Of a stretch of 64,000 nucleotides of DNA, positions 1 through 64,000 are shown one piece after another (position 1 is the stretch's first letter; each line of letters starts with the position of its first letter). The stretch lies in the NCBI RefSeq assembly GCF_900105215.1, contig NZ_FOIP01000002.1:1426001-1490000 (forward strand), given 5' to 3'. The translations under genes and the position numbers were made by a program. Below the pieces are notes generated by a model. The model searched no databases and was not told the DNA's origin. It saw nothing but the letters and a program-made list of their open reading frames with translations. Source of the DNA: Lacrimispora sphenoides (GTDB lineage Bacteria; Bacillota; Clostridia; Lachnospirales; Lachnospiraceae).

Positions 1-345
1 GAAGCAGGTATTGAGGTAAGGAAGATGATGACCGCTGACGAGATAGCGGAAACACTGGTGAATACGATTATAAAAGATATGCCTTTGAAAGACGGGGATG
101 AAGTATCCGTTATGGTCAATGGTCTTGGAGGAACCCCCTTGGAGGAACAGCTGATTGTGTACAGAAAAGTGCATCAGATCCTTTCCCGTTCAGGAGTCAG
201 CATTGTAATGCCCCACATAGGAGAATATGCAACTTCCATGGAAATGGCCGGTCTTTCTGTAACGATATTTAAACTGGATCAGGAATTAAAGGAATTGCTT
301 CAGGCTCCGGCAGAATCTCCGTTCTATACCAATTCTAATAAATAG
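1..345 (+). CDS. dhaK: Dihydroxyacetone kinase subunit DhaK, C-terminal part
   Basis: The reading frame is open from the first base, so the gene begins before the window; about 114 C-terminal residues are seen. The visible part has the DhaK pattern of a conserved nucleotide-free kinase subunit: an 'LKDGDEVSVMVNGLGGTP' stretch, then 'MPHIGEYATSMEMAGLSVTI' near the end. By family knowledge DhaK binds dihydroxyacetone covalently through a histidine, which would lie outside this window. It is followed after 13 bases by dhaL, so the two subunits are co-translated. No DhaM-like gene follows; the phosphoryl donor partner is not visible here. Confidence 0.93.
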   Translation, partial: EAGIEVRKMMTADEIAETLVNTIIKDMPLKDGDEVSVMVNGLGGTPLEEQLIVYRKVHQILSRSGVSIVMPHIGEYATSMEMAGLSVTIFKLDQELKELLQAPAESPFYTNSNK

Positions 346-358
346 GGAGGAATGTGGC

Positions 359-979
359 ATGAATCGGGAATCAGTAAAGAAAATCATGGAAGCGATCAGC
401 AAGGAAATGTCTGCAAACCGGGATTATCTGGTGGAACTGGATCAGGTAAACGGAGATGGGGACTTAGGGATATCCATGGATGACGGCTACCGGGCGGTGG
501 TGGAATTTTTAAAAACTGCGGAAGAAAAGGATCTTGGGAAGCTTTTTATGGCATGCGGCAAGGTATTCAATGCATCCGCTCCATCTTCCCTTGGAACGAT
601 TACTTCTTTTGGCTTTATGGGCATGGCAAAGGCGTTAAAGGGAAAAGAAGAGGTGGGTTTTGAAGAGGCAGCAGGGGCGATGCTTGCAGCAGTGGAAAAT
701 ATCATGGCAAAGGCGGAATCAAAGGTGGGAGAGAAGACCATTCTTGACGCCCTGTATCCGGGAGCAGAAGCCCTTTTAAAGCATGCATCTGATCCGGAAA
801 CGGCAGTGATGGAAGCGGAGAAGGCAGCAGGACAGGGTTCGGAAGCTACACGGCAGATGCGGGCAGTCCACGGGCGTGCTGCTTATTCGGCAGATCGCAG
901 CGTCGGCATTTTAGACGGCGGTTCTGTTGTTGGAAAATTGATATTTAAGGGGATTGCAGGTTATTATAGGGCTAAGTAA
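359..979 (+). CDS. dhaL: Dihydroxyacetone kinase subunit DhaL (ADP-binding)
   Basis: A 206-residue protein of normal DhaL length. The motif 'DQVNGDGDLGISM' at residues 28-40 carries the aspartates (D28, D33, D35) that in this family hold the Mg-ADP cofactor. The later 'SSLGTITSFGFMGMAKAL' segment also fits the DhaL fold. DhaL uses its bound nucleotide to phosphorylate the dihydroxyacetone held by DhaK, feeding glycerol or DHA carbon into glycolysis. The start has a GGGAGG ribosome binding site and lies 13 bases after dhaK. A rho-independent terminator follows at 1015-1047, so this is the last gene of its operon and a dhaM gene is not attached. Confidence 0.93.
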   Translation: MNRESVKKIMEAISKEMSANRDYLVELDQVNGDGDLGISMDDGYRAVVEFLKTAEEKDLGKLFMACGKVFNASAPSSLGTITSFGFMGMAKALKGKEEVGFEEAAGAMLAAVENIMAKAESKVGEKTILDALYPGAEALLKHASDPETAVMEAEKAAGQGSEATRQMRAVHGRAAYSADRSVGILDGGSVVGKLIFKGIAGYYRAK

Positions 980-1014
980 TAAAATATAATTAACAGGGGA
1001 GTATTGATACGGAA

Positions 1015-1047
1015 GCGTGAAACTGGCAATGTCAGTTTCGCGCTTTT
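1015..1047 (+). terminator. Rho-independent terminator of the dha operon
   Basis: An 11-bp stem (GCGTGAAACTG with CAGTTTCGCGC, one G-U pair) and a 7-base loop are followed by TTTT. It lies 36 bases after the dhaL stop. Confidence 0.8.
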
Positions 1048-1175
1048 AAACATGGATTTCACGATTAGGGCTTAGATTTGGTTTTACATTATCCCTGCAA
1101 CCCTTGTACTTGCTGAAGGAATGTACTATAATGTTAGGAGGCCATGGGCATTAGGAAGTAAGGAGATATTGGCAT

Positions 1176-1877
1176 ATGGGAAATGAATCAAATAAAAAGT
1201 TTACTGACCACATCGGATTTCACATGCTTTTGGCTGCAATAGGCGGATTAATGGATGCGTATTCTTATGTTGACAGAGGCAATGTATTTGCCACCGGCCA
1301 GACAGGGAATTTCGTACTGGCTGCAATTCGTTTCCTATCAAAGGACTATAAAGGCATGGGGCGGGCATTTGTGCCCATCGGAGCGTTCTGGCTGGGGGTT
1401 TTTCTTGCAAGACATATTTATTATAAAATATATAATGAAAAACACACCCATTGGATATCGGGTATTTTATTTCTGGAAATTGCCGTATTGTTTTTGGTCG
1501 GCTTCATTCCTCACACCTTGCCGCACCTGTTTGCCAACACGGCGGTGTCATTTGCCGCTGCAGTGCAATTTTGTACCTTCCGAAACTTTGGAGGGAATGC
1601 CGCCTATGCGCCGGTTTTTTGTACGGGAAATATGCGTTCCTGTGCGGAAATGTATTACGAAGGTTTTGTCAGAAAGGACAGAGAATGCCGGATAAGAGCA
1701 TATCATTACTCGGGAATCTTGCTGGCCTTTTTCACCGGAGCTCTTACAGGAGGCTGGCTATCCTTCCGGTTGGAAGAAAAGGCGATTTGGATGGCTTGTG
1801 TGCTGCTATTGGTATCCTGGATAACCGTTGGTATAGAAAAGAAAGGACAAAAAGCTGGCCAGCCTCTGCTTTTGTAA
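1176..1877 (+). CDS. YoaK/DUF1275 family membrane protein
   Basis: A 233-residue protein with about six hydrophobic segments. The N-terminal half carries the family signature 'GGLMDAYSYVDRGNVF' followed by 'TGQTGNFVL', typical of DUF1275 (B. subtilis YoaK type). 'CTGNMRSCAEMYYEG' in the second half is the matching repeat motif. Members are inner-membrane proteins of unknown substrate; transport is often suggested but not shown. The start has AGGAGA nine bases upstream. The gene stands alone between the dha terminator and the radical SAM operon. Confidence 0.88.
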   Translation: MGNESNKKFTDHIGFHMLLAAIGGLMDAYSYVDRGNVFATGQTGNFVLAAIRFLSKDYKGMGRAFVPIGAFWLGVFLARHIYYKIYNEKHTHWISGILFLEIAVLFLVGFIPHTLPHLFANTAVSFAAAVQFCTFRNFGGNAAYAPVFCTGNMRSCAEMYYEGFVRKDRECRIRAYHYSGILLAFFTGALTGGWLSFRLEEKAIWMACVLLLVSWITVGIEKKGQKAGQPLLL

Positions 1878-2207
1878 ATTAGGGGTTCCGGAAATGGATA
1901 CCGGGACATTTACCTCATCAAGTAGCGAATTGGATTGCGAATATCCGAAAGACTAATAATGAGCCCCATGGATCGCTGCCTTTTTCTGTGTTCTATGGGT
2001 TTTTCCATGTCTGGATTCACACAGGTAATTTTTGAGTTGATTAATCCCTGAAAGTATCCTATAATTATGCAAAGTATCATTAAGAATGGTTCGTTGGAGA
2101 AAATGAAGCGGCTGCAGATTTATGCGATCGCTGGTTTTCATTGACAGCTTTATAACAGATAGCTACTAAAAAGCTTCATAAACTGCAAATAATAAAAAGG
2201 AATGACC
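1878..2207. other. Intergenic region upstream of the radical SAM operon
   Basis: About 330 bases with no credible reading frame. I see no strong terminator for the DUF1275 gene and no clear -35/-10 pair, although the promoter of the long operon that starts at 2208 must be here. The final 20 bases hold the ribosome binding site AAAAAGG. Confidence 0.5.
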
Positions 2208-4073
2208 ATGAGAAAACTAGCATTAAGCGATGAGATTTTATTGAGAATTGAAAAACCGGCCCGCTATATCGGCGGCGAAGTAAATATGGTAAAAAAAGAC
2301 CTGTCTGCTGTGGACATCCGTTTTGCCATGTGTTTCCCGGATGTTTATGAGATTGGGATGTCCCACTTGGGAATGCAGATTTTATATGATATGTTTAACC
2401 GTAGAGAGGATATTTACTGCGAGCGTATTTTTTCCCCCTGGACGGATTTAGACCAGATCATGAGGGAGCAGCATATTCCTCTTTTTGCTTTGGAATCCCA
2501 GGATCCTATTAAGGAATTCGATTTTATTGGAATCACCCTTCAGTATGAAATGTGCTATACAAACATCCTCCAGGTTCTTGATTTGGGACAAATTCCCCTT
2601 CACTGGGAGGACCGGACAGAGGAAGATCCTATTATCATCGGCGGAGGCCCGTGTGCCTACAATCCTGAGCCCTTGGCGGAATTCTTTGACATGTTCTATA
2701 TCGGCGAAGGAGAAACCGTTTATTTTGAGCTTATGGACCGTTATAAGGAAAATAAGAAGAAGGGAGGAAGCCGCCGGGAATTTCTGGAGATGGCTTCAGA
2801 GATTGATGGTATCTATGTACCGGCTTTTTATGATGTATCCTATCATGAGGATGGCACTATAGAGAGCATGAAGCCCAACAATCTCCACGCAAAGGAAAAG
2901 GTAACGAAGCAGCTGGTTGTCACTATGGATGAGGCTTATTACATTGAAAAGCCGGTAGTTCCATTTATTAAGGTGACTCAGGACCGGGTGGTCTTAGAGG
3001 TCATGAGAGGCTGCATCAGGGGCTGCCGTTTCTGTCAGGCCGGTAATGTTTACCGTCCACTAAGGGAACACAGTCTGGAATATTTAAAGGACTACGCCAG
3101 CAAGCTCTTAAAGAGCACCGGACATGAAGAAATCTCTCTTAGCTCTTTAAGTTCCAGTGATTACACCCATTTAGAGGGAATTGTGAATTTCCTGATTGAT
3201 GAATTTAAGGACAAGGGAGTCAATATTTCCCTGCCTTCCCTTCGGATTGACGCTTTTTCTCTTGATGTCATGAGCAAGGTTCAGGATATCAGAAAGAGCA
3301 GTTTAACCTTTGCTCCTGAGGCTGGTTCCCAAAGACTTCGTGACGTAATTAACAAAGGACTGTCAGAAGAGATCATCTTAAAAGGAGCAGGAGAAGCCTT
3401 TCAGGGCGGCTGGAACCGGGTAAAGCTTTACTTTATGCTGGGACTTCCTACTGAAACCGTAGAGGATATGGAAGGGATTGCAGAACTGTCAGAAAAGGTG
3501 GCGGAAGTCTACTATGATATTCCAAAGGATCAGAGAAACGGAAAGGTCCAGGTAGTAGCAAGTTCTTCCTTCTTTGTTCCAAAGCCATTTACCCCGTTCC
3601 AGTGGGCGAGGATGTGCACAAAAGAAGAATTTTTAGAAAGAGCTTATGTCGTTAAAGATAAATTTAAGAAGATGCTGAATCAAAAGAGCTTAAAATATAA
3701 TTATCATGAAGCTGACTTGACGGTTCTGGAAGGTGTTTTGGCACGTGGGGACAGAAAAATCTCCCCCCTGATTGAAGAAGTTTATAAAAATGGCGCCTTG
3801 TATGATTCCTGGTCCGAACATTTTAAAAATGATATCTGGATGAAAGCTTTTGAGACCTGCGGCCTGGATGCGGATTTCTATACGGTCAGGGAGAGGGATT
3901 TAGAGGAAGTGTTCCCCTGGGACTTTATTGATGCAGGCGTATCAAAAGAATTTTTAAAGAGAGAATGGCAGAATGCCATCGATGCGAAAGTCACCCCCAA
4001 CTGCAGGGAGAGATGTTCCGGCTGTGGGGCTATGAATTTCGAGGGAGGAGTCTGCTATGAAACTGAGAATTAA
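2208..4073 (+). CDS. TIGR03960-type radical SAM protein
   Basis: A protein of 621 residues. The N-terminal 200 residues resemble a B12-binding-like domain ('GMQILYDMFNRREDIYCER', 'IIGGGPCAYNPEPLAEF'). The radical SAM core has the cysteine motif C-x3-C-x2-C at about residues 269, 273 and 276, in 'RGCIRGCRFCQAG'. The C-terminus has further cysteines in 'NCRERCSGCG'. An ATG also occurs six bases upstream, but AAAAGG lies only one base before it and seven before the ATG at 2208, so I use 2208. The next gene overlaps by 17 bases. In Clostridia this gene, a DUF2344 gene and rng are a conserved trio; the reaction is unknown, and a link to RNA or ribosome modification is inference. Confidence 0.9.
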   Translation: MRKLALSDEILLRIEKPARYIGGEVNMVKKDLSAVDIRFAMCFPDVYEIGMSHLGMQILYDMFNRREDIYCERIFSPWTDLDQIMREQHIPLFALESQDPIKEFDFIGITLQYEMCYTNILQVLDLGQIPLHWEDRTEEDPIIIGGGPCAYNPEPLAEFFDMFYIGEGETVYFELMDRYKENKKKGGSRREFLEMASEIDGIYVPAFYDVSYHEDGTIESMKPNNLHAKEKVTKQLVVTMDEAYYIEKPVVPFIKVTQDRVVLEVMRGCIRGCRFCQAGNVYRPLREHSLEYLKDYASKLLKSTGHEEISLSSLSSSDYTHLEGIVNFLIDEFKDKGVNISLPSLRIDAFSLDVMSKVQDIRKSSLTFAPEAGSQRLRDVINKGLSEEIILKGAGEAFQGGWNRVKLYFMLGLPTETVEDMEGIAELSEKVAEVYYDIPKDQRNGKVQVVASSSFFVPKPFTPFQWARMCTKEEFLERAYVVKDKFKKMLNQKSLKYNYHEADLTVLEGVLARGDRKISPLIEEVYKNGALYDSWSEHFKNDIWMKAFETCGLDADFYTVRERDLEEVFPWDFIDAGVSKEFLKREWQNAIDAKVTPNCRERCSGCGAMNFEGGVCYETEN

Positions 4074-4767
4074 ATTTTCCAAGCAAGGCCCGGTCAAATT
4101 CGTAGGCCATCTGGATGTGATGCGTTATTTTCAGAAGGCTATGAGAAGGGCTGGGATTGATATCAAATACAGTGAAGGCTTCAGCCCGCATCAGATCATG
4201 TCTTTTGCAGCACCTTTAGGAGTGGGGCTTACCAGCAATGGAGAATACATGGATATTGAAGTGAATTCCATGGAGGATTGCAAAACCATGGTGAGCCAGT
4301 TAAATGAAGTAATGGCAGAAGGAATCCAGATCATGGAATGCCATATCCTTGAAGAACGGGCGAAAAATGCCATGTCTCTTGTTGCTGCCGCAGACTATAC
4401 GCTGACGTTCCGGGAAGGAAAGCAGACAAACGATTTGGATGCATTTCTAAACGGCCTTTCAGATTTTATGGGACAGGACCATATCTTTATCACCAAAAAA
4501 ACGAAAAAGGGCGAAAGAGAAATAGACTTAAAAGCTTTTATCTATGAACTCTCGGTTCATGGAGAGACGATCTTCATGAAGATATCTGCCGGAAGTGCAG
4601 ATAATGTAAAGCCAGAGCTGGTGATGGAGGCTTATTATCAGTGGCTTGGACAGACCTGTCCGGAGTTTGCCTTCCAGATTCAGAGAGAAGAGGTTTACGG
4701 CAATAAGGTCGACGAGGAACATAGAATGCTTGTGCCTTTGGGGCATATAGGAGAATCCCTTGAATAA
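4057..4767 (+). CDS. DUF2344 / TIGR03936 radical SAM-linked protein
   Basis: A 236-residue protein that begins 'MKLRIKFSKQGPVKFVGHLD', the typical start of the TIGR03936 family. It also has the conserved 'KYSEGFSPHQIMSFAAPLGVG' segment. In many Firmicutes it is encoded next to, or fused with, the TIGR03960 radical SAM protein and is thought to be its partner. No catalytic function is established. It overlaps the upstream gene by 17 bases and the downstream rng gene by 8 bases, which indicates translational coupling. Confidence 0.9.
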   Translation: MKLRIKFSKQGPVKFVGHLDVMRYFQKAMRRAGIDIKYSEGFSPHQIMSFAAPLGVGLTSNGEYMDIEVNSMEDCKTMVSQLNEVMAEGIQIMECHILEERAKNAMSLVAAADYTLTFREGKQTNDLDAFLNGLSDFMGQDHIFITKKTKKGEREIDLKAFIYELSVHGETIFMKISAGSADNVKPELVMEAYYQWLGQTCPEFAFQIQREEVYGNKVDEEHRMLVPLGHIGESLE

Positions 4768-5962
4768 GTTAATCATAACAAGATGGAACGGCTCGGTCAT
4801 CACCCTTCTCCAGTCAGGAAAAGAGACGGTTCAGGTCAACATCGAACCGGAGGAAAACCAGTCTGTTTTGGGCAATATCTATATAGGAAAAGTAAATCAT
4901 ATCGTAAAAAATATCAATGCAGCTTTCGTAGATATTGGAGGGGGACAGATGGGATATTTAAGTCTGTCTGACGCCAATATCCTCTTTGTGGACCAGCGGA
5001 CTTATAATGGAAAACTTCGCCAGGGCGATGAAATTATCGTCCAGGTAGAACGGGACGCGGTAAAGACAAAGGCTCCGGTTCTCACTGGAAACTTAAATGT
5101 TACCGGCCGATATTTTGTACTGACCTCCGGAAAGAAACAGATTGGCTTTTCAACCAAGATCACGGATCAGGCATGGAAACAGGAGATGAAGTCCTATCTG
5201 GAATCCAGGAAGGAAGAAGACTTTGGTATGATTGTCCGCACCAATGCCTATAAGGTTCCTAAAGAGGAACTGGAGTCGGAACTGATCCAGTTAATGGATT
5301 CTTTTAAAGAGATGCTGGACAATGCAAAACACAGAACCTGCTACAGCCTTCTTTACAGTTCAGCCCCTTCCTATTTGACCGGCTTAAGAGACAGCCTTAA
5401 ATCTTCCCTGGAAGCAGTCATTACCGATGAACCGGATATATACGATGCTATAAAAGATTATCTTACCCAGTGCCAGCCGGAAGATCTGGGGCTTCTTACA
5501 AGGTATGAGGACAATCTGCTTCCCTTAGGAAAGCTTTACCGGATAGAAAAGACTATGGATGAAGCTTTGGGGAAAAGGGTCTGGCTGAAATCAGGGGGTT
5601 ATCTGGTCATTGAACCTACGGAAGCCCTGGTAGTCATTGATGTAAATACAGGTAAATATTCCGGAAAAAAAGAACTCCGGGAAACGATCAAAAAGGTTAA
5701 TTTAGAGGCTGCCGAAGAAATCGGGCATCAGCTTCGGCTTCGAAATTTATCCGGTATCATAATTATTGATTTTATTGATATGGAAGCAGAAGAAGACAGG
5801 CGGATCCTTATGGAACGTCTGGAGGGGATTCTGTCCAAAGATCCGGTCAAAACGACCGTTGTTGAAATGACAAAATTAAATCTGGTGGAAGTGACCAGAA
5901 AAAAAATACGAAAGCCTCTTTATGAGCAGGCATTGCAGATGAAGGAGAAGGTTTCATTATGA
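4760..5962 (+). CDS. rng: Ribonuclease E/G family endoribonuclease
   Basis: A 400-residue RNase G-type enzyme that cleaves single-stranded RNA in rRNA maturation and mRNA decay. An S1-like region ('LGNIYIGKVNHIVKNINAAF', near residue 38) is followed by the DNase I-like catalytic part. That part holds D294 in 'VVIDVNTG' and D337 in 'IIIIDFIDME'; the 43-residue spacing equals that of D303 and D346 in E. coli RNase E. It ends shortly after 'MTKLNLVEVTRKK', so the Zn-link and small domain of longer enzymes are missing, as I recall for clostridial versions. The start codon is TTG, with AGGAG six bases upstream. It overlaps trkA by ATGA. Confidence 0.92.
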   Translation: MNKLIITRWNGSVITLLQSGKETVQVNIEPEENQSVLGNIYIGKVNHIVKNINAAFVDIGGGQMGYLSLSDANILFVDQRTYNGKLRQGDEIIVQVERDAVKTKAPVLTGNLNVTGRYFVLTSGKKQIGFSTKITDQAWKQEMKSYLESRKEEDFGMIVRTNAYKVPKEELESELIQLMDSFKEMLDNAKHRTCYSLLYSSAPSYLTGLRDSLKSSLEAVITDEPDIYDAIKDYLTQCQPEDLGLLTRYEDNLLPLGKLYRIEKTMDEALGKRVWLKSGGYLVIEPTEALVVIDVNTGKYSGKKELRETIKKVNLEAAEEIGHQLRLRNLSGIIIIDFIDMEAEEDRRILMERLEGILSKDPVKTTVVEMTKLNLVEVTRKKIRKPLYEQALQMKEKVSL

Positions 5963-7314
5963 AAATCATAATCGTGGGTTGCGGTAAGGTAGGTGCAACC
6001 CTGGCAGAACAGCTGAACAATGAGCATCATGATATTATGCTCATTGATAAAAGCGCAGATGTCATTAACTCTATTACGGAGAGAATCGATGTCATGGGCG
6101 TCGTGGGAAATGGGGCAGTTTATAAAGTACAGATGGAGGCAGGGATTCAGGAGACAGATCTTTTAATTGCCACAACTAATTCCGACGAGCTGAATATGCT
6201 ATGCTGCCTGATTGCGAAGAAGGCAGGAGACTGTCATACCATTGCCAGGATCCGTAATCCGGAATATCACTCTGAAATCAACTATATCAGGGAAGAGCTT
6301 GGACTTTCTCTGGCTATTAATCCGGAGATGGCTGCAGCCATGGAAATAGCCAGGCTGCTTCGATTTCCGTCTGCAATCAAAATCGATACGTTTGCCAAGG
6401 GTAGGATTGAAATTTTGAAATTCCTGGTGCCGGATCATTCCATCCTTCATAACATGAGGGTACGGGAGGTCCTGTCAAAGCTTCATTGCAATGTGCTGAT
6501 CTGTGCCATTGAGCATGGCAGTGAAGTCATCATCCCAAGCGGAGAATCCGTCATGATGGCAGGAGATAAGATATCGTTTATCGCATCACCTGCAGAAGCC
6601 AACGAGTTCTTCAAACAGGCAGGGATTGATAACAATACAATTCGGACAGTAATGATGGTAGGCGGCGGAAAGATTACATATTATGTTGCGAAATTGATGG
6701 AAAGTACAAAGATCAACGTAAAGATTCTGGAGCAGAATATGGAGCGCTGCAATGAACTGAGCGAGCTTCTTCCAAAGGCTATGGTCATACATGGAGATGC
6801 TTCTGATCAGGAACTGCTGCTTCAGGAAGGAATCGGTCAGATCGATGCCTTCGCTTCTCTTACCGGCTTTGACGAGGAGAATATTATGCTTTCTCTTTAT
6901 GCAGCAAGTCAGTCCAAGGCAAAACTTATTACAAAAGTAAACCGGATCGCTTTTGAAAATGTCATTGATTCCATGAATTTAGGCAGTGTGATTTATCCCA
7001 AACTCATCACGAGTGAGACCATTCTCCAATACGTCCGCGCCATGCAGAATTCCATGGGGAGCAATGTGGAGACCCTCTATAAAATTGTGGCGGACCGGGC
7101 GGAAGCTTTGGAATTCCGTGTTGCAAATGAGCCGAGTATCGTAGGGATTCCACTTGAAAAGCTTGAGCTTAAAAATAATCTTCTTGTGGCCTTTATCAAC
7201 CGGAAGGGACAGTTTATCAGTCCCCGCGGAAAGGACACCCTGGAGGAAGGCGACCGGGTGATCGTAGTCACCACGGTAACCGGGCTTAATGACTTAAAGG
7301 ACATACTAAGGTAG
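5959..7314 (+). CDS. trkA: Trk potassium uptake regulator TrkA
   Basis: A 451-residue cytoplasmic protein with two tandem RCK modules. The first Rossmann motif is 'IVGCGKVGATLAEQL' (residues 4-18). A second begins near residue 230 ('VMMVGGGKITYYVAKLM'). Each is followed by a TrkA-C segment, the last ending 'GDRVIVVTTVTGLNDL'. TrkA binds NAD(H) or nucleotides and gates the membrane channel TrkH, encoded 16 bases downstream. Its ATG overlaps the rng stop codon, so potassium uptake genes are translationally coupled to an RNA-processing operon here. Confidence 0.95.
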   Translation: MKIIIVGCGKVGATLAEQLNNEHHDIMLIDKSADVINSITERIDVMGVVGNGAVYKVQMEAGIQETDLLIATTNSDELNMLCCLIAKKAGDCHTIARIRNPEYHSEINYIREELGLSLAINPEMAAAMEIARLLRFPSAIKIDTFAKGRIEILKFLVPDHSILHNMRVREVLSKLHCNVLICAIEHGSEVIIPSGESVMMAGDKISFIASPAEANEFFKQAGIDNNTIRTVMMVGGGKITYYVAKLMESTKINVKILEQNMERCNELSELLPKAMVIHGDASDQELLLQEGIGQIDAFASLTGFDEENIMLSLYAASQSKAKLITKVNRIAFENVIDSMNLGSVIYPKLITSETILQYVRAMQNSMGSNVETLYKIVADRAEALEFRVANEPSIVGIPLEKLELKNNLLVAFINRKGQFISPRGKDTLEEGDRVIVVTTVTGLNDLKDILR

Positions 7315-7330
7315 AAAAGGCGAAAAGGCT

Positions 7331-8773
7331 ATGAATAAAAAAGTTATCATCTATCTGATGGGCTGGATTTTAAATATTGAGGCAGTTTTTATGTTGCTGC
7401 CGTGCGTCACTGCATTGATCTACAGAGAAACCAGCGGTTATTGGTTTCTGGCAGTTATGGCAGTCTGCGGAGGCATTGGAATTATTTTAACACGCAAAAA
7501 GCCTGAAAACATGGTTTTCTTTGCAAAAGAAGGCTTTGTTTCCGTTGCACTAAGCTGGATTGTTCTAAGCTTTTTTGGGGCAATGCCCTTTTATTTAAGT
7601 GGGGAGATCCCCAGATTTGAAGATGCCATGTTTGAGGTGATTTCCGGCTTTACGACTACCGGATCCAGTATTTTGACGGATGTGGAATCTCTTTCCCAAT
7701 GCATGATCATGTGGAGGAGCTTTACTCACTGGATTGGAGGTATGGGAGTTCTGGTATTTATCTTATCCCTCTTGCCTCTTTCTGGCGGTTATAATATGTA
7801 CATTATGAAGGCAGAAAGCCCTGGCCCTTCCGTAGGAAAACTGGTGCCAAGGGTGCGGTCGACCGCTAAAATCCTTTATACAATCTATTTATTTATGACG
7901 GTGCTGCAGATCATTCTTCTGCTGATAGGAGGTATGCCGCTGTTTGATTCCCTGGCAATCAGCTTCGGAACAGCCGGTACCGGTGGATTTGGAATCAAAA
8001 ACAGCAGTATGGCCTTTTATGATAGTTACTACCTGCAGGGAGTTGTTACCGTATTTATGATTTTATTCGGTATAAACTTTAATGTGTATCACCTGCTTTT
8101 AACCCGCCACCCCAAAGAAGCCTTCCGCTGTGAGGAAGCCAGGGCATATCTTGGAATCATTGCGGCGTCTGTTTTATTTATTACCTTTAATATCCGCGGC
8201 AGCTTTGGAAGCCTGTTTTCCGCTTTTCATCATGCGGCCTTTCAGGTGGCCTCGATTATTACCACAACGGGTTATTCCACCGTTGACTTTGATTTATGGC
8301 CGGAATTTTCAAAGGGGATCCTGGTTGCTCTCATGTTTATCGGTGCATGTGCAGGAAGTACGGGCGGAGGTTTTAAGGTATCAAGAGTCGTTATCCTTTT
8401 AAAGGCTGTAAAAAAAGAACTGGGATCCTTGATCCATCCCAGAAGCGTAAAGGTATTAAAGCTGGATGGAAAGCCCATTGAACATAATGTGCTCCGGTCC
8501 ATCAATACATTTTTATGTGCTTACATCGTAATTTTTACGTTCTCTGTGCTGATTGTCAGTCTGGATAACTTTGATTTTGCTACTAATTTTACTGCTGTTG
8601 CTGCAACTTTTAATAACATCGGACCAGGACTGGCAGGAGCCGGTCCTCTCCAGAACTTCTCCAAATTTTCTGCATTGTCTAAATATGTCATGATGTTTGA
8701 CATGCTTGCGGGACGTTTGGAGGTATTCCCATTGCTATTGATTTTTGCACCTTCTACATGGAAAAATAGTTAA
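7331..8773 (+). CDS. trkH: Trk potassium uptake membrane subunit TrkH
   Basis: A 480-residue polytopic membrane protein of the TrkH/KtrB family. The four P-loop repeats are visible as 'SGFTTTGSSI', 'GTAGTGGFGI', 'TTTGYSTVDF' and 'ATFNNIGPGL'. The glycines and threonines form the potassium selectivity filter. It has about eight to ten membrane segments and ends with the common 'LAGRLEVFPLLLIFAPSTW'. It partners with TrkA immediately upstream. A GC-rich hairpin at 8784-8810 follows the stop. Confidence 0.95.
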   Translation: MNKKVIIYLMGWILNIEAVFMLLPCVTALIYRETSGYWFLAVMAVCGGIGIILTRKKPENMVFFAKEGFVSVALSWIVLSFFGAMPFYLSGEIPRFEDAMFEVISGFTTTGSSILTDVESLSQCMIMWRSFTHWIGGMGVLVFILSLLPLSGGYNMYIMKAESPGPSVGKLVPRVRSTAKILYTIYLFMTVLQIILLLIGGMPLFDSLAISFGTAGTGGFGIKNSSMAFYDSYYLQGVVTVFMILFGINFNVYHLLLTRHPKEAFRCEEARAYLGIIAASVLFITFNIRGSFGSLFSAFHHAAFQVASIITTTGYSTVDFDLWPEFSKGILVALMFIGACAGSTGGGFKVSRVVILLKAVKKELGSLIHPRSVKVLKLDGKPIEHNVLRSINTFLCAYIVIFTFSVLIVSLDNFDFATNFTAVAATFNNIGPGLAGAGPLQNFSKFSALSKYVMMFDMLAGRLEVFPLLLIFAPSTWKNS

Positions 8774-8783
8774 GAAAAGAAAA

Positions 8784-8810
8784 GGCCGCAGATATTTTAG
8801 CTCTGCGGCC
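8784..8810 (+). terminator. Hairpin after trkH, probable terminator
   Basis: A perfect 8-bp stem (GGCCGCAG with CTGCGGCC) and an 11-base loop begin 10 bases after the trkH stop. The usual U-run is missing, so termination may be weak or factor-assisted. Confidence 0.5.
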
Positions 8811-8837
8811 CTGTTGCGTGGAGAGAGTAATGAAATG

Positions 8838-9023
8838 CTACAGGATTCCCTTAGTGCCTTTTTCCGGAAGACTTTCATTTCTGTTCCCGTTATGATTGCC
8901 GCAGTAGACTCCTTTCTTTATTGGTGCGAATAAAAAGCCAAGGACGCAGCCAAACAGAAAAGCTGACACGATTGAAAGCCGTTTTTCAGGTAAACTCCAT
9001 TCTCTGTTAAAAAAGTTTCTCAT
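8838..9023 (-). CDS. Small membrane protein, conserved hypothetical
   Basis: A 61-residue protein on the minus strand. Its start has AAAGGAGT about eight bases upstream, better than expected for a chance frame. A charged N-terminus ('MRNFFNREWSLPEKR') is followed by one hydrophobic segment ('IVSAFLFGCVLGFLFAP') and a hydrophilic tail rich in Gly and Asn ('CGNHNGNRN'). The layout resembles small single-pass proteins seen in Lachnospiraceae. Function unknown; it stands alone, convergent with trkH. Confidence 0.6.
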   Translation of the reverse strand: MRNFFNREWSLPEKRLSIVSAFLFGCVLGFLFAPIKKGVYCGNHNGNRNESLPEKGTKGIL

Positions 9024-9257
9024 AGTCTGAACTCCTTTCGTTTGCTTATGAAAAATTTTACGTAAACCGAACGCTCCTTATACTGATAGCATGTTTATGA
9101 CAGAAGCTGGTAAATATATGATTATTTATGCCCAACTGTTTCTATTCATATCCCCTTGTTTTATCTGATGGCTTCTATTATACTGGACACCAGAAACAAA
9201 TACAAGGAAAAGCCTTGCTGCAGGCGGAAAAACTGATTATTTTTTATTTAAAAGATA

Positions 9258-9286
9258 TTGACAGAACAGTTTGGGAATGATATATT
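9258..9286 (+). promoter_or_regulatory. Sigma-A promoter of the rplU operon
   Basis: TTGACA at 9258-9263 and TATATT at 9281-9286 are separated by 17 bases. The -35 is a perfect match to consensus. The predicted start of transcription is near 9293, leaving an untranslated leader of about 80 bases before rplU. Confidence 0.85.
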
Positions 9287-9292
9287 AATAAA

Positions 9293-9373
9293 GTATGCCG
9301 CACAATGAGGTTAAAAAGTTTCCATTTATTTGGAACACCGCAGTTGGCGAGTAATGATAATAGGAGGTGCCAT
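9293..9373 (+). promoter_or_regulatory. Untranslated leader of rplU, candidate L21 leader RNA
   Basis: The roughly 80-base leader contains 'GCCGCACAATGAGG' and 'GAACACCGCAGTTGGCGA', and ends with AGGAGG seven bases before the rplU ATG. Firmicutes commonly have an 'L21 leader' autoregulatory RNA at this place. The position and the CCGCA elements fit my memory of it, but I could not align it to a model. Confidence 0.5.
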
Positions 9374-9682
9374 ATGTACGCGATTATTGCAACAGGTGGA
9401 AAGCAGTACAAAGTAGCGGAAGGCGATATCATTAAAGTGGAAAAGCTTGGTGTTGACGCTGGCGAAGCTGTCACATTTGACCAAGTACTTGTTGTAAACA
9501 ATGGTGAATTAGCAGTTGGTTGCCCAACCGTAGCAGGTGCTACCGTAACAGGTACAGTTGTGAAGGAAGGCAAGGCTAAGAAGGTTATTGTTTACAAGTA
9601 TAAGAGAAAATCCGGATACCATAAGAAAAATGGTCACAGACAGTCTTATACTCAGGTTAAGATCGAAAAGATCAATGCTTAA
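9374..9682 (+). CDS. rplU: Ribosomal protein bL21
   Basis: The 102-residue protein starts '[18 protein letters not shown]', the standard L21 N-terminus, and ends with the RNA-binding '[20 protein letters not shown]'. A longer frame is open upstream to 9305, but AGGAGG at 9362-9367 and the family N-terminus fix the start at 9374. L21 sits in the large subunit beside L20 and 23S rRNA. It is the first gene of the L21-Prp-L27-Obg-YhbY-NadD-YqeK-RsfS series. Confidence 0.97.
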
Positions 9683-9684
9683 TT

Positions 9685-10023
9685 ATGATAAGAGTAACCG
9701 TAATGGTTGATTCAGAACAGCATTATGCTGGAATCCAGATGTTAGGACATGCCGGTTTATCTGATGATCATCAGGAAGGACAGGAACTTGTCTGTGCTGC
9801 AGTGTCGGCACTTACATTTAATATGACTAACAGCGTGGAACAGTTTACTGAAGATTCCTTTGAAGTGGATCAGGAAGAGAAGTCAGGTGCTTTTCATTTC
9901 CGTTTTACATCAAGTATCAGTTCAGGATCACAACTCCTAATGAATTCTTTGGTATTGGGATTACAAGATATTGAAGAAGAATATGGAGAACCATATATTA
10001 AAATCCGATTTAAGGAGGTGTAA
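9685..10023 (+). CDS. prp: Ribosomal-processing cysteine protease Prp
   Basis: A 112-residue protein of the YsxB/Prp family. The catalytic histidine H22 lies in 'GHAG' and the catalytic cysteine C37 in 'LVCAAVSAL', as in the known Firmicutes enzyme. Prp removes the N-terminal extension of ribosomal protein L27, which is essential where the extension exists. The gene starts two bases after rplU and is followed by rpmA, whose product here carries the matching cleavage sequence. Confidence 0.93.
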   Translation: MIRVTVMVDSEQHYAGIQMLGHAGLSDDHQEGQELVCAAVSALTFNMTNSVEQFTEDSFEVDQEEKSGAFHFRFTSSISSGSQLLMNSLVLGLQDIEEEYGEPYIKIRFKEV

Positions 10024-10026
10024 GTA

Positions 10027-10317
10027 ATGTTAAGAATGAACCTTCAATTTTTCGCTCATAAAAAGGGTGTTGGTTCTACCAAGAACGGTAGAGATTCCGA
10101 GGCTAAGAGATTAGGTGCCAAGAGAGCTGACGGTCAGTTCGTGTTAGCAGGCAATATTCTTTATAGACAGCGTGGAACTCACATTCATCCAGGCATCAAC
10201 GTAGGCCGTGGCGGTGATGATACATTATTCGCTTTAGTGGATGGCGTTGTAAGATTTGAGAGAAAAGGCAGAGACAAAAAGCAGGTTTCTGTTTATCCAA
10301 AAGCAATTAACGAATAA
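10027..10317 (+). CDS. rpmA: Ribosomal protein bL27 with cleavable N-terminus
   Basis: A 96-residue L27. It begins '[18 protein letters not shown]': the 'NLQFFA' motif is the Prp site, and cutting after FF would leave the mature start 'AHKKGVGST', which reaches toward the peptidyl transferase centre. The body '[22 protein letters not shown]' is typical L27. It is preceded by AAGGAGG and follows prp by three bases. Confidence 0.97.
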
Positions 10318-10323
10318 TTGGAC

Positions 10324-10358
10324 CGGCTTCATACCTTAGACGTATGGAGCCGTTTTTT
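10324..10358 (+). terminator. Terminator or attenuator between rpmA and obgE
   Basis: An 11-bp stem (CGGCTTCATAC with GTATGGAGCCG, one G-U pair) is followed by TTTTTT. It should end most L21-L27 transcripts, with read-through or a new promoter serving obgE. Confidence 0.85.
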
Positions 10359-10416
10359 AAAATACAGGACCTGCCTGGCTGCCTGTATTCAAAAATTCGC
10401 TGCTTATGCTCAATTT

Positions 10417-10471
10417 AGGGTTGAACCCTTTAAGAAAGGGGCTTAACCCTTTAAAGGAAGGGTTAAACCCT
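10417..10471 (+). repeat. Interleaved inverted repeats upstream of obgE
   Basis: Alternating AGGGTT and AACCCT elements fill this stretch. TTAACCCT at 10443-10450 pairs perfectly with AGGGTTAA at 10459-10466. The flanking AGGGTT (10417) and AACCCT (10466-10471) allow competing pairings. It lies between the rpmA terminator and the obgE start, so it may be a folded leader or an operator. Confidence 0.6.
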
Positions 10472-10506
10472 AATTTTAATCGAAAAGAAAGGTAACAGGT
10501 GAATGA

Positions 10507-11790
10507 ATGTTTGCCGATAGAGCAAAAATATTTATAAGATCCGGAAAAGGCGGTGACGGTCATGTCAGTTTCCGGAGGGAGCTTTATGTTCCGTGCGGCG
10601 GTCCTGACGGCGGTGACGGCGGCCGCGGCGGTGATATTATATTTGAAGTAGATGAAGGCCTTAACACATTAAGTGATTTCCGGCAAATTCACAAATATAC
10701 CGCCCAGGACGGGGAATCAGGCGGAAAACGCCGATGCCATGGAAAAGACGGCGGAAACTTAGTGATCAAGGTTCCGGAAGGCACGGTGCTCAAGGATTTT
10801 GAGTCCGGAAAAGTTATTGCCGATATGTCCGGAGAAAATCGCAGGGAAGTTATATTAAGAGGCGGCAAAGGCGGACAGGGGAATATGCATTATGCAACTC
10901 CTACCATGCAGGCCCCCAAATATGCCCAGCCTGGACAGGCTTGCCAGGAACTTTGGGTACAGCTTGAATTAAAGGTGATTGCGGATGTAGGCCTGGTTGG
11001 TTTTCCAAACGTTGGAAAATCCACCCTTCTTTCCAGAGTCAGCAATGCAAGGCCTAAAATAGCCAATTACCATTTTACAACCTTAAACCCACATTTGGGC
11101 GTTGTAGATATGGATGGTGGAAAAGGCTTTGTTATGGCTGACATACCAGGGCTTATTGAGGGCGCTTCTGAGGGTGTTGGATTAGGACATGATTTTCTCC
11201 GTCATATCGAACGGACAAGAGTCCTGGTTCATGTGGTGGATGCCGCATCTACGGAAGGAAGAGATCCCATCGCGGATATCCATGCCATTAATAAAGAGCT
11301 GGAGGCTTATAATCCGGAGTTGATGGAACGTCCTCAGATCATTGCGGCCAATAAGACTGATGCGATCTATGATGACGGGGAAGATCCGGTTGAAAAGCTT
11401 AAGGCTGAATTTGAACCTCAGGGTGTTAAGGTTTATCCTATATCCGCAGTAAGCGGCAAGGGCGTAAAAGAATTGTTATATGCTATTTATGAACTGCTTC
11501 AGACCGTGAATTTAAGTCCGATTATATTTGAAAAGGAATTCGATGTTAAGAGCCTGCGTGATGCACTCCTTCCATATACTGTAGAAGTAACAGAAGATGG
11601 AGTTTACGTGGTAGAAGGCCCCCGCATTGAAAAGATGTTAGGCTATACGAATCTGGAATCAGAAAAAGGCTTTACCTTCTTCCAGAAATTCTTAAAAGAA
11701 AACGGAATTTTAGATGAGCTGGAACAGGCGGGAATTGAAGAAGGAGATACGGTCCGCATGTATGGTCTTGAATTTGACTATTACAAATAG
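10507..11790 (+). CDS. obgE: Obg family GTPase (ribosome assembly)
   Basis: A 427-residue protein with three parts. The first is the glycine-rich Obg fold (residues 1-158, 'GGDGGRGGDI', 'GGKGGQGNMHYAT'). The second is a G domain with P-loop 'GFPNVGKST' at 165-173, 'DIPGLIEG' and 'ANKTD'. The third is a C-terminal OCT domain from about 345. Obg binds the 50S subunit and links GTP/ppGpp levels to ribosome maturation. Residue spacing and length are normal for the family. Confidence 0.97.
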   Translation: MFADRAKIFIRSGKGGDGHVSFRRELYVPCGGPDGGDGGRGGDIIFEVDEGLNTLSDFRQIHKYTAQDGESGGKRRCHGKDGGNLVIKVPEGTVLKDFESGKVIADMSGENRREVILRGGKGGQGNMHYATPTMQAPKYAQPGQACQELWVQLELKVIADVGLVGFPNVGKSTLLSRVSNARPKIANYHFTTLNPHLGVVDMDGGKGFVMADIPGLIEGASEGVGLGHDFLRHIERTRVLVHVVDAASTEGRDPIADIHAINKELEAYNPELMERPQIIAANKTDAIYDDGEDPVEKLKAEFEPQGVKVYPISAVSGKGVKELLYAIYELLQTVNLSPIIFEKEFDVKSLRDALLPYTVEVTEDGVYVVEGPRIEKMLGYTNLESEKGFTFFQKFLKENGILDELEQAGIEEGDTVRMYGLEFDYYK

Positions 11791-11804
11791 CAGAGGAGAA
11801 TAAT

Positions 11805-12101
11805 ATGACAAGTAAGCAGAGATCCTATTTAAAGGGATTGGCGATGAATATAGATCCTATCTTCCAGATTGGAAAGTCCAGCCTCACACCTGAGATCACC
11901 AATGGAGTTGCAGAGGCACTGGAAGCCAGAGAGTTAATAAAGATTACGGTACTAAAGAATTGCCTGGATGATGGAAGCAGTATTGCTGCAGTATTATCAG
12001 AGAGAACTCACTCCGAGGTCGTTCAGGTGATCGGAAGAAAGATTATCCTTTATAAGCAGGCGAAAGAGGAAAATAAGAGGAAGATCGTGCTTCCAAAATA
12101 A
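11805..12101 (+). CDS. yhbY: YhbY-type CRM-domain RNA-binding protein
   Basis: A 98-residue protein formed by a single CRM domain. The characteristic 'LKGLAMNIDPIFQIGKSSLT' contains a GxxG-like loop region and is followed by 'ALEARELIKITVLKN' and a C-terminal 'VQVIGRKIILYK'. Family members bind pre-50S particles and assist assembly. It lies 14 bases after obgE with GAGGAG upstream and is followed by nadD, the standard clostridial order. Confidence 0.93.
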   Translation: MTSKQRSYLKGLAMNIDPIFQIGKSSLTPEITNGVAEALEARELIKITVLKNCLDDGSSIAAVLSERTHSEVVQVIGRKIILYKQAKEENKRKIVLPK

Positions 12102-12136
12102 TCCTGTTTCATTTTTGGGTCAGGGAGTCAAAGATT

Positions 12137-12754
12137 ATGGGTAGAATAGGCATTATGGGCGGTACATTTGATCCAATCCACAATGGACATTTAATGATTG
12201 GCGGGCAGGCATATAAGGAATATGGCTTAAAAGAAGTCTGGTATATGCCTTCCGGACATCCGCCTCATAAAAAGAATCGTAATGTGTCAGAACCGGCTAC
12301 CCGTCTTGCCATGACAGAACTTGCCGTGAAAGATCATGAAGGCTTTGTCTGTTCGGATTTTGAAGTAAGACGAACCGGAAACACGTATACGGCGCAGACG
12401 TTAAGATTGCTGCGCGAAGAATACCCGGAGCATTCCTTTTATTTCATCATTGGAGCTGATTCTTTATATGAGATTGAGAATTGGTATGAGCCGGACCAGG
12501 TGTTGACTCAGGCAGTCATATTGGCTGCCCGGCGGGAATATGAGGAAGCGGACCGTTCCATGGACAAGCAGATCGCTTATCTGGCCTCTAAGTATGGCGC
12601 GGATATCCGCACGCTTCACTGCGGGGAAATGGATATCTCTTCTGCAGAGTTACGCCGCATGATTGCCAGGGGGCAGTCCATATCAGACTATGTACCGCGG
12701 GAGGTCATCGAATTTATCGAAGCCCACGGTTTATATCAGGAGTTGGAACCATGA
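12137..12754 (+). CDS. nadD: Nicotinate-nucleotide adenylyltransferase
   Basis: A 205-residue NadD, which joins nicotinate mononucleotide and ATP to give deamido-NAD. The nucleotidyltransferase motif 'GGTFDPIHNGHL' is at residues 8-19 and the C-terminal 'ISSAELRRMI' corresponds to the ISSTxIR motif. 'FIIGADSLYEIENWYE' is the usual central segment. Its stop overlaps the yqeK start by ATGA. Confidence 0.96.
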   Translation: MGRIGIMGGTFDPIHNGHLMIGGQAYKEYGLKEVWYMPSGHPPHKKNRNVSEPATRLAMTELAVKDHEGFVCSDFEVRRTGNTYTAQTLRLLREEYPEHSFYFIIGADSLYEIENWYEPDQVLTQAVILAARREYEEADRSMDKQIAYLASKYGADIRTLHCGEMDISSAELRRMIARGQSISDYVPREVIEFIEAHGLYQELEP

Positions 12755-13347
12755 AAGATCTGATCTTAGAGTTGAGAAATGATTTAAAGGGGAGATTAAC
12801 TCCTTCCAGGTTTGAGCATACGATCAGTGTATCATTTATTTGCACCGCATTAGCAATGCGCTATGGATGTGATTTAAATAAAGCGGAGCTGGCCGGACTG
12901 CTTCATGATTGCGCCAAGCCTTATGGAGATGAAGATATTATCAGAAAATGCAGGAAACAAGATCTTCCATTAACTGACGATGAACTGGGGGCCCCGGTCG
13001 TGCTCCATGCGAAATATGGGGCATGGCTTGCAGAGCATAAATACCGTATCAATGACGAAGAGATCATAAACGCGATCCGATGGCATACCACCGGCAGAGC
13101 GGAGATGTCTATTCTGGAAAAAATCGTTTTTACGGCAGATTATATTGAACCCAGACGCGACAGAGCGGTGAATCTGGCTCTTGTGCGGTCTGTAGCATTT
13201 GTGGACTTAGATGAGTGTGTTTATCAGATCCTTAAGGAAACCTTGGATTATCTGGAAGGAAGAGGCAGTTTTGTGGACTCTATGTCAAAGCAGGCATATG
13301 CTTATTATAAGCAGGTTCACGAAGAAAAGAAGGGAGAACAAGGATGA
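12751..13347 (+). CDS. yqeK: HD-domain Ap4A hydrolase YqeK
   Basis: A 198-residue HD-domain phosphohydrolase. Metal ligands are visible as H23 ('FEHTISV'), H52-D53 ('LLHDCAKPYG') and later histidines in 'VLHAKYGAWLAEHKY' and 'IRWHTTG'. YqeK enzymes split diadenosine tetraphosphate symmetrically. The gene is translationally coupled to nadD (ATGA) and to rsfS (its stop overlaps the rsfS ATG). Confidence 0.93.
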   Translation: MKDLILELRNDLKGRLTPSRFEHTISVSFICTALAMRYGCDLNKAELAGLLHDCAKPYGDEDIIRKCRKQDLPLTDDELGAPVVLHAKYGAWLAEHKYRINDEEIINAIRWHTTGRAEMSILEKIVFTADYIEPRRDRAVNLALVRSVAFVDLDECVYQILKETLDYLEGRGSFVDSMSKQAYAYYKQVHEEKKGEQG

Positions 13348-13706
13348 ATCAGTCAGTTGAGATGGTAAAAACCGCTTATGCGGCTTTATCAGATAAAAAA
13401 GGGGAAGATATCAGAATTATTGATATCTGCAAAGTATCCGTAATGGCAGATTATTTTATTATTGCCAGCGGTAACAATGCAAATCAGGTACAGGCTATGG
13501 TTGACAATGTAGAGGAAGAACTTGGAAAAAAGGGATTTGTCTGCAAACAGATAGAAGGCTATCAGTCTGCTAACTGGATACTCATGGATTACGGTGATAT
13601 CATTGTCCATGTATTTGATCGTGATAATCGTTTGTTCTATGATCTGGAAAGAATCTGGAGAGATGGAAAGAAAATTGAGGCTGACGAATTGGAAGCTTTA
13701 TCATAA
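13344..13706 (+). CDS. rsfS: Ribosome silencing factor RsfS
   Basis: A 120-residue protein of the RsfS/YbeB/Iojap family. The conserved core is 'DIRIIDICKVSVMADYFIIASG', then 'GYQSANWILMDYGDIIVHVF'. RsfS binds L14 and blocks joining of the subunits in starved cells. It is the last gene of the operon; a strong terminator follows at 13726-13760. Confidence 0.96.
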   Translation: MNQSVEMVKTAYAALSDKKGEDIRIIDICKVSVMADYFIIASGNNANQVQAMVDNVEEELGKKGFVCKQIEGYQSANWILMDYGDIIVHVFDRDNRLFYDLERIWRDGKKIEADELEALS

Positions 13707-13725
13707 GAACGGAAATTAATTGGGT

Positions 13726-13760
13726 AAAACGGCTTAACAGAATCTGTGAGCCGTTTTTTT
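13726..13760 (+). terminator. Terminator of the rplU-rsfS operon
   Basis: ACGGCT and AGCCGT arms close a short hairpin preceded by AAAA and followed by seven or more T residues, 20 bases after rsfS. Confidence 0.85.
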
Positions 13761-13926
13761 CATTACAGTTTTTTAGTGCAGTTCTATAGAAGTGTGAAAT
13801 TGCTAATATTTATGCTATATCAGTATTGTCTTTTTTTATGTCTTATTTTATGTTTTATTTTATGTCTTGTTACAAGTCTTGTAATAATTGAATTAATGAA
13901 TGTAATTGATTAATCAATATTTTAGT

Positions 13927-13969
13927 CAGCCAAAGGTTTACATAAAATCATTATGTAAACCTTTGGCTG
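13927..13969 (-). terminator. 19-bp perfect palindrome downstream of lexA
   Basis: CAGCCAAAGGTTTACATAA at 13927-13945 is repeated exactly in inverted form at 13951-13969, with a 5-base loop. It lies between the convergent rsfS and lexA genes, 26 bases after the lexA stop, so termination of lexA is the simplest role. No clean U-run follows, and the length of the perfect stem is unusual. Confidence 0.6.
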
Positions 13970-13994
13970 GAATCACGTTTCTCAAATAAAAATA

Positions 13995-14615
13995 TCAATG
14001 TATCCCCAAACGGAACAAACCGATTACTTTGCCCAGAATCTCTACATTGTCTACAATAATCGGATCCATGGAATCATTCTCTGGCTGCAGGCGGTAATGT
14101 CCTTTTTCTTTAAAAAACCGTTTTACAGTTGCGGAATCATCAACCAATGCCACCACAATTTCTCCGTTATGGGCTGTCGGGCAGTGTTCAACAATAATCT
14201 GATCACCCTCAAGTATGCCTGCATTGATCATGCTGTTTCCCTTAACTTTTAACATGAAGGTCTCGGCGTTTGGGAGAATATCAGCTGGTATGGGATAATA
14301 ATTCTCAATGTTTTCCTCAGCATAAAGAGGCTGTCCGGCCGCTACGGTACCAAGAAGTGGAACGTTTACAACTTCCCTGCGTGTCAGCTGAAAGCAATCG
14401 TCTATGATCTCAATGGTTCTGGGCTTGGTTGGGTCTCTTCTTATGTATCCTTTTTCTTCAAGCGTCTCCAAGTGAGAGTGTACGGATGATGTTGATTTTA
14501 AACAGACCGCTTCGCAAATCTCCCTGACTGCCGGTGGATAACCCTTCTTTAAAATTGTTTCTTTTATATATTCCAAAATTTCCTTCTGTTTTGGGGTAAT
14601 TCTCTCTTGCGCCAT
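13995..14615 (-). CDS. lexA: SOS repressor LexA
   Basis: A 206-residue LexA. The N-terminal winged helix ('LEYIKETILKKGYPPAVREI', with 'STSSVHSHLETLEEKGYIRR') binds DNA. The self-cleavage bond is A93-G94 in 'GTVAAGQPL', the nucleophile S128 is in 'GNSMI', and the general base K165 is in 'ATVKRFF'. RecA filaments trigger its self-cleavage. The start has GAGGAGG upstream. Two LexA boxes lie over its own promoter, showing autoregulation, and it is divergent from a LysM protein gene as in Bacillus lexA/yneA. Confidence 0.97.
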   Translation of the reverse strand: MAQERITPKQKEILEYIKETILKKGYPPAVREICEAVCLKSTSSVHSHLETLEEKGYIRRDPTKPRTIEIIDDCFQLTRREVVNVPLLGTVAAGQPLYAEENIENYYPIPADILPNAETFMLKVKGNSMINAGILEGDQIIVEHCPTAHNGEIVVALVDDSATVKRFFKEKGHYRLQPENDSMDPIIVDNVEILGKVIGLFRLGIH

Positions 14616-14649
14616 GGTACGGCCTCCTCAATCCTTATTCATTAAGACT

Positions 14650-14689
14650 ATAGTAACATATGTTCGATAAAAATGCAAACCTTTGTTCG
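14650..14689 (-). promoter_or_regulatory. lexA promoter with two LexA boxes
   Basis: On the minus strand, TTGCAT (14673-14678) and TACTAT (14650-14655) are 17 bases apart. LexA box 1 (AACATATGTT core, 14653-14666) covers the -10 and spacer. Box 2 (CAAACCTTTGTTCG, 14676-14689) covers the -35. Confidence 0.8.
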
Positions 14690-14706
14690 AAAAAATGCAA
14701 AATCAA

Positions 14707-14762
14707 TTGACAAACATATGTTCGCAGTGATATGATAATGACAGAAAAAGAACCTATGTTCT
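14707..14762 (+). promoter_or_regulatory. SOS promoter of the YneA-like gene with two LexA boxes
   Basis: TTGACA (14707-14712) and TATGAT (14731-14736) are 18 bases apart. LexA box CAAACATATGTTCG (14711-14724) sits over the -35 and spacer. A second box, AGAACCTATGTTCT (14749-14762), lies just downstream of the expected start of transcription. Confidence 0.85.
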
Positions 14763-14792
14763 GCTTGGGATTGTTTTAAAGGAGGTATGAAT

Positions 14793-15101
14793 ATGATGAA
14801 GCAATTAATTGCACTGTCATTGGTCGTTTTACTTGGTTCTCATTTTTTTGGCAATTCTATAATGAATGCCCTTGCCGGAGAGACGGAAATTCCGGCATTG
14901 GAGAAGTATTATACAAGCATTGAGATCCAAAAAGGAGACAGCTTATGGAGCATTGCCGGAACGTATCTGGAGAACAGCGGTATGACCACTGCCCAATACG
15001 TAAAAGAATTAAAGAATATAAACGGATTAAAAGAAGATACTATACACAGCGGACAGTATCTGACTGTCGTATACTTTGCATCTGATTCAAGAGTGAGATA
15101 A
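14793..15101 (+). CDS. YneA-like SOS cell-division suppressor with LysM domain
   Basis: A 102-residue protein. An N-terminal membrane anchor ('LIALSLVVLLGSHFF') is followed by a LysM domain ('IQKGDSLWSIAGTYL', then 'LKNINGLKEDTIHSGQYL'). This architecture, the position divergent from lexA and the two LexA boxes match Bacillus YneA, which delays division during DNA damage. An ATG six bases earlier is only one base from GGAGG, so the start at 14793 (seven bases away) is preferred. Orthology to YneA is inference from context; LysM alone only shows cell-wall binding. Confidence 0.85.
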   Translation: MMKQLIALSLVVLLGSHFFGNSIMNALAGETEIPALEKYYTSIEIQKGDSLWSIAGTYLENSGMTTAQYVKELKNINGLKEDTIHSGQYLTVVYFASDSRVR

Positions 15102-15160
15102 ATAGAAGAACCAGACTGCCGCTATTTTTAAATCCATTGATTTTATTGGAATTATATCTT

Positions 15161-15226
15161 AGAATAATAGAAGTGGCGTCTCTTAAAGAGGCGTTAAACA
15201 GGTATTATTAGGTTCAGAATTATTCT
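15161..15226 (+). promoter_or_regulatory. Possible folded leader upstream of the TetM-like gene
   Basis: AGAATAAT (15161-15168) can pair with ATTATTCT (15219-15226), enclosing a second small hairpin built on CGTCTCTT/AAGAGGCG. The gene starts at 15252. Leaders with attenuating hairpins are known for tet(M), but no leader peptide is evident here. Confidence 0.3.
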
Positions 15227-15251
15227 TATAGTCAAAGGATTAAAAATAATT

Positions 15252-17201
15252 ATGAAGATAACTTTTGGAATATTAGCCCATGTAGATGCTGGAAAAACCA
15301 CCTTTTCGGAGCAGGTTTTATATAGAGAAGGGGTAATCAGGGCTCTGGGCCGTGTAGATGCTAAAAATGCATGTATGGATCATGATGATATCGAAAGGGC
15401 GAGGGGAATAACCATATTTTCGGATATGGCCTGCTTTACCCATGACGATAATACATATTATCTGATTGATACGCCTGGCCATACAGACTTTTCTGCTGAG
15501 ATGGAACGGGCCCTGGAGGTAATGGACTATGCAGTTCTTATGATTAACGGTACGGACGGAATTCAGGGACACACAGAGGCAATCTGGAACCTGCTGGAGC
15601 GTTATTATATTCCTGTTTTTTTGTTCATTAATAAGCTTGATGTGATCTCCGCATCTTATGAAAGGGTTTTAACTGAGATTCGAGAACGTTTTTCCGGTAA
15701 TATCCTGGATTTCCAAGGCATTACCCTTAAGAAGGGAAATGAGACTGCCCTGACAGACGATTTCATTGAGAATGTATCTGAATGGGATGAAACATTACTG
15801 GATAAATGGTTCAATGGAAGTATTACTTTTGGAGATTTAAGGCCTGCCGTAGTTTCTCAGATTAAAAACCGGAAGCTATTCCCCTGTTTTGGCGGCAGCG
15901 CTTTAAACGGAGAGGGGATAGAAGCATTTCTTAATATCTTTTATAGTTATACAGAAACTTCCTATCCGCTATCAGTGCCATTTAGAGGGAGAGTGTTTAA
16001 GATCCGTTATGACGGGCATGGAGAGCGAATGACGTATATGAAGATATTAAGCGGCATTCTCAATGTCCGGGAGTCCTTATCAACGGATGAGAAGGTTCAT
16101 CAGATAAGGATATTTCAGGGAGAACGTTTTACGGCTCTTCAGACGGCTTCTGCAGGAGATGTGGTAGCTGTCACCGGGCTTCGGACTACCAGGGCAGGCC
16201 AGGGGCTTGGGGAGTGCTATGATACGGTAGTTTCGACACTTCAACCAACCCTACAGGCAAGAGTTCTGTACTCGTCTGAGATACCCGACCGGGCAATCTT
16301 ACAGATGTTTCACATATTAGAGGAAGAAGAGCCAGGGCTAAGTGTAGTATGGGAAGAGTCTTTGCGGCAGTTAAAAGTGAATATCATGGGTAAAATTCAG
16401 CTTGAGGTTCTGGAACAGGTTGTGTTAGAAAGATTTCAGACAAAGATATCCTTTGGGCAGCCAGAGATCATCTATATGGAAACCGTAGAGGAACCGGTAA
16501 CAGGATATGGACATTTTGAACCTCTTCGCCATTATGCAGAAGTAGCATTAAGGTTAGAACCCGGTGAGAGAGGGAAGGGGATTACATTTGAGAGTCAATG
16601 TCATGTAGACAGGCTTGGAATTAATTATCAGAATCTGGTACGTACCCATGTGTTTGAAACCATTCATAAAGGAGTTTTAACCGGATCAGAACTGATGGAT
16701 ATTATGGTTATCCTGGTTGATGGAATTTCTCATATTAAGCATACTGAGGGCGGGGATTTCCGTGAGGCAGTGTATCGAGCGATTCGCCAGGGTCTTATGA
16801 AGGCCCATAATCTACTTCTGGAGCCCTATTACAGCTTTACGATCTTAATTCCGGATCCACTAACTGGAAGGGTATTAACCGACATTACAAAATATTCCGG
16901 CCGGTTTGAAGCTCCGGTTCCGGATGGAAGAGGAAAAACTGTAATAAGAGGTCAGGGTCCTGTTGCTTCATTTATGAATTACGGGGAAGAGCTGATGATA
17001 ATGACCGGAGGCAAGGGAAGTATATCTATGGTGTTTTCTCATTATGATAGATGTCATAATGAAGCCCAGGTTATTGAACATTATCAATATAACCCAAATG
17101 AGGATATTAATAATCCTTCTTGTTCCGTATTCTGCCAAAAAGGAACTTCGTTTGTAGTTAATTGGGATCATGCAGAAGAATATATGCATACTCTTAAGTA
17201 A
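15252..17201 (+). CDS. TetM-like ribosomal protection GTPase
   Basis: A 649-residue translational GTPase built like Tet(M)/Tet(O) and EF-G. The G domain has 'AHVDAGKT' (residues 9-16), 'RGITI' (51-55), 'DTPGH' (73-77) and 'NKLD' (127-130). EF-G-like domains II to V follow, including 'HTEGGDFREAVYRAIRQGL'. Tet(M) proteins remove tetracycline from the ribosome. This one is clearly diverged from classical Tet(M): switch I reads 'ACMDHDDIERARGITI' and the C-terminus carries extra cysteines. Resistance is therefore possible but unproven; a housekeeping or other-drug role is an alternative. AAAGGA lies upstream of the start. Confidence 0.85.
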   Translation: MKITFGILAHVDAGKTTFSEQVLYREGVIRALGRVDAKNACMDHDDIERARGITIFSDMACFTHDDNTYYLIDTPGHTDFSAEMERALEVMDYAVLMINGTDGIQGHTEAIWNLLERYYIPVFLFINKLDVISASYERVLTEIRERFSGNILDFQGITLKKGNETALTDDFIENVSEWDETLLDKWFNGSITFGDLRPAVVSQIKNRKLFPCFGGSALNGEGIEAFLNIFYSYTETSYPLSVPFRGRVFKIRYDGHGERMTYMKILSGILNVRESLSTDEKVHQIRIFQGERFTALQTASAGDVVAVTGLRTTRAGQGLGECYDTVVSTLQPTLQARVLYSSEIPDRAILQMFHILEEEEPGLSVVWEESLRQLKVNIMGKIQLEVLEQVVLERFQTKISFGQPEIIYMETVEEPVTGYGHFEPLRHYAEVALRLEPGERGKGITFESQCHVDRLGINYQNLVRTHVFETIHKGVLTGSELMDIMVILVDGISHIKHTEGGDFREAVYRAIRQGLMKAHNLLLEPYYSFTILIPDPLTGRVLTDITKYSGRFEAPVPDGRGKTVIRGQGPVASFMNYGEELMIMTGGKGSISMVFSHYDRCHNEAQVIEHYQYNPNEDINNPSCSVFCQKGTSFVVNWDHAEEYMHTLK

Positions 17202-17264
17202 TTGTTGCTTATTACTTTTATTCTTAGCTTGAGTTTATGGGTTGATAAAGATTATGAAGTCTGA

Positions 17265-17390
17265 AAAAAAGCTACATAAAGAAAAGCTATATAAAGAAAA
17301 GCTATATAAAGAAAAGCTACATAATAAAAGCTACTTAATAAAAGCTACATAATAAAAGTTGCAGCTACATAATAAAAGTTGCATAAAGAA
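17265..17390. repeat. Tandem 14-15 bp repeats after the TetM-like gene
   Basis: About eight imperfect copies of 'AAAAGCTACATAAAG' or 'AAAAGCTACATAAT' run head to tail, the last ones drifting to 'AAAAGTTGCATAAAG'. They precede a 9-bp hairpin at 17391-17416 and the terminator at 17420-17451. They are AT-rich and non-coding. Confidence 0.8.
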
Positions 17391-17451
17391 AAGCGGCAAT
17401 AAATTGTTTGCCGCTTCAGGCTGTCAACATTCGATATGTTGATAGCTTTTT
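17391..17451 (+). terminator. Hairpin plus rho-independent terminator
   Basis: AAGCGGCAA pairs perfectly with TTGCCGCTT (17391-17416). Directly after it, GCTGTCAACAT pairs with ATGTTGATAGC (17420-17446) and is followed by TTTTT. The second is a standard terminator for the TetM-like transcript. Confidence 0.75.
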
Positions 17452-17537
17452 ATATCTTTCAAAAACAACAAGCTATGTTATAATGAACATTAGAAGGATA
17501 GGGTGAAAATAATTAATAAGATCAAAGGAGATATTAT

Positions 17538-18116
17538 ATGATTACATATAAAAAGGTGGATAAGACATATTTCGCACAATATGACTTAATTCCTATGCGT
17601 GTTCATGTATCCAGTTATTATAAAATAGATAAAATTAATCGTGGGTTAGGTGGTTTTAATCTTGTCGAGACCCCTATAGAACCTTATTTAAAAGACTTTT
17701 GTACCGGCGAAGATGAAACTGTAATACGCTGGGAAAGACAATGGGATATTTCAAACTGGGCTTTTTTTATGGCTTTTGATGGTGAGAAGCCAATAGGAGC
17801 TGCAACAATTGTATCACGTACAAAAGGCATAAATATGCTTTCGAATAGGGATGACCTTGCAGTATTATGGGATATTCGTGTGGATGATGCATATAAGCAG
17901 CAAAAAGTTGGTCAAACATTATTTGACATGGCTGCAAATTGGTGTCGCAGTCAAGGATTTGTAGAGATGAAAATAGAAAGTCAGAACAATAATGTTCCTG
18001 CCTGTAAATTTTATCATAAGCAAGGAGCAACTCTTAGTGTGGTTGATGAGTATGCGTATTATAATGAACCTGAATATAGGCATGAGACTCAGTTTATTTG
18101 GTTATTAAATTTATAA
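17538..18116 (+). CDS. GNAT family N-acetyltransferase
   Basis: A 192-residue protein with the GNAT core. 'AVLWDIRVDDAYKQQKVGQTLFDMAANW' contains the acetyl-CoA binding Q/R-x-x-G-x-G/A-like turn (here 'QQKVGQ'). It is followed by 'MKIESQNNNVPACKFYHKQGA', the common beta6/alpha4 region. The substrate is unknown. AAAGGAG precedes the start and a TATAAT at 17479-17484 may be its -10. Convergent with the hydrolase gene at 18181; a hairpin (GCTACTCC/GGAGTAGC, 18149-18181) separates them. Confidence 0.85.
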   Translation: MITYKKVDKTYFAQYDLIPMRVHVSSYYKIDKINRGLGGFNLVETPIEPYLKDFCTGEDETVIRWERQWDISNWAFFMAFDGEKPIGAATIVSRTKGINMLSNRDDLAVLWDIRVDDAYKQQKVGQTLFDMAANWCRSQGFVEMKIESQNNNVPACKFYHKQGATLSVVDEYAYYNEPEYRHETQFIWLLNL

Positions 18117-18148
18117 ATAATCTTAAACAGTATTACACCATCTTTGCC

Positions 18149-18181
18149 GCTACTCCGAATGCAGCATGCAAAAGGAGTAGC
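18149..18181. terminator. Hairpin between convergent genes
   Basis: GCTACTCC (18149-18156) pairs with GGAGTAGC (18174-18181). The right arm touches the stop codon of the minus-strand hydrolase. There is no U-run, so the role is uncertain. Confidence 0.4.
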
Positions 18182-19128
18182 TACATTTCAGGATTAGAAA
18201 CTACTGCCGAAAGTATCCAGTCAGAAATATCATTTATAACCTGCTCATCAATATGCTGAGCAACCTTATATTCTTTTTTTGCCTTTTGTATTTTTCCGTA
18301 AATAGAAGGCATAAACAAATGATTTAGATTATGATATATTTTGAACGTAACATTTTGTTTTTCTTTTAACAATTCTTTATATTGATTAAAGTCTTTTTCT
18401 ATGGAGACATGAAAGTCTTTATCTCCTTGCAGAATTAGCATCGGCTTGTTTAATGACTCAAGATAATGGACTAATGGATGTTCACCCATTTCCTTTAAGT
18501 AGTAGGCTCTGAAGTACTTTCCTAAAACCAATGTTGATCTTGCTTCATCATCACTCATGTTATATATGTTATCAAATTTGGATGATAATTTTGCTATTTG
18601 TTTTCTTACAATTACTTGCAAAAAAAGATTCAATGATTTTAGAACCTCATTATTTTGTTCTATAATGACCTCTTCAAGTTTTCTTGTAGTACCGCCCATA
18701 ATAATAAGTCCGGCAAAATTTCCGCCTTCCGCGTCAATACGTGGAGACAGCATTCCTCCCATACTATGGCCTATTATAAATATTCTTTCAGAATCAATGC
18801 GTGAGTCATTACGTAAGAGAGCGGTGGCGAGGATAGCATCTTCTATAGTTTCTTCCTTGACCGTTAATTCAGGGTGATTTCTCATTTCTTTGCCATATAT
18901 GAATGTTCTCTTATCATAACGCAAAACTGCGATCCCCTTTTTAGTTAAGCCTTCCGCAAGGTCTTTAAAAGGATAGTTATTACCAACTTTTTCATCCATG
19001 TTCAGCTGACCAGAACCATGTACCAGTACAACCGTGGGAAACAATCCATTGGTCTCTGCAGGTATGCTTAATATTCCGTTAAGCGGATACTTTGTTCCAG
19101 TACCGATAACAATTTTCTCCTCAAACAT
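18181..19128 (-). CDS. Alpha/beta hydrolase
   Basis: A 315-residue serine hydrolase. The oxyanion motif is 'VVLVHGSGQLNMD' (33-45), the nucleophile S122 lies in 'GHSMGG', the acid is probably the aspartate in 'LQGDKDFHVS', and the histidine is in 'NLNHLF'. No signal peptide is present, so it acts in the cytoplasm. It resembles the dienelactone hydrolase/S9-like esterase group; the substrate cannot be inferred. AGGAGG lies seven bases before the start. Confidence 0.85.
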   Translation of the reverse strand: MFEEKIVIGTGTKYPLNGILSIPAETNGLFPTVVLVHGSGQLNMDEKVGNNYPFKDLAEGLTKKGIAVLRYDKRTFIYGKEMRNHPELTVKEETIEDAILATALLRNDSRIDSERIFIIGHSMGGMLSPRIDAEGGNFAGLIIMGGTTRKLEEVIIEQNNEVLKSLNLFLQVIVRKQIAKLSSKFDNIYNMSDDEARSTLVLGKYFRAYYLKEMGEHPLVHYLESLNKPMLILQGDKDFHVSIEKDFNQYKELLKEKQNVTFKIYHNLNHLFMPSIYGKIQKAKKEYKVAQHIDEQVINDISDWILSAVVSNPEM

Positions 19129-19304
19129 TTATTTGCCTCCTAATTATAATCTCAATTCGTTTATTATAATAGATCATTCCTTTAATTATACATTTACGGT
19201 TGGTGGATTTTTAGTCAGATATAGTAAGGTCCATAATTTTCTGTCTTTTGCCTATAATTAGATGTCTTAAGCCAGTCGATTTCTTTGTTACAGTTATGTT
19301 TTGT

Positions 19305-19333
19305 TTGTTAAAACAGAAAATGCATTGTATAAT
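19305..19333 (+). promoter_or_regulatory. Promoter of the AAA ATPase gene
   Basis: TTGTTA at 19305-19310 and TATAAT at 19328-19333 are separated by 17 bases, 37 bases upstream of the start codon at 19371. Confidence 0.7.
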
Positions 19334-19370
19334 AAATTTAATATGATATTATGACGGGGGAAGAGTACAT

Positions 19371-20666
19371 ATGGTCAAACTAGAAGAGGTCTTTGGAGTC
19401 AGTAGAAAACCTGTGCTAAGCTATATTGAACGCCAGGAAGTTGATGGGGCATTTGAGAACGCATTAAGATCGGATAAACAAATAATAGTTTATGGTGCAT
19501 CAAAACAAGGAAAAACTGCTTTGGTCAGTAAATATTTGCCATATGGCGAATGCTTAGCTGTCAGCTGCAGTCCTAAAAGTCAAGTTTCAGATATTTATAA
19601 ATCGATTCTTAGAAAGCTTGGTATCGAAATATTAACCGATAAGCAGAAGAGTAAGAGCGGAGATGTTGAAATTGGAGCTGTAGCAAAAATTAAATCTAAA
19701 TTACCTTTTTTAGCAGCTGCGGAGGTCGAAGGGTCTGCAAAAGTTAATGCATCAGCTGAACAGCAACTTAATTATCGATCAATAGAGTTTAACCTGGAGC
19801 TGCCGCAAGACATTTTTGACTTGTATAAACAAACTAATTCTGATAAATTTGTTATTCTTGAAAATTTTCATTATCTTTCTAGTGATGTTCAAAAACAATT
19901 AGCGTTTGATTTGCGCACTTTTCAAGAACTGGGATTAAGATTTATAATTTTAGGTGTATGGAAAGAAAAAAACAGGCTTATTCAATTTAATGGTGATTTA
20001 CAAGATAGGATTGCAGAAATACCGGTTGAGCCGTGGGATAACACAGAATTTATTAGCGTGGCAAAAAAGGGAGCAGAAGAGCTTAATATTGAAATTTCAG
20101 ATGAAATACTACTAAGACTCTGCGAGGAATCGATGGGAAGCATAGGAGTTGTTCAGGAGCTATTAAAACTGTTATGCTTGGAAAATGGTATATTACAAAA
20201 GCAAGGACTTAGAAAACATATTGTTGACCAGATGACTCTTGATCATGCTATTACAGCAAAATGTGATGATTATTCTTCAAGACATGTTCGTGCACTGGAA
20301 GATATTGCGAAGGGGCAGAGTGATGTGAAAGATAAGGAGAAAAAGCCTCTTTTCTTGCCTTACTACTTTGTTATTGCAATTTTAAGTATGGATTTTTCAA
20401 CTATTTTAATGGGTGTGCCACGTAAAAAGATAGAAGAAATAATTAAAAGCCGACATCACAGAAGTACTGATATAAGACCAAGTGATATTGGGTATCTATT
20501 GAGTAGTTTGGCAAAATTGCAAACAGCGAAGAAAATCCAGCCGCCATTATTTGATTATGATATTTCTCAACGTACTATTAATATAATTGATTCAACATTT
20601 TATTTCTTTTTAAAGCATTGTGATAAAGGGGAAATAATAGAAAATATTGAAAATCCATTAGATTAA
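19371..20666 (+). CDS. AAA/STAND-like ATPase of unknown role
   Basis: A 431-residue ATP-binding protein. Walker A is 'GASKQGKT' (residues 42-49). The Walker B strand is 'KFVILENFHYL', with Glu-Asn in place of the usual Asp-Glu. 'RFIILGVWKEKNRL' looks like the sensor-1 region. The second half is helical with winged-helix character. A charged Lys/Ala-rich insert (about residues 88-127) follows the first helix. Similar stand-alone ATP-binding proteins occur in accessory islands; a defence role is conceivable but not shown. Base composition is more AT-rich than the ribosomal operon, hinting at transfer. Confidence 0.75.
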   Translation: MVKLEEVFGVSRKPVLSYIERQEVDGAFENALRSDKQIIVYGASKQGKTALVSKYLPYGECLAVSCSPKSQVSDIYKSILRKLGIEILTDKQKSKSGDVEIGAVAKIKSKLPFLAAAEVEGSAKVNASAEQQLNYRSIEFNLELPQDIFDLYKQTNSDKFVILENFHYLSSDVQKQLAFDLRTFQELGLRFIILGVWKEKNRLIQFNGDLQDRIAEIPVEPWDNTEFISVAKKGAEELNIEISDEILLRLCEESMGSIGVVQELLKLLCLENGILQKQGLRKHIVDQMTLDHAITAKCDDYSSRHVRALEDIAKGQSDVKDKEKKPLFLPYYFVIAILSMDFSTILMGVPRKKIEEIIKSRHHRSTDIRPSDIGYLLSSLAKLQTAKKIQPPLFDYDISQRTINIIDSTFYFFLKHCDKGEIIENIENPLD

Positions 20667-20772
20667 ATGAAAAAATCAATATTGATAAGTTCAAGAAAAT
20701 AATGAATAATGTAGATTTGATTTTAAATTTTAGGTGAAGTAATTACTTGTCAGAGGATTTTCAGGTGGGAAT

Positions 20773-21099
20773 ATGACATACGAGCAAATGAAAAGCATGA
20801 TAGACAATTACAACTGGGATGAGGGGTTTGAATTACCAGAACAAATCATATCGAATGCTAATTGTGATTTAGCAATCGCATTAGAAATCTTTTATCTTGC
20901 AGATGGGTACTTTCAAACATTTACACATAACATTGGAGGTACGGAAGAATGGTTTTGCTTTATTGGCAAACTTTGTGATGATATTAAAAACGCGAAATAT
21001 AAAAAGTCAGTGCATCATTATATAATTCCATTATCAAAAGTACAGCGTTATCAGCTAAGGAAAAATAATATACCAGATGTATTTTTAACTGATGTATAA
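20773..21099 (+). CDS. DUF4274-like protein
   Basis: A 108-residue protein. 'MIDNYNWDEGFELPEQIISN' followed by 'CDLAIALEIFYLADGYF' recalls DUF4274, a small family often encoded near toxin or immunity genes. No catalytic motif is visible. The start follows a GGTGGGAAT element. It lies 106 bases after the AAA ATPase on the same strand and may share its transcript. Function unknown. Confidence 0.7.
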   Translation: MTYEQMKSMIDNYNWDEGFELPEQIISNANCDLAIALEIFYLADGYFQTFTHNIGGTEEWFCFIGKLCDDIKNAKYKKSVHHYIIPLSKVQRYQLRKNNIPDVFLTDV

Positions 21100-21137
21100 A
21101 TGTATAATATCCAACTTGTTGATGGGAAATTACATTA

Positions 21138-21689
21138 TTGGTGGTGAAAAAAATTTATTTATATCATTATTTTGATAAAACGATAGGACCTTTTGTCAAT
21201 TTGTCTGACCTGCCGATTGATGAAGCTAAATTGATCCTTGATACGATAAAAATCACAAAGCCTAATTCTCAAAGTGCAAAAAGACACGATAAATATGTAG
21301 AGTATAGGCGCAATTGTGAGAATATAATCCGGTCAGAGTTTGAAAATAAAGGAGGCATTATAAATAGGAAATCACCCCATTACATGGTGATTGAGCATAG
21401 TCCATGGTTAAGTACTTGGTACGAAAATAGTGCTTTTATAAAAATTCCAATAGAAAAATTTGATATAAAGACTATTTCATTTACTTACGGTGATTCAATG
21501 CCGACATTTAGTCAGACAATTAATGATGGAAAGGAATATAGGAAAAAGCTTTATACTTATGATGAAATATTAAAAATTATTGAGAAGTATGGTTTGCCGC
21601 AAGATTGGAATGATGATGGGAAATACGGTCCGGAACGGTATATTGAAGCTCATGTATGGAGCGATGAAATAATTAATAAATATCTATAA
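21138..21689 (+). CDS. Hypothetical protein with non-ATG start
   Basis: A 183-residue soluble protein with no family I can name. It is rich in aromatic and charged residues ('LYHYFDKTIGPFVNLSDLP', 'IEKYGLPQDWNDDGKYG'). No ATG fits; the frame offers TTG at 21138 or GTG at 21141/21144. GGGA at 21124-21127 suits the TTG. It follows the DUF4274-like gene by 38 bases and ends before a symmetric terminator at 21787. Probably the third member of a small accessory operon. Confidence 0.65.
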   Translation: MVVKKIYLYHYFDKTIGPFVNLSDLPIDEAKLILDTIKITKPNSQSAKRHDKYVEYRRNCENIIRSEFENKGGIINRKSPHYMVIEHSPWLSTWYENSAFIKIPIEKFDIKTISFTYGDSMPTFSQTINDGKEYRKKLYTYDEILKIIEKYGLPQDWNDDGKYGPERYIEAHVWSDEIINKYL

Positions 21690-21786
21690 TAAGCACAATC
21701 CGCAACTTAGTAGAACATTTCTACATGTAGGCTTATGAATATGCTTCGTAATATGTTTATACTAGGTATTATGAGTATAGTAGCTA

Positions 21787-21813
21787 AAAAAAGCACGGTC
21801 GCTCCGTGCTTTT
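21787..21813. terminator. Symmetric terminator after the AAA/DUF4274 island
   Basis: AAAAGCACGG (21789-21798) and CCGTGCTTTT flank a 5-base loop. A-run and T-run make it effective on both strands. Confidence 0.8.
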
Positions 21814-22358
21814 GGGTTTATAAGTAAAAAAAATAGATTTTATTAATTTCCTGAAATTTTATTGTAAATACGTAGTCTGCAGGGTTGTATCCACTTTGCT
21901 AAAAATGGACTTTATTTATAAATGGATAAAATAATTCATACAGAATAAGGTTCAAAAATTACCTGCCACGGCAAATATCATGCCCGTATCCGTGACCGGA
22001 ATTATATGGTAGACCATAAGTACTATCATAAAAAACTCCGCCATTTTAGCAGTTGAAAATTAATCGCTTCGTTTTTTGCATTTTTCTGGGAGCTGCTCTG
22101 ACCATGGGAGCATTGTATCAATAAAAGACAGACCTTTATTATCCAGTTGTTTGGGTTTATCTGTCAGCAGGTGTACAAAATAATTTTAGGGCTTCAGAAT
22201 GTCTAAAGGCTTGGTACTTATAACGGCTAGCCGGAGAGGTAACTGTTCTGTGACTCATACAAAGGCGGTCAATATAGCTTTAACAAAAGAAAGACTGATA
22301 CATAGTAGCTTTTATGATTTAGCCAATGTATATCAGTCCGTGCACATCAACTATTGAA
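21814..22358. other. Non-coding stretch, probable decayed mobile element
   Basis: No intact reading frame. Short coherent stretches can be read on the plus strand, for example from 22046 ('KINRFVFCIFLGAALTMGAL'), but stops interrupt everything. Its end joins the group II intron remnant at 22359-22428, so part of it may be deleted intron sequence. Confidence 0.5.
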
Positions 22359-22428
22359 AGCGCCATGTACCGAACGGTAAGCACGGTGCTGTGAGAGGAC
22401 GGCGGTTAGTCACCGCCTCCTACTCGAT
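22359..22428 (+). mobile_element. Group II intron remnant, domains V and VI
   Basis: Domain V is recognisable at 22359-22390. It begins with the catalytic AGC triad, has a nine-pair lower helix, a two-base bulge (AG, 22380-22381) and an upper TACC/GGTA helix closed by the tetraloop GAAC. Domain VI follows (22393-22428), with a GGCGGT/ACCGCC stem, a likely bulged branch-point A near 22422 and the 3' end in ...CGAT. No reverse transcriptase gene is present upstream, so this is a truncated element. Confidence 0.75.
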
Positions 22429-22860
22429 TAGCCTGTGATGATATAGATGTTGGTTGCAGAATAAGTTAATGGTTTTTAATATTGTGCAAAGAACTTGAGT
22501 TTCTCGAACTGCACCTTTATATTCTTTTAATCTTTTTATCAGGAAAAATTTCTGTTATACAAATCGAAAACTTGACAATTGTCAGATTTATACTATACTA
22601 TTAATTATATGTTATTTGAAACTCTATGTGATTTTTTAAATAATAAATAAAATAAGTTTGTATTAAAGAAATAAATTCAAATTTAATTCAAGGATAACTT
22701 ATTTAAAATACATTTTCTATGAGAAGTATATTTTCTTTTGACAATTTATATTTTGTTATGTTAAATCACATTGAAATTTAGGTAACAGGTTTTCATCATT
22801 GAATCATAAGATTTTAGATGATTGCCATAATATAATTATAAATCAAGGAGGCTTATAACT
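22429..22860 (+). promoter_or_regulatory. AT-rich upstream region of rplY with two promoters
   Basis: TTGACA (22572-22577) and TATACT (22594-22599) are 16 bases apart; the -35 lies inside the perfect 12-bp palindrome TGACAATTGTCA (22573-22584), a possible operator. A second TTGACA (22738-22743) pairs with a weak TTAAAT (22761-22766) at 17 bases. The leader to the start at 22861 is long (about 90-260 bases). Confidence 0.55.
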
Positions 22861-23457
22861 ATGGAAAATACTGGAGTTATGAACGTTGTTTTAAGAAAAA
22901 GTACCAGAAAGGGTGACAATAATCAGTTAAAAAGAGAAGGATATTTACTGGGAAACATAGCTGGTAAAGGTGTTGATTCAATCTCAATAGCTGTTAAGAA
23001 AGATGTATTTAGAAGATCAATGAAAGAGTTTGGCCGGAATGGCATTTTTAAACTGGTTGTTCCTGATGGCCAGAGTTATACCGTAATGGCAAAAGAAATA
23101 CACATTGAACCTGTTAAGAACGAAATCTCTCATTTGGATTTTCAAATGGTATCTTTTTCGGAAAAAATCAAACAAGAAGTGGCTATAAAAATTACCGGAG
23201 CAGAACTTCTTGAGTCAAAAAGATTGTTGATTAACAGTACCATAGATTCAATTTTACTGGAGGGCTTACCTCAGGATATTCCCGATGAAATAGTAATTGA
23301 TGTTTCTAATATGGAGGCTGGTGAAAGTATTCAATTTAGTGATATTAAACTTCCGGAAGGACTTACCTCAACTATTGATCCGGAACAAAAAATGATAACA
23401 GTTGTTGGCTCTAAGATACGTGAAGCAGTTGAAGGTGAAGAAGAGGGCGAAAGCTAA
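22861..23457 (+). CDS. rplY: Ribosomal protein bL25 / general stress protein Ctc
   Basis: A 198-residue long-form L25 (TL5/Ctc type). The N-terminal 5S rRNA-binding domain contains 'EGYLLGNIAGKGVDSISIAV' and 'SHLDFQMVSF'. The C-terminal TL5 domain includes 'LEGLPQDIPDEIVIDVSNME' and ends in an acidic tail. It binds 5S rRNA in the large subunit; in Bacillus Ctc is a general stress protein. AAGGAGG lies before the start. It stands alone in an otherwise non-coding stretch next to mobile-element debris. Confidence 0.93.
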   Translation: MENTGVMNVVLRKSTRKGDNNQLKREGYLLGNIAGKGVDSISIAVKKDVFRRSMKEFGRNGIFKLVVPDGQSYTVMAKEIHIEPVKNEISHLDFQMVSFSEKIKQEVAIKITGAELLESKRLLINSTIDSILLEGLPQDIPDEIVIDVSNMEAGESIQFSDIKLPEGLTSTIDPEQKMITVVGSKIREAVEGEEEGES

Positions 23458-23520
23458 GAGGAATAACGGCATTCACTTTTCGTATGAAAATATTATAAGA
23501 GCCTGATGATAAAGGTGAAA

Positions 23521-23561
23521 AAAGAAAGCTCTAATTTAGATATTAGATGCTTTCTTTTTTT
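23521..23561 (+). terminator. Terminator of rplY
   Basis: AAAGAAAGC pairs with GCTTTCTTT, with an inner TCTAAT/ATTAGA helix, and is followed by a long T-run. Confidence 0.85.
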
Positions 23562-24142
23562 ATAACAAAAAAATTAAAAAGATAGATAGCAACTTCCTAT
23601 TATATTTATATCAGGTCCTTACGTGCATGTGTATGTCCTCTTACATAAGACACATGCTCGCAGGCCATTCGCCAAAGCTTTCAAAGTTCCCTAAAAGACA
23701 AAAAGGAATCCGCCAGGGATACAGTTGCTTATGATATATGAATAATTTCGCATCAGATAATTTTACACCTTTTTAAAGATTCTATTTTCCGGTTTTGCGT
23801 TTTCATCTTGGAGGGGGCATAACATTAAATGAGATGGACTTGGTGGGGAATGGGAATATAGAAGAGGAAACATGTAAAAATTAGCATACTTTATGTTTTA
23901 AAAGCCATTATCCTTGATGATGTAAAACAGATTGCAGAGGAGATTATTATATACCAAGTAGAATAAGGAATGGAGACAGAATATATGATGTTTTGGATGT
24001 ATGACCAGTAAAATATTCAAAAGGGCGTTGAGCAGGTTAAGATTTGGCATTTGCCCTAGCTGAAATTAAATGATATATTTAGAAATGGTAAACTTTATAA
24101 AAGAATATCGGTTCGCTGAGCTTATACTCTGATAGCAAAGTA
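23562..24142. other. Non-coding stretch, nothing recognised
   Basis: About 580 bases without an open frame of useful length. A fragment reading 'ILDDVKQIAEEIIIYQVE' can be followed near 23910-23965 on the plus strand, but has no start or neighbours. No RNA gene or repeat recognised. Confidence 0.4.
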
Positions 24143-24250
24143 TTTTGTTCAAAATGAAAACGCCGCTTTTCAGCGGCGTAGTCTTTTTTGAATAAAACAG
24201 AAATTTCTGGTTTTTTACTTATAATAGTCAAAAAACCATTTTGAACAAAA
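24143..24250. repeat. 14-bp perfect inverted repeat flanking a terminator
   Basis: TTTTGTTCAAAATG at 24143-24156 is repeated exactly inverted (CATTTTGAACAAAA) at 24237-24250. Between them lies a GC-rich terminator hairpin (ACGCCGC/GCGGCGT, 24160-24179) with T-runs on both strands. The right arm is 45 bases from the stop of the tyrosine recombinase gene, so a recombination or termination role is possible. Confidence 0.65.
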
Positions 24251-24295
24251 CTCCTCAAAAATTTTTTTACTTATCGATAGTTTATAAGTTTTTTG

Positions 24296-25354
24296 CTACA
24301 TTTTTTCCCGCAACTTCACCTTATTTCTGGCACTGCGCCGGCGTTCATCCTCCAAAGCAGCATAGTGTTTTTTCGTAGTGTTAACATCTGAGTGTCCCAA
24401 AACGTCTGCAACCAGATAGATGTCACCGGTTTCCTTATACAGGCTTGTTCCATAGGTGCTGCGCAGTTTATGTGGGGTAATCTTTTTTAAAGGTGCTACG
24501 AGTTTGGAATATTTTTTTACCAAATTTTCGACGCTGCGTACTGCAATCCGTTTCTTTTGAAGGGATAGGAAGAGTGCTTTTTCATGGCCTTCCTCAGGAA
24601 TGACGAAACTGCGTTCGTCAAGATAATCAAGAAGGGCATCCTCAACTTCGGAACCAAAGTACACAGTGACTTCTTTTCCTCCTTTTCTATGAATCCGGAT
24701 CCCGCCATTTTTTAAATCAATATCATCAACATCCAGACCAACACACTCCGATACCCGGATACCGGTTCCCAGCATTAGAGTTAATAGTGCGAGATCACGG
24801 ATCTTGGTTTTCGCATGGTAAGCTTTTTGCTTTTCTGTTAAAGATTCCCCGTTTTCAACTTCATCGAGCAAAAGAGCTACCTCATCAATATCTAACCGGA
24901 TAATATCCTTTTCATGCATCTTTGGAAGCTGCACCAGAGAAGCGGGATTTGTTTGAAGCCGTTCATTTCGGTAATAATAATTATAGAAGCTTTTCAGTGA
25001 AGAGACTTTTCGCATGATTCCTCGCTCTTTGTTGGTCACTTCCTGATTTCTATCATTAAAACGGTATTTTAAATATTCCATGTATTCTTCAATGTCCACG
25101 ACCCGAAGCGAATCCAGGTGGTCTAAAGTAATATCCTGAACCTGAAGTTTGCCGATAACGGGGTTTTCCTTAATTAGAAAGTCAAAAAATACTCTTAGAT
25201 CATAAGCGTAAGCGATCCTGGTCCGGGAAGAAGTGCGAGGTTCAATTCCCCTGAAGAAATCTCCGCAGAAATTTGGAAGTTCCTTTACCAACTGGCGCAG
25301 GTGCTTAACGTTTTCAATATCTTTTTGCTGATGGTAGGAGAGAGAAGAACTCAT
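24296..25354 (-). CDS. Tyrosine recombinase, XerC/D-like
   Basis: A 352-residue tyrosine site-specific recombinase. The N-terminal SAM-like core-binding domain covers about residues 35-140. The catalytic domain has R in 'GTGIRVSECVGL', K in 'RKGGKEVTVYF', H-x-x-R in 'ITPHKLRSTYGT', H in 'LGHSDVNTT' and the nucleophile Y in 'TKKHYAAL'. All are intact. There is no excisionase or phage gene beside it, so it may be a chromosomal Xer-like enzyme rather than an active prophage integrase. Weak ribosome binding site (GAGG). Confidence 0.9.
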   Translation of the reverse strand: MSSSLSYHQQKDIENVKHLRQLVKELPNFCGDFFRGIEPRTSSRTRIAYAYDLRVFFDFLIKENPVIGKLQVQDITLDHLDSLRVVDIEEYMEYLKYRFNDRNQEVTNKERGIMRKVSSLKSFYNYYYRNERLQTNPASLVQLPKMHEKDIIRLDIDEVALLLDEVENGESLTEKQKAYHAKTKIRDLALLTLMLGTGIRVSECVGLDVDDIDLKNGGIRIHRKGGKEVTVYFGSEVEDALLDYLDERSFVIPEEGHEKALFLSLQKKRIAVRSVENLVKKYSKLVAPLKKITPHKLRSTYGTSLYKETGDIYLVADVLGHSDVNTTKKHYAALEDERRRSARNKVKLREKM

Positions 25355-25932
25355 AATTGGGCCTCATTTCTTTAAGTATTTGGATTGTAAATGATTTTTG
25401 AAAGACCAGTCATTTATATTTCCCTCATTAATTAGTTTTTCTTTTTCAGACTTAATATATATAGTCTGATTCTTAGGTAATGGTGTTTATAGAACTTTAC
25501 ATACTCTGGTATAAGAGGGGAAGTATTGGGAGCATATCAAAGTAATAGTAATCAAGGATATGAGAGGTAAAGTTCTTTAAGTTATAAAATTAATTGTGTA
25601 ATTAATAGTTCTATTGTTTTCTTTTCCAACTATTCGTTAAACTAGACTTTCGCGAATAGTTGGAAATCACTTTCGCGAATAGTTGGAAATCACTATATTA
25701 ATCTTACCATTTCTGCAAATAATAATAACCGAAAAAAAATCACTGCTGTTTTGTCGTTTACCATTCGATACTTTTCATCAAGTATACCATATTGGAATTA
25801 TCCAGTCCAATGATATTATAAACCTTTCCAAGTTATATCACACTTTACAATCTATATCCTTGAAGGATTTTTTCGCTTTTTCTATTTCTATAGATGGTTT
25901 AAGCATATATTGCACTTAAAAAAACGACAAAA
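25355..25932. other. AT-rich region upstream of the recombinase
   Basis: No supported gene. It contains the iteron-like repeats at 25624-25691 and the dispersed terminator repeat at 25870-25960. A minus-strand TTGGAC/TATACT pair with 18-base spacing lies near 25785-25815 but leads to no clear gene. Confidence 0.45.
25624..25691. repeat. Inverted repeat followed by two exact 23-bp tandem copies
   Basis: The 23-bp unit beginning ACTTTCGCGAATAGTTGG occurs at 25646-25668 and again at 25669-25691 without change. TTCCAACTATTCG at 25624-25636 is the inverted form of the unit core (CGAATAGTTGGAA, 25653-25665). It lies about 270 bases upstream of the recombinase start. Confidence 0.8.
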
Positions 25933-25960
25933 CTATATCACTTTGTTTTGGTGTTTTTGG
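25870..25960 (-). repeat. Dispersed terminator repeat, copy A
   Basis: This stretch matches 41120-41202 closely: CTATAGATGGTTTAAG followed by a hairpin of the form AAAACGACAAAAC...GTTTTGGTGTTTT. On the minus strand it is a terminator directly after the stop of the decayed PLD-like gene. Confidence 0.7.
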
Positions 25961-26590
25961 AGCTTTGTCTTAATATTTGACCTCTTTATAAAACAATTAT
26001 ATGGTATTACTCTTCTGTCACTTTTAACATACGCATAGCAGCACTGAGATTTATCAATTACTTCCTTAACACTTTTTCCAGTTGTAATCACCAGCAGACT
26101 GCCTACACTAATATTCTTCTTAGGGTTAATATTCTCAATCTTAATCCAAGTTTTCTGCTTTCCCCTGAAAAATCAGCTGGTACTCTTCCACTTTCGGGGC
26201 ACAGTGTCGGTTTCTCATTTGGATACAATTGCATAATCTCTGCTGAGTATGCAATTACCTTATCAACAGCAAAGAGGATTTTTATCTTCTCCCCTGCAGA
26301 TATTCTACTATTATAATGTTCTCTCTTTTTGCAGACATTCCATTTACACTGGTGAAAAACCAAGTGCTGCCATTTAATGCAATGTCTTCTATGTACTCTT
26401 CCATTCCTTGAAGGATTTCTTTATCTGCAATAACGACCCCGGTTTCATGATTCAAACGTAATCCTTTAATAGTGAAATTGGCTGAGGTAATAGCCGCTTG
26501 GCATGGCTCGCCCTGATTTATATATATACACCTTGCTATGAAGTGTTTCATCTATCCTTATGCTCCAGTCGATACCATGCATATCGCAAT
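25933..26590 (-). pseudogene. Decayed PLD-like (HKD) nuclease gene
   Basis: Read on the minus strand, three frames must be joined. Near 26540 'HGIDWSIRIDETLHSKVYIYK' style sequence carries H-x-K. The next frame has 'GEPCQAAITSANFTIKGLR', completing an HKD phospholipase D motif (HSK...SANFT..G), and continues 'ADKEILQGMEEYIED'. The last frame holds 'NISVGSLLVITTGKSVKEV' and ends at 25933. At least two frameshifts and a missing N-terminal half make it non-functional. PLD-fold proteins of this type include restriction-like nucleases; which one this was is unclear. Confidence 0.7.
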
Positions 26591-26768
26591 AGCTTCACAA
26601 GTACCGCAATCAGCGTAATTTTTCAATGTATTTAGTGATCCCAAGCCCATCCATTAAATCGCAGATTCCAGACGATAAAAATGGTGATGTAATGATCAAC
26701 TCATGTAGTAAGCGCTTAATAGATTCTTTCAAAATAATCTTAATGAAGATATTCGATAGTCATGGGTT

Positions 26769-28142
26769 CTAACCCTGCTTTCTGGGGAGATTAAGGGTTA
26801 CGATGGTGCCTCTTCCATATTCGCTTTCAATGGAAAGGGTCCCCCCATGAAGGGTCATGATCTTTCGGGAGATGGCAAGTCCCAGACCTTCTCCCATGGA
26901 TTTTTTATCCGCTTTGTAAAAGGATTGGGTGAGATATTTTAAATGCTCTGCTTTTACTCCGATCCCCGCATCCCGTATGACCAGGCTGACACAGTGATCT
27001 TCCATGGTCTGAGTGATAACGATGTCGCTGCTTTTTGGCGAAAATTTTATGGCATTGTCCAGCACATTTAATACCACCTGCTTTAACTTATCCCAGTCGG
27101 CTTCTATGACAACTGGAGTAGTTTCCGTGATCAGATGGATATTCTTTTTTTCTGCCTTTTTTAAAAGTTCAAAGGTCACTTTTTCTATCAGCTCATCAAA
27201 TGGAACAAAAGAGAGGGATAAACTCATCCGGTCAGACTGGTATTTTGAAAAATCAAGCAGGCTTTCCACTAGGCTGATCAACCGCTCGGTTTCTTCGTCT
27301 ATGATCTTCAGGCCGAACTTCATTTCGTCCTCTGTAAGGCCTTCAGGGTCTCTCATGGTTTCCGCCCAGCCCTTGATTCCGGTGAGCGGGGTCCGTAGCT
27401 CATGGGATATGGAAGAGATGAAATCATTTTTCATGTGGTCTGCCTTTGTGATCTCATCTGCCATATAATTAAGCATATCTACCAGTTCCCCTGCTTCATA
27501 GGGGTAGGATTGTTCGATTTTTTCTTTATAATTTCCCTCCGCCATTCGTTTTGTCAGCATGATAATGCTCTTTAAGGGTTTTACAATGGAATTGCCCAAG
27601 TGAAAACTGACCAGGAATACGAGAAATGCAACCAGCAAGCACACTACCAATCCCCAGGACAAAAGTGTATAGATTCGGGTATCCGTATCGGTCAGGGATA
27701 CCTCGTATTTTAAAACACCTGCAGTCTGTCCTTCATATAGAAGAGGCGTATAGACAGCCATGATTTTTTCGCCGCCATTTTCTGGTTTTTCTATGTGATA
27801 AACCGTATGGAACCGAAGAACCTCAGGATCAATGGATTCGGTTTTTTCTACCAGATATCCAGTGGAGGACTGGATCATCTGTCCGTTTCGTGTCAGCAGG
27901 GAAAGGGCTGCGTCATCCATTTTATAGGCTTTGATAATGGCATCACTTTCTTCTGCCAGCTGCAAACTGGTAAAGTCCCCCTGCTGTGTCCAAACAGGTA
28001 AAACAGCTTCTGAATGATTTTTTACAGTATCGGAGATTTCCTGATAAAAGTACCGTTTCATCCCAATGCCAAAAAAGACCATGACAAGTGTCAGGGTTAG
28101 AACGATCAAAAACATAAAATAAAGAACAACCTTCCGCTTCAT
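26769..28142 (-). CDS. Two-component sensor histidine kinase
   Basis: A 457-residue membrane kinase. It has a first membrane segment at residues 5-26, an extracytoplasmic sensor of about 130 residues, a second segment near 160-180, HAMP to about 235, and HisKA with the phosphorylated H247 in 'SISHELRTP'. The HATPase domain holds 'NVLDNAIKFSP', 'DAGIGV' and 'GEGLGLAISRKIM'. A start 27 bases upstream is possible, but GGAAGGAG sits seven bases before the ATG at 28142. It follows its response regulator by four bases. The signal is unknown; the lipoprotein encoded upstream may be the sensor partner. Confidence 0.93.
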   Translation of the reverse strand: MKRKVVLYFMFLIVLTLTLVMVFFGIGMKRYFYQEISDTVKNHSEAVLPVWTQQGDFTSLQLAEESDAIIKAYKMDDAALSLLTRNGQMIQSSTGYLVEKTESIDPEVLRFHTVYHIEKPENGGEKIMAVYTPLLYEGQTAGVLKYEVSLTDTDTRIYTLLSWGLVVCLLVAFLVFLVSFHLGNSIVKPLKSIIMLTKRMAEGNYKEKIEQSYPYEAGELVDMLNYMADEITKADHMKNDFISSISHELRTPLTGIKGWAETMRDPEGLTEDEMKFGLKIIDEETERLISLVESLLDFSKYQSDRMSLSLSFVPFDELIEKVTFELLKKAEKKNIHLITETTPVVIEADWDKLKQVVLNVLDNAIKFSPKSSDIVITQTMEDHCVSLVIRDAGIGVKAEHLKYLTQSFYKADKKSMGEGLGLAISRKIMTLHGGTLSIESEYGRGTIVTLNLPRKQG

Positions 28143-28146
28143 GGAT

Positions 28147-28833
28147 TTACTCCTTCCATAAATAACCATAACCCCATTCCGTACATAAATATTTAGGGGA
28201 AGATGGATCCGGTTCTATTTTTCGGCGGATCCGGCGGATGTTTACATCCACCACCTTTGGATCGCCGGAATAATGGGTTCCCCAGACTTCATCAAGGATC
28301 TGATCTCTTGTAAATTCCTGATTTTTGTTGTTCATAAAAAATTGAAGCAGACAGCTTTCCGTAGGAGTGATCCTGATCTCAAGACCGGAACAGGATAATT
28401 TGTTACGTATGCTGTCAAGAGAAAAGGGCCCTGATCGGAGGATTGTAGGTGCAGCACTTACCGTCTTATAATCCAGGCGGCGTAGCAGAGATAAGATTCT
28501 GGCTTCCAATTCCTTCATATGAAACGGTTTTGTCAGATAATCATCGGCATCGATGATAAGGCCTTTGACCTTATCATCATCCTGAGACCGGGCGGTCAGC
28601 ATGATGATGCCTGACGCAGGATCCAAGACTCTTATTTCTTCACAAACGGTAAATCCGTCTATGCCGGGAAGCATAAGATCCAGGATCACAACATCGATCT
28701 TCTGGCTCTTAAAAAGCATAAGTGCTTTCTCACCGGTTTCTGCTTCCAGGACATGATATTCTTTTTTCTTTAAGTTCAGGCAGACAAAACTACGGATTGA
28801 CAGTTCGTCTTCCACTACCAAAATTGTTTTCAT
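28147..28833 (-). CDS. OmpR-family response regulator
   Basis: A 228-residue regulator. The receiver domain has the acidic pocket E8-D9, phospho-acceptor D52 ('VVILDLMLPG') and K near 101 ('LTKPFHM'). The C-terminal winged helix has 'LLQFFMNNKNQEFTRDQILDEVWG' and 'VDVNIRRIRRKIE'. It pairs with the kinase encoded four bases downstream and follows the lipoprotein gene by 12 bases. Confidence 0.95.
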   Translation of the reverse strand: MKTILVVEDELSIRSFVCLNLKKKEYHVLEAETGEKALMLFKSQKIDVVILDLMLPGIDGFTVCEEIRVLDPASGIIMLTARSQDDDKVKGLIIDADDYLTKPFHMKELEARILSLLRRLDYKTVSAAPTILRSGPFSLDSIRNKLSCSGLEIRITPTESCLLQFFMNNKNQEFTRDQILDEVWGTHYSGDPKVVDVNIRRIRRKIEPDPSSPKYLCTEWGYGYLWKE

Positions 28834-28845
28834 GTGCGTGTTACC

Positions 28846-30084
28846 TCAGTTTATTTCTTCTTCCATCATATGGAAGGCACTTGCTGGAATTTTTGTCTCT
28901 TCCTTCCATTCCGAGTAAAAGACTATGTCTTTTGTGGTTCCAAGAAGAGTACTGTTAGCAGGAACGGCATCCTTTGGCGCCCATTTCACTTCGAATAAAA
29001 CCTTATCTCCTACGGTAGAAATCAGATGGATTCCATTGTCCAGCCGTTTGATGGTTACATTCTCATGAAGTTCTGTCGGTATGGTGACATAAAAGTGGCG
29101 GCCGCTGTCAGAATAACGTTCCTCTACTGTCTGAAAGGAGCCATCGGAACAATAATCCTTATAAGTGTAAAGGAAAGGGATATCTGCCATGGCAGCGTCT
29201 TCATAACCTTTTGGGATGTACATTCCTCCAACCTCTACGATTCCATCTCCATTGATATCCCTGCTGTAGAGCGGATAGGTCTTCATAAGAATGCTGTCAG
29301 AAGGATCGCCTACCTTTTTTAGATTGCCGTTTTCATAAACAATGATCTCTGTCAGCATGGAATGTGCGCCTATCCCGCTGTCCGCAAACAATGCTTTCTT
29401 TCCATCGGCCAATGTTCCTAAGGCAACATGCTCTAACGTTCCTTCCGGATCCAGTTCGATCTCAGAGATGGGATTTATTCTTCCTTCCGCATAGGAATAG
29501 AGTCCGGCGGTCCGCATTTCGTTCTCTTTTTTCGATAGTACCATAAGATCAGGTATCTGGTCATCATTAAAATCAGAGATCTGAAGTGTATCGTAAGAAA
29601 GATCCGCTTTCTGTTCCAGAGTGCCGTTTTGCAGTTCGTAAATATAAAGCTGGTTGTCATGGCCGGAATCGGACAATCCGCCGCCTAGGGTGACTTCCTG
29701 CGTTCCGTTGCCGTCTAAGTCAGCAAGATCAAATGTATCAACATCAATAAATCCGGTTTCCATATCCGCTTTTTTCTGCCAGGCTCCGTTTTCTTTTACC
29801 AGAAACATCATATGGACCTGACGGTTGTCATTAGGGTCCCTGTATAAGAGTAAGGCTTTCTGATTCCCATCCTTATTTAGGTCTTCCATGTAAATGCTCT
29901 GTTTTTTCTCCGCTTTTTTTGGCGTCAGCAGTTCTGCTCCGGCAGGAAGAAATTCTCCTAATGCTGCCACATCATCAATCGGCTTTGTCAAGGTGTTGTC
30001 TTGTCTGGGGGCTTTCTGACAGCCGGCTAACAGGACCGTGCCAGCCATTAGAATTGATATCATTGTGGTATATTTTTTGTTCAT
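28846..30084 (-). CDS. Lipoprotein with FG-GAP/EF-hand-like repeats, linked to a two-component system
   Basis: A 412-residue exported lipoprotein. A signal peptide ends in the lipobox 'LLAGC'. The body has repeated acidic loops, 'DLNKDGNQ', 'DLADLDGNGTQE', 'DFNDDQIPD' and 'DINGDGIVE', spaced as in FG-GAP beta-propeller or calcium-binding repeats. An ATG 24 bases upstream is possible, but AAAGGAG fits the start at 30084. As first gene of an operon with a kinase and regulator it may be a ligand-binding accessory sensor; that is inference. Confidence 0.85.
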   Translation of the reverse strand: MNKKYTTMISILMAGTVLLAGCQKAPRQDNTLTKPIDDVAALGEFLPAGAELLTPKKAEKKQSIYMEDLNKDGNQKALLLYRDPNDNRQVHMMFLVKENGAWQKKADMETGFIDVDTFDLADLDGNGTQEVTLGGGLSDSGHDNQLYIYELQNGTLEQKADLSYDTLQISDFNDDQIPDLMVLSKKENEMRTAGLYSYAEGRINPISEIELDPEGTLEHVALGTLADGKKALFADSGIGAHSMLTEIIVYENGNLKKVGDPSDSILMKTYPLYSRDINGDGIVEVGGMYIPKGYEDAAMADIPFLYTYKDYCSDGSFQTVEERYSDSGRHFYVTIPTELHENVTIKRLDNGIHLISTVGDKVLFEVKWAPKDAVPANSTLLGTTKDIVFYSEWKEETKIPASAFHMMEEEIN

Positions 30085-30281
30085 TTTTTGTGCTCCTTTT
30101 TCTTTCAATATGTATTCCTGGCTGACATCCCTGATAGGGTTCCACCTTCTTTTGTTTAAAATTCACCGGTAGGGGGAGATTTTTGCTGTTGCGAATACTA
30201 CTATAACTGATTTTTTCCATGAATGGGTTACAAAAAAGTTACAGCTTTATGTGAGAAGAGATTTTCACATTATTTAATAAA

Positions 30282-31664
30282 CTATATATTTTGGCTTTCA
30301 TAAGTTTTAACATGTGCTACACTACTTTTTGCCTTGCCTATACGCTCCCATTGGTCAGTTTTGTATTGTGCAAATGATAGAATATCATTAATCGCCCAAC
30401 CTATGGGTACGGCGTACCACACCATTTGAATTCCATAGCGCGGAGCCAATGTGATAGCTATGATAACGCGGATGGCCAGATTGGCGAGGTTTGCTATAGT
30501 AAACATTTTCATATCACCTGCACCACGCAATACGCCGTCTGTTGCCATTTTTAACCCAAGCAGGGCATAGAAAAAGCCCATAAACTGCAAATAACTTGTT
30601 CCCACCTGCCGCGCAAGACCAGTCCCCTCACTGCCCAGAAATAGCGTAATGATAGGGTTATACAGACCTTCCAATAGTAGACCAATGAATAAAGCAAACA
30701 GAATTACCATCAGCAGTCCTGCTCGGTAGCCCTGCCGCACTCGCTGATGTTTACCCGCACCTAGGTTCTGCGCGGTAAACGGTGACATTGCATTTCCAAT
30801 GCTTATCATTGGCACCAGACAGAGGCTTTCGACCCGCATGGCTGCTGAAAAGCCTGCCAACATTTGAGTGCCAAAACCGTTAACAACTGACTGCACCAGC
30901 ATCATGCCGATAGATACGGTGGACTGCTGCAGAATGGAAGGTAAGGCAATGGCAGCTATTTTTTGTAGCTCACGTGCTGATTTACCCTTAGCTATGGTTT
31001 CGTCATAGCTATTCATCTCCTTCAAAAACAAAAGAAAAGATGTAACTGCCGCAATACCTTGTGCAATCAGTGTGGCCCATGCAGCTCCTGCAATTCCCAT
31101 ATTCATTGGTCCGACCATATAAATGTCCAGACCAATGTTTAAAACCGACGAAAAAATCAGTAAATACAGCGGGATACGCGAACGACCCAATGCATTAAAC
31201 ATCGCAGCAACCACGTTATATAAAAACAAAAATGGCAATCCATAAAAATAGATATTCAAATATTCCACCGCCATGTCCAAAATATCTCTAGGCGTCTGCA
31301 GCCAGATTAGAATGTTGTAACTGCCTAAAATACCAACTACTCCCAGCAGGATGCTGAGTGCCAAAAAGATAAAGAGCGAAAGTCGGATTGTTCTCTTCAT
31401 ATCCGCATACTGCCGCGCACCAAAATAACGACTGGTCAAAACTGAAGCGCCGATCCCCCCACCGATTGCTATTGAAATAAATACTGTTGTTAACGCATAT
31501 GACGCACCGACAGCGGCCAGTGCGTCCTCGCCGACCATACGGCCAACCACCATGGAGTCGACCATGGTATAAAACTGCTGAAACATATTGCCAATGATAA
31601 TAGGCAAAGCTAGAATAAAAAGCGCTTTGAAGGGTTTATCATGAATCAGATATTTTTTACTCAT
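30282..31664 (-). CDS. MATE family multidrug/Na+ antiporter
   Basis: A 460-residue protein with about 12 membrane segments. The MATE hallmark 'LALPIIIGNMFQQFYTMVDS' begins the first half, and the repeated motif 'IAALPSILQQSTVSIGMMLVQS' (close form) begins the second. 'GADGVLRGAGDMKMF'-type sequence lies near the C-terminus. It exports cationic drugs or metabolites by Na+ or H+ exchange. An upstream TTG is possible; ATG with AAGGAGG ten bases away is preferred. It lies downstream of the Old Yellow Enzyme gene on the same strand, separated by a long hairpin. Confidence 0.93.
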   Translation of the reverse strand: MSKKYLIHDKPFKALFILALPIIIGNMFQQFYTMVDSMVVGRMVGEDALAAVGASYALTTVFISIAIGGGIGASVLTSRYFGARQYADMKRTIRLSLFIFLALSILLGVVGILGSYNILIWLQTPRDILDMAVEYLNIYFYGLPFLFLYNVVAAMFNALGRSRIPLYLLIFSSVLNIGLDIYMVGPMNMGIAGAAWATLIAQGIAAVTSFLLFLKEMNSYDETIAKGKSARELQKIAAIALPSILQQSTVSIGMMLVQSVVNGFGTQMLAGFSAAMRVESLCLVPMISIGNAMSPFTAQNLGAGKHQRVRQGYRAGLLMVILFALFIGLLLEGLYNPIITLFLGSEGTGLARQVGTSYLQFMGFFYALLGLKMATDGVLRGAGDMKMFTIANLANLAIRVIIAITLAPRYGIQMVWYAVPIGWAINDILSFAQYKTDQWERIGKAKSSVAHVKTYESQNI

Positions 31665-31786
31665 TGTCAATTAACCTCCTTGTATTATAGAAAGCTTCTC
31701 TTTACCAATTCTATGGTATAAGCTATGCTAGTTTTAGATACTGTGGATTAGTTCTAATCTCCTACCACTTGATGATTTACGAAAGG

Positions 31787-31835
31787 CTCTAACCATAATG
31801 TTGCCGTTTCCCACGCGGCAACATTATGGTTAGAG
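31787..31835 (-). terminator. 20-bp perfect palindrome between OYE and MATE genes
   Basis: CTCTAACCATAATGTTGCCG (31787-31806) is repeated exactly inverted at 31816-31835, with a 9-base loop. It starts 15 bases after the stop of the oxidoreductase gene. No U-run follows, so it may stabilise the upstream mRNA or end it inefficiently. Confidence 0.65.
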
Positions 31836-31849
31836 TGATTTACCAAGTC

Positions 31850-32926
31850 TTAATCTTGACTTTTAATAGTATTTTTGGAAAAAAAGAGTTTTCTTCCGGG
31901 GCATTTATCGGAATTAACCCTCCACATGCAGGTTTTGCAGTATAGGCAGGTACCCACATCCCGTCCTGACTTGGCATCGTTTGCCCAGTTCGGATTTACC
32001 AGAGTTCCTCTCCCTATGTCGACCATGTCTACACCGGTTTTTTGCAGAATTTCCTCAGCCTGTTCCGCGAATGCGATTCCTCCTACAGCGAAAACTGGAA
32101 TGGAAACTCTTTTTTTGATTTCCTGTGCTGCGTAAATGCGGTCACTAAAAGGATAATTTTCGGGCTTTTCAGGATAGGATCTCTGTTCAAATCCATAGGA
32201 AATATCCAAAAAATCAACACCGTTTTCTTCAAGTTCTACCGCATGGGCAATGCTGTCTGCAAGAGTGGGCTCAAATGCCCCCAGACGTACCCCAATCACA
32301 AATGATTCCGGTACCCGACGACGAATTTCGTTAATGATCTCCAGTACAAACAGGGATGGTTGCTTGCCGTAGTCATCGGTTCGTCTGTTGACAAGAGTAT
32401 TGTAAAACTGAGAAATTAAGTAGTTGTGACATGCATGAATTTCCACCCCGTCGTATCCGGCCTTTACTGCACGCTCTGATGCAGTAACAAAAGAGTGCTG
32501 GATACGGTGCAATTCTTCAATGGTCAACGCACGGGCCTGTTTTTCCTTACCTTTGACAGTGCAGGTGATATCGCTTGGACAAACAGTATCCTCCATGAAA
32601 CCAAAGACCCCCGCATGATGGAGCTGCACAAAAATAGGAGTGTGATACTGATGAACGGCATCGGTAATTCTTTTAAGCCCCTCAATGTGCCCATCTCCCC
32701 AAATGCCGAGCTGGGTGTCTGTGAGCCGGCCGGTCCGTTCCACGCAGGTGCCTTCCTGAATAATAAGGCCTGCCCCGCCCTTAGCCATCTCCCTATAGTG
32801 TTCAGTTTGTCGATCGGTTACAGTGCCGGTATCATCCGCCCAGTGATAAACCACCATGGGTGGGACGGAGATACGATTTTTTAAGGTCAGATTATGAATA
32901 GTAAGAGGTTGAAAAAGTTGTCTCAT
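31850..32926 (-). CDS. NADH:flavin oxidoreductase, Old Yellow Enzyme family
   Basis: A 358-residue FMN-dependent TIM barrel. It has the typical start 'LFQPLTIHNLTLKNRISVPPM', the central 'AGYDGVEIHACHNYLISQF', 'TLVNRRTDDYG', and the FMN phosphate loop 'VGGIAFAEQAEEIL...VDIGRGTLVNP'. Such enzymes reduce activated C=C bonds in enones or xenobiotics. The C-terminal 'CLYCKTCMWRVNSDKC' resembles the cysteine cluster of the 2,4-dienoyl-CoA reductase-like group, but the Fe-S and NADH domains of the longer proteins are absent. Its promoter carries the operator of the divergent TetR regulator. Confidence 0.92.
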   Translation of the reverse strand: MRQLFQPLTIHNLTLKNRISVPPMVVYHWADDTGTVTDRQTEHYREMAKGGAGLIIQEGTCVERTGRLTDTQLGIWGDGHIEGLKRITDAVHQYHTPIFVQLHHAGVFGFMEDTVCPSDITCTVKGKEKQARALTIEELHRIQHSFVTASERAVKAGYDGVEIHACHNYLISQFYNTLVNRRTDDYGKQPSLFVLEIINEIRRRVPESFVIGVRLGAFEPTLADSIAHAVELEENGVDFLDISYGFEQRSYPEKPENYPFSDRIYAAQEIKKRVSIPVFAVGGIAFAEQAEEILQKTGVDMVDIGRGTLVNPNWANDAKSGRDVGTCLYCKTCMWRVNSDKCPGRKLFFSKNTIKSQD

Positions 32927-32968
32927 AATTAAATCTCCTTTTCATTGCAAGTTTTAAGATGTTACTAT

Positions 32969-32997
32969 ATAATAAACTAAACGTTTAGTTTTGTCAA
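32969..32997 (-). promoter_or_regulatory. Promoter of the OYE gene with TetR operator in the spacer
   Basis: On the minus strand, TTGACA (32992-32997) and TATTAT (32969-32974) are exactly 17 bases apart. The 18-bp perfect palindrome AAACTAAACGTTTAGTTT (32974-32991) fills the spacer. Binding there would block RNA polymerase; the adjacent TetR protein is the obvious ligand-responsive repressor. Confidence 0.85.
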
Positions 32998-33000
32998 TCC

Positions 33001-33029
33001 TTGTTTTTTTATTAAATCTATTATATAAT
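33001..33029 (+). promoter_or_regulatory. Promoter of the tetR-family gene
   Basis: TTGTTT (33001-33006) and TATAAT (33024-33029) are 17 bases apart. The operator palindrome ends 10 bases upstream, so one repressor dimer could influence both promoters. Confidence 0.7.
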
Positions 33030-33097
33030 AAACATTGCTTATACCAGAGAATTGGTAAAGAAAAGCTATGACTCTATAATACGAGGAGGTTAATAGA

Positions 33098-33670
33098 ATG
33101 GCAGAAAAAGGGCGTCCCAGAAGTGAAAAAACTGAAAAAGCTATTCTTGCGGCGGCATATAAGCTTTTAATGGAGGATGGATTTCAGTCGGTAACAGTGG
33201 ATAGTATTGCAAAAGAAGCTGGTGTTAGTAAGGCTACAATTTACAAATGGTGGCCAAACAAGGCTTCTGTTGTAGCAGATAGCTTTTTTGCGGCGGCACA
33301 GCAGCGTATACAAACACCAGATACGGGATCAGTGGAAAAGGATCTTTTACTACAGCTTGGCAATCTGAGTGATTTTTTGGAAACAGATAGAGGGCGTGTA
33401 ATCACTGAGCTCATAGCACAGGGACAATTTGATCAAGATGTGGCAAACGCCTATCGGACACGGTATTTCGCACCACGTCGTCTGGAAGCACGGGAAATTT
33501 TACAGCGCGGATTGGACAGAGGAGAACTAAAAAAAGACATGAATATTGAACTGAGCATTGATTTGATTTTTGCCCCGCTATTTTATCGAATGCTGGTAAC
33601 GGGTGCCGAAGTTGACTCTGATTTTATAAAAAATGTAGTTTTCTATGTCCTTACAGGCATTAAGGCATAA
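33098..33670 (+). CDS. TetR/AcrR family transcriptional repressor
   Basis: A 190-residue regulator. The N-terminal HTH is 'TEKAILAAAYKLLMEDGFQSVTVDSIAKEAGVSKATIYKWW'-like (given here by landmarks: 'AAYKLLMEDGF', 'IAKEAGVSKATIYKWWPNK'). The C-terminal ligand-binding part is helical (about 60-190). GAGGAGG precedes the start. Divergent from the OYE gene with a palindrome between them, it most likely represses the oxidoreductase and responds to one of its substrates. Confidence 0.93.
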   Translation: MAEKGRPRSEKTEKAILAAAYKLLMEDGFQSVTVDSIAKEAGVSKATIYKWWPNKASVVADSFFAAAQQRIQTPDTGSVEKDLLLQLGNLSDFLETDRGRVITELIAQGQFDQDVANAYRTRYFAPRRLEAREILQRGLDRGELKKDMNIELSIDLIFAPLFYRMLVTGAEVDSDFIKNVVFYVLTGIKA

Positions 33671-33787
33671 TAGTCTCACTGCCCATAGAACACTAGCTTC
33701 CCATCTAGTCCTTGTGCCCTTCCAGAAGTTACCTCTAGAAGTACTCTGGAAAAGTAAGAACATCCTCATATGGACCGGTCGGAGCCA

Positions 33788-33836
33788 AAAAGGCGTCAGT
33801 CCCATATCCTCTTTCTGGGTCTGGCGCCTTTCTTTT
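33788..33836 (+). terminator. Terminator region after the tetR gene
   Basis: AAAGGCGTCAG pairs with CTGGCGCCTTT (one G-U pair), followed by TCTTTT; an A-run on the left makes it work on both strands. It lies about 120 bases after the stop codon. Confidence 0.7.
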
Positions 33837-33960
33837 AAAAACCGGCCAGCTTGTCCTTGAAAGAACTACCACTTCCTCTTCTCTTCCATTGAAATATATT
33901 TATGAATCTGTATATGACGTTACCTTTGAAGCAGTTACTTGTATTTTTTATATTTGCTTT

Positions 33961-34007
33961 TATAAATTATTCATTCTAAATATGTAACACTGTTTTAATA
34001 TAGTACT
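33961..34007. repeat. 47-bp dispersed repeat, copy 1
   Basis: It begins TATAAATTATTCATTCTAAA and is 43/47 identical by eye to 41041-41087. Non-coding; it lies just downstream of the methyltransferase gene. Confidence 0.75.
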
Positions 34008-34042
34008 CTTTCTTGGCCATTTTTCTGCTGCATACAATATAC

Positions 34043-34786
34043 TTATCCTGACTTTCTACAAACGCTAATAATGGTAGGTGCTAAAGGTGAGAAGGGAGTT
34101 TTATTCCAATCCGAATATTGATTTTCAATATTAAAACCATTATTATTTAATAATGATCTAAGAGTATCATTATCAGTAAAACGACAAGCAATTCGGGAAG
34201 TAGTTTTCTTAAATCCCCAATCACGAAAAGTCACCCAATGCATTATATGATTTTCTGCATCATAAAATTGTGTTCCAGATACCTGAACTAGTATTCCGTC
34301 CTTATCCATAAATTGCTCCCAATTTGTTTCCTCTTGGTTTGTTAAATCAGTTCCCATCGGATTACGTGTTTCAAATGCAAATATCCCATTTGGTTTTAAA
34401 TGCTTGTAAACCGTTTTAAGTAGTGAAATTTGATCTTCATCGCTCAAAAATGCTTGAAATGCATTTCCTGTTAAATATATAATAGAAAAACGTTTTTTAG
34501 ATTCAAAAATCTTAGCATCACCTTCAATAAAAGTCACAGGTAATCCCTCTGCTTTAATTCGCGCATATTTAAGCATCTCTGGTGCAATGTCAACGCCTGT
34601 AATTTTTATTCCACATTTCGCTAGATGTATCATGGTTAACCCTGTGCCACATGCAAGTTCTAAAACCTCACCTGTGTTCAATTTAGCAAGTTCAAGATAG
34701 AAATTATATTTATCAGTTTCACCACCAAATTCAAGATCATAATTAATCGGGTCTCTATATTCTTCGAGATTATTGTGTGTTATCAT
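34043..34786 (-). CDS. Class I SAM-dependent methyltransferase
   Basis: A 247-residue soluble methyltransferase. Motif I is 'VLELACGTGLTMIHLAK', the SAM acidic residue is in 'ITGVDIAPEMLKYAR', and 'IIYLTGNAFQAFLS' forms motif II. The second half ('IMHWVTFRDWGFKKTTS') resembles the YcgJ/Methyltransf_25 group acting on small molecules. The substrate is unknown. GGAGGGAG precedes the start. Confidence 0.88.
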   Translation of the reverse strand: MITHNNLEEYRDPINYDLEFGGETDKYNFYLELAKLNTGEVLELACGTGLTMIHLAKCGIKITGVDIAPEMLKYARIKAEGLPVTFIEGDAKIFESKKRFSIIYLTGNAFQAFLSDEDQISLLKTVYKHLKPNGIFAFETRNPMGTDLTNQEETNWEQFMDKDGILVQVSGTQFYDAENHIMHWVTFRDWGFKKTTSRIACRFTDNDTLRSLLNNNGFNIENQYSDWNKTPFSPLAPTIISVCRKSG

Positions 34787-34873
34787 AATACTCCCTCCAC
34801 TTAAATGTACTTAAGATATAACTATAAACTATCACATGAGTAGATGTCCTTCTTTATACTTTTTATAGTATCT

Positions 34874-35320
34874 TTATTTTCTTTTACTAAACTTTTCTTT
34901 GGAAAACGTATAGGCTTCTTCGATAAAAGGTTTCAGTATTTCAAAAGTTTTTACAGATGGATTCAGTACACTAATCCAACCCATCCAAGCATAGACGGGG
35001 TGAGGAATAATCTTATCTAATTCAGTAAAATCATAATCCATATCAACAATGCCACCTGCAGCTGGGCGATTTGGAATTTCACCAAACAGCTCTTTAAATG
35101 TTGTTTTTCTTATCCCCAAATTTACTCTAAAAATATTTGCCCGATTGAGATTTGAACTTTTATCATTCTCACCATCTTTTTCTTTAATTGTGAGAACATA
35201 AACACCACGCTTCAATTTATGTTGAGGGTTATAAAAAACACCTTTTTCACCCCAACTATTCACCAAAACCACATCATCAAGATTTTCTTTGCAATACTGT
35301 ATAATTTCTTCTAATAACAT
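34874..35320 (-). CDS. DUF6194-like protein
   Basis: A 148-residue protein. 'LVNSWGEKGVFYNPQHKLKRGVYVLTIKEKDGENDK' type sequence followed by 'RVNLGIRKTTFKELFG' and 'HPVYAWMGWISVLNPS' resembles DUF6194, an uncharacterised small family. Start with AAGGAGAG. It lies 10 bases after the sigma-factor fragment on the same strand, in a stretch of decayed genes, but is itself complete. Confidence 0.7.
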   Translation of the reverse strand: MLLEEIIQYCKENLDDVVLVNSWGEKGVFYNPQHKLKRGVYVLTIKEKDGENDKSSNLNRANIFRVNLGIRKTTFKELFGEIPNRPAAGGIVDMDYDFTELDKIIPHPVYAWMGWISVLNPSVKTFEILKPFIEEAYTFSKEKFSKRK

Positions 35321-35329
35321 AATCTCTCC

Positions 35330-35797
35330 TTACAATTCAAATAAATCTTCAACAATTTTATGCTTTAATAACCGATGAAAACATTTGATGGCAATGTTTT
35401 TTTCTTGAAAAGGATGTGTTCTTTGTAAATGCTGATATTCAAACATTTCCAACTTTTTTAGTGTGTCATCTTTCATAGGTGCAATTTCATAGATTCGTTG
35501 AAGATAGCTTGTGTTGAATTTCATTGTTTTGGTATCAACCCAGCCCTCAGCACCTATATCTTGAGGAACTAAAAATATTTCACCCAAAATATAAATAATA
35601 CGTTGTTCTCTATTCAAACATAATAACATACCGGCTAAACAGCCTAATCTTGCTTCTTCAATCAATTCTTTGTTTTCTATCATTTCTTCAGGAGATAGTT
35701 CGTGTAATTCAATAGCATCTAAATCATTTTCATAATCTGTAAATGTCTGATAACGTTCTTCTAACCATTTTTTCTTCATAGTCAAACAATAATTCAC
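35330..35797 (-). pseudogene. Sigma-70 family (ECF-like) sigma factor with internal deletion
   Basis: 'LSPEEMIENKELIEEARLGC' and 'LLCLNREQRIIYILGEIF' are the region 4 start of long ECF-like sigma factors. The sequence then reads 'DIGAEGWVDTKTMKFNTSYL', jumping from the helix-turn-helix region to the C-terminal part found in such proteins ('HPFQEKN' near the end). Roughly 40 residues with the DNA-recognition helix are missing, and region 2 at the N-terminus is absent. The reading frame stays open, but the protein cannot work as a sigma factor. It abuts a GNAT fragment upstream. Confidence 0.65.
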
Positions 35798-35799
35798 TG

Positions 35800-35967
35800 T
35801 TATGCGATAAATCCATGTCCGAAATGATAATAATCCACAGTATCCTGAAATGCTTCGAGCATAGAAACTGCTAACGCATCTATATCATCAGTTCTTATCC
35901 TATCAAAGGCATAAACTTCTTCTGATTTTTGTGGTACAAGTGTATAGATCATGCTAATTCTATTGCT
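35800..35967 (-). pseudogene. N-terminal fragment of a GNAT acetyltransferase
   Basis: A 55-residue frame with a real ribosome binding site (GGAGG nine bases before the ATG at 35967). 'RIRTDDIDALAVSMLEAFQDTVDY' matches the N-terminus of GNAT proteins of the 'DAYRGTIDYEGE' type. It stops where the sigma-factor fragment begins, so a deletion has fused two unrelated gene pieces. Confidence 0.55.
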
Positions 35968-36009
35968 CATCAACAGTATCCTCCATCGTTTTTTCTTATT
36001 GTGAACCAA

Positions 36010-36451
36010 TTTTAACTCTTTGTACTAATTTCTACAATTTACTCCACTTTAGTCCGTCTCCGGCTAGATTTTATACATCAGATTTTACATCTATTTTTGA
36101 ACTAAAAGCGTAACCACTTCTGTATGCCTTGAGGAGACAAAAAGATGTCCTTTGAAACTGATAACCCCTTGGCGGTACGGTAATTTCTAAAAAAGCAGCT
36201 CCAACATTCTAAACTTTTTTGTAAATGGCATAGAATTCTTTGTTGAAATATTACTTCAGACATATTCTAGTTAAGTAACCTTGAACCGTTTTAATACTTC
36301 TGCATTAATAATCTAAAACTAAACAACCAGTTCGTAAAGCTTTCCTTTGAAAAATATATTTCCTTTAATTTCCTTTTAGGAAATAAAAAAATTCTCTTCT
36401 ATTTTATAAAAAGCGTAATCCCATCACCCAAAATAATTGGTATTATTGTGC
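36010..36451. other. Non-coding stretch with a decayed coding fragment
   Basis: No intact gene. On the minus strand 36091-36190 reads '...RHTEVVTLLVQK' to a stop. At DNA level it resembles 37263-37370, whose other frame reads 'TRHVESIILLQKK'. Both look like the C-terminal end of an rRNA/tRNA uracil-5-methyltransferase-type protein, with low confidence. The rest is AT-rich. Confidence 0.4.
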
Positions 36452-37093
36452 CTATATTCCTTTTGCAATGTGATGTTCATTTATTGCCTCATAATATCCA
36501 CTTTTGTAAAAATCATAATGTGCTTCAATATCCTCTTTGGGGTAGGCTTTTAAAGTAAGCAAAACTTCTTTTGTAAATTCTAAATATGCTGTCCCGTTGG
36601 CTGTTACTACATTTTTGTGCTGTATAGCTTGTTGCTCTATATAGTTGGCTTCGTTAGTGTAAGCCTCTCCTGCAACTCGTTTTAAATCTTCCAATGTATT
36701 ACTTGTATGTATTTTATCATTCAACCATCCATTTGCACCAAGAAAGGTGGAGGCATCGCAAATTCCACCGACAAGAATATCCTTATCCATGGCACGTTGT
36801 ACAAGGGGAACCAATTTTGAGGATATCTCTGTTGGCTTTCTATCTTTTGTACACCAGCTCATACCTCCAATCAGCAACAAAGCAGAATAAGTATCTGGAA
36901 CATCAGCAATGGAATAGTCTGGCAATACCGTAAGCCCGCCAATGGACTTTATGAGTTCTTTTGTAAGACCTACTGTTTTTACAAAATATTCAGATTGCTT
37001 ATTTTGAATCTGATCATTTAAGGTCGCAGAAGTAAAGGCGGCCTCCCAGTCAGCAAATAAAGGTAACAAAACCATCAATATTTCTTTTTTCAT
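36452..37093 (-). CDS. DJ-1/PfpI family protein
   Basis: A 213-residue protein of the type 1 glutamine amidotransferase-like fold. 'EILMVLLPLFADWEAAF' is the usual N-terminal strand, and the nucleophile elbow cysteine lies in 'VGGICDASTFLG'. 'LLLIGGMSWC' precedes it. A longer frame starts at 37159, but AGGAGG five bases before the ATG at 37093 fixes the start. Members are chaperone-, protease- or glyoxalase-like; the specific role is unknown. Confidence 0.87.
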   Translation of the reverse strand: MKKEILMVLLPLFADWEAAFTSATLNDQIQNKQSEYFVKTVGLTKELIKSIGGLTVLPDYSIADVPDTYSALLLIGGMSWCTKDRKPTEISSKLVPLVQRAMDKDILVGGICDASTFLGANGWLNDKIHTSNTLEDLKRVAGEAYTNEANYIEQQAIQHKNVVTANGTAYLEFTKEVLLTLKAYPKEDIEAHYDFYKSGYYEAINEHHIAKGI

Positions 37094-37262
37094 GTAATTC
37101 CTCCTGATAACATTAAATATTATAATACTATTCATATCTCCTATAACAAAATTATACATTCATACACCGATGCAATCAATTAGAATTTTATTCTATCCTA
37201 AGCTAAGCGATGATGAATTCAGGTAAAAAATCAAGGTACATCATTGATGTATGTGTCAAAAA

Positions 37263-37434
37263 TTAACTGCTTTTCTTCTGCAACAGGATTATGGATTCCA
37301 CATGCCTTGTGGCGGTGATAATGATGCCGCGTGAAGCTGGTAGTCCCTTGGCGGCAGGGTATATTTTCGAAAGATTGCTTTTTCAACCAGTCTGCCATTG
37401 TGTCAAACACATAAAGATATACCATATTATTCAT
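37263..37434 (-). pseudogene. Truncated PfpI-like start fused to another gene remnant
   Basis: The ATG at 37434 has AAGGAGA seven bases upstream and begins 'MNNMVYLYVFDTMADW', the N-terminus of a second DJ-1/PfpI protein. After about 17 residues homology stops, and a different remnant ('TRHVESIILLQKK' in another frame) continues to 37263. A true start with its own ribosome binding site followed by a deletion junction. Confidence 0.55.
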
Positions 37435-37506
37435 TTGCAAGTTCTCCTTATTTTATTCATCAAGTGATACCAACCGTCCATCGGTAATTAATGATTATCA
37501 TCATTA

Positions 37507-37541
37507 TAAAACAGCTTCACTGACATCTGCTGTCAGTGAAG
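37507..37541 (-). terminator. Terminator after the WYL-regulator fragment
   Basis: On the minus strand CTTCACTGAC pairs with GTCAGTGAAG (37515-37541), followed by CTGTTTTA. It lies just past the stop at 37545. Confidence 0.7.
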
Positions 37542-37544
37542 TTA

Positions 37545-37680
37545 TTAAAGTTGATAGTATTCCATTAGCTCCGACGCAACAGCAACAAGTTTTTCCTTCA
37601 AACTCTGTGGTTCGATTATTTGAATGGATTTCCCGTAGGATAGGAGAAAATAAGGGACATATATATGAATTGAATTCCTC
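37545..37680 (-). pseudogene. C-terminal fragment of a WYL-domain regulator
   Basis: On the minus strand the frame reads 'YVPYFLLSYGKSIQIIEPQ' followed by 'SLKEKLVAVASELMEYYQL' and a stop. This matches the C-terminal end of HTH/WYL (YafY-type) regulators. The N-terminal HTH and WYL core are gone. A proper terminator remains behind it. Confidence 0.6.
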
Positions 37681-37758
37681 AAGTAAAAAGATTGCTTGAT
37701 TTGATGTCCGCTCTTTCAGATGATGCCCCAAAAACCAATGCAGGCATAAGTCATCCAA

Positions 37759-38126
37759 TGCCTCTGACCTGCCTCCGATAATTAAAGAAATTAACCCGTC
37801 ATATCGTTTTTAGCCATAACGTGAACCCCCTTCTTCTATAAAACTCAATATTTTAAATATCTTTATTATCTTCTCAAGGATCACACTAAATTATCAGCTT
37901 TACGAATCATCTGCATCCCTCTATTCATAGGCATTTCACCCGTTCAATCCTAACACAGCACTCAACGTGCCTTGTTCGGACGAATAATGGCCTATCAAGC
38001 TGATATTTCTCTAAAGCTTATATTTAATCATTTCTTAACCTATATCTTACAGTCTTTTTATTTCCCCTGTTTAAGCGTTGCCCCGGTTTTGTGTTTCATA
38101 AAGAATAGCTCATTAATGTAATTAGG
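37759..38126. other. Non-coding stretch, nothing recognised
   Basis: About 370 AT-rich bases between the WYL fragment and the NmrA-like gene. No open frame, hairpin or repeat that I can support. Confidence 0.4.
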
Positions 38127-38996
38127 CTATAACATTTCGCCTCTTAACGTTCTGAGAATAAAAGATGAAAAATCATTTGGTTTTCGACCTAAAATCCACG
38201 TTAATACATTGGAATTGCCAGTAAATCCATGTTCATTATAATGTCGAAACATCTTTAACAGTGTACTAACCTGGTAGTCTCCTGCTCCAAGTTTTTTTAA
38301 CTGGGCTGCAAACACCTCATCCTGAGGTGTATCTACTTTGATTTCACGTTCAAAATGGCATTCCATTGCTGTTACCATATTTGCCAGAGATAAGTTATCT
38401 GGACCGCAAATTTCATATGTGGCACCTATGTGGCATAAATTCGTGAGGATAATAGAAGCGGCTTCAGCTACATCTTCTAAGTCAACCAAACACATACTAG
38501 TTTCCGCTGAAGTAAAAAACTTTTGCTGAAATATGCCCTTCTCACTTAGTGACTTCCAGGAATCGAGAACATTCTGCATTAAAACCGCTGGCTGTACTAT
38601 TGTATATGGTATTCCCGAATTCACCAAAAGTCCCTCAACCATCAGTTTTTTCTGATGATGGGGCATATCCTGAAGTACGGAATGCAATACGGAATGATAA
38701 ACAAATTGCTCAACTTTGGCCAGATGAGCAGCTTTTATTACCGTTTCACCTATCTGAACTTCATAGGGATTTACAGCGGAGCAAATATGATATACAGCAT
38801 GGACTCCGTTAAAGGCATCATTTACAGCCTTTTGGTCCATCATATCTCCCGCAACCGCTTCTATCGTACCTAAGGACTTAATTTCCTGAATTTGTTCAGC
38901 CTTATGAACAAAAGCCCTGACCTGCTCTCCTTTCGATAATAAAGCATTGATTACAGCACGGCCAGTCCTACCGTTTGCTCCTGTAACAAGTATCAT
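38127..38996 (-). CDS. NmrA-like NAD(P)-binding protein
   Basis: A 289-residue atypical short-chain dehydrogenase. The dinucleotide motif is 'ILVTGANGRTGRAVINAL' (residues 2-19). 'VAGDMMDQKAVNDAFNGV' and 'FVYHSVLHSVLQDMPHHQKK' follow the NmrA/HSCARG pattern, in which the catalytic YxxxK is missing. Such proteins act as redox sensors or as quinone/nitro reductases. AAGGAG precedes the start. The downstream aldo/keto reductase is on the same strand but separated by 193 bases. Confidence 0.88.
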   Translation of the reverse strand: MILVTGANGRTGRAVINALLSKGEQVRAFVHKAEQIQEIKSLGTIEAVAGDMMDQKAVNDAFNGVHAVYHICSAVNPYEVQIGETVIKAAHLAKVEQFVYHSVLHSVLQDMPHHQKKLMVEGLLVNSGIPYTIVQPAVLMQNVLDSWKSLSEKGIFQQKFFTSAETSMCLVDLEDVAEAASIILTNLCHIGATYEICGPDNLSLANMVTAMECHFEREIKVDTPQDEVFAAQLKKLGAGDYQVSTLLKMFRHYNEHGFTGNSNVLTWILGRKPNDFSSFILRTLRGEML

Positions 38997-39189
38997 AATA
39001 ATATCACTCCTTCTATATTTCTATTGAATCAGCAATAAAGAGGCAAAACATTTTAAACCCGAAAAACGAATAAGCATATAATAGTGATTCCTATGAATAA
39101 TTTCGTTCGCAACTATTCATTTATGACTTTATAATTTCTTATCATTTACAATATATCATAATTGAATCTACTGGTTTCCAGTAGCATGC

Positions 39190-40194
39190 TTATCTTTTAG
39201 AAGCGGACGCTGTATTCTGAGCCATAACTCCTACCAACTTGTGGGGAATATAGGGCTCCTCCAGATAAGCAGTTTCCTCTTTTGTCAGAACAATATCAAC
39301 AGCCTTTACTGCTCCTTCAATGTGATGAAGCTTTGTTGCACCTACTATCGAAGCGGTCACTTTTTGCAAAAGCCATGCTAGGGAAATCTCTGTCATAGAT
39401 ACTCCTCTTTCTTCTGCCAGCTTCGCAACGCGCTCAACGATAATATTGTCCTGTTCCACAGTAGAACCATATTTTTGTCTCGCATAGCTGTCCTCTATCA
39501 GCCGCCTGGAGCTTTCACCTATATATTTGGACAAGCGGCCACCTGCAAGAGTACTGTAGGGTGTCATAGCAATATTTTCTTCCTGACAATAAGGGACCAT
39601 TTCCCGCTCCTCTTCTCGGAAGATCAGGTTGTAATGTCCCTGTTCAGATACAAACTTTGCAAAGCCCTCTTTCTCTGCCAAAGCGTTAGCCTTTGCCAAC
39701 TGCCAGGCAAAGCAGTTGGAAATGCCGATATAGCGTGCTTTTCCGGCTTTAAGCATATTATTAAGCCCTTCCATAATTTCGTACAGCGGGGTCTGATAAT
39801 CCCACATGTGATAAATATATAAGTCCACATAGTCCATACCGAGATTTGCAAGGCTATTATTCAACATCCGCTCAATGTGCTGCCTACCAGAAATCCCGGC
39901 TACAATTTCTTCCTGTGTTCTGGGCAAAAACTTAGTCGCCACAACCACCTCGTCCCGTTTTACAAAATCCCGCAACGCCCGACCCAGATACTGCTCACTG
40001 GTGCCACTCTGATATGCAATGGCAGTATCAAAAAAATTGACACCCAGTTCCAATCCCCGTTTAATGATTTTACGGGAATGTGTCTCGTCGATTGTCCATG
40101 AGTGCTGACCATTATTGGCATCACCAAATCCCATGCAGCCCATGCAGATGCGAGATACTGTTAAGTCTGAGATTCCTAATTTTGCATATTGCAT
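39190..40194 (-). CDS. Aldo/keto reductase
   Basis: A 334-residue NADPH-dependent aldo/keto reductase. The catalytic tetrad is visible: D and Y in 'FFDTAIAYQSG', K in 'VVVATKF' and H in 'DLYIYHMWDY'. 'GISNCFAWQLAKA' and 'TASIVGATKLHHIEGA' contact the cofactor. AGGAGG precedes the start and lies inside the tail of the OLD-like fragment upstream. The substrate is unknown; the YajO/YdhF-like groups reduce aldehydes and ketones. Confidence 0.93.
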   Translation of the reverse strand: MQYAKLGISDLTVSRICMGCMGFGDANNGQHSWTIDETHSRKIIKRGLELGVNFFDTAIAYQSGTSEQYLGRALRDFVKRDEVVVATKFLPRTQEEIVAGISGRQHIERMLNNSLANLGMDYVDLYIYHMWDYQTPLYEIMEGLNNMLKAGKARYIGISNCFAWQLAKANALAEKEGFAKFVSEQGHYNLIFREEEREMVPYCQEENIAMTPYSTLAGGRLSKYIGESSRRLIEDSYARQKYGSTVEQDNIIVERVAKLAEERGVSMTEISLAWLLQKVTASIVGATKLHHIEGAVKAVDIVLTKEETAYLEEPYIPHKLVGVMAQNTASASKR

Positions 40195-40200
40195 AACCGC

Positions 40201-40359
40201 TTACCTCCTTTGTTGGGAATTTTTCGGTTTTGTTACTGCTCGTAAAAGATTATTCTTACCGCTGTTGTTTTCACCAATTAAAGCCGCAGTATCACTTAAA
40301 TGAATATCAATTTCCTTTAAATTCCGGTAGTTCTTAATTATCAGTCTTGATATTTTCAA
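40201..40359 (-). pseudogene. N-terminal fragment of an OLD-family ATPase/nuclease
   Basis: A 52-residue frame from a TTG start with GGAGG upstream. It reads 'LKISRLIIKNYRNLKEIDIH' then 'LSDTAALIGENNSGKNNLL', the N-terminus and Walker A (GENNSGKS type, here N for S) of OLD-like ATP-dependent nucleases. It ends after 'AVTKPKNSQQRR'. The remaining ATPase and Toprim parts are missing. A relic of a defence-type gene, now joined to the aldo/keto reductase leader. Confidence 0.65.
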
Positions 40360-40540
40360 AAAAGCACCTCCAACTATTATTTTTATACTTTCATGTTTTC
40401 GTCCTACAAAGCTGCTTCGTATTCATAAAAATGTTTTTATATTGTCTGTTATCCTTTGATACTTCAACACAACATTACCATTGAATTGCACATAATTGCA
40501 CATTATTGCTATTCTTAGTTTAAACATAATGTGCCTTAAA

Positions 40541-40732
40541 TCATAATATTTCCTGGACTCTCCCCACTTGTCCATTCGTTAACATTACTTTGATACCATG
40601 AGGGTGAAAGCTACTGTTTGTTAGTATTTTTCCAACGATTCCCTCTGTTAGTTTTCCGGTTCTTTGGTCAGATTTCAATACAATTTTTACTGTTGCACCT
40701 ATTTTAACATCAATTCTATTTTGTCCGTTCAT
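40541..40732 (-). CDS. ywbE: YwbE family protein
   Basis: A 63-residue protein that is a full-length member of the YwbE (DUF2196) family: 'RIDVKIGATVKIVLKSDQRT' then 'GIVGKILTNSSFHPHGIKVM' and 'GQVGRVQEIL'. It looks like a small KOW/SH3-like beta barrel. Function unknown. GAGGAG lies before the start. Confidence 0.88.
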   Translation of the reverse strand: MNGQNRIDVKIGATVKIVLKSDQRTGKLTEGIVGKILTNSSFHPHGIKVMLTNGQVGRVQEIL

Positions 40733-40791
40733 TTTTCTCCTCGTTTTACATCAGTCAGTTTATAATAAATTATTCTACACATTGAAGTTTA

Positions 40792-41010
40792 TTAAATTAT
40801 CTTTATGAAAAACATTTCCATAGGCTGCTTAAAATTGGGAACATTAATAATCAATCCTTCTGAATCATGATACCCTATTTTTCTATAGAAATGCTGTGCA
40901 TTTTCACCTACTTGAGCTGAAATCATAATTAATTCATATCCTGCTGACTTCATATTTTCTTACCAAAATTTCATAAGTTTACTACCATATCTTTTTACTT
41001 CCCATTATTG
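40792..41010 (-). pseudogene. C-terminal fragment of a GNAT acetyltransferase
   Basis: On the minus strand, 'EVKRYGSKLMKFW' is followed after a frameshift by 'MKSAGYELIMISAQVGENAQ' and 'HFYRKIGYHDSEGLIINV', ending at 40792. This is the acetyl-CoA binding and C-terminal half of a GNAT enzyme. The N-terminal half is missing and a frameshift lies near 40965. Confidence 0.65.
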
Positions 41011-41040
41011 CTATGAGATGGTTCTATTATATCAAATTAT

Positions 41041-41087
41041 TATAAATTATTCATTCTAAAAATGTAACGCTGTTTTACTAGAGTACA
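41041..41087. repeat. 47-bp dispersed repeat, copy 2
   Basis: 43/47 identical by eye to 33961-34007 in the same orientation. Here it lies just upstream of the GNAT fragment. Confidence 0.75.
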
Positions 41088-41119
41088 ACTTCATAACACG
41101 CTCTTTACCTTTGAAAGGT

Positions 41120-41202
41120 ATTGTCATTTTTTCTATCTCTATAGATGGTTTAAGTAACTTGAAAAAACGACAAAACTATTTCACTTTGTTTTGTCGTTTT
41201 TC
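41120..41202 (-). repeat. Dispersed terminator repeat, copy B
   Basis: Shares CTATAGATGGTTTAAG and the hairpin with copy A at 25870-25960. On the minus strand AAAAACGACAAAAC pairs perfectly with GTTTTGTCGTTTTT (41162-41201) and gives a good terminator. It follows a short minus-strand coding remnant ending '...DIKDFLGKILKNDKTK'. Confidence 0.75.
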
Positions 41203-41440
41203 AATATTTTTCCCAGAAAATCTTTGATATCGCTGCGGCTATTTTGAAATTCGCTTTTTAAGAAAATTTAGCTTATTTATGTCGAGCAATTATAAATGAA
41301 AAAATACTGGTTAATTAATTTGTACGCTGTCTAATTGCTTCATACCGTCGCGACACAGCTTATCCAAATTATTATTGAAATTATATCTGTCTTCGGCCCC
41401 GCGCGACTCTATATTTGAATATTTTTTATCTTTTTCTAAA

Positions 41441-42325
41441 TTAACGAGAGAATTTAAACAATCTTCCCTCGCGGTCGTCGCTTTCAGTATTTTTTCTGCC
41501 ATTTGCAAAATCCCTTGCGTTCATTCTTTTTCCGCCTTCTATTTGCACTTCCAGCAGCTCCACAATACCGTCGTCCGAGATCCTTGATTTAAAAATCTTT
41601 AATTTTCTGCCGTTTAAATAAGTAAACGCAGCCGGCACAGGTGAAAGCCCTCTGATTTTATCGTGTATTTCCTGCGTTGTCAGATTCCAGTCGATTTCGC
41701 ACATAGTATTATCTATTTTTCCCACGTAAGACGCGCCGTCATCAGGCTGTTTTTCTCGTTTCGCAGTCCCGCCCTGTATTTGCTCAAGCGTATCAATTAA
41801 TAATCTGCCGCCGATTTGCGCCAATTTATCGAGAAGCTCTCCATAAGTTTCGTTTTCGCCGATTTTAATTGATTCTTTAAGTATCATATCGCCCGTGTCT
41901 ATGCCCTCTTCCATATACTGAGTAGTGATCCCCGTGATTTTTTCGCCGTTAATAATCGCAGCGTTTATCGGCGAAGCTCCCCTGTATTTCGGTAGCAGCG
42001 ACCCGTGAACGTTTACGCAGCCAAGCTTCGGAAAATCCAAGACGTTTTTGGGTATGAGCTTCCCGTAAGCAACCACAACGATTATATCGGGATTAATTGA
42101 TTTTAACAAATCAAAAAATTCTTCGCCTTTTAAGCTTTGCGGTTGATAAACGGGAATATTCTCACCGGAGGCATATTCTTTCACGGGCGACGGGGTCAAA
42201 ATCATTTTTCTGCCCGCAGGTTTATCCGGCTGTGTGACAACCCCTGCGATATTATATTCATTTTTCACGAGATAGTCGAGCGAAATTTTTGCAAACTCAG
42301 GGGTTCCCATAAATAATACTTTCAT
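41441..42325 (-). CDS. fmt: Methionyl-tRNA formyltransferase, isolated copy
   Basis: A 294-residue Fmt. 'VLFMGTPEFAKISLDYLV' opens the Rossmann domain. The catalytic region is 'VNVHGSLLPKYRGASPINAA' with the key His, and the catalytic Asp is in 'GIDTGDMIL'. The C-terminal tRNA-binding domain includes 'LLEVQIEGGKRMNARDFANG'. The C-terminus after 'FANGRK' is unlike the usual end, and a frame change there would extend it, so a frameshift is possible. It is not next to def, rlmB or the sun gene as in the normal operon, and its codon choice differs from its neighbours; it may be a second, acquired copy. Confidence 0.87.
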   Translation of the reverse strand: MKVLFMGTPEFAKISLDYLVKNEYNIAGVVTQPDKPAGRKMILTPSPVKEYASGENIPVYQPQSLKGEEFFDLLKSINPDIIVVVAYGKLIPKNVLDFPKLGCVNVHGSLLPKYRGASPINAAIINGEKITGITTQYMEEGIDTGDMILKESIKIGENETYGELLDKLAQIGGRLLIDTLEQIQGGTAKREKQPDDGASYVGKIDNTMCEIDWNLTTQEIHDKIRGLSPVPAAFTYLNGRKLKIFKSRISDDGIVELLEVQIEGGKRMNARDFANGRKNTESDDREGRLFKFSR

Positions 42326-42628
42326 ATATTTTTGTCCTCGTCTTTATTCATTTCATCTACTTCTTCTTGTGATAATATAAATTACCTTCTACATTGACAA
42401 ATTACAAAGTCAGCGCAGTTAACATTTTTACTCTACTTAATAATAATACAAAAAAGAAATGCTTACAATATTTTTCTGACTTTGTTTCGTTTAAGATTAT
42501 AGCTTTCGTATATTATTGTGTTATATACCCTTTTCTCAAACCTATTTTGATACTTCAATAAGAACAGACCGCGAAAAATCTGGTTCTTTTTTACCGAAAA
42601 ATTTCGGCATTGGGAAAGATTTATAAAT
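42326..42628. other. Upstream region of fmt
   Basis: No gene. AAGAACAGACC...TCTGGTTCTTTTTT (about 42561-42592) forms a hairpin with a T-run on the plus strand, although no plus-strand gene precedes it. Box D of the repeat family lies at its right edge (42629-42645). Confidence 0.45.
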
Positions 42629-42645
42629 TATTTCAGTATTGTTAA
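42629..42645 (-). promoter_or_regulatory. Direct-repeat box D (orphan)
   Basis: On the minus strand TTAACA-ATACT-GAAATA, the same 6-5-6 direct repeat as boxes A-C and E. No convincing -10 lies at the usual 31 bases, and the next gene downstream is fmt, 300 bases away. Confidence 0.5.
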
Positions 42646-42672
42646 AGAGCAGCCTGCCACTATCTTCTGTCT

Positions 42673-42762
42673 TTAAAATCTGTCATCGGGCAAACAGACG
42701 GTAGTAATTGCAATCCCGGCAATCATAATAATTGCGGATATTGCCAATGCAATTTTTTTCAT
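42673..42762 (-). CDS. 29-residue single-span membrane peptide
   Basis: The peptide has a lysine-led hydrophobic span ('MKKIALAISAIIMIAGIAI') and a short tail ending 'CLPDDRF'. AAGGAGAAC lies upstream of the ATG. It begins 35 bases after the stop of the 88-residue protein gene and should share its transcript from promoter C. Function unknown; it resembles the 27-residue peptide at 43884 in design. Confidence 0.55.
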   Translation of the reverse strand: MKKIALAISAIIMIAGIAITTVCLPDDRF

Positions 42763-42797
42763 TCCATGTTCTCCTTTGTAGTCATTGGATAGTATTC

Positions 42798-43064
42798 TTA
42801 CTTTTCCTCCGAATCCACTTCTTCAAGAAATGCATCGACAAATTTTTCTTCGATTTTTTTATACCCGTCAACCACACTATCTTCAATCTTCTGGTAGGCC
42901 CCGACCACCTTCTCTGCTGTCGCACCGGTTTTCAGAGTATAGCCCTGCTCGCTATTCTCATCTTTCTCCAGGAAGGCATCACAGAATTCCTCCTCTATGC
43001 CCTTATACGCGTCAACTACTCTCTGTCCCACTTTTCCAACTTTTAACCGATAGTTTTTACTCAT
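42798..43064 (-). CDS. 88-residue protein with duplicated KIE/DAFLE repeats
   Basis: A soluble, acidic, helical protein with an internal duplication. 'RVVDAYKGIEEEFCDAFLEK' (residues 15-34) matches 'SVVDGYKKIEEKFVDAFLEE' (61-80); a partial third copy is 'KVVGAYQKIED'. It is the small 'VVxxYKKIE' family found beside two-component systems in Lachnospiraceae, with no known function. AAGGAG precedes the start. Promoter C, with its direct repeats, lies upstream. Confidence 0.75.
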   Translation of the reverse strand: MSKNYRLKVGKVGQRVVDAYKGIEEEFCDAFLEKDENSEQGYTLKTGATAEKVVGAYQKIEDSVVDGYKKIEEKFVDAFLEEVDSEEK

Positions 43065-43132
43065 ATTTTTCTCCTTTTCATGCTTTTAGTTGCAAGATTA
43101 AGGCTTTACACCTGTTCTTGTCTGTTAAAGCA

Positions 43133-43186
43133 ATCGTAACATTCCAATGTTGCTAAATTGCTTGTAATTTATTTGAGTATTGTTAA
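43133..43186 (-). promoter_or_regulatory. Promoter C with four direct repeats
   Basis: Read on the minus strand: TTAACA (43181-43186), CAAATA (43170-43175), then CAAGCA and GCAACA, each starting 11 bases after the last. TACGAT (43133-43138) is the -10, 31 bases after the second hexamer. There is no good -35, which suggests an activator-dependent promoter. It drives the 88-residue and 29-residue proteins. Confidence 0.7.
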
Positions 43187-43211
43187 TTCGATACATCCGG
43201 TCTACTTCCGG

Positions 43212-43249
43212 TAAAAAAGAAAAACCTGCTGGAGCTGTCCGGCAGGTTT
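43212..43249 (-). terminator. Terminator after the 122-residue protein gene
   Basis: On the minus strand AAACCTGC pairs with GCAGGTTT (12-base loop), followed by a T-rich run (TTTTCTTTTTT). Confidence 0.85.
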
Positions 43250-43271
43250 ATGATGTAAAAACAGTTTTCAT

Positions 43272-43640
43272 TTATTTAATGCCGATGCAGAGAGGGATTA
43301 AACATAACAGCATCAATACTCCGACCAGCCCAACCAAAATACCGACCATAATGTTACTCCATACCATAACTAAACACATTCCGACTCCAAGTGTCAGTGA
43401 ACTGAGTATGCCCAATAAAATAATACCAATGAGTTTCCCGCTGATTTTGATGGGAGCTTTGTTTTCCATTTTTCGCCACACACCAACCGTACACAGTGCC
43501 AGGATAATACCGATGCAACCAATCACTACACCTGGTGTAAATGCATTCCATTCCGGCAACATAGCCATACACATTCCGATTCCTAAAAACAAACTGCTGA
43601 TGATCCCTAACACCAATGCGATAAAACTACTCTTTTTCAT
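43272..43640 (-). CDS. 122-residue membrane protein with internal duplication
   Basis: Four predicted membrane segments in two similar halves: 'LGIISSLFLGIGMCMAM' (residues 11-27) and 'LGILSSLTLGVGMCLVM' (76-92) each precede a second hydrophobic span. No known domain. AGGAGG precedes the start. It is monocistronic, between promoter B and a strong terminator. Confidence 0.75.
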   Translation of the reverse strand: MKKSSFIALVLGIISSLFLGIGMCMAMLPEWNAFTPGVVIGCIGIILALCTVGVWRKMENKAPIKISGKLIGIILLGILSSLTLGVGMCLVMVWSNIMVGILVGLVGVLMLLCLIPLCIGIK

Positions 43641-43696
43641 ACTGAACCTCCTAATTTTTTATTTATTATTTTTATATGTTTCGTTGTTATATGCTT

Positions 43697-43750
43697 ATTA
43701 TAAAGTTCTTTTATTTGAGATTTGCTTCTGTTTTGTTTGAATTCTGTTAA
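43697..43750 (-). promoter_or_regulatory. Promoter B with four direct repeats
   Basis: Minus strand: TTAACA (43745-43750), CAAACA (43734-43739), then GAAGCA and CAAATA, all at 11-base steps. TATAAT (43697-43702) lies 31 bases after the second hexamer. It drives the 122-residue membrane protein gene. Confidence 0.75.
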
Positions 43751-43883
43751 TTTGATTTTATATACCATATTAGATATCACTTGTCGAAGCCCACAAAATC
43801 GTTTCAGATCTACCGGCAGATGATTGGGCAGATTTCTTTTTCACAAAAAACAACTGCACCGGCAACCACTGCGGCAATTGCTG

Positions 43884-43967
43884 CTACAATAACTTTATTC
43901 TGATTACAATTCCAATGACTGCTGCCACTCCAGCCACTGCAATTACTGCTACCGCCTTTTTCTTCAT
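43884..43967 (-). CDS. 27-residue single-span membrane peptide
   Basis: The peptide is 'MKKKAVAVIAVAGVAAVIGI' followed by 'VIRIKLL'. AAAGGAGG lies before the ATG. Directly beyond the stop, another frame continues as a second hydrophobic stretch ('NKVIVAAIAAVVAGAVVF') down to about 43815, so the original gene may have been longer and lost its end by a frameshift. Promoter A lies upstream. Confidence 0.5.
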   Translation of the reverse strand: MKKKAVAVIAVAGVAAVIGIVIRIKLL

Positions 43968-44041
43968 GCTTTATCCTCCTTTGTGTTTTCTTTAATTAAC
44001 AGGTGAGACTTTCTTTTATCTATCCCCTATCTGATGTTTTA

Positions 44042-44095
44042 ATTATGCAATACCGATATTGCTGTTTTGTCTGAATTATGTTTTAGTATTGTTAA
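44042..44095 (-). promoter_or_regulatory. Promoter A with four direct repeats
   Basis: Minus strand: TTAACA (44090-44095), AAAACA (44079-44084), then CAGACA and GCAATA, at 11-base steps. CATAAT (44042-44047) is the -10, exactly 31 bases after the second hexamer. It drives the 27-residue peptide gene. Confidence 0.7.
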
Positions 44096-44110
44096 TTCTA
44101 TTTATCTGAT

Positions 44111-44145
44111 AAAAAAGAGCCCTGGGAGTATTCCCAGAACTCTTT
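44111..44145 (-). terminator. Terminator of the two-component operon
   Basis: On the minus strand an AGAG/CTCT plus CTGGGA/TCCCAG stem is followed by TTTTTT. It ends the RR-HK-177-309 operon 30 bases after the last stop and isolates promoter A. Confidence 0.85.
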
Positions 44146-44175
44146 AAGCCTCCGCTGCCAGCCGGAAGACCGATT

Positions 44176-45081
44176 CTATTCCATTTGAGCCAATTGTTTC
44201 CCTGCTGAACGGATCATATAAATCCCCATGAGTAAAATCATCAGGCAAACGACTCCCCCAGTCAGCAGATTCATTGCTCTTGTATCCGTTCCATCACCAA
44301 ACGAAACAAACATCGCTGTCTGCAGGGAAAACAGCGACACCAATGCATCTGCATAACCAATATTGTGGATCATACGTAACAGCGGCGAATTCATTTTCCC
44401 TACCTTAAACATATGAAACACGGCAATGCCTATCTTATAAAACGTGTAGGCGGCAACTGCAAAAATCAATGTTCCCGGATAGTTCTTACCCTGTTCGTAA
44501 AAGACCATCTGGATTACCGATACGATAAGAGCAAAAGTCAGAACAATAAACAGAATACCGCTGTTGCGGAAGGCATACAGTTCTTTTCGCTTCACCATTT
44601 GATCATGTTCGGTGTTGCGATGTCTTCTCTCATACCGGATAGCAACAAATCGCATTACACTGAGAACCAGATAATATCCGGATAAAGCCCCGAACCAGAC
44701 CGAACGATGCACAATCCCAAACACTCCGTTACTCAAGGCAAACAGCAGGTTGACCGCCAAAGATGAATGAACAAACAGCACCGTTCGGTACCGGTAATCA
44801 GAAGCCACCCGGCAGGTAAACGTATTTGATTCAATCCCCGGCTTTATCTTCTCTTTCATTCCATACCGCAGATCCTGAATCAAATAGCAGCATGACAGTG
44901 CCAGCCCGCATCCGGCGGCAACATAAATAGCAGTCTCAATAATCTTGTGAAAAGAATGAAACAATACCGCCGCCAGGGAAAAGCCTGATAACAGGAGCGT
45001 AAAAAAGTAAAGCAGAATCCGGAACGGCCACTTAAGGGCCGGGAGCCTTATTCTTTTTCTGCTGTTCGTTTGTTTCTCCAT
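44176..45081 (-). CDS. Polytopic membrane protein of the two-component operon
   Basis: A 301-residue protein with about eight hydrophobic segments and no family I can name. Landmarks are 'FRILLYFFTLLLSGFSLAAV', 'VNLLFALSNGVFGIVHRS', 'GYYLVLSVMRFVAIRYE' and 'TGGVVCLMILLMGIYMI'. A start 24 bases upstream (overlapping the previous gene) is possible; GGAGG nine bases before 45081 favours this one. It is the last gene of the operon. Possible roles: sensor accessory, transporter or membrane-stress effector; not determinable from sequence. Confidence 0.75.
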   Translation of the reverse strand: MEKQTNSRKRIRLPALKWPFRILLYFFTLLLSGFSLAAVLFHSFHKIIETAIYVAAGCGLALSCCYLIQDLRYGMKEKIKPGIESNTFTCRVASDYRYRTVLFVHSSLAVNLLFALSNGVFGIVHRSVWFGALSGYYLVLSVMRFVAIRYERRHRNTEHDQMVKRKELYAFRNSGILFIVLTFALIVSVIQMVFYEQGKNYPGTLIFAVAAYTFYKIGIAVFHMFKVGKMNSPLLRMIHNIGYADALVSLFSLQTAMFVSFGDGTDTRAMNLLTGGVVCLMILLMGIYMIRSAGKQLAQME

Positions 45082-45097
45082 TTCAGAAAGCCCTCCG

Positions 45098-45631
45098 CTA
45101 ACCATTCCCCAACAAATGATTTCCTTTCTCGCAAACCGTATGAATCTCCTCGTACTTTGCTTCGATCAATGGTGCCACCATTCCATTCCGTTTCTTTAGC
45201 ATAAAGTTATATACAAAATACGGTGTTATCCAGCCCATAAATCCTGGTATTGCCAGCAGGATACACAGCCAGACGATTGGCGGCTGGTTAACTGCCGCAA
45301 ATGTGGCACCGGCCATAAAAGCAGTTCCTATCAATCCGATTGTCAGTGCTGCCATGACTGCAGTCTGGTGTTTTGACTTCTCCATCCCATCGATCTGCTT
45401 CATGCAATCCTCAAAATTTTGCTGCAGCCTGGTCAGTTCTGCCTTGTTAATGATTTTCCGGTCACGCTTCAGCCGCAGAATGGTATTTCCTTTTTCTTTA
45501 ATTTGATGGTTTTCAATCGGCAACCAGCCAAAATTCTCATAGCCATCCAGATACTGAGATATCTGGCCGCTCTCAACCACCACTTCTTTATATTCATATC
45601 CTATATAATCTCTCTGTCTCATATTCTCCAT
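45098..45631 (-). CDS. 177-residue membrane protein of the two-component operon
   Basis: It has a soluble N-terminal part ('GYEYKEVVVESGQISQYLDG', 'GWLPIENHQIKEKGNTILRL'), a coiled-coil-like helix ('AELTRLQQNFEDCMKQIDGM') and two hydrophobic spans ('ALTIGLIGTAFMAGATFAAV', 'VWLCILLAIPGFMGWITPYF'). It has no named family. It lies 52 bases after the kinase gene and just before the polytopic protein. The coiled coil and paired spans suggest a complex with it. Confidence 0.75.
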   Translation of the reverse strand: MENMRQRDYIGYEYKEVVVESGQISQYLDGYENFGWLPIENHQIKEKGNTILRLKRDRKIINKAELTRLQQNFEDCMKQIDGMEKSKHQTAVMAALTIGLIGTAFMAGATFAAVNQPPIVWLCILLAIPGFMGWITPYFVYNFMLKKRNGMVAPLIEAKYEEIHTVCEKGNHLLGNG

Positions 45632-45683
45632 ACCTGATTACCTCACTTCTACTTTCTCCTGAGCTCTTGCATAGGGTATTTCC

Positions 45684-46763
45684 TTATTTTCTGGTTCTGC
45701 TGACTGGTAAACGAACCGTAAACTCAGATCCTTTCCCTAGTTCGCTCTCAACAAAAAACGTTCCGCCTGCCAGCTCCACTACCCGGAACGCTAGTGCCAG
45801 GCCGAGTCCGTTTCCTTCCATAGAATGAGAGGTATCCCCCTGATAGAATTTATCAAAGATATGATTGATGGTTTCCTTTGTCATTCCGCAGCCGGTATCA
45901 CGAACCGATACCACCACCTCATCTTTTGTTGATGTCTGCCGAAGAGTCACTGTCCCGCCCGGCTCCGTAAACTTTATCGAATTAGATAATAAATTATTCC
46001 ATACCAGTTCCAGCAGGCTTGGGTCCGCTTCAATGTTTGCCCGGTCCTCCAGATCTGCATCCATTTCAATCTGCTTCTCTTCCCATAGTTCTTCAAACTG
46101 CAATGTACACTCACATAGCTGCTTACACAGGTCATAGGATTCCATTACCGGCTGGATATTCTGCTTTTCCAGTTTATTCAGCTTTAGTATGTTGGTGATT
46201 AGCTTGGATAGCTTCCGGGAAGATTGAATGATCGTTTTAATATATTCCTGCTTAACCTCCTCCGGTAAATCCGGATTCTGTATGCTCTGAGCATAGTTTT
46301 GAATAACTGCCAGAGGTGTCTTGATCTCATGGGAAACATTGGAAAAGAAATCCGTCTTCAGTGTTTCGATGCTTCCCAACTCCTCCACCATTTTATTAAA
46401 GTCCATGAACATAACATCCAGATAGTCCAGCTGGTCCACCGTATGTTTCGCCGGAAGGTAGACCGAGAAATCCCCATGAGCAACGGCATTAGCAGCCTTC
46501 GCCAGTTCCTTCATAGGGGCTTCATAAATCTTCCGGATCTGATATCGGACAAACAAGGTAAAGTTGATAGATATCACGAACCAGTAAGCCATGATAATTG
46601 TGGTTGCAATACCACCTTGCATTTCCATTCTGGTCATTAAAACGGTAAGGCCGCTGTGAACTCCGGATACAAGAAGAACGGTCAGCATGATCTTCCAGAA
46701 CAATGACATGGAAAACAGGGATTGCTTGACTTTATATTCTTTTCCTGCAGTCTGCTGTGTCAT
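45684..46763 (-). CDS. Sensor histidine kinase of the small-protein regulon
   Basis: A 359-residue kinase with two membrane segments (residues 20-43 and 54-73) joined by a very short loop, so it probably senses events in the membrane itself. HAMP lies to about 128. HisKA has H145 in 'NVSHEIKTP'; HATPase has 'WNNLLSNSIKFTE', 'DTGCGM' and 'GNGLGLALAFRVVE'. Its ATG overlaps the regulator stop by ATGA. The intramembrane-sensing layout resembles kinases that respond to envelope damage or peptides. Confidence 0.93.
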   Translation of the reverse strand: MTQQTAGKEYKVKQSLFSMSLFWKIMLTVLLVSGVHSGLTVLMTRMEMQGGIATTIIMAYWFVISINFTLFVRYQIRKIYEAPMKELAKAANAVAHGDFSVYLPAKHTVDQLDYLDVMFMDFNKMVEELGSIETLKTDFFSNVSHEIKTPLAVIQNYAQSIQNPDLPEEVKQEYIKTIIQSSRKLSKLITNILKLNKLEKQNIQPVMESYDLCKQLCECTLQFEELWEEKQIEMDADLEDRANIEADPSLLELVWNNLLSNSIKFTEPGGTVTLRQTSTKDEVVVSVRDTGCGMTKETINHIFDKFYQGDTSHSMEGNGLGLALAFRVVELAGGTFFVESELGKGSEFTVRLPVSRTRK

Positions 46764-47431
46764 TGCTGTACCGCCTTATAACCCAATCCACGAATTGTCA
46801 CAATTTTAAACCCATCGCACACGGAAAATTTATCCCGCAGCTTGGTAATATACACATCCACGGCTCTTAAATTGGTTTCTGTATCAACGCCCCAGAATTC
46901 GTCCATCAGCTGCACCCGGGAAAAAGTCTTATTCGGATAAGAAAGCAGCTTATATAAGATATTGAACTCCCTGGTTGTTGTAGGGACCTCTTCACCTTCA
47001 ACGACAGCCGACATGGCATCCGCATCCAGCTCCAGGTTTCCAACGGCAATTTTTCGTTCCGTCTCGATATTGGCTCTTCGCAGCAATGCCCGGATCCGAA
47101 GTAACAATTCATCAAATTCAATCGGTTTTACCATATAGTCATCAATCCCCAGCTGAAAGCCTTTCTGCTTTGAGGGTAAATCATCCTTGGCCGACATAAA
47201 CAGGATCGGGATGGTTTTATTCACTTGCCGAACCGTTCTGGCAAACTCAAAGCCATCAATCTCCGGCATCATAATGTCCGAGACGATCAGCTCAAACATG
47301 TTATTATACATTGCATCATAAGCTTCCTGTGCCTTCAGGCATCCTTTCGCCTGAAATCCGCTGTTGTTTAAATAAGAACAGACAATTCGATTCAAATTTA
47401 CGTCATCTTCTATTACCAGAATATTAATCAT
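46760..47431 (-). CDS. OmpR-family response regulator of the small-protein regulon
   Basis: A 223-residue regulator with phospho-acceptor D52 ('LIVSDIMMPEIDG'), K in 'DDYMVKPIEF', and a C-terminal winged helix ('EFNILYKLLSYPNKTFSRVQ', 'RAVDVYITKLRDKF'). First gene of the operon. OmpR-type regulators bind direct repeats with 10-11-base spacing, which is exactly the pattern seen upstream of this gene (box E) and three small-protein promoters. Confidence 0.95.
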   Translation of the reverse strand: MINILVIEDDVNLNRIVCSYLNNSGFQAKGCLKAQEAYDAMYNNMFELIVSDIMMPEIDGFEFARTVRQVNKTIPILFMSAKDDLPSKQKGFQLGIDDYMVKPIEFDELLLRIRALLRRANIETERKIAVGNLELDADAMSAVVEGEEVPTTTREFNILYKLLSYPNKTFSRVQLMDEFWGVDTETNLRAVDVYITKLRDKFSVCDGFKIVTIRGLGYKAVQQ

Positions 47432-47458
47432 ATCTATTCTCCTTACGGTTTTTTCTTG

Positions 47459-47490
47459 ATTATAACATCCAATTGTTTGAGAATTGTTTA
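47459..47490 (-). promoter_or_regulatory. Autoregulated promoter E of the two-component operon
   Basis: Minus strand: TAAACA (47485-47490), ATTCT, CAAACA (47474-47479), then TATAAT (47459-47464) nine bases on. The box occupies the -35 position, unlike promoters A-C where it lies 31 bases from the -10. This suggests a different mode (activation from the -35 or feedback). Confidence 0.65.
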
Positions 47491-47910
47491 AGTTTGAAGA
47501 TTTTTGAACGGATTTTCAATCTTTTTTAGCTTTCACATATTTTAGGCTTCTAAGCAAGGAAATACCGCTGCTTGCCTGTGATAAGTATGATAAAAATGCT
47601 TTCCGGGGTATTTTTCTGTCTCTTCTACTTTCATTCTGCCTGATGTTTATCTGTTCTTTTTTCTCATCTCTTCCATAAAATAAGCCGTCAAGGAGAAAAC
47701 ATCGCCCTGACGGCTGTAAATACAAAAATTCAATTAAATACTAGCCTCTCAACAGTTTCTACTCGTATACAGAATCACTAATCATCTCTTTCTGTATCTT
47801 CTCCGCTATCTTCTCATGGATATTTTTCTACGTATAACTTCTCTCCCATTACAAAGGACAATTCTTTCATTGAGCCTTTAAGACATTTTACAAACGAGCA
47901 ATCCAATAAT
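47491..47910. other. Intergenic region between the regulon and the glycan locus
   Basis: No supported gene. AGCCGTCA and TGACGGCT (47683-47715) can form a stem with a long loop. A 69-codon minus-strand frame across it has no ribosome binding site or recognisable content. Confidence 0.4.
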
Positions 47911-49488
47911 TCAATCAAACGTCTCTACTGTAACTTCATTTGTAATAAACCGATATTTAAAACGCACAGCCATATTATCTTTCTCCGTGGTAAAATGCGC
48001 CTTATTGCCTGAGCCGCTTCTGGGATATCTGTCTTCCTGATAGGTAGCTGACAACGTTCCGTAAGTCGCTACCGAATAATCATATGTTCCTGCAAACGGT
48101 ATCACCACAGATAATGTATAGGTGTTGTCACCTATGTAATACATCCGGGTCACTTCGCTGTTAGAATCATTTTTTACTGCCCCCACATGAGGCTGAAAAC
48201 TTCCATATACCACAATTTTCTCCGGCAGCTTCATTCCGGTCGTTTCATCATAGACTTCTCCGGCTCCATAGCGGATGAGCATCTCAGGATTGGCCGCTTT
48301 TTTTCTCAATTCATGTTCAGTGGCCCATAACCGCTTCGCTGTCTCCTCCTGACTGAATCCCATGGGGCAATTGGAACTCTTCCGGTTTATCTGATAAAAA
48401 TTCTGACGGTCTGGTTCCCCGTTGTCAGCTCTTATTCCTGTGACCGCCCCATCTCCCAGCATCCGGCGAAATGGCAGTTCAAAGTAAGCATTGAGATTAT
48501 TAATCTCTGTCCATTTGTAAGTATACTCCAGAAAGTGATTTCGGCTCTCTTCTGACTGATTGGCAAACCAGGCAATCTGATCATATCCCCACCAATCCCT
48601 CCATGCCAGCTCTTCTCTTGAATAGGAATCCCGGTCTTCCACCACTAATCCGCCCCAATTATCATACTCCATCAAATAAGGCATAGTGTCTGCAGACCAT
48701 CCATTGGGATTTTCTCCCCCTTCACTGTAACCCTCTCTCACCAACACCAGCTTCTCTCCGGGTACTTCCAGAAGTGGAACTCTGGTAAAAGGCATTGCGT
48801 GATAGTCAAACAGCAGCTTTCCACGGATATTTACGCCATGGGTATGGGCATCCAGAAGCACCTTGTGCCGTCTCCCATGCAATCTGGCATATTCCCGTAT
48901 CATTGCAAAAAGCCGCGCTGTCTTTTCCATACCCGGATCATGAGCTGTGTATAGGTGCACCTGTCCCATATGCAAAGCTTCATACCCACAGTCAATATAT
49001 CTGGTTGCACGGTAATATAACCACATCTGCGCTTCCTGGCGGGACAGATCCGGGATACCTCCATTTTTAGACGGATCTTCTCTGCGGCTTATATAACCAG
49101 ATGATTCATCCGTAAACAATGCCTCCTGCATCCGAAAGGTTCTCTCTTCCGGCTTCATCCCAAAAGCTTTGAATACATAGTCCGGTATCCTGATATCCTC
49201 CATCCGCTCCACAATCCACTCAAACACGCAGGCCTGAAGAATAATCTCAGGATCTACAGTATGGACTTTATCCGCCAGTTCTCTGGAAAGACGAAAATGC
49301 TCTTCGTCCTCCATTGGCATATACCAAATACCGGATGCCCTTCCCAGAAATTTTACGCCCATCTCTTTGATAACGCGCAGATCATCTGTAAGGGTTTTGC
49401 TTTCGAATAATCCTGCTGCAGTTACGCAGCGGGACAGATAGTTCTCCAACACTTCCCTTGATATCGTTTCATAAAATACAAAATCCAT
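47911..49488 (-). CDS. 525-residue protein of unrecognised family in a glycan operon
   Basis: No named family. The sequence reads like an (alpha/beta)8 enzyme with an added beta domain. Segments such as 'RVIKEMGVKFLGRASGIWYM', 'IILQACVFEWIVERM', 'HKVLLDAHTHGVNIRGKLLF' and 'LMEYDNWGGLVVEDRD' resemble barrel strands ending in acidic residues. The C-terminal 130 residues ('PEKIVVYGSFQPHVGAVKND' and on) look like a beta-sandwich. No signal peptide, so it acts in the cytoplasm. It overlaps the GH38 gene by 20 bases. A new glycoside hydrolase or a sugar-binding partner is likely by context only. Confidence 0.75.
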   Translation of the reverse strand: MDFVFYETISREVLENYLSRCVTAAGLFESKTLTDDLRVIKEMGVKFLGRASGIWYMPMEDEEHFRLSRELADKVHTVDPEIILQACVFEWIVERMEDIRIPDYVFKAFGMKPEERTFRMQEALFTDESSGYISRREDPSKNGGIPDLSRQEAQMWLYYRATRYIDCGYEALHMGQVHLYTAHDPGMEKTARLFAMIREYARLHGRRHKVLLDAHTHGVNIRGKLLFDYHAMPFTRVPLLEVPGEKLVLVREGYSEGGENPNGWSADTMPYLMEYDNWGGLVVEDRDSYSREELAWRDWWGYDQIAWFANQSEESRNHFLEYTYKWTEINNLNAYFELPFRRMLGDGAVTGIRADNGEPDRQNFYQINRKSSNCPMGFSQEETAKRLWATEHELRKKAANPEMLIRYGAGEVYDETTGMKLPEKIVVYGSFQPHVGAVKNDSNSEVTRMYYIGDNTYTLSVVIPFAGTYDYSVATYGTLSATYQEDRYPRSGSGNKAHFTTEKDNMAVRFKYRFITNEVTVETFD

Positions 49489-52400
49489 CTATCGTTTCCT
49501 TTCTTAATTCCAGTTCCAGCAACAAAGTCTTTATTTCATAAGGCTTCAGCTGTACTTGAATCTCTCCTGGGTTAAACGTTGTCTCCTCTTCCATCAGATT
49601 ACACTCACACCATTGTACCACCGGCAGTCTGCTGCTGATTTTCACATCGCATCTTCTGCCCTCAAACTCATGGAAGCGTAGTATGATGCGTTCTCCGTTT
49701 TCTTCGCGTTTCAGCGCATCCACAACCAGATTCTCCTGATTAAATGAAATCCAGCTCTCACTTCCCAGTCTGTTTTGACCCGGCTTTCCGGTCAGCGGAT
49801 TATTTAAATCAAATGCCTGCTGCTCAATGCCCGCCTCATACCATTCCTTATCATGAGGCAGAATAGCATACGTAAATTCATGAGTTCCAAGGTCTGCCGT
49901 ATAATCAGGATCCACTGCCGATTTTAAAAGAGTCAGGCGGATGGTATCCTCTTTCACATCGTGGCCATACTTGCAGTCATTCAACACGGCCATTCCATAG
50001 CCGGTTTCCCAGATATCCACCCATTTGTGAGCTGCCACCTCAAACTTAGCAGCTTCCCAGGTCGTATTTCTGGTAATCGGCCTGCGGATATTTCCATTTT
50101 GAATATCAAACCGGGCATCTACCGCACGTACATCCACGGGAAAGCTGGCCTTTAACAACTTCTGACGCTCTTGCCAGTCTACGATCGTCTTAAAATCAAT
50201 CCGCGGACTTTCTTCATACAGGCACACCGTCTGCCAAATTCGGGATTTATGATACAGCCAGGTAAACTCCACTTCCCAGCCCAGACTGTGTTTTCTGGTA
50301 TTGACTTCAATGCAGTTCTCCACTGTCTCTCTTTTTAAGTCAATGGTAGGCTCCAGTTCCCAGGCGTCAAAACATCTGGGTTTGTCTTCAAACATCTGAA
50401 GTACGTTGGCGCATTTCCCTTCCGGAAGAACTTCCCGCTCCGCTTTTTTATCGTAGATACGGTTCAACTGACCCTTCTCATTCCACGAAATCGTGTAAAA
50501 TGGCGTTTCAATCTGAGATGCTCCTACCTTAGAATCTGAAAGCTCCGCATTGGTATGCCCGGCCTTATTGGTCACCAGGCGGAACGTGGAAAATGAGAAT
50601 GGCTGTATCTGGAAAATCCATATAAGCACCCCGTTTTCTTTCCAGACTGCTTTTACTTCCTGACCGTCTTCATCTATCACCATATACCCTTTATAATGAG
50701 AAAGCTCTGTATCGGTCATACGGAAAAGAGCTGCCCCGCTTCTCACCCAGTTCGAGTTATTGAACACCGTATAACATCCTGCTTCCGGTGCATAAAGCGC
50801 CTGATTCACCGCTTCCATGGTTTCCTTTATCAGCTGCAGGGCCCGGCCGTATTCCACATGGCTGTCCTCATACACTTCTTTAATAGCTGAGCCTGGAAGA
50901 ATATCGTGGAACTGATGACACAGCACAATTTTCCACGCTTTTAAAAGATTATTATAATCATAAGGTACTCCCGCAGTTACCCTGGCCAGTACCGAAAGTA
51001 TCTCTGTATCACGAAGAAGATATTCCATTCTCCGGTTCATCTTCTTATTGTAGGCCTGAGAAGTATAGGTCCCCCGGTGAAACTCCAGATACAATTCGCC
51101 ATCCCACACGGGAATATAGCCAGCCATAGGATTTTCTTTCAATGTTCGGTTTAGACGGCGGAAATATTCCGTAGGCATCTCCATCTTTACATGGGGCAGA
51201 CCGGGAATCTTGCCAGCGGCTTCTGCCTGTTTTATCTGGGTTCTGGTAGGGCCGCCTCCCCCATCACCGAATCCAAAGGAAATCAGCAGATCTTTATTGG
51301 TATCCTTATTTTTATATTGCTCCCACACACCCTTTATGGCGTCCGGACTGGTATTGCCGTTATAGGTATAGTAGTCCTCTCCCGGATCTGTTGTTGTGAT
51401 AAAATGGGCCGTCACTTCAGTTCCGTCCATTCCTTTCCAGCGGAAGGTATCATAAGGCAGACGATTGGTGTCGTTCCAGCTTATTTTTGTGGTCATAAAT
51501 GTATCTATCCCCGATTTTTTTAAAATCTGGGGCAGTGCCCAGGAGTATCCGAACACATCCGGGAGCCATAAGTATTCGCTTTCATAACTGAATTCCTCTC
51601 TGAAGAAATTTTTTCCAATAAGAATCTGACGAATGATAGATTCTCCGGAAGCTAAGTTGCAGTCACACTCCACCCACATGGCTCCGGAGGGTTCCCATCT
51701 TCCCTCTTTCACACGCTTTTGAATATATGTATAGATATCAGGATAATCTTCCTTGATAAACTCGTATAACTGTGCCTGTGTCTGAAGAAACCGATATTCA
51801 GGATACTTCTCCATAAGCCGGTTCACGGTAGAAAATGAGCGTGCAGCCTTTTCTCTTGTATGGCGCAGCCGCCACAGCCAGGCCACATCGATGTGCGTAT
51901 GTCCGATCAGACTTACGTTCACGTCCGGCTTTCCCCTGCCATCCATCTTTGAGTCAAGAAACTGCCAGGCCCTTTTCACAGTCTCATAAAATTCTTCACT
52001 ACCGGGCTCTGTAAAGTTAATCTTGGTAAAAGTATGGACCAGAATATTTAAGATCCATTCTTTATACTCATTTCCCACCGGCAGCAAGTCATAAGTCTCA
52101 AGTGCCGCCTTTGCAAGATAATACAGATCATCTGTGGGATGATCAAGAATTCCTATCTGCGCCCGGCGGATTTCCATCATCTTTTCCTCAGGAATTCCGC
52201 CGCCGCTTAGTCCCGACCACAGACGAAATTTCAGCTCCTGGGAATAGCCATTTACTGCCGGCTCCAAAAACACTTCATGGTGATTTCCATCCACTGCCTG
52301 ATAAGGCTTTCCGTTTAAGTACAGTAAACTCTCGAAATCCCCGTTATTTCCTGTTCCGGTCCGGGCACCGAAGTCAAACAGTCCCAGTACCTCTTTAGCT

Positions 52401-52636
52401 TTCCATTCCTGGGGAATTTCTACGTCAGCAGTCAGCCAGTTATAACGATCCCATCCCTTCCAGCAAAAACCGGTTTCCACCGGCTGTCCTGCCCCTTGGG
52501 GAATTCGGTTGCTTATTGTCCCATGATCCTCCCATAATAACAACCCTTCCAGGTCTTTTCTGTCTCTATATCTAAGGCTTTCCAGCTCTTCTATGATATT
52601 TTTAATTCTGTCCCGATTGTGAAAATCAAATGGCAT
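49469..52636 (-). CDS. GH38 family alpha-mannosidase
   Basis: A 1055-residue cytoplasmic enzyme. The N-terminal 240 residues form the bacterial ancillary domain. The catalytic barrel starts 'SLIGHTHIDVAWLWRLRHTR' with zinc ligands H248 and D250, and the nucleophile D360 is in 'WLPDVFGYSW'. A further zinc histidine lies in 'LCHQFHDILPGS'. Beta-sandwich domains make up the C-terminal half. GH38 releases terminal alpha-mannose from oligomannose or N-glycan fragments. It overlaps GH4 by 11 bases and the 525-residue gene by 20 bases. Confidence 0.95.
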   Translation of the reverse strand: MPFDFHNRDRIKNIIEELESLRYRDRKDLEGLLLWEDHGTISNRIPQGAGQPVETGFCWKGWDRYNWLTADVEIPQEWKAKEVLGLFDFGARTGTGNNGDFESLLYLNGKPYQAVDGNHHEVFLEPAVNGYSQELKFRLWSGLSGGGIPEEKMMEIRRAQIGILDHPTDDLYYLAKAALETYDLLPVGNEYKEWILNILVHTFTKINFTEPGSEEFYETVKRAWQFLDSKMDGRGKPDVNVSLIGHTHIDVAWLWRLRHTREKAARSFSTVNRLMEKYPEYRFLQTQAQLYEFIKEDYPDIYTYIQKRVKEGRWEPSGAMWVECDCNLASGESIIRQILIGKNFFREEFSYESEYLWLPDVFGYSWALPQILKKSGIDTFMTTKISWNDTNRLPYDTFRWKGMDGTEVTAHFITTTDPGEDYYTYNGNTSPDAIKGVWEQYKNKDTNKDLLISFGFGDGGGGPTRTQIKQAEAAGKIPGLPHVKMEMPTEYFRRLNRTLKENPMAGYIPVWDGELYLEFHRGTYTSQAYNKKMNRRMEYLLRDTEILSVLARVTAGVPYDYNNLLKAWKIVLCHQFHDILPGSAIKEVYEDSHVEYGRALQLIKETMEAVNQALYAPEAGCYTVFNNSNWVRSGAALFRMTDTELSHYKGYMVIDEDGQEVKAVWKENGVLIWIFQIQPFSFSTFRLVTNKAGHTNAELSDSKVGASQIETPFYTISWNEKGQLNRIYDKKAEREVLPEGKCANVLQMFEDKPRCFDAWELEPTIDLKRETVENCIEVNTRKHSLGWEVEFTWLYHKSRIWQTVCLYEESPRIDFKTIVDWQERQKLLKASFPVDVRAVDARFDIQNGNIRRPITRNTTWEAAKFEVAAHKWVDIWETGYGMAVLNDCKYGHDVKEDTIRLTLLKSAVDPDYTADLGTHEFTYAILPHDKEWYEAGIEQQAFDLNNPLTGKPGQNRLGSESWISFNQENLVVDALKREENGERIILRFHEFEGRRCDVKISSRLPVVQWCECNLMEEETTFNPGEIQVQLKPYEIKTLLLELELRKETIDGFCIL

Positions 52637-53990
52637 TTTTCATTCCTCCATACGCTTCATCGTATCTATCCACCAGCTGCTTTGCCAATGAATAGGAATT
52701 TACCAGAGGATGCAGCGTCAGCGCTCTTATGGCAGTTTCTCTTGATTGTGTTTTCACAGCTTCAATCGTAAGTTTCTCATACCTCTTAATCAGGCGGATC
52801 AATAAATAACAGTCTTCCGGCACCTCTTCGATCTTAACCGGACAAATACCATCCTTGGATACCAGACAGGTGGTTTCAATCACGTCCTGATCTTCAAGCC
52901 CCGGAATGCTTCCGTTATTTTCGATGGAAAGCACAAGATACTTTCCCTCTTCCCTCTGCATTCCCTCGATGCAGTCCAGCATAACACCGGCATATCCCAT
53001 GCCCTCAGGAACCTCAAGCTGTCCCTTTTCAATCAGCGGCCGCTTTTCAAGACCGGTTTCGATGCTCATGTAGGAGTTTTCCCTGAGCTGCAAATAATAA
53101 AGGAAAACCTGCAGCGCTCCTTCCGGATCCCCATCCATATCCATGGCTTGCAGCTCCTCCATCATCCTGATATTGACGGCTTCAATCGTCTTTCCTCTGG
53201 TTGCTCCCGATATTTTTATATTTTCAAGTGCCTTTTCCCTATGGTAGTAATAATATAGGTATTCATTGGGAAGGAATCCAATCGAACGCAGCAGTTCCGG
53301 ATCAAAAATTGAAAATTCCTGTATATGCTTTAAAAATCCGTCATCAGACAGAAGCTCCGGCAGGATTTCTTTCCCTTTCTTTTTTACGCTACGAATCCAG
53401 GAGAGATGATTCAATCCGAAAAACTCCACGTAAAGCTCATCTTCCGTCACTCCCAGTGCCTTTGCCATGCGGTATTTTGTGCTGCTTGGAGCATCACAGA
53501 TTCCGATGATCCTGGAATATCCGGCACTATGCATCGCCTGAGTTACCAGACCCGAGGGATTCGTAAAATTAAAAATCCACGCCTCAGGTGCGTGTCTTTT
53601 TATCATCTCGCAGTATTTCAACAACACCGGGATTGTTCGCACAGCCATGGAAAATCCCCCTGCTCCAGTGGTTTCCTGACCAATAACTCCCAGGTCCAGT
53701 GCGACTGTCTCATCGATTACCCGGGCTGAATCTCCCCCCACACGAAGGGTCGTTACAATAAAGTCTGCCCCCCTTATAGCCTCCACCGGATCGGATACAG
53801 CCCATACCTTCAAATCTTTCTGTTCACGATTTACCACATGCTTACAGAGCTTTTCAATAATTTTCTGCTTTTCCTCCTGGATGTCATAGAGAACAACTTC
53901 ATCGATATTTAGATTTTTATAATGTTTTAAAAGACCATTTATAAAAATAACGGTACGTACGCCCGCTCCTCCAATCACTGCAATCTTCAT
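52626..53990 (-). CDS. GH4 family NAD-dependent glycosidase
   Basis: A 454-residue GH4 enzyme. It needs NAD+ and a divalent metal and cleaves by oxidation-elimination, often on 6-phospho-sugars. The Rossmann motif is 'IAVIGGAGVRTVIFINGL' (residues 3-20), the metal region is 'NFTNPSGLVTQAM' (141-153), and the signature cysteine is C165 in 'GICDAPSS'. From memory, C-D-x-P is closest to the CDMP signature of 6-phospho-alpha-glucosidases and differs from the CN(V/I)P and CHx forms; specificity is uncertain. It overlaps GH38 by 11 bases. Confidence 0.93.
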   Translation of the reverse strand: MKIAVIGGAGVRTVIFINGLLKHYKNLNIDEVVLYDIQEEKQKIIEKLCKHVVNREQKDLKVWAVSDPVEAIRGADFIVTTLRVGGDSARVIDETVALDLGVIGQETTGAGGFSMAVRTIPVLLKYCEMIKRHAPEAWIFNFTNPSGLVTQAMHSAGYSRIIGICDAPSSTKYRMAKALGVTEDELYVEFFGLNHLSWIRSVKKKGKEILPELLSDDGFLKHIQEFSIFDPELLRSIGFLPNEYLYYYYHREKALENIKISGATRGKTIEAVNIRMMEELQAMDMDGDPEGALQVFLYYLQLRENSYMSIETGLEKRPLIEKGQLEVPEGMGYAGVMLDCIEGMQREEGKYLVLSIENNGSIPGLEDQDVIETTCLVSKDGICPVKIEEVPEDCYLLIRLIKRYEKLTIEAVKTQSRETAIRALTLHPLVNSYSLAKQLVDRYDEAYGGMKNAI

Positions 53991-54028
53991 TTTGCCATCC
54001 TCCTTTCTTTATATGTCTGTATAAACTC

Positions 54029-54964
54029 CTAAGTCTGTATAAACTCCATAAGCCTGCTCTCTGTGGGAAACCCTGTGTTTCCTCCAAGTGCAGTTACTGA
54101 CAAAGCACCGCAGCCATTCCCGCACCGCAGAGAATCCTCTGGTGATTTTCCTTTTAAAAATCCATACAGAAATCCCGCATTAAAGGAATCTCCGGCTCCG
54201 GTGGTATCTATTGTCTCCACCGTATAAGCTGCTGCCTCATAAATATCTTTCCCTTTTACGGCAATGGAACCCTGTTTTCCCATTTTAATCACTGCCAGTC
54301 CGCAATACGCTGCAAAATCCAGCGCGGCCTCTCTGGCATCATCTTTCCGTCCGTAATGCTGGGCTTCTGTTTCGTTCATAAACAGTACGTCAATATATGG
54401 AAACAGCTGATAAATCTCCCGTTTCCATTCCCCTGTGGAATCCCAGCCTAAGTCAAAAGAAACCGTAGCCTGTGTCTCCTCTTTAATTCGCCGGAGGAAT
54501 CTTAGATAAGAATCGTGGTTTGCCGAACCCGCATATCCTGTCACATGAATATGAGAAGCATCATTTATCTTCTCTACATCCACGGTATCAATATTAATTC
54601 TTTCATTCGTTCCGCGAAAGGTTAAAAAAGACCTGTCTTTCTCGTTTGTAAAGCTTAAAGAAATTCCTGTCTTTTGTGTTTGGCTTGTTCGGAGAAGGGA
54701 ATCGTCTATATTATTTTCCCGAAATATCTTTCGGATGAACGTTCCATAGAAATCATCCCCCACCTCCCCCTGGAACACCGGATGCAGCCCCAGTTTACCC
54801 ACACCCAGTGCAAACAGGGCGCCTCCGCCGCCTACAAAAGTCTCCATAACCGGAATCTCATTCTCCTGTCCCGGCTCAGGGAACTTTTCTACACCAGGTA
54901 TTACAATATCAATATTTACATCACCGTAAACGTACAAATCCCATCTTTTTTCGTTCATACTCAC
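54029..54964 (-). CDS. PfkB family carbohydrate kinase
   Basis: A 311-residue ribokinase-like sugar kinase. 'VGGGGALFALGVGKLGLHP' is PfkB signature 1. Near residue 255 'DTTGAGDSFNAGFLYGFL' is signature 2, with the catalytic Asp and anion hole. It would phosphorylate a monosaccharide released in the cytoplasm by the GH enzymes. It sits between the LplC permease and the GH4 gene. Confidence 0.93.
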   Translation of the reverse strand: MSMNEKRWDLYVYGDVNIDIVIPGVEKFPEPGQENEIPVMETFVGGGGALFALGVGKLGLHPVFQGEVGDDFYGTFIRKIFRENNIDDSLLRTSQTQKTGISLSFTNEKDRSFLTFRGTNERINIDTVDVEKINDASHIHVTGYAGSANHDSYLRFLRRIKEETQATVSFDLGWDSTGEWKREIYQLFPYIDVLFMNETEAQHYGRKDDAREAALDFAAYCGLAVIKMGKQGSIAVKGKDIYEAAAYTVETIDTTGAGDSFNAGFLYGFLKGKSPEDSLRCGNGCGALSVTALGGNTGFPTESRLMEFIQT

Positions 54965-54976
54965 TCCTTGGGATAC

Positions 54977-55876
54977 TCACCCTTTGACCGCGCCAATCAT
55001 AGCGCCTTGGGCAAAATATTTCTGAATAAAAGGATAAACACAGAGAATCGGTACTGTTGTTACCACAACTGCTGCCATTTTTAATGAATCCGAAGTTACG
55101 GATGCCGTGTTATGGGCAAGTGCCTGCGCCACGGAAGTAACCTCACGCTGAGAACTCATGGCTTTCGTCAGCATCTGCTGCAATACGGTCTGAACCGGCC
55201 ATAACTTCGTATTACTCATATAGAATGCTCCGGCAAACCAATCGTTCCAGTGATTCACCGCCGTATAAAGTCCCACCACAGCAATTACCGGCTTACTTAA
55301 AGGAAGCATGATTTTTGTATAAATCTGAAAATAACCGCAACCATCAAGTTTTGCCGACTCTTCCAGACTGTCCGGTATCCCCTCAAAGAAGCTTCTCACC
55401 ATTATAAGGTACGTTACACTCACCAGACTGGGAATTACGTATACCCAGAAAGAGTTCAGCAAATGCAAATTCTTATACTGGATATAAGTAGGAATCATAC
55501 CGCCGCCAAACAACATGGTAAAGGTAATCAGAATCGTGATGGGCTTACGTCCGGGAAGATCATACTGTTTCAGTACAAAGCCTGCCATCGTAGTGACCAT
55601 CAGACTTAAAAAAGTTCCGATTCCTGTTCTCGCCAAAGTGATGCTATATGCATTCATGATGCTTCCGTCTTTAAATACCTCTTTAAAATTGTTTAATGTA
55701 AATTCTCTTGGCCAGAACCAGATACCGCCCCGGGCGGCATCCTTTCCATCATTAAAAGAAAGAGCCAGTACATTTAAACACGGGAGCAGAATAATCAGAC
55801 AAAGTGCAATGATTATAATATAAATCAATATCTGCATTGTCAGGTCCATTGGGTTTGTCTTTAAAATTTTTTTCAT
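54977..55876 (-). CDS. ABC sugar transporter permease, LplC type
   Basis: A permease of about 299 residues with six membrane segments. The EAA loop is 'SLEESAKLDGCGYFQIYTKI', followed by 'MLPLSKPVIAVVGLYTAV'. The 'CLNVLALSFNDGKDAARGGI' region is typical of LplC/YtcP permeases. A TTG 39 bases upstream could also start translation; the ATG at 55876 fits homologue length better. It pairs with the LplB permease at 57770 and the solute-binding protein between them. No ATPase is encoded here, so a shared MsmK-like ATPase is expected. Confidence 0.9.
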   Translation of the reverse strand: MKKILKTNPMDLTMQILIYIIIIALCLIILLPCLNVLALSFNDGKDAARGGIWFWPREFTLNNFKEVFKDGSIMNAYSITLARTGIGTFLSLMVTTMAGFVLKQYDLPGRKPITILITFTMLFGGGMIPTYIQYKNLHLLNSFWVYVIPSLVSVTYLIMVRSFFEGIPDSLEESAKLDGCGYFQIYTKIMLPLSKPVIAVVGLYTAVNHWNDWFAGAFYMSNTKLWPVQTVLQQMLTKAMSSQREVTSVAQALAHNTASVTSDSLKMAAVVVTTVPILCVYPFIQKYFAQGAMIGAVKG

Positions 55877-55983
55877 TCTCTGCCCAATCCTTCCCTCTTT
55901 CTTCGGGGGCCGCAAAATGAATTCTTCTTACAAGACATAAGCCGCATCTTATTGAATTTTTGCATTTTGCGCCCCTCCATATC

Positions 55984-57732
55984 TTATTTATAAAATGTTA
56001 CTGATTCCGGATTTTCATCGTAAACTTTTTTCACATGATTTTCAAATCTTTCCACACCTGCTGCTTTAAGCTGTGCACGGAAGGACTCAATAATGGATTT
56101 TACCTCATCATCTGATTTTGCGAAGCATGCCTGTATGAAGGTTTCCTTCCAGTCCAGAAGCTCCATCTGCATCTTAACATCCGCCAGTTCATCTGCTGAT
56201 AAGTAAGCCGTGGCATCAAGCCCCGGAACCAGTTTCTTTTCCACCGGATAATCCCTGGCAATCGTTACACTTCTTGCGAAAGCGGACTCACCTGCGGATG
56301 CACCGGGACGTGGCTCCCCAAAGTTATCAATGTTGTTTTTATTGGTCAGAACAAATTCAAAAAAGTAATTTCCTGAACCGCCAAGGCCTGAACCAACGGT
56401 ATTAATCAGATAATCGGTATCGCCATCATTCAACTTTTTGACAACCTCATCCTTTAGCCGCGGATAGCCGTCTACCATGTCATAGGATACTCCCTCAGCA
56501 CCATACTGGGCGATGATCTGTCCTTCCTTTGTGGACAGCCAGTCAAAGAATTTGAAGATCTCTTCCGGATTCTCAGCATTTGCAGAGATTGCCATACATC
56601 CACGGTGAGACTTTCCGTGTACCACTTCCTTGTTGTCTCCCTGAATATCATTCAACGGGCCAAGTGGTACCCAGTCATCACTTCCATATACGATTTCTTC
56701 ATAGTTATGAACATCTGCCATGATTGCCGAGCTGTGGTTTCTGGAAACTTCTTCTGCACGGGTGGAATCCATGGTAAAGAACTCAGGATTCATAAGTCCT
56801 TCGTTAAGAAGTTTTCTTACAAAGTTAATCTGGTCATAGGCATAATCTGTTTCAGCAATATGTTTTACTTTTCCATCTGTATCCAGATTATAATTATCAC
56901 TGACACCCCAATGATATCCGGCGGTGATGAATTTCAGGGGATCTGCAGAACCACCCCAGTATTTCGGCCCCAATGGATATACATCATTGCCGTTATCATC
57001 CTTAAAGCCGCCTTCTTTAATCTTAACCAGCAGGTTATAAAAGTCGTCCTGTGTATTAATTGTTCTCGGATCAATACCAAGTGCCTCAGCAATGGCAGAC
57101 TGGATGTACATACCGCCCACATACTCTTCCTCCGCATTGTATTCCAGAGAACGGTCAATCTCGTCGATATTCATCTGCCACATATAGACACCGTCCAGAT
57201 TTTTTCTGAACACAATATTATCATGGGTATCCTGCGGAAGGTAACCATCTTCATAATATTTGGAATAGACCTTACTGTTCTTCATATAATCGGAAACATC
57301 TGCAAACATGCCATCCTTGGCAGCCTTATACAGCAGTGGGAATTCCTTTCTTGTGGAGTCATCCAGATAGCTGACAATCACATCTGGGATGGTTCCTGAT
57401 GCAAATTGGGAAGCCATTACTTTTGAGTCACTGTCTCCGGGTGTATATCGGACATCCAGTTTAATGCCCGTCAGCTCCGTAATCTTCTTCATTGTTTCCG
57501 TGTTGTTAATATCATCCGGAAGCGTATTCCCGATATCATCCACATAGGCTTGAACCGTAATGGTACGGTCTGCAATCCAGGTATCTGGCTTATTGGAAGA
57601 ATCTGTGCTGCTTCCTTCGCTCTTTGCAGTACTGCTGCTGTTACCCTGGCTGCTGCATCCTGCCAGCGTGGTCAAAGCCATGGCTCCGGCCATAGACACT
57701 GCCAGCCAATGTTTTAAGGTTTCCCTTTTCAT
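55984..57732 (-). CDS. Extracellular solute-binding lipoprotein (oligosaccharide)
   Basis: A 582-residue lipoprotein with signal peptide and lipobox 'LTTLAGCSS'. Then comes a Ser-rich linker and a family 1-like substrate-binding domain of the long LipO/YtcQ type that pairs with LplB/LplC permeases. 'FKFFDWLSTKEGQIIAQYGA' and 'GVSYDMVDGYPRLKDEV' are typical of the group. It sits on the outer face of the membrane and delivers glycans to the permeases encoded on both sides of it. Confidence 0.93.
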   Translation of the reverse strand: MKRETLKHWLAVSMAGAMALTTLAGCSSQGNSSSTAKSEGSSTDSSNKPDTWIADRTITVQAYVDDIGNTLPDDINNTETMKKITELTGIKLDVRYTPGDSDSKVMASQFASGTIPDVIVSYLDDSTRKEFPLLYKAAKDGMFADVSDYMKNSKVYSKYYEDGYLPQDTHDNIVFRKNLDGVYMWQMNIDEIDRSLEYNAEEEYVGGMYIQSAIAEALGIDPRTINTQDDFYNLLVKIKEGGFKDDNGNDVYPLGPKYWGGSADPLKFITAGYHWGVSDNYNLDTDGKVKHIAETDYAYDQINFVRKLLNEGLMNPEFFTMDSTRAEEVSRNHSSAIMADVHNYEEIVYGSDDWVPLGPLNDIQGDNKEVVHGKSHRGCMAISANAENPEEIFKFFDWLSTKEGQIIAQYGAEGVSYDMVDGYPRLKDEVVKKLNDGDTDYLINTVGSGLGGSGNYFFEFVLTNKNNIDNFGEPRPGASAGESAFARSVTIARDYPVEKKLVPGLDATAYLSADELADVKMQMELLDWKETFIQACFAKSDDEVKSIIESFRAQLKAAGVERFENHVKKVYDENPESVTFYK

Positions 57733-57769
57733 GTTTAATACCTCCCTTAAATTTATTAATATAAAAACA

Positions 57770-58696
57770 TTACCAAAGTCCGACCTCAGTAACCTTCTTA
57801 CTGAGTTTATTGCATACTACGACCAATACAAGACCTACAAATCCCTGTATCAAGCCAATTGCAGTCGCATAACCAAACTGTCCGCCCTGAATACCGGTCC
57901 GAAGTACAAAGACATCGAGAGTATCTGCCAGTGACATGTTACCAGGCGTGCGCAGAAGCCAGACTTGCTCTACACCGGAGGAAAGCAGTCCTCCCACTCC
58001 CATGATGAACAGAAGGCCTATGGTTCCTCGTATACTTGGCAGTGTAATATGCCACATCTTTTTTAACTTGCCGCAGCCATCCATTTCTGACGCTTCGTAC
58101 AGAGAAGTATCCACCGAACTGATTGCCGCAAGATAGATGATGGAATCCCAACCGATATTCCTCCACAAATCCATAGAAAACAGAATGCGGAAAAAATATT
58201 TTGCATCCATCAGGAAAAACGTACTTCCATCTCCTCCCAATGCTGAAATCGCCTGATTCAGCACACCTGTATTGGGCGCCAGAATTCTCTGCAGCATCGT
58301 AACGATAATAATCGAAGATAGAAAGTGAGGCAGATATGTAACCGTCTGTGTAACCTTCTTGAACTTCATGCTGCGAAGCTCATTTAACATCAGTGCCAGA
58401 ACTATGGCAAACGGAAATTCCAGAATACATTTAATCACACCCACGGTTAACGTGTTTTTTACCAGCCTTGGAGCGTCATAGCTGGAAAAGAACGTCTTAA
58501 AGTACCTAAGCCCCACCCATGGGCTTCCCCAGATTCCTTTCTTAAATGAATAATCCTTAAAGGCCAGTACCAAGCCTGCCATAGGTACATAGCAAATCAA
58601 TATGTAGTAAACAATACAAGGCAGAAGCATCACATACAGCGGCCAGTATCGAAACAGCCTTTTTCCCAGCGGCTGTTTTGGTGGCTCATATTGCAT
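57770..58696 (-). CDS. ABC sugar transporter permease, LplB type
   Basis: A 308-residue permease with six membrane segments. 'LPCIVYYILICYVPMAGLVL' is the first typical LplB span. The EAA loop is 'SLYEASEMDGCGKLKKMWHI', followed by 'TLPSIRGTIGLLFIMGVG'. It is the first transporter gene of the operon, followed by the binding protein and LplC. Confidence 0.93.
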   Translation of the reverse strand: MQYEPPKQPLGKRLFRYWPLYVMLLPCIVYYILICYVPMAGLVLAFKDYSFKKGIWGSPWVGLRYFKTFFSSYDAPRLVKNTLTVGVIKCILEFPFAIVLALMLNELRSMKFKKVTQTVTYLPHFLSSIIIVTMLQRILAPNTGVLNQAISALGGDGSTFFLMDAKYFFRILFSMDLWRNIGWDSIIYLAAISSVDTSLYEASEMDGCGKLKKMWHITLPSIRGTIGLLFIMGVGGLLSSGVEQVWLLRTPGNMSLADTLDVFVLRTGIQGGQFGYATAIGLIQGFVGLVLVVVCNKLSKKVTEVGLW

Positions 58697-58726
58697 AAAA
58701 TATTCCCCCTTTTTGATGGCTTTTCT

Positions 58727-59506
58727 TTAAATCCATTCCAGCAAAGCGCAGACAGGATAATGGTCCGACAGCCACACGCCATCTTTCCTCTCCTCCCATT
58801 TATTCACGGACCGGCATCTAAGACCGGTGCTTTCACCTTTTAAGTTTCTGATAAAAATATAGTCTATACGCTCCGGTTCATCTTCCGGTTCAAAGCCGTG
58901 ATAAGTAATTCCAATCCCATCTGTGATATTCCGATACTCCGGACGCTGCTTTATCTCAAGAAACTCTACGCCATCCGGCTCTGCATTAAAATCACCTGCC
59001 AGAATTACAGGCGCTTCGTGAAACAGCTTTGCTTCCTCCGCCTTTTCAAGTACCTGCCTTAGTCCAAGAATTCTTGCCTGCACTCCCTGATGGTCCAGAT
59101 GAAGATTTAAAAGACGGAACACCTGTCTTTCCTCCAGATCTTCAAACAACGTTTCAGTGCATACCCGGGGACAGATTGACTGTTCTTCATATCTGCTGGC
59201 AGGCAGGTAAGGCTGTAAAGAAAGCCAAAAGGTTTCCATGGAGATCAGATTCAGCCGCTTCTTTTTGTATGCCACAGCCACCTGTTCGTCCTCCAGCGTT
59301 TCACTTCTCCCGCATCCGACTACATAATAATCCTCTAATACATCCTTTAACCATACTGCCACATGAGGAAGCACCTCCTGAAAACAGATCAGATCCGGTT
59401 TCTCCTTTTGTATTTGTTTCAGGATCAGTGATTTTCGATATCGGAAACTATTGCCATTATCCTGATCGTAATCACATCTTATATTGAATGTTACGAGTTT
59501 CAGCAT
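58727..59506 (-). CDS. Endonuclease/exonuclease/phosphatase (EEP) fold hydrolase
   Basis: A 259-residue metal-dependent phosphoesterase. Landmarks in order: 'TFNIRCD', 'DLICFQEVLP' (metal Glu), 'LNLHLDHQG', 'ILAGDFNAEPDG' and 'LSDHYPVCALL' (catalytic Asp-His). EEP enzymes cut phosphodiesters or phosphomonoesters in sugars, lipids or nucleic acids. A longer frame starts at 59560, but GGGGG upstream of the ATG at 59506 and the family N-terminus favour this start. The start lies 10 bases after the PHP gene stop. Confidence 0.88.
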   Translation of the reverse strand: MLKLVTFNIRCDYDQDNGNSFRYRKSLILKQIQKEKPDLICFQEVLPHVAVWLKDVLEDYYVVGCGRSETLEDEQVAVAYKKKRLNLISMETFWLSLQPYLPASRYEEQSICPRVCTETLFEDLEERQVFRLLNLHLDHQGVQARILGLRQVLEKAEEAKLFHEAPVILAGDFNAEPDGVEFLEIKQRPEYRNITDGIGITYHGFEPEDEPERIDYIFIRNLKGESTGLRCRSVNKWEERKDGVWLSDHYPVCALLEWI

Positions 59507-59516
59507 CTTAGGCCCC

Positions 59517-60428
59517 CTATAACCAGAGCCATACAGGCTGACTCCACGCCTTTTTCCCATGGGAATCCTTAAGCGTCACACGTACATACTCCTCGTCGCC
59601 TTTCAGTTCAAACTTCCCCTCTGTTAAGTTTTCTGCATCACTGTGCAGATGGCCGCCCCGGTGAGGTGTCTGAAAATAGATGCCCTGACAGGCTGCACAG
59701 GTTACCACTGCCTGTTGATCTTTTACATAAAAGTCCTCAATCAGAGGACCGCTGGACGCGAAAAAGCTGCCATCTTTCAATGCCTCCATGATCCCTCTGT
59801 GAGTAAATCCCCTGGTTTTAACCATAACAAAACCGCCCAGACTATGTTCTTCCAGATCATGTGCATCATCTGTAGCAAAGCAGTTAATCCTGTTTCTCAC
59901 GAAGAGAAAATGGTCAAAGTACGTTTCCGAGCTGCCGTTATTTGTTTCAAATTCTGATCCATGATTATAGATTTCCATTCCTATCATGCCTTGCAGATAC
60001 TTGATATCAACAGAGTCCACTTTCGACCAGTACGGATGTGCATATAATGTGACATTTCCCTTCTGCCCAAAATATTCTATGATCCTCTCGGGGGTACTTA
60101 AGGCATTTCGCTTTCGCTCCTCCAGAAACGTATAACCTTCCGGGATTTTATTGGTTTCCGGCAAGCCCAGTCCAACCAGATGATGATCCTTTCTCGCAGG
60201 AAGTTCTATATCCAGTTCTGTGCCCGGGAATACCAGAAAATCTTCCCTGCAAAGCTCAGGATGGATTCCATACACCCAGTGATCCGTGATCGCCAGAAAA
60301 TCATACCCTTTGCCGCGGTAATGTTCCGCCACTTCCTCTGGCGTATTCACCCCATCAGACCAGGTAGAATGGGTATGGAGGTTCCCTTTTTTATAGCTTC
60401 CCTCTTTATACAGAGTTCTCTTTTCCAA
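59517..60428 (-). CDS. PHP-domain phosphoesterase, CehA/McbA type
   Basis: A 303-residue protein with the PHP metal motifs: 'GNLHTHSTWSDG' near residues 15-26, 'FLAITDHW', 'VTLYAHPYW', and 'INCFATDDAHDLEEH'. A C-terminal beta domain follows, from about 235. CehA/McbA-type PHP proteins hydrolyse phosphoesters. It is the first gene of the nine-gene glycan operon, so a phosphorylated glycan substrate is suggested. Confidence 0.88.
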   Translation of the reverse strand: MEKRTLYKEGSYKKGNLHTHSTWSDGVNTPEEVAEHYRGKGYDFLAITDHWVYGIHPELCREDFLVFPGTELDIELPARKDHHLVGLGLPETNKIPEGYTFLEERKRNALSTPERIIEYFGQKGNVTLYAHPYWSKVDSVDIKYLQGMIGMEIYNHGSEFETNNGSSETYFDHFLFVRNRINCFATDDAHDLEEHSLGGFVMVKTRGFTHRGIMEALKDGSFFASSGPLIEDFYVKDQQAVVTCAACQGIYFQTPHRGGHLHSDAENLTEGKFELKGDEEYVRVTLKDSHGKKAWSQPVWLWL

Positions 60429-60565
60429 ATAAAGCTTCCTTTCCGGCCCTTCTCCTGGGCCTCTTGATTGTCTTCCAATATATGTAGTATATCAAAACAT
60501 TGTTTTTCTCATAATGCACACAACTTTCAAAAAAACTGGATATTTCTACGATTGTTCTCCGATGC
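60429..60565. promoter_or_regulatory. Divergent control region of the glycan locus
   Basis: TATACT on the minus strand (60486-60491) is a likely -10 of the PHP operon, without a good -35, which is normal for a promoter activated by a YesN-type regulator. No perfect palindrome is visible. Confidence 0.5.
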
Positions 60566-60594
60566 TTGACATTCCCAAAATGATTGCTTATTCT
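60566..60594 (+). promoter_or_regulatory. Promoter of the plus-strand two-gene operon
   Basis: TTGACA (60566-60571) and TATTCT (60589-60594) with a 17-base spacer. The predicted start of transcription (about 60601) rules out the longer frame that begins at 60594. Confidence 0.75.
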
Positions 60595-60635
60595 TGACTG
60601 GAATTAACAAAAAATATAAATGGAGATATACGACT

Positions 60636-61106
60636 ATGGTTGAAATGAAAACTGTCTATCAGGTCCAGGGAAAACTGTCAAAAGATTTTGTCGGGCAGAT
60701 TTCCTATACCGTCTGTCTGGAAGAAACCTATGAAGAACTGGATATCGAATTTTCTTTCGGGCCCAGGCACTTTTCTCCCGAAGATATAACGCCGGGATTG
60801 AAACAAAGGCTGCTTGATTACTGTAAAGAAGCCTATGATTTAACCTTATCTTCCCCGGAAGAACTTGAGGATGCCATCTATGGCCAGATGAAAACTGAGA
60901 TTCATACCCTGGCAATGTTAAACGATGAATTCATCGGTTGCATCCACCGGCAACTGACCACCAGGCATATGCACTTTACTCCCGAAGAAGCCACAGAAGG
61001 CTGCATACCGCAGGCTTCCATTGAAGGCGTTTTAAAGGTTACAATTCTGGCTTTTTCCGTGCTCCTTGACAACACGGATTACACCTTGACTGTGCGGGTA
61101 CGATAA
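60636..61106 (+). CDS. Hypothetical protein linked to PHP proteins
   Basis: A 156-residue soluble protein without a family I can name with confidence. It looks like a beta-rich wrapper with an alpha-helical insert: 'VQGKLSKDFVGQISYTVCLE', 'ITPGLKQRLLDYCKEAYDL', 'HTLAMLNDEFIGCIHRQLT'. GGAGA lies nine bases before the ATG. It is followed after 15 bases by a PHP gene and may be its partner. No signal peptide or catalytic motif. Confidence 0.7.
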   Translation: MVEMKTVYQVQGKLSKDFVGQISYTVCLEETYEELDIEFSFGPRHFSPEDITPGLKQRLLDYCKEAYDLTLSSPEELEDAIYGQMKTEIHTLAMLNDEFIGCIHRQLTTRHMHFTPEEATEGCIPQASIEGVLKVTILAFSVLLDNTDYTLTVRVR

Positions 61107-61121
61107 TAGGAGGAACCTGAC

Positions 61122-62030
61122 ATGTATAAAAGACTGGAACTACACAATCATACCAACGAATCGGATGCTTCCTGCACCTGCCGTGAACTGACGGAGCTTA
61201 TGGCAGATGATCAAGTAGATGCTTTTGCTCTCACCGATCACAATACCATATCCGGACATAAAAAAATCCAGGCAATTCTGGAAGAAACGCACCTGCCCAT
61301 ATCTTTTATTTCGGGCATGGAATATACAACCTACTATGGGCACATTCTCTGCCTGAACTTAAAGGAGTATGTACCCTGGGAGAACATCAACAAACACAAA
61401 CCGGAGCTGCTCTTTTTGGCTGCCCGCGCCAAAGGTGCACTGGTAGGTATCGCACATCCTTTTTCCTATGGCTGGCCTTTTGCCCAGGGGTGCCGGTTTG
61501 TAATGACTGTTACTGACTATTCCTGTTGTGATTTTATCGAGATTTTCAATAATCCCGAACCCCTTCATGAGGTAAATGAAAAGGCTGTGATGCTCTGGGA
61601 ATCTCTGGTGCTTTCCGGCGAAAAGCTATCTGCCACCTGCGGCATGGACCTGCATGGCAACGGCTCTTTTTCCGGACATTACGCCACCTATATTCAGGGT
61701 AAAAAAGACGGTGACGTAAGCCAGGAACTGGCAGATGCCATACATACGCAAAAAACCTGGGTATGCAAAGGTCCTTTGCTGGAAATCCATAGGGAGAATG
61801 GCATGATTCATTTTACTCTTTACCAGACAAAAAAAACGGGATACACTCCTGCCCTGCCGGAAGATTATATCATCACTCTGAAATCTGGTTCAGCCACCTT
61901 AACCTGCCATGTGTATGACCGGATTCCGGTAACTGAATTCGGAAAGGATCCCATAATTATTCCAAAACTTTATGAAAAAGAAGTTATTTTAGAAAACCTG
62001 GTGTGTGTAAGTCCGGTGATTTACTTATGA
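61122..62030 (+). CDS. Second PHP-domain phosphoesterase
   Basis: A 302-residue PHP protein: 'LELHNHTNESDASCTC' (residues 5-20), 'DAFALTDHNTISGH', 'GIAHPFSYGWPFA', 'FIEIFNNPEP' and 'ATCGMDLHG' give the metal ligands. It is only distantly related to the PHP protein encoded at 59517, so the locus has two different PHP enzymes. AGGAGG precedes the start. Confidence 0.88.
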   Translation: MYKRLELHNHTNESDASCTCRELTELMADDQVDAFALTDHNTISGHKKIQAILEETHLPISFISGMEYTTYYGHILCLNLKEYVPWENINKHKPELLFLAARAKGALVGIAHPFSYGWPFAQGCRFVMTVTDYSCCDFIEIFNNPEPLHEVNEKAVMLWESLVLSGEKLSATCGMDLHGNGSFSGHYATYIQGKKDGDVSQELADAIHTQKTWVCKGPLLEIHRENGMIHFTLYQTKKTGYTPALPEDYIITLKSGSATLTCHVYDRIPVTEFGKDPIIIPKLYEKEVILENLVCVSPVIYL

Positions 62031-62149
62031 CTATGGGGCCAGGCGCATATCGCTAACGAAGATAGAGTTACTCCTATGGTAGAGGTTAAAACTGCAGTTT
62101 AAAGGTACGCAATGGAATTGAGAAAGCCTGATACAGTTGATATAATAGA

Positions 62150-62205
62150 AAAAACACCGTTTTTTAGTAGAGATTCTACAAAATTTGACGGTGTTTCCCT
62201 TTTTA
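62150..62205. terminator. Bidirectional terminator between PHP and YesN-type genes
   Basis: AAACACCGT pairs with ACGGTGTTT, with an inner GTAGA/TCTAC helix, and T-runs follow on both strands. It serves the plus-strand PHP operon and the minus-strand regulator gene, which stops at 62203. Confidence 0.8.
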
Positions 62206-63813
62206 CATCCTGTTTTGTTCCCGATAACCAAGAGGAGTCATACCTGTGTGTTTTTTGAATACACGGAAAAAATACTGACTGTCTTCATATCCGGTCCGCT
62301 TTGCGATATCCACCACGCTGAGTTCCGAATTCTCAAGCAGTTCCTGTGCCTTTTTGACTTTTAGTTCCGTAATATAATTCACAGCAGACTGTGAGGTCTC
62401 CGCTTTAAATATAGACGAAAAATAATTTGGACTCATACCATAGCTCATTGCTAAATCATTAATTGCGATATCTTCACTGTAATGTTCCTGAATATACCGG
62501 ACCGCCATCTGGATTTTGCTCCTGGCATTCATGTCGTTCACAGCTTCTGCACGGACACACTCCATAATGATATCGGTAATACGCTGTTGGATTTCAGAAG
62601 CCGACTGAATCTGATCCGGCAGATTAAAACTCATCAACAATTTTTCCATGCTGGAGGCCTTTCTTTTCTTATCATAATGTTTAAGAATTACGTTTAAAAT
62701 CCGCACCCACATAATTCTTAAATAAGGCGTCCCATACTTACGCATCAGTTCTTCCGAAAAAATTTCCTGCAAAAGATTCTTTATCTTATGAATTTCATTT
62801 TTCTCCAAATAGGAATCCAGCAGATGAATCTGAGAAACCGGAAATTTCTGTTCGCTGAATATCCCGGTATCTTCATAGAAGTATAGATTGGAATCTCCAT
62901 AAATGATTCTCTGTTTCAAAGCTCCAAGTGCTTCTGAAGCTGATTTTCTTCCGAGTAAAAGCGTGTATCTGCTCACCCCTAATGTCAGATAAATATTCAT
63001 CCTCTTTTCCAGAACAGACCTCATCTCAAGGAAAATACGCTCCACTTCATTCCTCAGTTTCCTTTCGTCCTCCATAAAAAAGATTGCATACAATTGATTA
63101 TTGTCAGAAAGGCTGTTCACAATCTGTTTTCCGCAGGAAGATTCCAGTTCAAGGAGAACATTTCGAACAGAAAACCGTATTAAATCACAATCCATCCGGC
63201 GAAACTTCATATTGTCATAGGTTTCCCCACTGATATGAATAACAGACAGCATCATAAACACATCTCTGCCGCAGTCACCGGCTTCTATTTCGCAGACTTC
63301 GCTTAAAACCTTATAATCCATGGTTTCAGCTGAGGTGTCAAAAAGCAGTGCGTTGATTGCCTTTTCCTGAAGGTATTCCTGCTTTTCCCGGTCCATTCTC
63401 GACTGCCTCCACATGGCATTTCTGATTTTGGAATCCCGTTCCATATCCTGATATAGCTTATTAAACGTCTTTTTGAGTTCTTCATTGGACAGAGGCTTCA
63501 ACAGATAAGCTTTTACTCCCAGGCGAATTGCAGTTTCTGCATAAGAAAACTCTGCATACCCGCTCAAGACTACAAACTGCATGTCTTTTTGAAGCTTTTT
63601 TATTTCATGAATCAGGGTGAGCCCATCCATGTCCGGCATCCTTATATCCGTAATCACAATATCAATCGGATGATTTTCTACAGCCTCCAAGGCTGCCATG
63701 CCGTTTGCTGCTTCAAATATTTCATAAGTATCAATTTTCAGATACTCCAGCCGTGCCCGCAATCCCTGGCGTATTAATTCTTCATCATCTACAATCAGTA
63801 AATTATGTCTCAT
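62203..63813 (-). CDS. YesN-type response regulator with AraC DNA-binding domain
   Basis: A 536-residue regulator. The receiver domain has phospho-acceptor D56 ('DIVITDIRMPDMDG') and K in 'AYLLKPLSNEEL'. A middle helical/GGDEF-like region spans about 130-430. Two AraC helix-turn-helix motifs close it ('AINDLAMSYGMSPNYFSSIF' and 'VVDIAKRTGYEDSQYFFRVF'). A GTG nine bases upstream is possible; ATG with GGAGG eight bases away is preferred. With the kinase upstream it probably activates the glycan uptake operon in response to an extracellular sugar. Confidence 0.93.
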   Translation of the reverse strand: MRHNLLIVDDEELIRQGLRARLEYLKIDTYEIFEAANGMAALEAVENHPIDIVITDIRMPDMDGLTLIHEIKKLQKDMQFVVLSGYAEFSYAETAIRLGVKAYLLKPLSNEELKKTFNKLYQDMERDSKIRNAMWRQSRMDREKQEYLQEKAINALLFDTSAETMDYKVLSEVCEIEAGDCGRDVFMMLSVIHISGETYDNMKFRRMDCDLIRFSVRNVLLELESSCGKQIVNSLSDNNQLYAIFFMEDERKLRNEVERIFLEMRSVLEKRMNIYLTLGVSRYTLLLGRKSASEALGALKQRIIYGDSNLYFYEDTGIFSEQKFPVSQIHLLDSYLEKNEIHKIKNLLQEIFSEELMRKYGTPYLRIMWVRILNVILKHYDKKRKASSMEKLLMSFNLPDQIQSASEIQQRITDIIMECVRAEAVNDMNARSKIQMAVRYIQEHYSEDIAINDLAMSYGMSPNYFSSIFKAETSQSAVNYITELKVKKAQELLENSELSVVDIAKRTGYEDSQYFFRVFKKHTGMTPLGYREQNRM

Positions 63814-64000
63814 CCGCCTCACCTCCTTTGACTACAGGAAGACGAAGTGTAAACCGGCTGCCCTGATACGGATGACTTTTTATGATTATTCCATACTGCT
63901 CCCCACAGAACAATTTAATCCTCTGGTTTACATTCTTGATTCCTATGCTTTTATTCTTCTTTTTATCCGGTTCGGTGCTGTTAATATATGCGCTTAACGC
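63803..64000 (-). CDS. YesM-type sensor histidine kinase, C-terminal end
   Basis: The last 65 residues of a kinase that continues beyond the window. 'KSIGIKNVNQRIKLFCGEQY' is the G-box of the HATPase domain in LytS/YesM kinases, followed by 'GSRFTLRLPVV'. Its stop overlaps the start of the response regulator gene by 11 bases, the usual coupling of yesM/yesN pairs. Confidence 0.88.
   Translation of the reverse strand, partial: ALSAYINSTEPDKKKNKSIGIKNVNQRIKLFCGEQYGIIIKSHPYQGSRFTLRLPVVKGGEADET

What the first reader, a model, noticed from the sequence alone, without database searches (positions are those of the whole stretch)
42629..47490. A two-component regulon readable from repeated direct repeats
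Five boxes of the form TTAACA-N5-(A/C/G)AAA(C/T)A lie on the minus strand at 42629, 43170, 43734, 44079 and 47474. Three of them (43170, 43734, 44079) extend to four hexamers at strict 11-base steps and have a -10 (TACGAT, TATAAT, CATAAT) exactly 31 bases after the second hexamer, with no usable -35. One lies over the -35 of the response regulator's own promoter. The 11-base direct repeat is the standard geometry for OmpR-type regulators, and an OmpR-type regulator is encoded here. Together they predict one autoregulated circuit controlling several tiny proteins.
Basis: partly seen in the sequence, partly recalled or inferred. Interest (0 to 1): 0.8.

Follow-up and report, generated by a model that had tools for sequence, protein, structure and literature searches.

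The report
Conserved four-repeat regulon of two-component regulator
A cluster of small membrane-protein genes is preceded by a fixed pattern of four evenly spaced DNA repeats that very probably bind the regulator encoded beside them; the same pattern and genes recur, patchily, in many gut-type Clostridia, so this is an apparently undescribed signalling circuit of a known general type.

Summary
Three minus-strand promoters (array starts 43186, 43750, 44095) carry four hexamers at exact 11-base steps, 9 bases before a -10 (31 after hexamer 2). The regulator's own promoter is a half array (hexamers 3 and 4, same 9-base spacer). The 42629 box is only a two-hexamer remnant. In this 5.93-Mb genome the full geometry with up to 3 mismatches gives 5 hits: these three, plus two at control level (3).

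In 80 loci with regulator orthologs (72-84% identical), a matrix built only from the three window arrays finds, at 20 bits or more, 118 sites in 67 loci, all on the regulator's strand, none in controls. Arrays precede the same gene families, and in 295 genomes they co-occur with the regulator (12 of 16 with it, 6 of 279 without).

Best reading: an autoregulated OmpR/PhoB-type two-component system activates a mostly local membrane-protein regulon through promoters built like Bacillus subtilis PhoP promoters. It does not look like the phosphate system. The signal is unknown; membrane or envelope stress is my inference. Known in kind; the regulon and its families were not found characterised in the papers searched. 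DNA binding is not shown.

The parts
46760..47431 (-). Response regulator, 223 aa, OmpR/PhoB type
   Evidence: Pfam PF00072 and PF00486; 80 orthologous loci at 72-84% identity, the best 80 of 543 found
45684..46763 (-). Histidine kinase, 359 aa; HisKA + HATPase_c, HAMP just under its cut-off (24.8 against 25); hydrophobic segments 14-35 and 50-74, about 14 residues apart
   Evidence: Pfam; hydropathy, which also flags 320-338 inside the ATPase domain; homolog in 79 of 80 loci
45098..45631 (-). P177: uncharacterised membrane protein, N-terminal beta-alpha-beta-beta domain then a long helical hairpin
   Evidence: No Pfam or NCBIfam match at E<=0.001; found in 79 of 80 loci; AlphaFold2 mean pLDDT 82.5; no PDB match at E<=0.001
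44176..45105 (-). P309: membrane protein resembling the cation-diffusion-facilitator fold, apparently without its metal site
   Evidence: Pfam Cation_efflux 31.7 bits over the cut-off of 26.6 for the window copy, but no Pfam match for the three relatives' copies scanned (L037, L061, L094); Foldseek ZnT7 E 3.1e-4, the one match at E<=0.001; no His or Asp among 21 invariant columns of 20 sequences
43884..43967 (-). 27-aa hydrophobic peptide ORF with Shine-Dalgarno, 128 nt after the start of array 44095
   Evidence: translation not shown
43272..43640 (-). P122: 122 aa, four hydrophobic segments, target of array 43750
   Evidence: 3638 homologs among 3768 candidates, no Pfam domain in the 120 listed; an array within 600 nt upstream in 43 of 45 relatives' copies
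42798..43064 (-). P88: 88-aa protein with amphipathic-looking repeats, target of array 43186
   Evidence: 119 homologs among 146 candidates; an array within 600 nt upstream in 35 of 39 relatives' copies
42673..42762 (-). 29-aa hydrophobic peptide ORF with Shine-Dalgarno, next after P88
   Evidence: translation not shown
44042..44095 (-). Array 1: TTAACA, AAAACA, CAGACA, GCAATA at 11-base steps, N9, CATAAT
   Evidence: 37.1 bits; 3 mismatches
43697..43750 (-). Array 2: TTAACA, CAAACA, GAAGCA, CAAATA, N9, TATAAT
   Evidence: 44.4 bits; 0 mismatches
43133..43186 (-). Array 3: TTAACA, CAAATA, CAAGCA, GCAACA, N9, TACGAT
   Evidence: 43.1 bits; 1 mismatch
47459..47490 (-). Half array of the regulator's own promoter: TAAACA-N5-CAAACA-N9-TATAAT
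   Evidence: the one exact match in the genome (with one mismatch allowed 3 matches, control 3); best score in the window (35.5) on the columns not used for selection
42629..42645 (-). Two-hexamer box without hexamers 3-4 or -10; probable remnant
   Evidence: (6.2 bits)

Best explanation
The regulator (46760-47431), once phosphorylated by the adjacent kinase, binds head to tail along four 11-base repeats covering about -60 to -22. It recruits sigma-70 polymerase to promoters that have a -10 but no -35. It switches on at least three short transcription units (27-aa peptide; P122; P88 plus 29-aa peptide) and its own operon through a half array. Shown: the arrays, their geometry, their rarity in this genome, their recurrence in relatives and their co-occurrence with the regulator. 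Inferred: binding, activation rather than repression (from the -60 to -22 position replacing the -35), and the signal. The kinase has almost no extracytoplasmic part and the targets are membrane proteins, so I think the signal is membrane or envelope perturbation (about 0.5), perhaps sensed with P177 and/or P309.
For: In 80 ortholog loci (1.08 Mb) exact two-hexamer boxes number 44 on the regulator strand, 0 on the other, controls 2 and 2. A matrix from the three window arrays alone gives 118 + / 0 - / 0 control hits at >=20 bits in 67 of 80 loci. Of 89 distinct sites selected on hexamers 1-2 only, 88 are on the + strand; TANNNT lies at offset 48 in 79 and at no other offset in more than 10; hexamers 3 and 4 fall at offsets 22 (58) and 33 (65). 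Arrays (>=20 bits, ortholog matrix) lie within 600 nt upstream of 43 of 45 P122, 35 of 39 P88, 9 of 10 DRP-like and 6 of 7 epimerase copies, but 0 of 79 kinases and 3 of 81 P177. Across 295 genomes arrays are in 12 of 16 with a regulator (E<=1e-80) and 6 of 279 without, Fisher p 4e-14. In ten regulator-bearing genomes there are 31 matches against 2 in the control (eight of the ten were chosen because one search had already shown an array). Of 12 arrays on other contigs, far from the regulator or in regulator-free genomes that I looked at, 6 precede P88, P122 or epimerase genes.
Against: No binding, expression or phosphorylation data. Fisher's test ignores kinship, and only the 10 best first-look candidates per genome were scored. 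On the columns not used to choose sites, arrays 43186 (18.2) and 44095 (12.3) do not exceed the best control place (18.6); 43750 (28.0) and the half array (35.5) do. At lower thresholds the window matrix also hits the other strand and controls (>=12 bits: 199 +, 17 -, 26 control). Four regulator-bearing genomes (G066, G077, G087, G168; 61-66% identical) have no array at one mismatch, though two equally distant ones (G182, G204) do. Only 26 of 78 relatives' regulators have a full array within 600 nt, so direct autoregulation by a full array is not universal; in others it may run through P309 (27 of 46). Activation is not separated from repression by sequence.
Confidence: 0.85

Rival explanations
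1. The arrays belong to the phosphate (Pho) regulon: this is the organism's PhoP/PhoR and the boxes are ordinary Pho boxes.
For: Bacillus subtilis Pho boxes are direct repeats of TT(A/T/C)ACA with 5 +/- 2 base spacers (PMC3036859, passage seen). Best NCBIfam hits of regulator and kinase are PhoB and PnpS models.
Against: The PhoB, PnpS and PhoR hits shown are far below their curated cut-offs (for example 172 against 270 and 197 against 400, best 25 of 90 and of 86 shown). Two pst-phoU clusters of this genome (L121, L122; two of the four PhoU-domain proteins found) show no array above the thresholds used (full >10, half >18 bits). None of the families recognised is a phosphate-uptake gene.
Confidence: 0.05
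2. The arrays are bound by another transcription factor and are merely linked to this two-component system.
For: Linkage and co-occurrence do not prove binding; related regulators abound (79 first-look candidates in G000, 72 scored), among them a 64% identical paralog with similar boxes.
Against: No other DNA-binding domain was recognised among the seven window proteins scanned; relatives' flanks were not exhaustively annotated. The four-by-11 geometry fits this protein class (PMC4415409). Arrays also occur away from the cluster before the same families in regulator-bearing genomes.
Confidence: 0.07
3. The repeats are chance or A-rich promoter background.
For: The hexamers are A-rich; the two-hexamer box alone is near background genome-wide (20 against 14); some matches in regulator-free genomes are low-complexity (for example G027, G296).
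Against: 1000 shuffles reach at most 12.2 bits against 37-44. At >=20 bits the ortholog matrix gives 128 + and 3 - with no control hit.
Confidence: 0.01

Closest known systems
Bacillus subtilis PhoP (PhoPR) promoters
   Same: TTAACA-like hexamers repeated with about 5-base spacers on promoters (PMC3036859, passage). Four repeats over about -60 to -20 is recalled from work of Hulett and co-workers, whose 1999 paper is not held.
   Different: Hexamers 2-4 here are mostly (C/G)AAACA and only hexamer 1 is TTAAYA; the targets seen are not phosphate genes; the kinase is short and lacks a recognised sensor domain.
Escherichia coli PhoB and PHO box
   Same: Tandem head-to-tail binding to 11-base direct repeats by an OmpR/PhoB-type regulator (PMC4415409, passages).
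   Different: Repeat letters differ; four repeats instead of two; no pst linkage in the window cluster.
WalR/YycF (WalRK)
   Same: OmpR-type regulator of envelope genes with hexamer repeats; predicted YycF sites in Staphylococcus epidermidis include TTAACA-type pairs (PMC5405149, passages).
   Different: YycF model far below cut-off (130.5 against 340); different cluster and targets.
Paralogous system in the same genome (G000:C1:75059-75721, L123)
   Same: Regulator 64% identical; its promoter reads TTAACA-N5-TTAACA-N9-TATAAT.
   Different: Two TTAACA boxes instead of CAAACA; lies beside what reads like an ABC-type efflux operon (my reading of ORF starts).

Membership tests
OmpR/PhoB-type two-component system | Receiver domain plus winged-helix C-terminal domain | tested here: met
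   PF00072 3.1e-24 and PF00486 2.1e-18
OmpR/PhoB-type two-component system | Cognate histidine kinase encoded beside it | tested here: met
   HisKA and HATPase_c; homolog in 79 of 80 loci
OmpR/PhoB-type two-component system | 11-base direct repeats at target promoters | tested here: met
OmpR/PhoB-type two-component system | Regulator binds the repeats and is activated by phosphorylation | not testable with these tools
   needs protein and DNA in vitro
PhoP/PhoR phosphate system | Curated PhoB/PhoR model cut-offs | tested here: not met
   best regulator hit 172.3 against 270; best kinase hit (PnpS) 197.2 against 400
PhoP/PhoR phosphate system | Arrays at the phosphate transport genes | tested here: not met
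   none above threshold in L121 and L122, 12 kb each around two pst-phoU clusters; two further PhoU-domain places were not examined
WalR/YycF | Curated YycF model cut-off | tested here: not met
   130.5 against 340
Cation diffusion facilitator (for P309) | Transporter fold and family profile | tested here: inconclusive
   window copy 31.7 bits over 26.6 and Foldseek ZnT7 E 3.1e-4, TM about 0.5, but three relatives' copies gave no Pfam match and NCBIfam CDF is below cut-off (21.6 against 82.35)
Cation diffusion facilitator (for P309) | Conserved His/Asp metal site (motif recalled) | tested here: not met
   no His or Asp among 21 invariant columns in 20 sequences

The most novel reading that the evidence does not exclude
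An undescribed membrane-stress system scattered across Lachnospirales and other Clostridia. A kinase with almost no outside domain would be governed by P177 and by a metal-site-less CDF-like protein (P309) acting as sensors. A rigid four-hexamer promoter code would then switch on very small hydrophobic or amphipathic proteins (27-29 aa peptides, repeat-bearing P88, P122) that remodel or shield the membrane, with lipid and efflux genes (cardiolipin synthase, HpnA-like epimerase) recruited in some species.
Probability: 0.3. Interest if true: 0.65.

Novelty: new member of a known kind. Interest (0 to 1): 0.48.

Why it matters
It gives a sequence code, readable without experiments, that assigns protein families without known function and with thousands of homologs (3519 for P177, 3638 for P122) to one regulon in gut-type Clostridia. 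The code makes predictions that a gel shift, a reporter or one RNA-seq experiment can test.

Tried and rejected
Pho regulon membership: rejected on model cut-offs and on absence of arrays at two pst clusters.

Full function for all five boxes: rejected for 42629.

P177 fold: no PDB match at E<=0.001. An impression that its N-terminus resembles DUF4177 is recalled and not supported by Pfam.

Rfam: nothing at gathering threshold in 40000-50000. The sigma-70 scan was not above shuffles (19 against 16.8) and the terminator scan only weakly (9 against 5.1), so I do not lean on either.

Literature: searches for TTAACA + PhoP + direct repeat (0 papers), Lachnospiraceae + response regulator + direct repeat + 11 bp, CAAACA + two-component + Clostridium + response regulator and Lachnospiraceae + two-component system + OmpR family + regulon + binding motif found nothing on this system. 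In the listings I saw only papers on other regulators. Passages were read in PMC4415409, PMC3036859, PMC13403408 (nothing on the repeat consensus) and PMC5405149; the rest were seen as listings and abstract starts.

Selection bias: the first matrix was built from 42 distinct sites chosen by the window's first two hexamers, so I repeated the test with a matrix from the window arrays only, with the columns outside the selecting hexamers, and with selection blind to the -10. Rows dropped: repeated 75-base sites and sites closer than 75 bases to a contig end, for the 'of n' counts, gene copies within 500 bases of a contig end. One search used 10 of the 17 other genomes then known to bear a close regulator (15, plus G001 and G008); the four without arrays (G066, G077, G087, G168) and G182, G204 and G271 were left out.
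Full report
What is there. On the minus strand, reading down from 47490, the order is: half-array promoter; response regulator (46760-47431); kinase (45684-46763); P177 (45098-45631); P309 (44176-45105). Then come three units, each headed by a full array: a 27-aa ORF (43884-43967), P122 (43272-43640), and P88 (42798-43064) followed by a 29-aa ORF (42673-42762). Start codons lie 128, 110 and 122 nt after the starts of arrays 44095, 43750 and 43186, and 59 nt after the start of the half array at 47490.

The geometry. The three arrays are TTAACA followed by three A-rich hexamers at 11-base steps, then 9 bases, then CATAAT, TATAAT or TACGAT. The regulator's promoter has only hexamers 3 and 4, in the same register to TATAAT. 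On the matrix columns that were not used to choose sites, it is the best place in the window (35.5 bits), followed by array 43750 (28.0); the control maximum is 18.6. Arrays 43186 (18.2) and 44095 (12.3) do not exceed that control on those columns alone. The half array is the one exact match in the genome to AAACA-N6-AAACA-N9-TATAAT; with one mismatch there are 3 matches and 3 in the control. The 42645 box lacks hexamers 3-4 and a -10.

Chance and rarity. Over the whole matrix, 1000 shuffles reach at most 12.2 bits, against 37.1-44.4 for the arrays. Genome-wide the two-hexamer box alone is near background (20 against 14), but the full pattern at up to 3 mismatches has five matches: the three arrays (0, 1 and 3 mismatches) and two others at 3 mismatches that fit the control count of three. 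In this genome the regulon with recognisable full arrays is therefore local, within 1.0 kb. Degenerate or half-array targets elsewhere cannot be excluded.

Recurrence. The best 80 of 543 loci encoding a relative of the regulator came from public contigs, mostly metagenome-assembled Lachnospiraceae, Oscillospiraceae and other Clostridia. Exact boxes are 44 on the regulator strand and 0 on the other. A matrix made from the three window arrays alone finds 118 sites at >=20 bits in 67 of 80 loci, none on the other strand and none in reversed controls; at >=12 bits the figures are 199, 17 and 26. When sites are chosen by hexamers 1-2 only, 79 of 89 have TANNNT exactly 31 bases after hexamer 2. The consensus in relatives is TTAAYA-N5-(C/G)AAACA-N5-CAAACA-N5-CAAACA-N9-TATNNT.

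Targets in relatives. Of 131 arrays at >=20 bits by the ortholog matrix, 115 have a gene of a recurrent family within 500 nt downstream: P88 34, P309 27, regulator 27, P122 17, HpnA-like epimerase 7, P122-like DRP 2, P177 1; 16 are unassigned. Unassigned arrays include ones before a RelA/SpoT-domain protein, an ABC ATPase, a radical SAM protein, a CmpB-like membrane protein and a chemoreceptor-like protein. One array before a P88 gene (L038) also has a cardiolipin synthase ORF beginning 405 nt after it. Short hydrophobic peptides of 28-44 aa come first after arrays in L056, L094, L077 and L132, like the 27-aa ORF here. Kinase (0 of 79) and P177 (3 of 81) rarely have arrays of their own, as expected for genes inside the operon.

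Co-occurrence and spread. The system is patchy: 16 of 295 genomes of the order carry the regulator at E<=1e-80 (10 best candidates scored per genome), and 2 of 24 same-genus relatives carry an ortholog at 74-75%. Arrays with at most one mismatch are in 18 of the 295; they overlap with the regulator in 12 (p 4e-14, no correction for kinship). The reversed control gives 14 matches in 12 genomes, so the six genomes with array and no regulator are at background. Yet two of them (G234, G294; 85-90% complete) have the array before P122 or P88 genes, so they are probably real, with the regulator missed or missing from the assembly. The four regulator-bearing genomes without an array have distant regulators (61-66%), but two as distant (G182, G204) have arrays. 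In ten regulator-bearing genomes, eight of them chosen for an array already seen, two mismatches give 31 matches against 2 in the control; at least two of the 31 (G191 C7 and C43) look low-complexity. I looked at the genes after 12 arrays that lie on other contigs, away from the regulator or in G234 and G294: six precede P88, P122 or epimerase genes; others precede what read like an efflux membrane-fusion protein, an outer-membrane-efflux-like protein and a lipoprotein (my reading of first residues), and some have no clear target.

Mechanism. An array spanning about -60 to -22 that replaces the -35 is the layout of activated promoters of PhoB/PhoP-type regulators (recalled), which bind 11-base repeats head to tail (PMC4415409, passages). 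Bacillus subtilis PhoP uses TT(A/T/C)ACA repeats with 5 +/- 2 base spacers (PMC3036859, passage). So it works like a PhoP promoter. It is not the phosphate system as far as tested: the models fail their cut-offs and two pst clusters carry no array.

Signal. The kinase has two hydrophobic segments about 14 residues apart and no recognised sensor domain; a HAMP match is just under its cut-off. P177 accompanies it in 79 of 80 loci and is predicted as a small beta-alpha-beta-beta domain on a long membrane hairpin. P309 resembles the CDF/ZnT fold, though relatives' copies miss the Pfam model, and has no invariant His or Asp, so metal transport is doubtful. I infer membrane or envelope stress with P177 and/or P309 as accessory sensors; this is the weakest step.

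Paralog. A 64% identical regulator elsewhere in the genome has TTAACA-N5-TTAACA-N9-TATAAT in its own promoter and a further TTAACA-N5-TTAACA pair at L123:10189, about 100 nt upstream of a 409-aa ORF that reads like an efflux membrane-fusion protein. Its region corresponding to the DNA-recognition helix (recalled assignment) is LRTVDVYITKLREKF against LRAVDVYITKLRDKF here. Cross-talk is possible.

Verdict. The addition here is that the code recurs with the regulator across an order and predicts the same target families. It is a new, apparently undescribed member of a known kind.

Noticed in passing
window 44176-45105 (P309) and relatives in alignment A2: CDF/ZnT-like membrane protein without conserved His/Asp; the window copy has an HNIGYAD stretch that relatives replace. 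Possibly a sensor derived from a transporter.
   Followed up: partly
L123 (G000:C1:69000-82000), regulator at 6060-6722 minus: Paralogous two-component system beside what reads like an ABC-type efflux operon, with TTAACA-N5-TTAACA repeats at its own promoter and at L123:10189.
   Followed up: partly
window 43884 downwards (minus strand): Directly after the stop of the 27-aa ORF a hydrophobic open stretch continues in another reading frame; its status is unclear.
   Followed up: no
window 42798-43064 and relatives (for example L036:6017-6289): Relatives' P88 proteins are made of repeats of 11 residues (VVGGYKKIEEG-like), suggesting a membrane-surface amphipathic helix.
   Followed up: no
L038:7449-7814, L124:4100-4450 and L078: A second small membrane family (about 116-125 aa) that looks similar to P122 in its C-terminal half occurs in some relatives and has an array within 600 nt upstream in 9 of 10 copies.
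   Followed up: partly
window 57493-57509 minus: Lone exact TTAACA-N5-GAAACA match with no array; consistent with chance.
   Followed up: yes
window 47911-49488 minus: 525-aa protein with a pullulanase X25-like domain just upstream of the regulator's promoter; no array.
   Followed up: no
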